Part shown: positions 1-23,842 of the stretch, one piece after another
How the letters are laid out: each line of letters starts with the position of its first letter
Position numbering within the stretch: the first letter of the stretch is position 1
From: a virus
IMG/VR virus record: IMGVR_UViG_3300006922_000184
Location: 1 to 23,842 of that record
Direction: 5' to 3' (one strand)
DNA: 23,842 nucleotides
Notes under the pieces: generated by a model
Told to the model about the DNA's origin: nothing
The model's database searches: none
What the model saw: only the letters and a program-made list of their open reading frames with translations
Program-made: the position numbers and the translations under genes

Positions 1-368
1 CCAACGATGCGATACTCTATGCTCACATCAAGAGCATCTTCACTTTCTGAGAGAATCACATCCACTGATTCGACTGTCACACGAGGTTCCAGTCTCTCAA
101 TGGTATTTCTAATTTCGTCTTTCAGGTCTTCTGCTGAGAAAACGTCGAACGGTTCAAACAAAAGACCTGTAACGCGGGACCCAATCTCCATTTGAAAGGG
201 TCTCTCTCCAAATTGTGTCATGATAAGATTCCGAACTGACTGCTTAATAGCATTTTCATTCGTAACTGACCCAAAATCTTCCGTATTCGGATTCATATTG
301 AAGGATACAGAGAAATCTTTGTACCCTCGGGACAGGAATTGTTCAGATCGGAACCGATAACGTGCCAA
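1..368 (-). CDS. 25: Baseplate wedge protein gp25 (GPW/gp25 family), 3' end cut by window edge
   Basis: About 122 residues are visible; the stop lies beyond position 1. The product is the T4 gp25-like baseplate wedge subunit, which helps join the baseplate to the tail sheath. The translation carries the family signature: FNMNPNTEDFGSV, then NAIKQSVRNLI, then FGERPFQMEIGS and LLFEPFD, and near the edge IEYRIVG. T4 gp25 is about 132 aa, so little is missing. No ATG fits this frame. An in-frame TAA precedes, and the first plausible initiator is TTG at 368-366, giving MARYRFRSEQFLSRGYKDFS, which is a sensible N-terminus for cyanophage gp25. A perfect late-promoter octamer lies just upstream inside the previous gene. 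The family is certain from motifs; the TTG start is inferred. Confidence 0.93.
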   Translation of the reverse strand, partial: MARYRFRSEQFLSRGYKDFSVSFNMNPNTEDFGSVTNENAIKQSVRNLIMTQFGERPFQMEIGSRVTGLLFEPFDVFSAEDLKDEIRNTIERLEPRVTVESVDVILSESEDALDVSIEYRIV

Positions 369-382
369 TTTTCTGATTTATA

Positions 383-598
383 TCAGTGTTCTTGTTTATT
401 TATAGGTTCAACGGGAGGATTATATTTCAAAAACTCCCTAAATGTCATTTTCATCTCCCGTTCTGTCATTCCACAATGTTTGGCAGCGTGTGGAAGGTTC
501 ATTGTGGCACGATACAGTGCCACATTTGATTCCTTGACGAGTTCAGGAGTGGTGACTACCTTACCTTCCTTGACCTCTGTACCTCTTTTGCTTACCAT
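383..598 (-). CDS. Small cyanophage protein with HTH-like segment (71 aa)
   Basis: The chosen ATG at 598-596 gives MVSKRGTEVKEGKVVTTPEL and a charged 71-aa protein ending in INKQEH. The middle (PHAAKHCGMTEREMKMTFREF) resembles a helix-turn-helix: an alanine-rich helix, a CGM turn, then an amphipathic helix, as in small DNA-binding or transposase-like HTHs. From memory, similar small proteins lie beside gp25 in other cyanophages. The reading frame stays open further upstream, but that part overlaps a better-supported gene, so the internal ATG was taken. The first 38 nt overlap the 3' end of the 49-aa gene. Its last codons contain the late promoter of gp25. The function is unknown and DNA binding is only a suggestion. 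Confidence 0.7.
   Translation of the reverse strand: MVSKRGTEVKEGKVVTTPELVKESNVALYRATMNLPHAAKHCGMTEREMKMTFREFLKYNPPVEPINKQEH
397..404 (-). promoter_or_regulatory. T4-type late promoter (TATAAATA) for gp25
   Basis: The minus strand reads CTATAAATAAAC, a perfect match to the T4 late -10 octamer TATAAATA used by the gp55/gp33/gp45 system. It lies 28 nt upstream of the proposed TTG start of gp25, which leaves a short leader, and it is embedded in the last codons of the upstream small gene. This was the only perfect octamer I found in the window, and it lies in front of a virion gene. Confidence 0.75.
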
Positions 599-710
599 TT
601 CGTGATGTTGCGCTAAGTTTAGTGTTTTGTGATGCTCCCTGACGGGTTGTTTTAGGTTGTGATGGAATAAAGTTACCACCAGCAAGTCCTGTCGTTGATC
701 TCTTTGCCAT
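561..710 (-). CDS. Small basic protein (49 aa), unknown function
   Basis: The start is set by a good Shine-Dalgarno sequence (TAGGAG, 4 nt before ATG at 710-708). The product begins MAKRSTTGLAGGNFIPSQPK and ends KQKRYRGQGR. It is Gly/Ser/Thr/Gln-rich, strongly basic, without hydrophobic segments, and probably disordered in part. The N-terminal LAGGNFIPS and C-terminal YRGQGR segments look conserved in cyanophage small proteins encoded near gp25, by recollection only. It lies 18 nt after the PAAR gene and overlaps the next gene in another frame. A role in baseplate assembly is possible from position but not shown. Confidence 0.75.
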   Translation of the reverse strand: MAKRSTTGLAGGNFIPSQPKTTRQGASQNTKLSATSRNGKQKRYRGQGR

Positions 711-728
711 TATGCTCCTATGGGGACC

Positions 729-1271
729 CTAAGATGATAGCACATTTGGTGATCCATACGCAACCACACTGTTACAGGGATATGACCACCCCATCCAACC
801 AGGTGTTCCAACGCCAAGTGGATCCAAAACACGAGCAACTGGTAGTTTTGCAGAAAATACAGTCAGTGTTGATGTGAAAGCGAATCGAACATGACCAATT
901 CCAGCGTTATCTTCGATCGTTAAGAGTGAACATGGGATAGGAGTAGGTACAGGACACAATCCTTTGGCACATGGACACATGTAAATGATGATATTTGTGC
1001 AAGTTGAGATGTGTGGTGTGAATACATCACCAAAAGTCATGCAAGGAAGACCGTTGATGAGCACAGTTGCCTTGATAGCACTCAGTGGATTGATTGGAAT
1101 TAGAGGAGTAGGGGGCCACCAACATGTCCATTCCTTAATAACGATACTGTAAGGGATTGGAGGGGTGCCACAGGGTTGCACAGAGTGGACTGTGGGCGGT
1201 ATACAGATACCATGTCCTGAGTCAGGTAACCCTGTGATAGGTGCAACTGGTAGTAATAGTCCGAATGCCAT
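729..1271 (-). CDS. PAAR-repeat baseplate spike-tip protein (180 aa)
   Basis: A PAAR-type protein is expected to cap the baseplate central spike (the T4 gp5.4 role) and sharpen the puncturing tip. Two PAAR-like units are visible: VLINGLPCMTFGD (about residues 70-82) and FSAKLPVARVLDPLG (about 139-153). The C-terminal YGSPNVLSS is the usual GSPNV ending of the fold. It is rich in Pro, Cys and His (H20, H29, C34, H87, C91, C99, C101, C106, C114, H127), which suits the bound metal of PAAR tips, though the exact ligands cannot be assigned. The length is greater than a single ~95-aa PAAR domain, in keeping with extended phage versions. It follows the 1477-aa virion-like gene after 2 nt and precedes the gp25 group, as expected for a baseplate cluster. 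Confidence 0.75.
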   Translation of the reverse strand: MAFGLLLPVAPITGLPDSGHGICIPPTVHSVQPCGTPPIPYSIVIKEWTCWWPPTPLIPINPLSAIKATVLINGLPCMTFGDVFTPHISTCTNIIIYMCPCAKGLCPVPTPIPCSLLTIEDNAGIGHVRFAFTSTLTVFSAKLPVARVLDPLGVGTPGWMGWSYPCNSVVAYGSPNVLSS

Positions 1272-1273
1272 GA

Positions 1274-4200
1274 TTAACCGTTAAATAAATTGTCTGTGTC
1301 CGTAGAGAAATCTGATATCCTTGTATTTAAGTCATCCTCAAAACTGTAATCCTCATCAATGAAGTCCTTGTAAGTATCATCTTCAAATTCAACATCCCTC
1401 AAAGAACTATATTTCTTTTTAAGTAACTCTTTATCAGCAGGATCATGAGATGATGTATGTATCTTCCTGAGTGGTGCTGGTGGATTTGGTTGCACAACTT
1501 CATTCCTTTCATTAAAGACACCACCTCCACATTCATCGAAGAATGGATTACCCATATTTCTAGCAGTTTGACCAAACGTGATAGTTGATCCTGCACTCCA
1601 ATTCTTAATAGTCATAGTACCAGAGAATGGTCCTAGTATCATACCAAGTTGATTCATTTGATATGGGTCAATAGAGATTGATAAGTCATTCACATATTCT
1701 AGTGCAAACTCATTTGCTGCTGGTGTGTTAGCATTGCCACTACCATATAGAAGGAGATACAAGTAGAAGACAGAGTATAGACATGTGACACCAGCACCGA
1801 ATCCTTGATAGACACCTACTGACCCATCACCTCTCTGTTCCCAGAAAGTTTGACCAGGTGTTTTTCCTTGTGTTTGATTATTACCTGTTCCCTGAGGCCA
1901 ATAGGAACCATAGACATCTAAGACACCATTAGGGTTTCCATTGCCGCTAGAACGCCTTACATAGGTGTCCCAGCACTCTTCTGCTGGCATACCATTTTGC
2001 AGTCGTTTGATGGATGCTGTGTAGTACACATTACTATTGTTAGTTTGACCAGCAGCAGCAAGAACCTGAGATGTACTTGTAGATGTCGATCCATCTTCAT
2101 TTGTTGTAGTAGTGGTTACAGTGTTGAATCTATCAGGAGTAGTATATGTTAATGATCGAGTTCGATATGATTCGATGTTCTCTCCTAACCATACAGATAA
2201 CTGTGTTAGTTCTGAGTAGTCCGCATGTTGCCAGTCATACGTATTCTCATCCAAACCAATAGGAACAAATACCACATCATTACCACCAGAAGGATCCCAG
2301 TAGCATCTACCTTCAACGGAACCAGTAATACCAGATCCTGCACCAACCATCGACCCAGTGATGTTACGAGTACACTTCCAGCAATTCTTATTATCTACTC
2401 CACCACTAGTTACAGGACGTGGTTTAGTAACTGCTGGTTGATCAAGTTTATGCATCCATGCCATGAAGTTCTCACCATCAGGTCCAATGGTTTTACCACG
2501 AGTAGAAAGAGTTACTTTGAAAGCACCATTGTCACCCTTGGATGCACAATACTTATAAACAATGAAACCAAATGCTTTACCAGTTTCCTCATCAAGATAT
2601 GGGCAAGGTAGATCCTTGAACCTAGTTACATTGTAGAACTTAGGTTGTGGAATAACAATACACTCCTGACCATTGTTCCATCCATAGAAGTCACTGAGTT
2701 TATCCATCTCACCATCTGCTGCCTTCGCTGCCATCGTTGCATCAGAGTAAGTAGTCTGATACATCTGAGCAAATGCTGTACTGTTCTTAATCAGAAACTC
2801 AAAGTCACCTTCATTAGGTATTGCAGCAGTTGCTAACCTAGGCACAGTGATCTTAACGCACTCCTTAGGAATGCCTTGACATAATGCAGTTTTCTCTGTT
2901 TCATCAACCTCACCAATTTTAATATAACCAGTTGGGTACGTAGCATTGAAACCATTCATCATGGTCTGCATACTCTTCAACGTACCATCATCCAAGACAC
3001 CAAGTTGACTAGTATTCAAGTCACTCTTTTCTGCAACTGCTTCTTTCAGTGATTTGGATTTTATGTCACTCGAACGGAATCGACCAGTCTTAGGATCGAT
3101 ATCTGAGTTTCTTATAGTCTCCGCTCTCTTCTCAGGTGCGACAGTTTCCCTGAATGCTTTCTGCCCCTTCTTGGTATTGGGACCTCGCATCTTATACTCT
3201 TCTTCCTCAACCTCTGCCACAAAGATTCTAGGAGGATTGTCTGGATCAGGATCATAACCTGCACCACGATCTAAAATCGTAATCTCTCGAATAGCACCAT
3301 TAGCATCAAGTCTACTAATTTCAATCTTAGCAGGTTTCATCCTCCGACGCCTACGATCCTCACTACTAGTTGTCTTTAACTTCTTATCACGAATTGATAC
3401 TGCTTTGAGAACGGTTTGTTTCTCATCCTCATCCATACCCTCAATCTTCACATCGGAGTTAGATGAATAGGGATAATCATTCTCCCTCTTCTGCATTCTC
3501 TTATCACTGTCACGATTGATACCGTTGACAGTCTTCTTACTGATGCGTTTTAGATTATAATCATAGTCTTCACCATCATAGTTCTCGATATGATCTTCTG
3601 GGATTCTAAATTTAGTATTTTCAAACTTAAATTGTTGTGTGACTTCCCTAGTTAAGTCCATCGCACCATACTCATTCAAGATCAAAGGATCCTGAATTAC
3701 GACCGATGGATTCTTATATCCAAACCCTGCATTTTCAATAATAATAGATGAGATGCGCCCGTCCTTACTCACCTTTGCAGATAATTCTGCTTGATCTAAG
3801 GTCTTACTATGGATCAGTGCATCGCGGTCAATTTCTACTTTGTAGTAACTTAGTTTCTTGGGGAACTCATACACACCAAAGAATGCTGCACGATCACCAA
3901 CACCATATCCAGCAATCACTTCGATGTTAGCAGGGTCTCTACCATTGGGTGTAAAGATCTGTCCCTCAGTAAATACATCGCCATCACCAATCAACTCCAT
4001 ATAACCACAACGGAGTTTGTTACCAAAGTAAGCGTGTTCACCAATCTCCCATCCATTGATAGTATCGCCTTCTGCAAATCTATCAACACCACCATCAACG
4101 TATCTAAACAAGAGTGTATGACTTTCAGTATCACACACCTTGAAACATTCATTCATACCATGATGCTGGAAGTCTGTAAGAGACAACGAGGTATTAGTAG

Positions 4201-5707
4201 TTCTCCATGAGTCAGGACGAATCTCATAGAAGTGTGAATGATACTCTTTGGTAACTAATGCTTCATCACATACACACCTATCATCTGCTGGTGTGGAGTT
4301 TGCACTGCCTGGTACATTTTTGTTAGGACATTGGTTACGATCACTAATACTATACTGAACAGAGAAGATCGGTCCATTCCATGGATACGTTGTGTTGTAC
4401 ACATAGTAGAAGAACTGCGAATCAAATGCTGCATGGAATTCAAGATACTTGGGCACTGCCGCTTTGACCGCACCATTCTTACCATACACCCATTCAAAGT
4501 ATGCGTCACGATTATCAATCGGACAAATTTGTGGATCACCCCATCCCACAGCAGGATGCCTATTTGTAGAATATGCTCCGCTAAGACGATTACTTCTGAA
4601 ATAATTATAATTAAAGATGCCACCACCATTGGCAACCATCTGACCATCTTGATCATATTGTCTTAGATATCCTGCATCAGCATCAAACTGATACTCATAA
4701 TTCTCATGAGTGTAGATAGCAGGACTACCACCAATACTAGGATGACCACCTAGATCAGGTCCTTCCCATTCATACCAACCTGCACGAGTTGCATAGTCCA
4801 CAGGTGTGCTATAACCAATCGGACCAATCAATCCTACATCTGCATATACCTTACGATTACCTGTTGTAGTATCCTTCGCGAAACACCACCCTACAATACC
4901 AACATAACTATATTCCTCATCACGAGGTTCCTTACAATTAGGTACGCCACTCACGCGCTCTAAGTTTACTTCCCCTGGTACATTTACAGTATAGAAATGA
5001 TCCTTCTCTGATGTACTACTAGATTTGTAATATTCATATAACGGTACAGGTGTCTCACCAGTATCTGCATATATCTGAGCATCTGCCTGAGTGTTATACA
5101 CATACCCTAAGACTTCAATATAAACATAACCACCACCAGGTCCACCACCCGCTCCTGCTGTGTATGTACTATTGTTTGCTACTAACTGTGTATCATTCTT
5201 ACTATTCTCATACCAGATATGTACTGCCTTAGTCTTACCTGGTTTCCCTGCTCTTGATAAAAAGAATACAGGCTCACCATTACGGGGTTCGCGGTTATAT
5301 GCACGAGCAACCTTACCACCACCCTCACCTTGTCCTACCTGCTCACCAGTGAAGTCCGTAGGCCAACGCAATGCTCCCCTTGGTGTATACTTATGATCAT
5401 CATTACCACCACTACGATACCAACGATATACAGGTTGACGATTAAAGTCACACTCCTCTAATGGTGTACCTGCTGCACCAAAACATTGCTCATCATTATC
5501 ACCAATATAATAGACCCGATCATTACCAAATACGGTAGTGCCAGGTCCATCATCATTAAATGTAATACGATACCCTGTACCAGGACCAGAGTGATTTGCA
5601 TGTGATTCATAATTACCACTTGCAGGTCTTTCCCATTCCTTTTGATATACACCGCCCTCATCAATGTTGGGAAAGGATCTAGCAGTCTCCTGGATAAAAA
5701 TGGACAT
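1274..5707 (-). CDS. Very large putative virion structural protein (1477 aa) with DUF5648-like repeats
   Basis: This is the largest gene in the window, between a coiled-coil gene and the PAAR gene, so a baseplate or tail structural role is likely. Residues about 92-108 (PVYRWYR...DDHKYT) and 222-240 (PLYEYYK...KDHFYT) look like two copies of the DUF5648 motif, each followed by a GYVY/GWCF-type strand. That fold is common in secreted and cell-surface proteins. In the middle, GRISSIIIENAGFGY and GAIREITILDRGAGY are beta repeats of a kind seen in phage fibre proteins, bracketing a highly charged, Arg/Lys/Asp-rich linker. The C-terminus is acidic. It starts at ATG 5707-5705 and overlaps the previous stop by 1 nt (TAATG). 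No enzymatic motif was recognised. It is unusually long for a cyanophage baseplate protein. Confidence 0.8.
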   Translation of the reverse strand: MSIFIQETARSFPNIDEGGVYQKEWERPASGNYESHANHSGPGTGYRITFNDDGPGTTVFGNDRVYYIGDNDEQCFGAAGTPLEECDFNRQPVYRWYRSGGNDDHKYTPRGALRWPTDFTGEQVGQGEGGGKVARAYNREPRNGEPVFFLSRAGKPGKTKAVHIWYENSKNDTQLVANNSTYTAGAGGGPGGGYVYIEVLGYVYNTQADAQIYADTGETPVPLYEYYKSSSTSEKDHFYTVNVPGEVNLERVSGVPNCKEPRDEEYSYVGIVGWCFAKDTTTGNRKVYADVGLIGPIGYSTPVDYATRAGWYEWEGPDLGGHPSIGGSPAIYTHENYEYQFDADAGYLRQYDQDGQMVANGGGIFNYNYFRSNRLSGAYSTNRHPAVGWGDPQICPIDNRDAYFEWVYGKNGAVKAAVPKYLEFHAAFDSQFFYYVYNTTYPWNGPIFSVQYSISDRNQCPNKNVPGSANSTPADDRCVCDEALVTKEYHSHFYEIRPDSWRTTNTSLSLTDFQHHGMNECFKVCDTESHTLLFRYVDGGVDRFAEGDTINGWEIGEHAYFGNKLRCGYMELIGDGDVFTEGQIFTPNGRDPANIEVIAGYGVGDRAAFFGVYEFPKKLSYYKVEIDRDALIHSKTLDQAELSAKVSKDGRISSIIIENAGFGYKNPSVVIQDPLILNEYGAMDLTREVTQQFKFENTKFRIPEDHIENYDGEDYDYNLKRISKKTVNGINRDSDKRMQKRENDYPYSSNSDVKIEGMDEDEKQTVLKAVSIRDKKLKTTSSEDRRRRRMKPAKIEISRLDANGAIREITILDRGAGYDPDPDNPPRIFVAEVEEEEYKMRGPNTKKGQKAFRETVAPEKRAETIRNSDIDPKTGRFRSSDIKSKSLKEAVAEKSDLNTSQLGVLDDGTLKSMQTMMNGFNATYPTGYIKIGEVDETEKTALCQGIPKECVKITVPRLATAAIPNEGDFEFLIKNSTAFAQMYQTTYSDATMAAKAADGEMDKLSDFYGWNNGQECIVIPQPKFYNVTRFKDLPCPYLDEETGKAFGFIVYKYCASKGDNGAFKVTLSTRGKTIGPDGENFMAWMHKLDQPAVTKPRPVTSGGVDNKNCWKCTRNITGSMVGAGSGITGSVEGRCYWDPSGGNDVVFVPIGLDENTYDWQHADYSELTQLSVWLGENIESYRTRSLTYTTPDRFNTVTTTTTNEDGSTSTSTSQVLAAAGQTNNSNVYYTASIKRLQNGMPAEECWDTYVRRSSGNGNPNGVLDVYGSYWPQGTGNNQTQGKTPGQTFWEQRGDGSVGVYQGFGAGVTCLYSVFYLYLLLYGSGNANTPAANEFALEYVNDLSISIDPYQMNQLGMILGPFSGTMTIKNWSAGSTITFGQTARNMGNPFFDECGGGVFNERNEVVQPNPPAPLRKIHTSSHDPADKELLKKKYSSLRDVEFEDDTYKDFIDEDYSFEDDLNTRISDFSTDTDNLFNG

Positions 5708-5958
5708 TAGGGTTCAATGACTTTGATTCTGTCTTCCAACATATTTAGGCGTACATATAGATCATCAAAGATCTCTTTCATATTCAAGTAATCCGCATAC
5801 CCTTCGGGTTTATACTTCATCATATCAGCACCAGGTGTTGGCATATGTCCTAATGCCGTTTCCACATTATTTAAACGAGCACTTAGATTTTCCATACCTT
5901 TCGCGATCATCTCCATATGCTCGCGGTATACATCTAGAAACTCTTGTTGATCTTCCAT
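5707..5958 (-). CDS. Small coiled-coil protein (83 aa)
   Basis: The product is an acidic, Met-rich helical protein. The N-terminal segment (FLDVYREHMEMIAKGMENL, then ARLNNVETAL) and the C-terminal LYVRLNMLEDRIKVIEP carry heptad-like leucine and methionine spacing, separated by a Pro/Gly linker (HMPTPGADMM). It overlaps the large structural gene by one base (TAATG), implying translational coupling. It could be a trimerising accessory or chaperone of the large virion protein, by position only. I recognise no family. Confidence 0.75.
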   Translation of the reverse strand: MEDQQEFLDVYREHMEMIAKGMENLSARLNNVETALGHMPTPGADMMKYKPEGYADYLNMKEIFDDLYVRLNMLEDRIKVIEP

Positions 5959-5964
5959 AATAAC

Positions 5965-6135
5965 TTAGGTTTGCTCTTCGGATTTTTTTAAAATAATAGT
6001 ACCATCAATATCCTCACTCCACTCCACCATCATCCCAGGATACCACCCCAAATCCTCCATTACCTCCTCTGGAAACGTAATGAAACAATCGTCATTCTCA
6101 TCTACCTCCACAGGCACTACAAATCGTTTACTCAT
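5965..6135 (-). CDS. AbrB/SpoVT-like (swapped-hairpin) small protein (56 aa)
   Basis: This short gene begins MSKRFVVPVEVDENDDCF with a strong Shine-Dalgarno AAGGAG about 8 nt upstream. The central pattern (ITFPEEVMEDLGWYPGMMVEW, ending GTIILKK) matches the AbrB/MazE swapped-hairpin domain: beta strand, P-E-E helix, L-G-W-x-x-G-M turn, strand with W, and a final strand. That domain binds DNA in AbrB regulators and MazE antitoxins, and small stand-alone copies occur in cyanophages. No toxin partner is evident. The ATG overlaps the stop of the NlpC/P60 gene (ATGA), so the two are translationally coupled. The domain call is good; the target is unknown. Confidence 0.8.
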   Translation of the reverse strand: MSKRFVVPVEVDENDDCFITFPEEVMEDLGWYPGMMVEWSEDIDGTIILKKSEEQT

Positions 6136-6692
6136 AAGACTTCTCCTTTTGTTTTTATATAGGGTTTCAGTAATTTGCGATCCTTCAACCTCAACACTAC
6201 CTCTGTATTATCTGCCCAATACTGTAATGCTACTAAGTCTGCAATACGACTGGTCTCCCATGCAGGGTGGTGTAACATGAATCCATCTCCGAGGTATATA
6301 CCACAGTGATTGCATGTTCTACCCTCCTTCCATGAATAACCCCCTTGTAGGCGATCGTAGAACAGTCTCATGATCATTACGTCCCCTACCTCTAAGTTAT
6401 CTAATGGTGTCTCATCATAGATGCCACCCTGATAGATTGTGTCGAACCCTCCTTGCCTCCTCTGCTCCTCTTCGATGTACTCTGATTTAAACAGATATTT
6501 TTTCTGTGATGGGTAATCATACAAATCCCTCCCATAATACGTTTTGTAAAAGTCTCGGACGATCTGGTAACAACCTCCCAGTCCTCTGTCCTTATGGGAC
6601 TCAGGCCAGGGGCGTCCTACCCATTCCTTCCAGTTCTCCGTAACCTCGTAGTTGTATGGTCTCCGAGTATCCTCAGTGATTCTTTCAGACAT
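6132..6692 (-). CDS. NlpC/P60-type cell-wall peptidase-like protein (186 aa)
   Basis: NlpC/P60 enzymes are papain-like cysteine peptidases that cut peptide cross-links of peptidoglycan; in phages they are often tail-associated. The nucleophile candidate is C41 in GLGGCYQIVRDFYKTYYG. The His motif is NHCGIYLGDGFMLHH (H129, H141/H142), with the typical HxGIYLGDG strand pair. The preceding EVGDVMIMRL matches the usual LxxGDxxxx strand. The usual Cys context (D-C-S-G) is altered here to G-G-C-Y. The gene leads the baseplate-type group and overlaps the AbrB-like gene by 4 nt. Activity on the host wall during injection or tail assembly is inferred. Confidence 0.8.
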   Translation of the reverse strand: MSERITEDTRRPYNYEVTENWKEWVGRPWPESHKDRGLGGCYQIVRDFYKTYYGRDLYDYPSQKKYLFKSEYIEEEQRRQGGFDTIYQGGIYDETPLDNLEVGDVMIMRLFYDRLQGGYSWKEGRTCNHCGIYLGDGFMLHHPAWETSRIADLVALQYWADNTEVVLRLKDRKLLKPYIKTKGEVL

Positions 6693-6909
6693 AGCATTAC
6701 ATAAGATAGTTGATCCCCTAGGGTCTCTGAATATACTGGGGAAATTTTTTCATATACAGGGGAAACATTCATTAACTTAATATATCGACCGCTCTGGGAT
6801 ACTGTTGTAGGTTAGAGAGAAGGTACTTATTAATATACCGCTACCGCGATATAACATAACGGGGCAACGGTTACTGTCATATAGGGGACAGGATTAACTG
6901 TCCCTCATG
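6693..6909. promoter_or_regulatory. Non-coding regulatory stretch with phased direct repeats and a hairpin
   Basis: No convincing gene lies here. The plus strand holds ATATACTGGGGAAA at 6731-6744 and ATATACAGGGGAAA at 6752-6765, a 14-bp direct repeat with one mismatch and a 21-bp period (two helical turns), as expected of an operator or activator site. A looser relative (CATATAGGGGACA) is at 6879-6891. A perfect 7-bp stem, GGGACAG/CTGTCCC, spans 6885-6904. The region precedes the NlpC/P60 gene and probably holds its promoter. No textbook -35/-10 pair is clear. Confidence 0.45.
6885..6904. terminator. Hairpin after the 61-aa gene, terminator-like without U-tract
   Basis: GGGACAG (6885-6891) pairs perfectly with CTGTCCC (6898-6904) around a 6-nt loop. 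It begins 6 nt after the stop of the minus-strand 61-aa gene. There is no T run after the stem on either strand, so intrinsic termination would be weak; it could instead be a protein-binding inverted repeat or a 3'-end stabiliser. Confidence 0.35.
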
Positions 6910-7095
6910 TTAACAAACTACATCATAACATAGTCCTTCAAGTATTAGATAGTCACACCACTGTGTATACTGGGAGAGTTGTTCATATAGTCCAGTATCT
7001 ATCAAGAACTGTGCTAACTCTATCTGTTCATCAGGGGGGAGGGATCCAGTATCATATAGATCCATCAGTGTTTCATACTTAATGGGGAGATTCAT
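6910..7095 (-). CDS. Small acidic protein (61 aa), cyanophage hypothetical
   Basis: It begins MNLPIKYETLMDLYDTGSLP, followed by DEQIELAQFLIDTGL. The L-x-D-x-x-x-T-G...DE..EL.Q.LIDTGL pattern resembles a small family of T4-like phage proteins that I recall only as hypothetical. It is probably all-helical. Its ATG overlaps the stop of the upstream 55-aa gene by 4 nt (ATGA). It is the last gene of a four-gene run of very small overlapping genes. The function is unknown. Confidence 0.75.
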   Translation of the reverse strand: MNLPIKYETLMDLYDTGSLPPDEQIELAQFLIDTGLYEQLSQYTQWCDYLILEGLCYDVVC

Positions 7096-7259
7096 TTTGT
7101 AGAATAGAAGAGAGAGTCTGCTAGTGCTTGTTGATAATCAGTGAATGGACCATACTTAGGACAACCATCGTAATCGTAGCGCCAAAAGTGTTTCCTATGC
7201 TTCTCCCAGATCTTTACACTTACTGGGGGTTTCGTATCTAACTGGATAGATTTAGACAT
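7092..7259 (-). CDS. Small aromatic-rich protein (55 aa), hypothetical
   Basis: The start ATG at 7259-7257 is chosen because GGAGG lies 5-9 nt upstream (ACGGAGGATTACT) and the product then begins MSKSIQLDTKPPVSVKIWEK. It continues HRKHFWRYDYDGCPKYGPF and is rich in Trp, Tyr, Lys and Asp. The segment YGPFTDYQQALADS looks like a small alpha/beta domain in which 'FxxYxxAL' begins a helix. Its start overlaps the preceding 43-aa gene by 8 nt and its stop overlaps the following gene by 4 nt. The function is unknown. Confidence 0.75.
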   Translation of the reverse strand: MSKSIQLDTKPPVSVKIWEKHRKHFWRYDYDGCPKYGPFTDYQQALADSLFYSTK

Positions 7260-7383
7260 AGTAATCCTCCGTTGATAGATCATCGAAAGACTCATCAAGT
7301 ACACACTCAAAGTCTAACATATCATCAGTAGTTTCATCATCTAGGATGTCATCGATCCAGTCTGATTGTAGAGTGTCATTCAT
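7252..7383 (-). CDS. Tiny acidic protein (43 aa), candidate gene
   Basis: A 43-codon frame begins MNDTLQSDWIDDILDDE and ends in STEDYYV; about one third of its residues are Asp or Glu. Its ATG sits in ATGAATGA with the stop of the upstream basic gene, and its own stop overlaps the following gene by 8 nt, which fits the tight spacing of neighbours. No good Shine-Dalgarno precedes it, so coupling to upstream translation would be needed. A tiny, strongly acidic phage protein could bind a host factor or mimic DNA, but nothing shows this. Being short, it may also be spurious. Confidence 0.5.
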   Translation of the reverse strand: MNDTLQSDWIDDILDDETTDDMLDFECVLDESFDDLSTEDYYV

Positions 7384-7555
7384 AATCGTGGGAGTCTAAT
7401 CGTTGTTGCTTTGATTGATGCTTACCTGTGGAAAACTCTGTGGAGTCAGTATCATTGTAGAGAGAGGGTTTCCCTGTGGAATACTGTCTCTTTTCTCGGA
7501 TAGACTTGGGGCGTCTGCTGTTATGCAGGTCGTTTCGTTTGTAAGTGCGTCCCAT
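7376..7555 (-). CDS. Small basic protein (59 aa), hypothetical
   Basis: It starts MGRTYKRNDLHNSRRPKSIR and is strongly basic and hydrophilic with a disordered-looking Ser/Thr/Gln-rich tail. It suits a nucleic-acid-binding or host-takeover peptide of the kind early T4-like phage regions encode. Two of the repeated TGTGGAA boxes fall inside it in the same reading frame, each coding for a Ser-Thr-Gly segment (YSTGK and FSTGK). The gene overlaps the next by 8 nt. It follows a 272-nt non-coding region that presumably holds its promoter. Confidence 0.65.
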   Translation of the reverse strand: MGRTYKRNDLHNSRRPKSIREKRQYSTGKPSLYNDTDSTEFSTGKHQSKQQRLDSHDYE

Positions 7556-7830
7556 GATTGTGTAATGTGGAAGTGTTAACGAGTAACATTGCTATTATGT
7601 AGCATCTCAGAGGATTTGTCAAATCACTGTGTGGAACTCAGAAAATCGTCCCTGTGTTGTTGACAGTCTCTCGGTTGATATGTTACGCTCCAAGGTAACT
7701 ACAAATAGAGACAAAACAGAGTATTTAGACATCTATCAGGAGAGGTATTCTGAACGTAACTATGTTTATTTAAGTATTTAAATAATTCACAGAAATGTGG
7801 AAAACTCTCCGCAAACTGTGGAAAACTCTA
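7427..7830. repeat. Cluster of six TGTGGAA boxes, including three exact TGTGGAAAACTCT copies (DnaA-box-like)
   Basis: Six same-orientation boxes lie at 7427, 7475, 7566, 7630, 7796 and 7817, plus TGTGGAG at 7439. The 13-mer TGTGGAAAACTCT is exact at 7427-7439, 7796-7808 and 7817-7829; the last two are 21 bp apart. Read on the minus strand, the core is TTTTCCACA, one base from the bacterial DnaA box TTATCCACA and, as far as I recall, the form used by cyanobacterial DnaA. An AT-rich tract (7761-7787) adjoins the pair. This fits an origin or operator region; function is inferred. Confidence 0.6.
7556..7827. promoter_or_regulatory. Gene-free leader/origin-like region with late-promoter-like octamers
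   Basis: I see no credible gene in these 272 nt. On the minus strand there are three 7/8 matches to the late octamer NATAAATA: TCTAAATA (7722-7729), CTTAAATA (7767-7774) and TTTAAATA (7775-7782). The AT-rich block 7761-7787 could instead be a DNA-unwinding element next to the TGTGGAAAA pair. The stretch probably contains the promoter for the run of tiny genes at 7555-6910. Confidence 0.4.
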
Positions 7831-8451
7831 TACTGGGATGACATTAAATGTAAGAGTGATTCTATTATCTGTTGGGTTAGATTCGTATCCATGCGTTAAG
7901 TTAGATGGATAGATTAGAGCGTCTCCTTGTTGTACGGGGATAGTTGCTTCTTGTAAGTTAAAAGCAGTCATTTGTTCAAAGGGTAACATCATCACAGGGA
8001 ACATTGATGATAGTGTATTACGTTTGAATTTTAGGTAAGAGTGAGAGTCAGGGACATAATTGATAAAGAGAGTACCACTGAATAGGCAGTTACTATGTTC
8101 ATGTGGTGCATAGATTGCTTGTGGATGTGCGACCTCTATGTAAGAATCAGAGATGGCAAAGTTAGTTGCATAGTTTAGTGATGAATCATTGCATTTACGT
8201 ACTGCTTCGAGTAACTCTGCTTCAAGATCTGGGAGGTCTTGTAGTATCTTATTCTTTGGTCCTATCTGTTGAACGTTATGGCAGATTTGTTGTCTATCAT
8301 GATCAACGAAATCTTCATTCTTTATCCAGGAGAGGATTTTAGGAATGAAGTCTGACATATTATATTTGGTGACAGGTTGCATGAACAAACCATAAGTTTC
8401 AAATGTGATTTGTTCTTCAAGAGAGTCAGATAGGTTGATTTCTTTTGTCAT
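7828..8451 (-). CDS. Putative Fe(II)/2-oxoglutarate oxygenase (TIGR02466-like), 207 aa
   Basis: It is a likely non-heme iron dioxygenase of the double-stranded beta-helix fold. Candidate iron ligands are in APHEHSNCLFSGTLFINYV (H117/H119, the H-x-H variant typical of this subfamily), then GDALIYPSNLTHGYESN (H187), and R197 in DNRITLTFNV, which would bind the 2-oxoglutarate carboxylate. The ~110-residue N-terminal part is divergent. It stands apart from the main oxygenase cluster, directly upstream (in transcription) of the origin-like repeat region, and its stop codon lies inside the last TGTGGAAAACTCT repeat. No good Shine-Dalgarno is visible. The substrate is unknown. Confidence 0.8.
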   Translation of the reverse strand: MTKEINLSDSLEEQITFETYGLFMQPVTKYNMSDFIPKILSWIKNEDFVDHDRQQICHNVQQIGPKNKILQDLPDLEAELLEAVRKCNDSSLNYATNFAISDSYIEVAHPQAIYAPHEHSNCLFSGTLFINYVPDSHSYLKFKRNTLSSMFPVMMLPFEQMTAFNLQEATIPVQQGDALIYPSNLTHGYESNPTDNRITLTFNVIPV

Positions 8452-8529
8452 TACTTAGTTGATGATGTGTGACTATGTATGATACTGGGGAGGGGGGTTG
8501 TGGGCGCTTGTAGAGTGCTTAGAGAGTGT

Positions 8530-8703
8530 TTATGATGTAAGTGAGGATATGATAGAAAGATTAGATTTAGTCTGATAAGTCTTATCGAGTTTCTGACTCA
8601 TTATTCTGTTGATCTTACGTGCTGTTGCATATCTCCTGGGGAAGAGACTTTGCCCTGATAGTTGTTGCTTGTACGTAGAATTGATGGAGGATTGTGTTTT
8701 CAT
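8530..8703 (-). CDS. Small basic protein (57 aa), candidate gene
   Basis: The frame begins MKTQSSINSTYKQQLSGQSL and continues with FPRRYATARKINRIMSQKL; it is basic, Ser/Gln/Lys-rich and hydrophilic. It starts 5 nt after the stop of the 51-aa gene, which suits an operon, but no ribosome-binding site is evident. The Arg/Lys-rich middle could bind nucleic acid. I know no homologue, and a chance frame cannot be excluded. Confidence 0.5.
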   Translation of the reverse strand: MKTQSSINSTYKQQLSGQSLFPRRYATARKINRIMSQKLDKTYQTKSNLSIISSLTS

Positions 8704-8708
8704 TAGAA

Positions 8709-8864
8709 TTAATTGCTGACGGGGGTGATACGATAGCAGTGCTCATTTGACCATAGTTTATTATGCATTGCCATGATATCTAATGCTCTCATTTGAGTCA
8801 TAGGGAGGAAGACTGTGTTCTCCCAGTTACCAATTTTGCCGTACTTGATTTGAAGTTGATACAT
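8709..8864 (-). CDS. Small conserved-looking protein (51 aa)
   Basis: It starts MYQLQIKYGKIGNWENTVFL and ends CYRITPVSN. The layout (strand with K-Y, W-x-N-T-V-F strand, then a helix MTQMRALDIMAMHNKLW, then a short YRI strand) is a compact beta-beta-alpha-beta pattern that I recall among small hypothetical proteins of T4-like cyanophages. A purine-rich stretch (GAGAAAG) lies on the plus strand, but no Shine-Dalgarno is seen on the coding strand. It lies 40 nt downstream of the 115-aa gene and belongs to the mini-operon started by the promoter cassette at 9316. The function is unknown. Confidence 0.7.
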   Translation of the reverse strand: MYQLQIKYGKIGNWENTVFLPMTQMRALDIMAMHNKLWSNEHCYRITPVSN

Positions 8865-8904
8865 GAGAAAGAAGAGAAAGTGTTATGTAGAGAGGGTTAT
8901 CGTA

Positions 8905-9252
8905 TCAGTTGAAGATGTAACCAGACTTAAACTCTTCGTTCACATATACTTTCTGAGTGCCATTCTGTCCAGCAAACTTACGAACAAACCACTTAAAATC
9001 CTTTTGAAATACACCCTCACCAGTTACACAAAACTCAGCGCAGAGTGCATTAAGGCGTGATTTTGTGGTGACAGACTGCCAACCGCCATCAAAGATTGTC
9101 ATGCTATCTTCATCGATCTCAGCGATCTTGTTGCCATGGAGACGCACAATGGAGACCTGTGATTCTTCATTGAAATGCACAGTAGTGTTGCCTGATGCCC
9201 AATTCTTGGATGCCTGTACAGCGGCGTTCATTTGGGTTTCGATCTTACGCAT
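8905..9252 (-). CDS. Hypothetical cyanophage protein (115 aa)
   Basis: It begins MRKIETQMNAAVQASKNWAS and contains LHGNKIAEIDEDSMTIFDGGW followed by TTKSRLNAL. This pattern, a helix, three strands and then the DGGWQ(S/T)xTTKSRLNAL segment, recurs in my memory in many marine T4-like phages as a protein of unknown function. GEGVFQKDFKWFV is a second helical part. There are no membrane segments or obvious catalytic residues. It is the first gene after a well-formed sigma70-like promoter (-35 TTGAAA, -10 TACAAT), with a leader of roughly 57 nt. It is probably an early or middle gene; the function is unknown. Confidence 0.8.
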   Translation of the reverse strand: MRKIETQMNAAVQASKNWASGNTTVHFNEESQVSIVRLHGNKIAEIDEDSMTIFDGGWQSVTTKSRLNALCAEFCVTGEGVFQKDFKWFVRKFAGQNGTQKVYVNEEFKSGYIFN

Positions 9253-9309
9253 GATTGGTTTTGATGTAGTGTGAGGGCGGAGAGGCGGTCTGCTGTGCCC
9301 CTCTCGCTT

Positions 9310-9375
9310 GAACGTATTGTACTGTATCTGAGGGCGTTTTCAACATGAATCTCAGATATTGGGTCGGATCCCCGA
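9310..9375 (-). promoter_or_regulatory. Promoter cassette C (sigma70-like plus ACCCAATAT box)
   Basis: On the minus strand there is -35 TTGAAA (9343-9338), a 16-nt spacer and -10 TACAAT (9321-9316). Upstream, ACCCAATAT (9364-9356) sits 34 nt before the -10, the same offset as in cassette B and within one nt of cassette A. The spacer contains CGCCCTCAGAT, related to the CGCCCCCAGAT of cassette B. It drives the 115-aa gene. The fixed spacing suggests an activator site. Confidence 0.65.
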
Positions 9376-9392
9376 TTGGCACAAGGGCGAGG

Positions 9393-9713
9393 TCAGAGGT
9401 CGAATTCTTTATACTTAGCGATGTATTGTGTGGTGTCATCGTTAACATACTCTTCGATCAATTGCTTGCACTCACATACAGTGTCAGCACCAAAGATACG
9501 ATCGTAGATGAACACACCCTCCTTAATCTCATTGCGTTGGTTAACACGATATCTGGGAGGATTAGGATTTCCGATGTGCTCACCATCAAAATCTTCGGTG
9601 ATAGTGAATGCAGCGAGGCGACGATCGTTGTGCCAGATTGAATCCTCGCTAATCCAGATGTCTTCACAATAGTGAATGAAATCTCTGCGGATTGTCTTCT
9701 CGATGATAAGCAT
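9393..9713 (-). CDS. Hypothetical protein (106 aa)
   Basis: A hydrophilic acidic protein beginning MLIIEKTIRRDFIHYCEDIW. It has charged strands (AAFTITEDFDGEHIGNPNPP) and a C-terminal helical part (CECKQLIEEYVNDDTTQYI). There is no transmembrane segment and no motif I can name. It ends about 30 nt before promoter cassette C and follows the 43-aa membrane protein by about 36 nt. The coding frame has clear phage-like composition and good length, so the gene is real; the function is unknown. Confidence 0.75.
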   Translation of the reverse strand: MLIIEKTIRRDFIHYCEDIWISEDSIWHNDRRLAAFTITEDFDGEHIGNPNPPRYRVNQRNEIKEGVFIYDRIFGADTVCECKQLIEEYVNDDTTQYIAKYKEFDL

Positions 9714-9749
9714 GATCAGTGAAATGTGTGGGTCTTGTGTGTTGTGATT

Positions 9750-9881
9750 CTACATTGAATCGATCTGACGTTGAATAGTTTCGTTACGTTCCTCAATCAT
9801 ATCGACGAGAGAGGAATCCATCAGATCAATTAGAAAGTTTACCCCTAACAGGATAATGATAGCGGAGAGTGCAATACGCAT
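9750..9881 (-). CDS. Tiny single-pass membrane protein (43 aa)
   Basis: The frame starts MRIALSAIIILLGVNFLI, a clear hydrophobic helix of about 16 residues after a positively charged start, followed by an acidic-amphipathic tail (DSSLVDMIEERNETIQRQ). The topology suggests an N-terminal anchor with the tail in the cytoplasm or periplasm. It lies 13 nt after the stop of the 59-aa gene and in the same operon. Tiny membrane proteins of this kind are common in T4-like phages and may act on the host envelope. No family was recognised. Confidence 0.65.
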   Translation of the reverse strand: MRIALSAIIILLGVNFLIDLMDSSLVDMIEERNETIQRQIDSM

Positions 9882-9894
9882 GATTAAGTGTTAA

Positions 9895-10074
9895 TCAGAG
9901 GGACATCATGAATTCAGCAATTGCTTCATCATATTCTTCCTTAGTTTCAAATGTACGACCGTGAATAGTGCGGGGATATTCCGCAACGTCGCGATCACTG
10001 ATTGATACATAGCAATCAGTTTCATCGTAACCCATATCAACGAGGTTTTGAATGTAAGGATTGGAAATTGTCAT
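9895..10074 (-). CDS. Small acidic protein (59 aa), hypothetical
   Basis: Translation from the ATG at 10074-10072 gives MTISNPYIQNLVDMGYDETD, then a central CYVSISDRDVAEYPRTIHGR and a C-terminal helix FETKEEYDEAIAEFMMSL. The frame is open further upstream, but that extension is basic, runs into the preceding gene and looks non-native, so the internal ATG is preferred. The RTxxGRxFxTxEEYDEAIAEF pattern is a short strand-turn-helix of unknown role. Confidence 0.7.
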   Translation of the reverse strand: MTISNPYIQNLVDMGYDETDCYVSISDRDVAEYPRTIHGRTFETKEEYDEAIAEFMMSL

Positions 10075-10115
10075 GTTAGTGAGATTCTTGAAGAGTGGGT
10101 ATGATTTAGTGGTGC

Positions 10116-10301
10116 TCAGTTTGATGCCTCCATGAACACATCGTAGAAGCAATCGAACGCCGCTGGATCATGACAGAATGAAGAGATTCCGCTTTGATCA
10201 CACATCCAATCGTATGCCATATCGATGTCCGCACCAGTGCCAAGCACGAACGAATCGAGACCGCGTAGAGCGTTGATGAAATCGGAGTCGTTGAGAAGCA
10301 T
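10116..10301 (-). CDS. Small acidic protein (61 aa), hypothetical
   Basis: It starts MLLNDSDFINALRGLDSFVL and continues TGADIDMAYDWMCDQ, ending FDCFYDVFMEASN. It is an all-helical, acidic protein resembling a small cyanophage family known to me only as hypothetical. The reading frame is open upstream to 10397, but that part holds promoter cassette B, so the internal ATG after the promoter is the better start. The leader is about 25 nt. First gene of its mini-operon. Confidence 0.75.
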   Translation of the reverse strand: MLLNDSDFINALRGLDSFVLGTGADIDMAYDWMCDQSGISSFCHDPAAFDCFYDVFMEASN

Positions 10302-10322
10302 TTGAGTTGTGTTCGTTTGTCT

Positions 10323-10395
10323 TGAATCAATTGTAGCAGATCTGGGGGCGCTGCCAACGTCAAACCCCGATATTGGGTACAGTTGCTGGATTGTC
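10323..10395 (-). promoter_or_regulatory. Promoter cassette B (sigma70-like plus ACCCAATAT box)
   Basis: On the minus strand: -35 TTGGCA (10357-10352), 16-nt spacer with GCGCCCCCAGAT, -10 TACAAT (10335-10330), then TGATTCA. ACCCAATAT lies at 10378-10370, 34 nt before the -10, within CAACTGTACCCAATAT. Aligned with cassette A, the two share most positions over about 73 bp, far more than chance for intergenic DNA. Drives the 61-aa gene at 10301. Confidence 0.7.
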
Positions 10396-10398
10396 ACA

Positions 10399-10989
10399 CT
10401 ACCAAAGTGTGGGAACTGGCGTTAGATTGCTGATGCTGATTTCTTTATAGTTATCTTTCACAATTCCTTTGGTGACATCATCAATGTCAAAGAATAGGTC
10501 GATTGAATCCACTGCCCCATGATATTGACGTTGCAAGACATCATCGATCTTGGTGCGACTCTTAGCACTCAAAACATCATCGAAACCAGTCACATTGCCT
10601 GCTGTGTTGAAACGAGGTGCAAGGCGAGGGAGAACACTAACGAAGATAATCTTCTCGATGGAATTACACTCGGGAGCGTAATACAAACGCGCCGCTTCAC
10701 CAATAGTGGTATTTGCATAGTTCTTGATATTTTTGTTGACATTGCTATTAATTGCTTTGGCAAGGATTGCAACGCGAAGTTCACCATCTTTGTCAAATCC
10801 TGCGATGTCAATATCAAACGTTCCACCGAATGCATCTTCGGGGAGTTTATATTCAAACTTCCAATCATACTCAGCGAGGTGAGTATTAGCGTTCAAAATC
10901 TCATTGAGCAACGCTTGATGCAGCACCTCAGTACGTTTGGAGGAGCGTACATTCTGAAAGGATGTTGTGAGAAAGTCTTCGAGAATCAT
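10399..10989 (-). CDS. Hypothetical protein (196 aa) with a degenerate PD-(D/E)XK nuclease-like pattern
   Basis: The product begins MILEDFLTTSFQNVRSSKRT. Residues 21-80 read as helix with E30, strand FEYKLPED, then FDIDIAGFDKDGELRVAILAKAI (split here: D59 and D61 in FDIDIAGF, K78 in VAILAKAI). This is the order of the PD-(D/E)XK restriction-endonuclease core (E in helix, D at strand 2, E-x-K on strand 3), but the expected acid two residues before K78 is L76. It may be an inactive or altered nuclease, a DNA-binding derivative, or unrelated. The C-terminal half (IIFVSVLPRLAPRF, later SIDLFFDID) is alpha/beta. The stop falls within a hairpin CACACT/AGTGTG at 10395-10411. Confidence 0.7.
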   Translation of the reverse strand: MILEDFLTTSFQNVRSSKRTEVLHQALLNEILNANTHLAEYDWKFEYKLPEDAFGGTFDIDIAGFDKDGELRVAILAKAINSNVNKNIKNYANTTIGEAARLYYAPECNSIEKIIFVSVLPRLAPRFNTAGNVTGFDDVLSAKSRTKIDDVLQRQYHGAVDSIDLFFDIDDVTKGIVKDNYKEISISNLTPVPTLW

Positions 10990-11024
10990 GGGAGGAAGGT
11001 GATGAATAGTGGACGAAGTATGAA

Positions 11025-11210
11025 TCAGAAAGGGTTAGACCAAGACTCGTATTTCTTCATTGTGATGTAACCTTCCCTGCAAAGTGAGTCAGTATAGTAT
11101 GACCACTCCAAACGCTTAGCAACAGCATCGGTCGCCATCTTTGTGCCCTTAGTTGTCACTTTCCAGTTGTAGCGAAACTGTTGCAGTGCTTGTGCTTTGG
11201 TGATTGTCAA
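11025..11210 (-). CDS. Small basic protein (61 aa), TTG start
   Basis: The start is TTG at 11210-11208, preceded by AAGGA about 8 nt upstream, giving M-TITKAQALQQFRYNWKV. It continues TTKGTKMATDAVAKRLEWSY and ends YESWSNPF. It is basic with several Trp and Tyr and probably helical (a KxQALxxFxxNW segment then DAVAKRLEWSYYTDSLC). It is the first gene after promoter cassette A. I recall similar short proteins in cyanophages with no known role. The rare start codon may lower its expression. Confidence 0.7.
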   Translation of the reverse strand: MTITKAQALQQFRYNWKVTTKGTKMATDAVAKRLEWSYYTDSLCREGYITMKKYESWSNPF

Positions 11211-11227
11211 AGTGTGTCCTTTGCTGA

Positions 11228-11301
11228 TGAATCAATTATAGTCCATTGGGGGTGCCCTGTATACGGGTCAACCCCATTTTGGGTACAGTTGTCCCACTGT
11301 C
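11228..11301 (-). promoter_or_regulatory. Promoter cassette A (TATAAT plus ACCCAAAAT box)
   Basis: The minus strand carries -10 TATAAT (11240-11235) followed by TGATTCA as in cassette B, a spacer with GGCACCCCCA, and a weaker -35 (TATACA, 17-nt spacing). ACCCAAAAT at 11284-11276 sits 35 nt before the -10, in CAACTGTACCCAAAAT. A second strong hexamer, TTGACC, lies further upstream and overlaps the conserved part. It drives the 61-aa gene at 11210 and starts right at the stop of the 49-aa gene. Confidence 0.65.
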
Positions 11302-11449
11302 ACAAGGTTTGTTGATATTCTCGCAATGCTTCGATAATAATAGATTTCAGTTCAATTCTCTCTTGATCAGTGAAGATAGTGCGTGTCTTTACTGGCATGG
11401 GTGCATAACTACTAGGTTTCTTCTTTGTACCTTTGCCAGGTAATGACAT
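11300..11449 (-). CDS. Small basic protein (49 aa), hypothetical
   Basis: The frame starts MSLPGKGTKKKPSSYAPMPV and ends RTIFTDQERIELKSIIIEAL-REYQQTL. A lysine-rich flexible N-terminus is followed by one amphipathic helix. Upstream, CAGGGC lies close to the ATG but there is no classical Shine-Dalgarno. It lies 20 nt after the 86-aa gene's stop and ends at promoter cassette A. It may be a small nucleic-acid- or protein-binding peptide; the function is unknown. Confidence 0.65.
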   Translation of the reverse strand: MSLPGKGTKKKPSSYAPMPVKTRTIFTDQERIELKSIIIEALREYQQTL

Positions 11450-11469
11450 GCCCTGTGTATCAATCTTGC

Positions 11470-11730
11470 TCACTTACCTACACCCATAGGATCATCACAT
11501 TCTGCCTCTAATAGTGACACTAAATCATTATCAGTCTTCAATGCTTCTAATACCTCAGGGAACTCACTTTCTGCGATTTCTAACATTTCATCAAATGACA
11601 GTTCATCACATTGACGCGACAAGTATTCATAAACAATACCTTGAACCTCGCCTTTGCTCAGTTCACATGCCATAATGCGAACACATTCATTTTGGAGTAG
11701 ATCTCTATCTACGATATTGTCTTGGGTCAT
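11470..11730 (-). CDS. Small acidic helical protein (86 aa), hypothetical
   Basis: It begins MTQDNIVDRDLLQNECVRIM and is acidic and helical throughout (ELSKGEVQGIVYEYLSRQ, LSFDEMLEIAESEFPEVL, ending ECDDPMGVGK). Alternating short helices suggest a small helical bundle that binds another protein. It starts 5 nt after the stop of the tiny membrane protein. No family recognised; the frame is clearly coding by length and by its tight packing. Confidence 0.75.
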   Translation of the reverse strand: MTQDNIVDRDLLQNECVRIMACELSKGEVQGIVYEYLSRQCDELSFDEMLEIAESEFPEVLEALKTDNDLVSLLEAECDDPMGVGK

Positions 11731-11735
11731 GATAC

Positions 11736-11870
11736 TTAGTTGTGAGGGTGGTGAATAGTTGAATCGTAATAGTTCATCATTTTACTATCACGTTCTGCTA
11801 AGAATAGCAGGTAGCATGTCATCCCCATGAAGATGAAGATGCCACTTAATATGTATTGTGTTGCTCTCAT
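11736..11870 (-). CDS. Tiny single-pass membrane protein (44 aa)
   Basis: It starts MRATQYILSGIFIFMGMTCY and continues LLFLAERDSKMMNYYDS, ending in a His/Pro-rich tail (TIHHPHN). Residues 6-25 form one hydrophobic helix, with basic residues before and mixed charge after it. The ATG overlaps the stop of the upstream gene by one base (TAATG), strong support for a real coupled gene. Similar in design to the 43-aa protein at 9750. The role is unknown, presumably in the host membrane. Confidence 0.65.
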   Translation of the reverse strand: MRATQYILSGIFIFMGMTCYLLFLAERDSKMMNYYDSTIHHPHN

Positions 11871-12043
11871 TAGGCGTAGGTTTGTTGAATTGCATCAGAC
11901 TTAAAACGCCTGCATAGTTTGAACAATAGTTTCAGATCGTCTTCGATAACATAACGAAACGAGTCTGATTCGATGATAAACTTACCATCTTCCAACCACA
12001 CTTGTGGAAGTTGTTTCTTGTAGACTGGGAGATCGAAGAGCAT
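11870..12043 (-). CDS. Small protein (57 aa), hypothetical
   Basis: The preferred start (ATG 12043-12041) gives MLFDLPVYKKQLPQVWLEDG and then KFIIESDSFRYVIEDDLKLL; the C-terminus KLCRRFKSDAIQQTYA is a basic helix. The pattern F-(D/E)-LP-x-Y...LP...(E/D)DG.F.I.S....YVIEDDL.LL recurs in cyanophage hypothetical proteins as I recall them, which supports this start over an ATG 48 nt upstream that overlaps the previous gene. The stop overlaps the next start (TAATG). Confidence 0.7.
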   Translation of the reverse strand: MLFDLPVYKKQLPQVWLEDGKFIIESDSFRYVIEDDLKLLFKLCRRFKSDAIQQTYA

Positions 12044-12078
12044 GATGTTAGATAAGAGTTTACAGTTAGTGAGGGGAA

Positions 12079-12351
12079 TCACCCCACACATGCCATGGGA
12101 GCATACTCTGAGCGAGGCATCTTGTCGGTGTTGTAGTTAGTTACCTCAGCACCGCCAGCGATACGCTCAGCAACCTCATGTTTGAAGTTAGTAGCACTGA
12201 TTACACTGTAAGAACCTTTGTTAGCATCAATGAAGTGTACACGCTTGATGAAACGCTTAACAACAACTTTCATGCCTTTGATGTCATCTGCCTCAGCAAT
12301 GAATGCCTCAGGGAAGAAATCAACGACGCATGTTTGGTTGGTGAGTTGCAT
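12079..12351 (-). CDS. Hypothetical protein (90 aa)
   Basis: It begins MQLTNQTCVVDFFPEAFIAE and contains DIKGMKVVVKRFIKRVHFID and AGGAEVTNYNTDKMPRSEY. Alternating basic strands and acidic turns suggest a small beta-rich domain. No catalytic motif or membrane segment. It is the first gene after a -10-like TATATT at 12383-12378 with a short leader. The function is unknown. Confidence 0.7.
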   Translation of the reverse strand: MQLTNQTCVVDFFPEAFIAEADDIKGMKVVVKRFIKRVHFIDANKGSYSVISATNFKHEVAERIAGGAEVTNYNTDKMPRSEYAPMACVG

Positions 12352-12377
12352 TTGCTCTCGTTTTCTTTGACTCTCTT

Positions 12378-12406
12378 AATATACACGATTTTGGGGCGCT
12401 GTGCCG
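12378..12406 (-). promoter_or_regulatory. Probable promoter for the 90-aa gene
   Basis: The minus strand reads GGCACAGCGCCCC then a -10-like TATATT (12383-12378). The GGCA..GCGCCCC spacer resembles cassette B (TTGGCAGCGCCCCC), but the ACCCAA box found at the fixed upstream distance in cassettes A-C is absent. The -35 (GGCACA) is poor. Confidence 0.4.
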
Positions 12407-12407
12407 T

Positions 12408-12989
12408 TTACTGGTCCACTTCGGCAGGTGTCACAGCAAGATTGAAACTTAGTGTCATTCTGTTATTGTCATTATTCTGCATTCGTACACCATGACGAAC
12501 AAAAGCAGGGAACAACAATAAGTCTCCTTCTTTAACATCAGGTTCCACAATGTGAGGTTGCTCAAATATATGTGTGTAACCAAGGATTGTGTGATCTAAG
12601 TTCATGTTTTCAAAGTAGAACTTACCGTCCTTCTTCTCATCAAAACTAACAAAGATGACACCAGAAAAGTTAATGAAATCAGGGAAGTTTACGTGGTTAT
12701 GTGGTTCTTGTGAGCAACCATTGTTGTACACATTCAACCATGAATTCACAACTTCAATATTCACATTGCGTGGGAAGTATTGAAATAGGTAGGGATACAG
12801 GAAATCAACTAGTTCCTGCGGATCAATGACATCAGACTCTTCAAAATGCGTCGTCTGTACATTACAATTCCAGCGCCCATCAGTGTCCCTAAGTAGATGT
12901 TTGGCGCTCTCCAAAAGACGACCAAACACTTCTTGATGATTGTATACGTGTGCTTGGTAATACTTGATCGGGAACAATGTCGTTTGCAT
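12408..12989 (-). CDS. Putative Fe(II)/2-oxoglutarate oxygenase (TIGR02466-like), 193 aa
   Basis: Counting from MQTTLFPIKYYQ (ATG 12989-12987), the core is GCSQEPHNHVNF (H97/H99), FSGVIFVSFDEKKDGKFYF, EGDLLLFPAFVRHGV (H166) and NNRMTLSFN (R177), the expected iron and 2-oxoglutarate ligands. The N-terminal LFPxxYY is the usual beginning of this family, which favours this start; ATGs at 13049 and 13025 extend the frame into the lysozyme gene. It is closely similar over its whole length to the oxygenase at 14770-15363 (shared WNC, NVY, SQE, KDGKF), so the two are paralogues. It overlaps the lysozyme frame by about 100 nt. The substrate is unknown. Confidence 0.85.
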   Translation of the reverse strand: MQTTLFPIKYYQAHVYNHQEVFGRLLESAKHLLRDTDGRWNCNVQTTHFEESDVIDPQELVDFLYPYLFQYFPRNVNIEVVNSWLNVYNNGCSQEPHNHVNFPDFINFSGVIFVSFDEKKDGKFYFENMNLDHTILGYTHIFEQPHIVEPDVKEGDLLLFPAFVRHGVRMQNNDNNRMTLSFNLAVTPAEVDQ

Positions 12990-13479
12990 GGTTGATAACA
13001 ACTTCAAATTTGGATCGGTAGTCATAAGCGTAGGTGGTGCGATTTCCATGGATTCCCCAACCTAACCAAGGATATGCATGTGTCATATAGTATTCAATTG
13101 TATGACCGAACGTCTTCAAATAGAGTTCATATTCCATCCACTGTGGTTCATTTACCATGTACCTAAGTTGTGTACTAAGTGTTGATGGACTGCCACCATA
13201 TTTGGCAGCAAAGTCACCTAGTCCACGATATCTATTGATGGAGGTCCATTGAATCAGACCATATCCACCACGTAGACATTGATCATAGGGCACGATTGCT
13301 CCACCCTCACATATATTAGGTTTGAATCGTGACTCTTGTTGAATGTTACCAAGCACAACAGCGAGAGCATTTTGGTCTTTAATGCCCCTTTGCTGTAAGA
13401 ATTCTAGGGTTTGTTGTTCATGTGAAGTACATTCAGCACACTCAATCACTGGTGTTGGTGGTAGTTCTGCGTAAATCAT
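12889..13479 (-). CDS. Phage tail lysozyme (196 aa)
   Basis: This looks like a Phage_lysozyme2/tail-lysozyme protein that hydrolyses peptidoglycan during infection. The core is NALAVVLGNIQQESRF (E49 the likely catalytic acid), NICEGGAIVPYDQC, LRGGYGLIQWTSINRY (70-84), TQLRYMVNE and YPWLGWGIHGNRTTYAYDY (137-154). The family's domain normally ends near that last segment. Here about 35 further residues (from VINHANDIVP to ERQTST) run over the start of the downstream oxygenase in another frame and may be non-native. ATG 13479 gives MIYAELPPTPVIECAEC. No signal peptide, as for a virion enzyme. Confidence 0.85.
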   Translation of the reverse strand: MIYAELPPTPVIECAECTSHEQQTLEFLQQRGIKDQNALAVVLGNIQQESRFKPNICEGGAIVPYDQCLRGGYGLIQWTSINRYRGLGDFAAKYGGSPSTLSTQLRYMVNEPQWMEYELYLKTFGHTIEYYMTHAYPWLGWGIHGNRTTYAYDYRSKFEVVINHANDIVPDQVLPSTRIQSSRSVWSSFGERQTST

Positions 13480-13526
13480 CGTCGTTAATTATCAGGGTAG
13501 TAGTATACTCTTCGAGGTTACTTATG

Positions 13527-13757
13527 TCAATGGTCTCCAATATCTGTCGATTTGCCTCTTTCCAACTTGGACAATTGTGGGGATTTGAGCAACTCATGTT
13601 GGTGATCTAATTCGTTATAGAGTGAATCAAGTAGTCCATTGATGTAAGTTGATTGATCTAATTCCTTAGACAACTTCATCATCTCAACAACGTGATTCTT
13701 TGATAGTTCTAGAAGATAACACTGTTTAGTATTAACCTGAATGTTACTGTTGATCAT
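13527..13757 (-). CDS. Small helical protein (76 aa), hypothetical
   Basis: It begins MINSNIQVNTKQCYLLELSK and is mainly amphipathic helix (VVEMMKLSKELDQSTYINGL, LYNELDHQHELLKSPQLSKL). The heptad-like pattern suggests a coiled coil or helical hairpin. Its ATG overlaps the previous stop by 4 nt (ATGA), so it is coupled. About 47 nt separate it from the lysozyme gene. The function is unknown. Confidence 0.7.
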   Translation of the reverse strand: MINSNIQVNTKQCYLLELSKNHVVEMMKLSKELDQSTYINGLLDSLYNELDHQHELLKSPQLSKLERGKSTDIGDH

Positions 13758-13954
13758 GCGAATCCACCTCCTTTGGTTTTAAGATCAATAACTTCAACAC
13801 CTGAGCAATAACTGGGATAATTCCACCATGCTTCAAGAACTAGGCGATAATCATCCACAATTTTTACACTGCCATCAGTGCAACGTATCTTATATCTATG
13901 TCTGTCATAGGGAGCATCTGATGTCAATGTGAAGAACTTAGGCAGTCCAGTCAT
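13754..13954 (-). CDS. Small protein (66 aa), hypothetical
   Basis: It starts MTGLPKFFTLTSDAPYDRHR, then YKIRCTDGSVKIVDDYRLVL and AWWNYPSYCSGVEVIDLKTK. Strands with a DG turn (YxIRCxDGxxxxVDDY), a helix carrying WW, and a last strand VEVID form a compact beta-beta-alpha-beta fold that I recall in cyanophage small proteins of unknown function. It is coupled on both sides by 4-nt overlaps. Confidence 0.7.
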   Translation of the reverse strand: MTGLPKFFTLTSDAPYDRHRYKIRCTDGSVKIVDDYRLVLEAWWNYPSYCSGVEVIDLKTKGGGFA

Positions 13955-14031
13955 GAGTCAAAAAGTGATAGAAAGAAGAGTAATAGTCCGAAGAGTATAA
14001 AGTAAGCAAGTATTACTGTGAATCCAACCAT
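13951..14031 (-). CDS. Micro membrane protein (26 aa), candidate overlapping gene
   Basis: A 26-codon frame encodes MVGFTVILAYFILFGLLLFF-LSLFDS, which is essentially one transmembrane helix. It starts inside the 3' end of the 58-aa gene in another frame and its stop overlaps the next gene's ATG by 4 nt (ATGA). The junction style, identical to neighbouring genes, is the main support. The length is too short for certainty. If real, it is a third tiny membrane protein in the window. Confidence 0.45.
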   Translation of the reverse strand: MVGFTVILAYFILFGLLLFFLSLFDS

Positions 14032-14189
14032 TGTTGATACTCAGGATTGTCAACATAATCTAGTTGCTCAGGTGACCAGACTTGCTCACATGGAACAACA
14101 TTAGAGGGAGGCATTGCCATCAACAGAGCACGAGACTGCTCCACTAATTCTTCAAGAGTATACTTTGCCACTGTTTTGACTTTTTGCAT
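14013..14189 (-). CDS. Small acidic protein (58 aa), hypothetical
   Basis: It starts MQKVKTVAKYTLEELVEQSR and ends SPEQLDYVDNPEYQQWLDSQ. A first helix with L-E-E-L is followed by ALLMAMPPSNVVPCEQVW and an acidic aromatic tail. The Trp-x-Pro-(E)-Q-(L) segment may pack on the first helix. A -10-like TACAAT lies in the short gap upstream (minus strand, about 25 nt before the ATG). The function is unknown. Confidence 0.65.
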   Translation of the reverse strand: MQKVKTVAKYTLEELVEQSRALLMAMPPSNVVPCEQVWSPEQLDYVDNPEYQQWLDSQ

Positions 14190-14236
14190 GGTTTGTTGTG
14201 TTCTTGGTTATTGTAGACCAATACGTTAGTATTTTA

Positions 14237-14773
14237 TCATTTTGTGTGACTGTTGTCAAAGTGTACACCCTTGTGGGGTGCAATAGCACCTAATGTGATA
14301 CGAATGTCATTAGTCGGAGGATTTCCATCATGCACTATTCTACTATCAAAGACAATAATTCTTCCTTGTTTGAATTGAATTTCCGTTCCATCTTCAAAAA
14401 CCGTAGAACCATCATTCCCATAAGCATGGTAAATGATAGATGTCGCCTTATGATTGAAGTCGGTATGCATCTGAGACTCATGACCAGGGTTTTGTGCATT
14501 AACCAATAACCGATGGATGTGAGATAGAGGGAGGTCCTTACATATGTCTTTAAGGACACATTCGTTGAAATACGCGAAGAACCAATACCATGGTGTTTCT
14601 GATGTAAACTCATTGTCTCGGATAACTGTGTTGCCCCAGAATCGTGCTTTTGCATAATCACCATATGGTGTGTTGTTGTAGAAGTAAGGAAAATCAGTGG
14701 ATAAGTATTCACCCACGTCATCAATCATCCAATCAGGGAAATACCCATCAATTACTTTAATGTTATCGTTCAT
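14237..14773 (-). CDS. Putative Fe(II)/2-oxoglutarate oxygenase (prolyl-4-hydroxylase-like), 178 aa
   Basis: This has the textbook H-x-D...H...R layout: H103-T-D105 in SQMHTDFNHKATSIIY, the GSTVFEDGTEIQF strand pair, QGRIIVFDSRIVHDGNPP with H148, and R158 in DIRITLG. The length (178 aa) matches a stand-alone catalytic domain. The start MNDNIKVIDGYFPDWMID has the usual 'I-x-D-x-F/L' entry of phage P4H-like proteins. The ATG overlaps the preceding oxygenase by 4 nt. It ends the helicase-oxygenase-oxygenase operon. The substrate could be a protein residue, nucleic acid or small molecule; the sequence does not decide. Confidence 0.88.
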   Translation of the reverse strand: MNDNIKVIDGYFPDWMIDDVGEYLSTDFPYFYNNTPYGDYAKARFWGNTVIRDNEFTSETPWYWFFAYFNECVLKDICKDLPLSHIHRLLVNAQNPGHESQMHTDFNHKATSIIYHAYGNDGSTVFEDGTEIQFKQGRIIVFDSRIVHDGNPPTNDIRITLGAIAPHKGVHFDNSHTK

Positions 14774-15363
14774 TTGACTATAAAATTAGCGGATACTGTA
14801 ATTCTGGCAACACCAGTGTTATTCTTTTGTGAGGTAACTTGATGATGTAGATATGATGGGAAGATGACTAAATCACCCTCAGATATATCGGGGAACCAGG
14901 TATTGGTGCATGGATAATGTCTACTGAAATACCCATGATGTACATCTTGCGATGGATCGTAGAATACAAATTTACCATCCTTCTCAGGATCATACTGAAC
15001 AAAGTAAGCACAACTAAATGTACAATTATCACCACCAGTATGTGTATGTATCTCTTGGGAATCACCCTGTTTGTATACATTTATCCATGCTTCTGTCATT
15101 TCTATGGTGGCAGTGGGTTTGCCACCCAATTGCATGTGCATGTCCATGAGATTATCGGAAATCTCATTGTTGAACATTTGCCACGAAAAGTCCTCATCAT
15201 TTGTATCACTTTCAAATGAACTACTGACAGTACAGTTCCACTCACTGGGTTGTGATATGTTTGCTGTACCAAGTTCATAGAGTAGCATATCTTTGAGGTG
15301 CTTATGTCTAGCAACCTCACCATGATAATACCATTTAGGAAATAATGTCTGAACTTTACCCAT
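14770..15363 (-). CDS. Putative Fe(II)/2-oxoglutarate oxygenase (TIGR02466-like), 197 aa
   Basis: MGKVQTLFPKWYYHGEVARH opens with the LFPxxYY signature. Candidate ligands are H106/H108 in SQEIHTHTGGDN, H173 or H174 in EGDLVIFPSYLHHQV, and R187 in GVARITVSANF. DPEKDGKFVFYDP forms the central strands. It is a close paralogue of the oxygenase at 12408, sharing WNC, NVY, SQE and KDGKF at matching places. One base overlaps the helicase stop (TAATG) and four bases overlap the next oxygenase, so all three are translated together. Confidence 0.86.
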   Translation of the reverse strand: MGKVQTLFPKWYYHGEVARHKHLKDMLLYELGTANISQPSEWNCTVSSSFESDTNDEDFSWQMFNNEISDNLMDMHMQLGGKPTATIEMTEAWINVYKQGDSQEIHTHTGGDNCTFSCAYFVQYDPEKDGKFVFYDPSQDVHHGYFSRHYPCTNTWFPDISEGDLVIFPSYLHHQVTSQKNNTGVARITVSANFIVK

Positions 15364-16607
15364 TATGCAACCAACGAAAGAGGAGGAATACCCTGCACAA
15401 AGATAGCATCAACTACATTTTGCAGGCGTTTGATGACATGCTTGCCATAAGTCCTGTGGACGGGAACAGTAACGAAACCTGTGGGTTTGTTATAGAAACC
15501 CCACTGACATGCAGTGAGTTCACCAGACTTTAAGCGAGCAGCATCATCTTTATCTAGGCGAATCACGCGACCGATAGTCTGTGCCATCTCCACAACGTTG
15601 AGGTTACGAAGTAAGATAGTGTGAGTAAGACCAGGGACGTTGATACCCTCAGAGAGAATAGAATAGTGGAAGACGATGAACTTGCGTCCTTCTTCTTTGC
15701 CCCACTGTGTCAACGTGTCGAAGAATACTTCACGAGATACTTTGACACCATCAACGATTGCACCAAACTTAGATGTAACGTGCATCACATTATAACCACG
15801 ATCTTTGAGTTCTGCAAGCAATGTTGTCTTGCCGATCATGTTACCGAGGATGCGACTAGATGGCACAGCAACTAGAACCTTAGCAGCACATGTGTCGTCA
15901 AGGTTATCAAGAATGTCACGAACAGTGCCAGCGTCAATGTCATGAACGTTGTGCTTTGTACGCTCGTGATCAGTCTCGAAAGGAACAATCGTAGGAGGGA
16001 GGATGTGACCTTGCTCGATCAGTTCAGGAGCAGGGACATTACATAGGACACCACCATAGATGTCACTGTTGTTCATGCTACGATCATGCTTACGTGCAAC
16101 ACGAGGAGTTGCAGTAAAGAAGTAGGCACGATCTGCAACCATAGATGTTGCAGCAGTACCAACAAAGAACTGCTTGCTTACACTATTGTGTGCTTCGTCA
16201 AAGTATGCACAAGAGATATCGATGCCACTATCAATCACTTTGGGGAGAGAATGATAGGTAGTAAAGATGATGCAAGACTCATCAGCAGCACGAGCGGTGT
16301 CATTGAAGAGTGCAATCTTCTCAGGTTTGGTAGACTTGAAATAGCGAGTCTCTCCACTGTGTGCATGACAGACATGCGTCCAAGTGCCACTGATGTGCTG
16401 CATGAACTCTTCACAGAGTTGATTAGCAAGCAAGATACGTGGAGCAACAACAACTAGGGTGCGATTGCCAGTCGAAAGCAACTCGATAGCGTGCTTGATC
16501 ATGATGATGGTCTTACCACCGCCAGTAGGCACGATGACCTGACCTTTGTCAGCACTCTGCATGGCGTCAAGAGCGCGTTGCTGGTGAGGGCGAAGGGTGA
16601 TGGTCAA
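15363..16607 (-). CDS. SF2 DNA/RNA helicase, DEAH-box (414 aa)
   Basis: This is an ATP-dependent helicase of superfamily 2, of the UvsW/type III restriction Res-like group. Walker A is PTGGGKT (27-33), motif Ia VVVAPRILLANQL, motif II DEAH (137-140), motif III FTATP (164-168), motif V ILSEGINVPG and motif VI QTIGRVIRLD. A Q-motif-like LRPHQQRAL begins the protein. It is shorter than T4 UvsW (503 aa), lacking an N-terminal accessory domain. In T4-like phages such enzymes act in recombination-dependent replication. The start is TTG at 16607-16605, about 20 nt after the predicted transcript start. Coupling to two oxygenases is unusual. Confidence 0.9.
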   Translation of the reverse strand: MTITLRPHQQRALDAMQSADKGQVIVPTGGGKTIIMIKHAIELLSTGNRTLVVVAPRILLANQLCEEFMQHISGTWTHVCHAHSGETRYFKSTKPEKIALFNDTARAADESCIIFTTYHSLPKVIDSGIDISCAYFDEAHNSVSKQFFVGTAATSMVADRAYFFTATPRVARKHDRSMNNSDIYGGVLCNVPAPELIEQGHILPPTIVPFETDHERTKHNVHDIDAGTVRDILDNLDDTCAAKVLVAVPSSRILGNMIGKTTLLAELKDRGYNVMHVTSKFGAIVDGVKVSREVFFDTLTQWGKEEGRKFIVFHYSILSEGINVPGLTHTILLRNLNVVEMAQTIGRVIRLDKDDAARLKSGELTACQWGFYNKPTGFVTVPVHRTYGKHVIKRLQNVVDAIFVQGIPPLSLVA

Positions 16608-16625
16608 GTTCTGCGTTTCTGTCGA

Positions 16626-16638
16626 TACAACTATTATA
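16626..16638 (-). promoter_or_regulatory. -10 promoter element for the helicase operon
   Basis: The minus strand has a perfect TATAAT at 16638-16633, with the likely start of transcription near 16626, about 20 nt before the TTG start of the helicase. No good -35 is found at 16-18 nt, because that position is filled by the terminator stem and T-tract; an activator or extended element may replace it. Confidence 0.55.
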
Positions 16639-16642
16639 CAGC

Positions 16643-16666
16643 AAAAAAGGGCGTTTGACGCCCTTT
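16643..16666 (-). terminator. Intrinsic terminator, perfect 9-bp stem plus T6
   Basis: Read on the minus strand, AAAGGGCGT (16666-16658) pairs with ACGCCCTTT (16654-16646) around a CAA loop, and the T run extends to TTTTTT. The last stem bases are part of the T-tract. It lies 22 nt after the stop of the 109-aa gene and directly before the helicase promoter, separating the two transcription units. Confidence 0.85.
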
Positions 16667-16687
16667 GTGACAGTATGCTGATTGTCT

Positions 16688-17017
16688 TTATCGATCTTCC
16701 AGTGCTGGCAACATATCGTTACCTGGGTGGTCGTTAGTCTTGCCCCTATATGCTTTCTTATATTGAAAGTGTGCAGGATCAAGTTCAAGATCATCCCAAT
16801 CTTTGGGATAACATAACAAACAACACTTGTTCATTGGATTCCTAGAACCAGGAGGATTAGGTTTCTCACTGACACAAATAGTGATGTATTCATCATCGAT
16901 AAAGTTAATATATCCTTCATGACCTTTCCATCTTACCTGTGCCCCAACAGACATAGATTTGATGATGTTTCTAATCTCGATTGCTGGTGCTTCGGCAATA
17001 AACAGTGGAGTAGTCAT
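16688..17017 (-). CDS. Hypothetical cyanophage protein (109 aa)
   Basis: It begins MTTPLFIAEAPAIEIRNIIK, then VGAQVRWKGHEGYINFIDDE-YITICV (an SH3-like barrel pattern), then EKPNPPGSRNPMNKCCLLCY and PKDWDDLEL, and ends with KTNDHPGN. The C-C-x-x-C cluster and later His could bind a metal. I recall this arrangement in many T4-like cyanophages as a conserved protein without known function. It is followed by an intrinsic terminator and closes the long oxygenase transcription unit. Confidence 0.8.
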   Translation of the reverse strand: MTTPLFIAEAPAIEIRNIIKSMSVGAQVRWKGHEGYINFIDDEYITICVSEKPNPPGSRNPMNKCCLLCYPKDWDDLELDPAHFQYKKAYRGKTNDHPGNDMLPALEDR

Positions 17018-17023
17018 AGAAGT

Positions 17024-17515
17024 TTAGATGAAGTTTGCGTTAATCAAGATTCTATTCTTATGCTGGACTGGTGAATGACCAGTATGCATATGTTTACCAT
17101 TAAATGTTAACAACCTATTTGCTTTGGGTGTAACACGAACGATGTCGTGATCATTCTGCTCTCCCAAAATAACAGTGTCGCCATCAGTATCGTTGACATA
17201 GTAAATGCACACAGTGTGTGGTTCTTTTGTGTCTACATGAAAGTCATGTCGATAACCTTCACTATTATATAGTGTCATATCTGCACGTACTCTCAGACAT
17301 TCTTTGGCATTAACAGTTGATTGCATTTTATCAACCAACTGTGCAAAGTCTGGATCACCCTCTGATGTTAACCAGTGATTGAATCCATGTGCCTGAATAT
17401 CTTTGTTGCCATGTGTCAGTGTGTGTTGATAATACCAAGGGAACTCCCATCCCATCAACACAGTCTGCAAGTGTTGATGATAATCAGTGTCTAGAAAATC
17501 ATCAATGATTCTCAT
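17024..17515 (-). CDS. Putative Fe(II)/2-oxoglutarate oxygenase (prolyl-4-hydroxylase-like), 163 aa
   Basis: Counting from MRIIDDFLDTDYHQHL (ATG 17515-17513), the ligands are H93-V-D95 in RHDFHVDTKEPH, H144 in TFNGKHMHTGHSP and R155 in HKNRILINANF. DTDGDTVILGE forms the central strands. The upstream extension of this frame overlaps the 62-aa gene and was rejected; the 'RIIDDFL' start is typical of the family. It is a paralogue of the 18377-18931 oxygenase (shared FPWY, VRVR/LRVRA, YYVN.(S/T)DGDT). Its partner JmjC gene lies just upstream, separated by one small gene. Confidence 0.87.
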   Translation of the reverse strand: MRIIDDFLDTDYHQHLQTVLMGWEFPWYYQHTLTHGNKDIQAHGFNHWLTSEGDPDFAQLVDKMQSTVNAKECLRVRADMTLYNSEGYRHDFHVDTKEPHTVCIYYVNDTDGDTVILGEQNDHDIVRVTPKANRLLTFNGKHMHTGHSPVQHKNRILINANFI

Positions 17516-17690
17516 GTTTGAGATGTAAGGTGGTCGCAACTTCATCAATCAGATCCCTGGTAGTTTCGGGCAGTTCTCCATACTTAGTGTGATATTCTTT
17601 CTGTAAACTGAATAGAGCATCACGCAGTAATGTTTTCTGGTCGTTGTTCAATAGTGGAGACTTTAAGAACATGGTCATGGTGGCAGACAC
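17502..17690 (-). CDS. Small helical protein (62 aa), hypothetical
   Basis: The frame MSATMTMFLKSPLLNNDQKT-LL... continues FSLQKEYHTKYGELPETTRD-LIDEVATTLHLK. It begins with GTG at 17690, 7 nt after the JmjC stop, with possible ATG starts at 17678 and 17672. It is helical and of mixed charge. It overlaps the following oxygenase start by 14 nt. It separates members of an otherwise continuous JmjC-P4H pair, suggesting a later insertion or a specific accessory role. No family recognised. Confidence 0.65.
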   Translation of the reverse strand: MSATMTMFLKSPLLNNDQKTLLRDALFSLQKEYHTKYGELPETTRDLIDEVATTLHLKHENH

Positions 17691-17697
17691 GCACTAT

Positions 17698-18405
17698 TTA
17701 ACGATTTACTTTTAGAGTATAGCGGGTTCTGTCAGAACAGCAACACCGTTTAGGGCACCAAATCGGAAAAGATAATGAAAGTCGTGGACCTGTGCCATGT
17801 TTGGTGTTGTGATACGCTCTCGCAGGAAAGTATAGCACATCTCCTGGGGTTAACACTGTATCAATTGCTATTGTCAGTTCTTCCTGACATGGGTGATAGG
17901 GTGGGTCTGATCCTTCTATCAACATTGATGCTCGTTCATTATATACTTGCCATCTAGTCTCACCATCCATCTGTATAATAAAATTAACAGGTTTGTCATA
18001 GTGTGGATGAAATGATGGGTGGTTATTGTTAGCACCATTGGTAATAAACATATGACAATCACCACAACCATCAAATGCATTCTCCATGTGGTGTAATATT
18101 TCATCAACTTCTGGTCTACCATGACCATACTTACATATGTTGATGGTATAACCCTCGTTGGCAAGTTCAAACAGTTCTTTCTTCTTAGGCACGTATGTAT
18201 AGAACCATGGTTCTTCTACCATATCTAAGTCCATACGCTTACGATCATCACCAATGACAGTGATGACATGACTCCATGGATTATTAAGGGCATTCTCGGC
18301 ATCCTGCCATGTTAGAAATGGCGTGACAGCATTTCTCCACACTCGTGGACGATCGTCTGTCTGATATAACTCAGGATTAAGAAACTCTGGGTTTAAAATT
18401 AACAT
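17698..18405 (-). CDS. JmjC/cupin-type Fe(II)/2-oxoglutarate oxygenase, 235 aa
   Basis: It starts MLILNPEFLNPELYQTDDRP and carries a JmjC/cupin-4-like core: HPHYDKPVNFIIQMDGETRW (H135-Y-D137 as the H-x-D pair), Q-V-Y-N-E strand, then LTPGDVLYFPARAYHNT (H199) and GPRLSLSFPI. Such proteins hydroxylate residues in ribosomal or other proteins or small molecules. It is a close paralogue of the gene at 18900 (shared PELY/PSLF, VWR(N/E)A, NNPW, DGET.W.VY.ER, L(T/S)PGDV.Y.P.R.YH). A Cys cluster (CPKRCCCSD) near the end is a local oddity. Overlaps the upstream oxygenase by 29 nt. Confidence 0.84.
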   Translation of the reverse strand: MLILNPEFLNPELYQTDDRPRVWRNAVTPFLTWQDAENALNNPWSHVITVIGDDRKRMDLDMVEEPWFYTYVPKKKELFELANEGYTINICKYGHGRPEVDEILHHMENAFDGCGDCHMFITNGANNNHPSFHPHYDKPVNFIIQMDGETRWQVYNERASMLIEGSDPPYHPCQEELTIAIDTVLTPGDVLYFPARAYHNTKHGTGPRLSLSFPIWCPKRCCCSDRTRYTLKVNR

Positions 18406-18931
18406 TCAAGGCAATCCTATATCCTGTGCTAGGTGATGATGAAGCATGTAATACATTGCCATCGAATACAACCATCTTACCACGCTCAGGTGATATTCTG
18501 ATCTGACAATCTGGTTGAAATATACTCTCACATGCATTAAACATGATAGTATCACCATCACTCGCGTTTACATAATACAATGCAGTTATGTGTTCTTCTT
18601 CAAAGTCTACATGTGGACAGTGATGTGGTAACTTATCAGGTAATAGACACCCTATCCTAACACGAACTATATCTGTGAATTCTTGTTCAGCAGCAGCAGA
18701 CATTAACCTCAGTGCAGACTCAAACACATCATAGTATTGAGACACTGGTTGATAGTCCATCACTAATACATGTGAGAATGAACTATTATTAAATGCACCC
18801 TCGTATGGTGTCGGACCATCAACAAATGTAGTCTCTTTGACAAGATACCAAGGAAACTGCTGTTGAGTTACTATATCTTCTATCTGATCAACAATAATAT
18901 CAGGTAGAGGTTTCGTCGAACTCAATAACAT
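18377..18931 (-). CDS. Putative Fe(II)/2-oxoglutarate oxygenase (prolyl-4-hydroxylase-like), 184 aa
   Basis: Counting from MLLSSTKPLPDIIVDQIEDI (ATG 18931-18929), ligands are H107-V-D109 in HHCPHVDFEEEH, H162 in VVFDGNVLHASSSP and R172 in GYRIALNVNF. NASDGDTIMFNACES forms the central strands. The next ATG upstream gives an extension inside the JmjC gene and is less likely. It overlaps the JmjC gene before it by 32 nt and the JmjC gene after it by 29 nt. With its upstream JmjC partner it forms one of two similar gene pairs. Confidence 0.87.
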   Translation of the reverse strand: MLLSSTKPLPDIIVDQIEDIVTQQQFPWYLVKETTFVDGPTPYEGAFNNSSFSHVLVMDYQPVSQYYDVFESALRLMSAAAEQEFTDIVRVRIGCLLPDKLPHHCPHVDFEEEHITALYYVNASDGDTIMFNACESIFQPDCQIRISPERGKMVVFDGNVLHASSSPSTGYRIALNVNFKPRVS

Positions 18932-19619
18932 ATTGTCGGCGGTCGCTGGGTACGTCACAAGGATACATGCAAGGGATAGATAATGATAAACGCTTACTAC
19001 CTGGGAAGGGTTTATGATATGTTCTTGATGGAATATACATCACATCACCAGGTGACAGAGTGACATCGAGAGCAATATGTAACTCTTGCCCTACTTTGTC
19101 TGGTAAATATGGTTCATCAGTCATTTCGATCAGACTACTACATCTCTCCTCATATACATTCCAATGTGTTTCACCATCAATCTGACATATAAAGTTTGGA
19201 GGTAGATCCCAGTGAGCACCAAATGATTTACTACCTGATTTAGCAGCACCAAAGATGTGTGCATCACAGTTACAATCAAACAACGCTTCGATATTCTCTA
19301 ATAGATTATCTACTGCTGGATTGTAATGACCATACTGTTCAATGATAAATGTATGACCTTCATTCAATGCACGAAATAGTTCTTCTTTATATGGCACACC
19401 TGTTTCATACCACACTTCAAACTTTTCAGGTAACATCAAACGACGACCCTCCATGTTCATCACCTGCGTTCTATAATACCATGGATTATTGAAGCAATGT
19501 GTAACTGTATCCCAATTGACATACTGTGTGGGATTAGGTAATGCCTCTCTCCATACCATTGGTTTATCACCACATTGGAAGAGAGATGGATTTAAGAAAG
19601 GTAAAATTAGTTTATTCAT
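18900..19619 (-). CDS. JmjC/cupin-type Fe(II)/2-oxoglutarate oxygenase, 239 aa
   Basis: The start MNKLILPFLNPSLFQCGDKP (ATG 19619-19617) overlaps the upstream stop by ATGA, better than the ATG nine bases earlier. The core is FGAHWDLPPNFICQIDGETH (H136-W-D138), the W-N-V-Y-E-E-R strand, LSPGDVMYIPSRTYHKPF (H202) and KRLSLSIPC. It is a paralogue of the gene at 17698. Short Cys runs (CNCDAH) occur before the core. It is probably a protein or small-molecule hydroxylase; the substrate is unknown. Confidence 0.84.
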   Translation of the reverse strand: MNKLILPFLNPSLFQCGDKPMVWREALPNPTQYVNWDTVTHCFNNPWYYRTQVMNMEGRRLMLPEKFEVWYETGVPYKEELFRALNEGHTFIIEQYGHYNPAVDNLLENIEALFDCNCDAHIFGAAKSGSKSFGAHWDLPPNFICQIDGETHWNVYEERCSSLIEMTDEPYLPDKVGQELHIALDVTLSPGDVMYIPSRTYHKPFPGSKRLSLSIPCMYPCDVPSDRRQYVIEFDETST

Positions 19620-20272
19620 GTTGTCCATTCGCCCATAGTAGGATCGTGAGGATATCCAGCAAAGTTCATGCTGATAGCATTACGCTCACATTTAGTATTT
19701 GGTTGCGTTCTATGCATCAACCAGGAAGGAAACATGACATACTCATGTACACCCATAATCATAGTCTTCCAGTCATAGTCATAACCAGATTCGCGTGACC
19801 AATCATCATATGATGATGCAAGTGGGCAGTGTCTGAGTATATGTTCTAGTGGATTCTTGAACTGTAAGTGACCACCAGCACTATCTTTTGACAAATAGTA
19901 TACCAATGACACATGAGATTTGCCACGTCCATTAACATGACAGTGCTCACCAGTGCTATCACCTTCGTAGTGTAAGTTTGACCACATGCTATCCATATAC
20001 ATGTGATAGTCTGTACGATAGTGAAGAGTATTCACCCAGTAGTCTTTAACATCATTCAAGATAGGTAGTGTCAACCAATCGAATGCTACATCTTGAAATA
20101 GACAATCACCACCAGGTAAGTCAGCAGTAGTCTTACCTGATTCTAATGCCCATGTATTTTCCTTTGCCTTATCAAAGTAACGCCAAAGAACTTCATTAGT
20201 TTCTTTCTGTTGTATCTTAGTTGGGACTATATGTCCACGCCTGATGGGTACACTAAACAGATTCAGGTTCAT
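19616..20272 (-). CDS. Putative Fe(II)/2-oxoglutarate oxygenase (TIGR02466-like), 218 aa
   Basis: Counting from MNLNLFSVPIRRGHIVPTKI (ATG 20272-20270), candidate ligands are H110/H112 in STGEHCHVNGRGKSH, H187 in YVMFPSWLMHRTQPN and R197 in CERNAISMNF. The central strands are SLVYYLSKDSAGGHLQFKNP. The frame continues upstream, but that sequence lies in the preceding gene. The 20-nt overlap with the upstream oxygenase and ATGA overlap with the next one keep the six-gene array continuous. Confidence 0.84.
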   Translation of the reverse strand: MNLNLFSVPIRRGHIVPTKIQQKETNEVLWRYFDKAKENTWALESGKTTADLPGGDCLFQDVAFDWLTLPILNDVKDYWVNTLHYRTDYHMYMDSMWSNLHYEGDSTGEHCHVNGRGKSHVSLVYYLSKDSAGGHLQFKNPLEHILRHCPLASSYDDWSRESGYDYDWKTMIMGVHEYVMFPSWLMHRTQPNTKCERNAISMNFAGYPHDPTMGEWTT

Positions 20273-20972
20273 TAGTTTGACGATTGTATGGTGTGACATC
20301 GACAGAGATTTCATTATCTTTGATAATGTCCATCATATCTTTCTTTGTTCTTACAGGAATGAAGTTGAATGAGATACTAATACGTTCCTCATCAGTTTCA
20401 TTCTCACGTACACCATGACCCACCCATGCAGGGAATAACATAAGTCTACCTTGTACAGGTGGATATGCCCATGTAGAGTGTGTATGTGGCACCTCTGCTG
20501 TACTCATATCCTCAGATGTACCAAGAGAATGTATTACATAACCCTCAATAGCATTCCTATGAAATGTAAGTTTACCCACTGGTCCTGGTGGTACTGTTAC
20601 ATAGAAAGCACCAGACATTACAGCACCTGGATGTGTGTGAACTTCATTGTATCCACCCTTACCATTAATATTGATCCAGACATTTGCATATGCAAGAGTA
20701 GTAGTTTGAGAACCAAAACTATCAAATGCCTCAGATGCTTTCTGTTTAATCAATAGCAGTAGTTTCTTGAACTCATCACCATCCAGATCTGGATCATTGA
20801 CGATCTCTTCACCCAAGAAATCAGGAGATTGATAGTTCAACAATCCCCGATTACTTCGTGCTTTACCCTCCATATTCATGGCAGTATCTACACAGATACG
20901 CCCCATCTCTTCAAGATCAATGTCAAGATCAACCCACCAAATAGGGGTGGGAAAGATATAATCTAAATTCAT
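20253..20972 (-). CDS. Putative Fe(II)/2-oxoglutarate oxygenase (TIGR02466 family), 239 aa
   Basis: This is the most typical TIGR02466 member here: MNLDYIFPTPIWWVDLDIDL at the start, then SPDFLGEE, ANVWININGKGGYNEVHTHP (H112/H114), GAVMSGAFYVTVPPGPVGKL, QGRLMLFPAWVGHGV (H186) and EERISISFNF (R197). About 35 residues follow the core (TKKDMMDIIKDNEISVDVTP and beyond), a charged tail. The ATG shares one base with the stop of the upstream 146-aa gene (TAATG). It is the first oxygenase after the halogenase group. Confidence 0.9.
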   Translation of the reverse strand: MNLDYIFPTPIWWVDLDIDLEEMGRICVDTAMNMEGKARSNRGLLNYQSPDFLGEEIVNDPDLDGDEFKKLLLLIKQKASEAFDSFGSQTTTLAYANVWININGKGGYNEVHTHPGAVMSGAFYVTVPPGPVGKLTFHRNAIEGYVIHSLGTSEDMSTAEVPHTHSTWAYPPVQGRLMLFPAWVGHGVRENETDEERISISFNFIPVRTKKDMMDIIKDNEISVDVTPYNRQTNEPESV

Positions 20973-21412
20973 TATTTAAGTTTGTTTAGTGCCTGAGATC
21001 CTTCGTTATCAGATTCCCAAGTAGCATACTTTTCGTAACCAGGACGGGTACGTACTTTAATTTTATGCTTCTCTTCAATCTCTTTCTGAATCCATGGTTC
21101 TGCTTCTTCTTTCAGAACATATACACGATACAAGTTAAGAGTTTCTAGACCACCTTCGATCTTAACAATTTCATCACGGAGTTGATTCATCTCAGTGAAA
21201 TCTACTCGTGTTTCTTGTTGTTCAAACTCCATGCTAGTCAATGATGCAGTCAGTGCAGCATAACGGTCATACTTAGTACGATGCTGATGCATCAAGTTAC
21301 GCCACAGATCATCAAATGTCTTGACAGCATTCTCAGGTTTGTCTACCTCTTCAATAGTTTCAGGTTCCCATTCAGGAAGATCTGATTCGTTGATGATCAC
21401 TTCTTCTGACAT
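20972..21412 (-). CDS. Acidic helical protein (146 aa), hypothetical
   Basis: The start ATG 21412-21410 has the strong Shine-Dalgarno AAGGAG (CAAGGAGTAATT-ATG) and gives MSEEVIINESDLPEWEPETI. The acidic N-terminus is followed by helices (TFDDLWRNLMHQHRTKYDRY, then DFTEMNQLRDEIVKIEGGLE) with coiled-coil character, and a charged tail. Similar proteins lie near tail-fibre genes in T4-like phages in my memory, possibly as assembly factors. It overlaps the halogenase stop region closely and is coupled to the first oxygenase (TAATG). No enzymatic motif. Confidence 0.75.
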   Translation of the reverse strand: MSEEVIINESDLPEWEPETIEEVDKPENAVKTFDDLWRNLMHQHRTKYDRYAALTASLTSMEFEQQETRVDFTEMNQLRDEIVKIEGGLETLNLYRVYVLKEEAEPWIQKEIEEKHKIKVRTRPGYEKYATWESDNEGSQALNKLK

Positions 21413-21414
21413 AA

Positions 21415-23007
21415 TTACTCCTTGTAAATAGTTTGTTTTTGGTACTGGTAGGATGATGGTAAGGTTTGACACCAATCATACATCCTTTGGTTCCAGTTGT
21501 CAATCTCAGTCGATGCACCATGTAATGCATGTTGATCTCTTATGGGTGATAACCCATTCTGAATTCTTTTCAGTCTGAGAGTATGATTATTTAGGGGGTT
21601 GAATCCCATGCCTGCACCAACATATCTAAGTCCATCATTATGAGATGGATCACCTAACCATTCATATACTACATGCTTCTCACTAGAATATCTTACGAAC
21701 AAGTTATCTAGTTCTGCTGTTGACATATCATAGTTAACTTCATTAGCAACATATTTCCAGTAGGGAGTATCACGAGCAGAGAAGGCATAGTGAGCACAGA
21801 TAAAGTTCTTGAATCCTTCAATCTCTAAGTCTGCGACCAAGTTTAGCATGTCAACTTCAATCTTAGGAACAAATCCATCACGACCAGCAAGGTTATTACA
21901 TAGTCTAATGATCTGTTCATGCGTAGTAAGTAGACCAGTTGCTTCTAATGGTTCTACGAAACAGTTAGAGAGACCAACTGCACACACATTCTTTACCCAT
22001 GATCTTTTATGCTTACCATTTCTAAATGGTACATGCTTAAATGATCCGATATTGTCAGCACGTTTGATACCTCGTGTACGTGCAACATAGGCATGTAGAT
22101 CTTCCTCTGCTTTCTCTTTTGTAGAGAATCCAGAAGAGTGTACATATCCTACCCCAGATCTCTCCCATAGTGGTACATCCCACACCCAACCATTCTCAAT
22201 GGCAGTACAGTTTGTGGTGTTAGTTACTTCTGTCTCAGGATCTTTGTGCGGCACATGACATGTTACTGCACGATCATTAAGTAAACAACCACCACCATCT
22301 ACGTGGAATGATACAAACTCTTCACCCATAAACTGTTCAAGTAATAGTGACTTGAACCCTGTGCAATCAATGTAGAGATCATATTCTAATCTCCGATCGT
22401 CATCAGTTAACAGTGTTGTGATATATCCTTGTTCGTCTTTCTCACAACCGACAACATTACCTTGTAGATAATTCAAACCAGGACAATAGTTATTCTTCAA
22501 CCACTGCCCAAACTTGATTGCATCCATGTGGTATGCAGTGTCTGAATCATAGTTCCAATTATCATCCTCACCTGTTAGTTTATTGTTCCAAGCAAGATGA
22601 CCTACTGAATTGTGTGACCTAGCAAATGTATCTCTACTATATTTCTCTGGTTGTTGTAAGTTAAGAGCAAACCATGACATCCAACCATGTGGATATATCT
22701 CATCGATGATAGGAACTGCTTTACCAAAAGGATAGTCCCAAGTCTCACCTTTCTTGTAGAAATCGTTGAACCTGATATTAACTTTATATGTCGATCCAGT
22801 CTCCTTCATCCACATCTCATCTTTAAGATCGAGGATATGAAAGAAGTCATTTATTTGACCCAACGTAGACTCCCCAACACCAATTACAGGATGATTGGGA
22901 GACTCAATGAGTGACGTTTTAACATGTGGACATAATTTAATTAAGGCGGCAGCAGTCATCCAACCAGCAGTACCACCGCCAACAACTAATACATTACGAA
23001 TGTTCAT
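21415..23007 (-). CDS. prnA: FAD-dependent tryptophan halogenase (PrnA-like), 530 aa
   Basis: Flavin-dependent halogenases use FADH2, O2 and halide to chlorinate or brominate indole or related rings. All marks are visible: the FAD-binding GGGTAGW (10-16), GVGEST (43-48), the catalytic Lys in STYKVNIRF (K75, matching K79 of PrnA), YIDCTGFKS, the halogenase signature W-x-W-x-x-P (GWVWDVP, W274/W276), and the active-site Glu segment EPLEATG (352-358). The length (530 aa) equals that of PrnA/RebH-type enzymes, so it is complete. A flavin reductase is needed but not seen here, so a host reductase may serve. The ATG lies 5 nt after the 155-aa gene. The true substrate is unknown. Confidence 0.92.
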   Translation of the reverse strand: MNIRNVLVVGGGTAGWMTAAALIKLCPHVKTSLIESPNHPVIGVGESTLGQINDFFHILDLKDEMWMKETGSTYKVNIRFNDFYKKGETWDYPFGKAVPIIDEIYPHGWMSWFALNLQQPEKYSRDTFARSHNSVGHLAWNNKLTGEDDNWNYDSDTAYHMDAIKFGQWLKNNYCPGLNYLQGNVVGCEKDEQGYITTLLTDDDRRLEYDLYIDCTGFKSLLLEQFMGEEFVSFHVDGGGCLLNDRAVTCHVPHKDPETEVTNTTNCTAIENGWVWDVPLWERSGVGYVHSSGFSTKEKAEEDLHAYVARTRGIKRADNIGSFKHVPFRNGKHKRSWVKNVCAVGLSNCFVEPLEATGLLTTHEQIIRLCNNLAGRDGFVPKIEVDMLNLVADLEIEGFKNFICAHYAFSARDTPYWKYVANEVNYDMSTAELDNLFVRYSSEKHVVYEWLGDPSHNDGLRYVGAGMGFNPLNNHTLRLKRIQNGLSPIRDQHALHGASTEIDNWNQRMYDWCQTLPSSYQYQKQTIYKE

Positions 23008-23011
23008 TTAA

Positions 23012-23479
23012 TTATTCAGGAGCATATTTACCAATTTTGAACTCTTGCTGAACATCATCAGGCATCTGTTCTGGTGAGAACCATGCAGGCATAGATTCAT
23101 CATGTGGGAATGGTTCATCAGGATTAACTGAGTTGCCATTCTCATCATACTGCACTGGGGGAAGAGTGTCTTTCACGTTCTTAACGTGCTTAAAGAACTC
23201 ACCTTCTTCGGTGAGTGTACCATTCTTGATGTCATTGTAGATCATCGCTAATTGTTGACCAGGATCACCATATGCTACCACACGTAGCATTTCAGGATCA
23301 TGTGCTTCAAAGTCTGGAATCCACTCACCTAGTTCTAATTTCCATAGGTTAGTTGCATCATCAGGAATATCCATCCATTTCATGGATGCGCCTGGACCTG
23401 TGTAGATCTCAAACTCTTCGCCTGATTCAACAATGTCTGTAATGAATCCGTCAACGCGGACTAATGCTCTTTGTGCCAT
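23012..23479 (-). CDS. Acidic protein downstream of tail-fibre-like gene (155 aa), hypothetical
   Basis: It begins MAQRALVRVDGFITDIVESG, then FEIYTGPGASMKWMDIPDDA and LWKLELGEWIPDFE. The first 60 residues resemble short beta modules used in tail-fibre accessory proteins; the rest (YDENGNSVNPDEPFPHDESM) is Pro/Asp/Glu-rich and acidic. It begins 6 nt after the stop of the glycine-rich gene and ends 5 nt before the halogenase, so it shares their transcript. It could be a fibre chaperone or a virion component. Not recognised. Confidence 0.75.
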   Translation of the reverse strand: MAQRALVRVDGFITDIVESGEEFEIYTGPGASMKWMDIPDDATNLWKLELGEWIPDFEAHDPEMLRVVAYGDPGQQLAMIYNDIKNGTLTEEGEFFKHVKNVKDTLPPVQYDENGNSVNPDEPFPHDESMPAWFSPEQMPDDVQQEFKIGKYAPE

Positions 23480-23485
23480 GATAGT

Positions 23486-23842
23486 TTAATCGAATTCGTA
23501 AACAACAACAATACCTTGGCGACCGTCGCCACCACGCTCACTGTTCCTACCTGAGGAACCGCCAGCACCATAGGCAGCATGGTTTCTATGCCTTTGTGCC
23601 CACTGCTGCTGTCTATGAGCAGTTGGAGCAGAACCACCCCAGAAGGATGTCCCACCATGACCTAGACCAGGAGGGTTTCTATGCCCTTGACCAGATCCAC
23701 CATAGATCTTAACAGATCCTTGGTTAGGGTTGCCACCAGTGGCACCCTCGTGCTGCTGACGACGGTTTGCGCCTTGTCCACCACCAGATGAGCAGTAGTT
23801 ACCAAAGGAGGATGTACCACCATTACCACCACGACCAGAGTA
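23486..23842 (-). CDS. C-terminus of a glycine-rich tail-fibre/adhesin-like protein (partial)
   Basis: Only the last 118 residues are in the window; the start is beyond 23842. It opens with YSGRGGNGGTSSFGNYCSSG, contains GGTSFWGGSAP and several (Q)GHRN/RHRN segments, and ends GGDGRQGIVVVYEFD. About a third of residues are Gly, with many Ser, Asn, Gln and His. The repeated GG-T-S-S/F-F-G units and the final GI-V-V-V-Y-E strand are typical of glycine-rich tips on tail fibres and adhesins (the polyglycine-rich receptor-binding type). It is probably a host-range determinant. Gene order (adhesin, acidic protein, halogenase, oxygenases) is notable. Confidence 0.8.
   Translation of the reverse strand, partial: YSGRGGNGGTSSFGNYCSSGGGQGANRRQQHEGATGGNPNQGSVKIYGGSGQGHRNPPGLGHGGTSFWGGSAPTAHRQQQWAQRHRNHAAYGAGGSSGRNSERGGDGRQGIVVVYEFD

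Follow-up and report, generated by a model that had tools for sequence, protein, structure and literature searches.

The fragment of cyanophage DNA described here probably carries a portable gene cassette, made up of a fibre-tip adhesin and of enzymes that add hydroxyl groups and halogens to it, a reading to which we give a probability of a little under 0.6. The cassette core, on this best explanation, consists of the end of the adhesin gene (23486-23842), a halogenase (21415-23007) and six oxygenases (20972-17024). The glycine-rich adhesin lay beside a halogenase in all copies examined, and usually also beside a run of hydroxylase-type enzymes that travel with it from virus to virus, so these enzymes probably modify the host-recognising part of the phage. 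The functional coupling of adhesin and enzymes is well supported; the adhesin as their direct substrate, as well as the chemistry, the sites and the benefit, we infer. What is new here is the linkage of the adhesin with the halogenase and oxygenases; the array itself is syntenic in phages that are already annotated, such as Synechococcus phage S-WAM1.

Gene Content of the Window

The window (the whole stretch that was analysed, the 23,842-base IMG/VR record IMGVR_UViG_3300006922_000184) is by gene content a fragment of a T4-like marine cyanophage that spans the tail-fibre adhesin to baseplate gp25, its T4-like markers being the baseplate wedge gp25 (3-368), a PAAR-type protein, a 1,477-residue protein, an NlpC/P60 protein and a tail lysozyme. 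S-WAM1 is near-collinear with it (77% DNA identity over 69% of a 9.6-kb query). Read along the minus strand, the order begins with the C-terminal part of the adhesin (23486..23842; the candidate substrate, recognised by a match to the ADH profile and having lost its 5' end at the contig edge), immediately followed by a phrog_1787 protein (23012..23479), the halogenase (21415..23007), a small protein (20972..21475, likely start ATG at 21412; weak match to phrog_20247, and a DS profile present in most cassettes), five overlapping oxygenases and a sixth, then a small gene, a helicase and, on the gp25 side, more oxygenases.

The five overlapping genes encode two PF13759 oxygenases (20253..20972, the first of the cassette, and 19616..20314), a JmjC_2 oxygenase of the ribosomal-oxygenase type (18900..19628; PF08007, phrog_8014), a PF13640-like oxygenase (18377..18958; phrog_274, HVD motif) and a second JmjC_2 oxygenase (17698..18405; PF08007 and PHROGs). 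The first-pass annotation had seen six oxygenases in unbroken overlap from 20972 to 17024; five of them do overlap (20972 to 17698), but the sixth, a PF13640-like protein (17024..17548; phrog_274), is set off by a gap of 149 bases that a 62-codon ORF bridges. Nor do all ten form one array, as had been supposed: the oxygenases at 14770..15363 (PF13759), 14237..14773 (PF13640-like by phrog_274), 12408..13049 and 7828..8451 (both PF13759), all on the minus strand, lie past the helicase toward gp25 and are at most possible members of the portable cassette; relatives are also scattered elsewhere in cyanophage genomes.

The Halogenase

Judged by sequence, the product of 21415-23007 appears to be a VirX1-type flavin-dependent halogenase. 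It matches both PF04820 (E 6e-94) and VirX1 (E 1.5e-114) over its full length, and its closest relative is VirX1 of cyanophage Syn10 (PDB 6qgm). The GxGxxG (FAD) and WxW motifs and the catalytic Lys and Glu regions are present, and the stretches VGGGTAGWM, NGWVWDVPLW, STYKVNIRF and FVEPLEATG align with VirX1, the catalytic residues being assigned after PrnA-type enzymes.

In a separate scan of VirX1-like halogenase loci with enough flank, a glycine-rich ORF lay within 3 kb in 20 of 42 (reversed cassettes included); the corresponding figure for other genes, taken from S-WAM1 and Syn10, was 20 of 261, a control of two genomes from one virus group that makes the enrichment indicative only. Many VirX1-like halogenases lie away from this adhesin, about half of them without a nearby glycine-rich gene, and those of S-MbCM6, P-SSM2 and S-B64 are located elsewhere. 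The idea that all viral halogenases are adhesin-linked was therefore rejected, since only about half of the VirX1-like enzymes outside the cassette are near a glycine-rich gene (3 kb).

The Oxygenases

Pfam bears out the earlier count of ten oxygenases and, with PF04820, the PrnA-like halogenase beside them. Five of the ten belong to PF13759, three are PF13640-like and two are JmjC_2. PF13759 is above its curated cut-off in all five (7828, 12408, 14770, 19616 and 20253; E 2e-9 to 2e-24), as is PF13640 at 17024 and 18377; the 14237 protein matches PF13640 below cut-off (E 6e-4) and, like those at 17024 and 18377, matches phrog_274 (E 7e-33). PF08007 (JmjC_2) is matched at 17698 and 18900 (E 2e-17 and 2e-16), by proteins that carry HxD...H; the 18900 protein has as its nearest solved relatives the protein hydroxylases MINA53, NO66 and YcfD, along with YxbC.

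Iron-ligand motifs, which the first-pass annotation had reported for eight, are visible in all ten: the PF13640-like and JmjC proteins carry HxD, the five PF13759 proteins carry HxH, and every one has a distal His. Its notation, “H-x-D/H,” described a motif that is indeed present but hid the fact that the PF13759 members, having no acidic ligand in HxH, depart from the classical HxD/E...H iron triad. HxD is kept in 170 of 171 PF13640-like relatives and in all 96 JmjC relatives, and HxH in 258 of 259 PF13759 relatives; within each family the relatives' distal His is 98-99% and the Arg 88-99% conserved, and the His/Asp ligand positions are 97-99% conserved across related loci. HxH is also present in the solved relatives 3bvc and 2rg4, and it is thus a PF13759 trait, compatible with membership in that family. 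The three PF13759 histidines are putative metal ligands, and an acidic one is lacking family-wide.

Structure prediction, which had been suggested as a check of the fold, was in agreement for one of the ten: the 20253-20972 protein, with its HxH...H...R pattern, gave a model of good confidence (pLDDT 85) with a double-stranded beta helix that matches 3bvc, 2rg4, bacterial prolyl hydroxylases and PHD2, all of them solved 2OG oxygenases. We also rejected the label “DNA endonuclease V” (DenV) of phrog_274, which is found on PF13640-like proteins in both RefSeq and PHROGs; these proteins match PF13640 and carry HxD...H instead, and Pfam gave no match to the pyrimidine-dimer glycosylase family among phrog_274-type proteins.

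The number of oxygenases, which had been presented as remarkable, is ordinary for cyanophages. Among 18 related phage genomes there are 3 to 14 PF13759 matches and 5 to 15 phrog_274 matches per genome (partly the same genes), and S-WAM1 has about fourteen oxygenases along its genome, five of them directly behind the halogenase. Ten are carried by S-CREM1 (PMC9964418) and 24 by S-SCSM1 (PMC9602691).

Linkage of the Adhesin with the Enzymes

With full-length S-WAM1 gp212 as the query, tblastn detected the adhesin family in 20 of 50,697 phage records; exactly those 20 carry a full-length VirX1-type halogenase (at least 36% identity) and 19 of them a JmjC gene. The same order, from adhesin through phrog_1787 protein and halogenase to oxygenases, is seen in S-WAM1, S-SZBM1, P-RSM6, Syn10 and S-CREM1 as well as in S-RIM44, P-TIM40, Sf-FP1 and Sf-FR1. 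Profiles built in this analysis, run on the loci from two adhesin scans of IMG/VR (the best 80 of 290-350 relatives in each) that had at least 1 kb of downstream sequence, placed a halogenase no more than 3 kb downstream of the adhesin in 69 of 69 and 72 of 72 loci. Grouped by adhesin identity, these 141 loci fall into 72 clusters at 95% and 25 at 80%. At loci with 8 kb of downstream sequence (database phages and IMG/VR together), the halogenase was present in 65 of 65, JmjC in 60 and at least three oxygenases in 64, and the phrog_1787 protein is linked to the adhesin nearly as strictly as the halogenase. The conserved-neighbourhood search that had been named as a possible refutation thus spoke in favor of the core, from the adhesin, phrog_1787 protein, halogenase and small protein to the oxygenases and JmjC. 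Because the adhesin queries were derived from halogenase-linked copies, and the best 80 of 290-350 relatives were used per scan, the linkage may look tighter than it is among more distant adhesins, and such adhesins without the enzymes may exist.

In six loci the halogenases and oxygenases are on the opposite strand and still abut adhesin genes, which argues that a fixed operon is not the cause of the linkage. The cassette occupies two locations, before gp25 (S-WAM1) or before gp13 (S-RIM44, Sf-FP1). In S-RIM44 the block is either there or missing as a unit: isolate Np_42_0711 carries it, whereas isolate W2_10_0709, whose gp13-side flank is 95-98% identical in DNA sequence, has in its place an unrelated 294-residue tip and one PF13759 gene but neither halogenase nor JmjC. 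A portion of the long fibre gene can still be recognised in W2, where the enzymes are absent. The same slot in Sf-CH11 is occupied by a different glycine-rich tip (PF21722), accompanied by a halogenase and oxygenases of its own.

The adhesin, the halogenase and JmjC also diverge together. Across nine phages, Pearson correlations of protein distances were 0.94 for adhesin vs. halogenase and 0.95 for adhesin vs. JmjC (0.93-0.95 among all three), as against 0.65 for adhesin vs. terminase (0.57-0.65 for the three vs. terminase); rank correlations were below these values, and the Spearman coefficient of adhesin vs. terminase, 0.77, runs against the trend. The phrog_1787 protein diverges more loosely (r 0.83 with the adhesin).

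The Adhesin and a Candidate Site

Fold comparison of a modelled relative suggests that the adhesin is a fibre tip of the Pam3 gp24 / S16 gp38 type, which would bind the receptor. The adhesin end in the window belongs to the same family as S-WAM1 gp212, which matches phrog_863 (“tail fiber” / “tail fiber assembly”) and PF21722 (Gly_rich_2). The model of a relative, L036 (pLDDT 73, moderate), has the Pam3 fibre 7ypx as its closest match (E 1e-7), a likeness found only by fold, the adhesin having no solved relatives by sequence. The hallmarks of a glycine-rich adhesin (distal domain, PF21722, fold) were found in S-WAM1 gp212 and this relative, the window holding only the C-terminal part. His, Arg, Gln, Asn, Trp and Tyr abound in its C-terminal loops, which are well conserved within clades. 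The phrog_1787 protein, for which sequence searches gave neither a solved relative nor a match as a fibre chaperone, could serve as such a chaperone, judging only from its position behind the tip gene.

One residue of the adhesin covaries with JmjC. In the motif GAN..QH.G, Gln or Asn precedes the conserved His in 186 of the 191 adhesin copies from cassettes with JmjC and in 4 of the 38 from cassettes that lack it (otherwise Arg, Gly, Ser, Ala, Thr or Asp). With similar copies merged, the counts are 61 of 65 vs. 4 of 23, a covariation that rests on three JmjC-less groups (Sf-FR1-like, L010-like and reversed) and is to be read as a lead, since the position was picked after inspection. The Gln-His pair of the motif is Gln30-His31 in the window's adhesin fragment (about 23750-23755), equivalent to 178-179 of S-WAM1 gp212.

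Discussion

The arrangement in S-WAM1 (NC_031944) follows the same order as the window (adhesin, phrog_1787 protein, halogenase, small protein, oxygenases, JmjC, helicase, oxygenases, gp25) but has one JmjC gene fewer, and the annotation of its array goes no further than 2OG oxygenases, hypothetical proteins and “DNA endonuclease V.” The window's halogenase is of the same family as VirX1 over its full length, and Syn10, the source of VirX1 (6qgm), has its own copy of the cassette, in which a pair of halogenases adjoins a pair of adhesins. VirX1 is reported, in work by Gkotsi et al. in 2019, to iodinate and halogenate many small aromatic substrates in vitro, whereas we propose a protein substrate for the halogenase of the window; we know of no natural substrate or role for VirX1. 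The phage JmjC proteins share the PF08007 family and HxD...H with MINA53, NO66 and YcfD, but at 235-242 aa they are little over half the length of these solved proteins, and their linkage points to the adhesin, whereas the MINA53/NO66/YcfD type are ribosomal oxygenases. Pam3 gp24 (7ypx) resembles the cassette adhesins in modelled fold and in the glycine-rich PF21722 domain of S-WAM1 gp212; the distal loops of the Pam3 fibre have been proposed as the receptor site, and its likeness to gp38 of Salmonella phage S16 has been described (PMC9608196). The Pam3 tip is described as hypervariable and has no reported modification, unlike the cassette adhesins, whose loops are clade-conserved and accompanied by enzymes.

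We propose that the enzymes would act on the adhesin within the infected cell, ahead of fibre assembly or in its course. The PF13759, PF13640-like and JmjC enzymes would hydroxylate its side chains and the VirX1-type halogenase would place a halogen on an aromatic side chain, at sites in the distal-tip loops touching the receptor. The lead site for JmjC would be the Gln-His pair (178-179 of S-WAM1 gp212), and those for the halogenase the conserved Tyr149 or other tip aromatics; halogenase copy number, compared with tip aromatics by eye only, gave no clear pattern. The marks might alter receptor contact or tip stability. The JmjC relatives whose function is known hydroxylate proteins, which we count in favor of a protein substrate. 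The first-pass annotation had suggested a modification system beside an adhesin, and a protein is the best reading of its target; the nucleic acid and host glycan that it also named have no specific support. The marks on the adhesin are predicted ones, and among the open-licence papers searched we found none proposing hydroxylation or halogenation of a phage adhesin.

Tight linkage at a locus that governs host range can also arise from block transfer without any substrate relation, and unrelated auxiliary genes in a hyperplastic exchange region might travel with the adhesin by linkage only. The fibre-to-gp25 region is indeed rich in small variable genes, and 2OG oxygenases are scattered elsewhere too, but the strict linkage of adhesin and halogenase (141 of 141 in the two IMG/VR scans, best 80 of 290-350 relatives each), its persistence in reversed orientation and at two backbone positions, and an adhesin residue that covaries with JmjC make this rather unlikely. 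That covariation, together with the fact that JmjC_2 relatives act on proteins, also tells against the host surface (the receptor of this adhesin, for instance), or a small molecule or peptide of host or phage such as an antibiotic-like product, as the substrate, with the adhesin joined to the enzymes by a common host-range function. Such a function would account for the linkage to a receptor-binding protein as well, and PrnA homologues halogenate free tryptophan, with protection from antibiotics having been proposed (PMC2984593, PMC9964418); no biosynthetic partners recur in the cassette, however, and we regard these substrates as quite unlikely.

Another nearby virion protein, e.g., a different fibre protein or the phrog_1787 protein, makes a very improbable substrate: the phrog_1787 protein is linked nearly as strictly as the halogenase, but it diverges more loosely from the adhesin (r 0.83), and part of the long fibre gene persists in S-RIM44 W2 without the enzymes. 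Published work assigns the oxygenases to 2-oxoglutarate/nitrogen signalling or DNA repair (PMC3037559, PMC9146016) and the halogenase to antibiotic protection (PMC9964418). While some of the scattered, non-cassette oxygenases may well serve metabolism or DNA repair, there is very little likelihood that tuning of host metabolism or DNA repair is what the cassette enzymes are for and that their linkage to the fibre is incidental, a view that leaves unexplained the adhesin-specific presence, the halogenase, the JmjC proteins and the block swap.

If the enzymes do modify the adhesin, a wider and distinctly more doubtful generalisation would be that marine phages carry interchangeable adhesin cassettes, each tip coming with its own halogenases and hydroxylases, that host recognition depends on halogenated and hydroxylated side chains beyond the 20 standard amino acids, and that VirX1-type viral halogenases are adhesin-tailoring enzymes generally.

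The proposal offers a testable native substrate for VirX1 and for a class of oxygenases whose genes rank with the most frequent in cyanophages that still lack an explanation. If true, dedicated enzymes would widen the chemistry of phage receptor-binding proteins, and both the prediction of host range from sequence and the recombinant production of phage adhesins would have to change.

Oxygenase families and other proteins of the window

Three genes of the window (14237-14773, 17024-17548 and 18377-18958) carry the label "DNA endonuclease V" through both phrog_274 and RefSeq, as do their counterparts in Synechococcus phage S-WAM1 (L001). Sequence and motifs speak against this label for the phrog_274 genes and point to PF13640-like 2OG oxygenases in both phages; the same label recurs in many cyanophage records among those examined.

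In the second oxygenase family, PF13759, the metal-site motif of the window genes at 7828, 12408, 14770, 19616 and 20253 is HxH rather than HxD, a feature found in 258 of 259 relatives. Judged from the motif, three histidines may hold the iron, or one of the ligands may be of an unusual kind.

Elsewhere in the window, the 1,477-residue protein at 1274-5707 (phrog_22792) contains one stretch resembling a baseplate wedge subunit (phrog_719), and 10399-10989 encodes a strongly conserved phage protein without assigned function (phrog_21547, E 3e-97).

Related arrangements in other phages

The layout of the adhesin-enzyme cassette varies: the cassettes of six loci (L008-L012 and L016) have up to four halogenases alongside three adhesins, and in six others (L212, L227, L228, L238, L239 and L259) adhesins and enzymes lie on opposite strands, still adjoining. 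JmjC_2 genes also occur apart from the cassette adhesin, in Syn30 (L030; 11040-11600) and S-H38 (L029; near 12682), and tblastn with the halogenase gave matches in four Campylobacter phage records.

Between tail fibre and gp13, S-SSM7 (L032; 5991-15556) carries a halogenase, oxygenases, two Nol-like carbamoyltransferases, and heptose and sugar genes, a set that may represent another tip decoration, of glycan type. Pelagibacter phage HTVC008M (L031) has an oxygenase run on the opposite strand adjoining gp13 (3031-5904) and an oxygenase and halogenase ahead of terminase (9421-11380), a layout similar to that of the cyanophages, yet in a phage that is not one of them.
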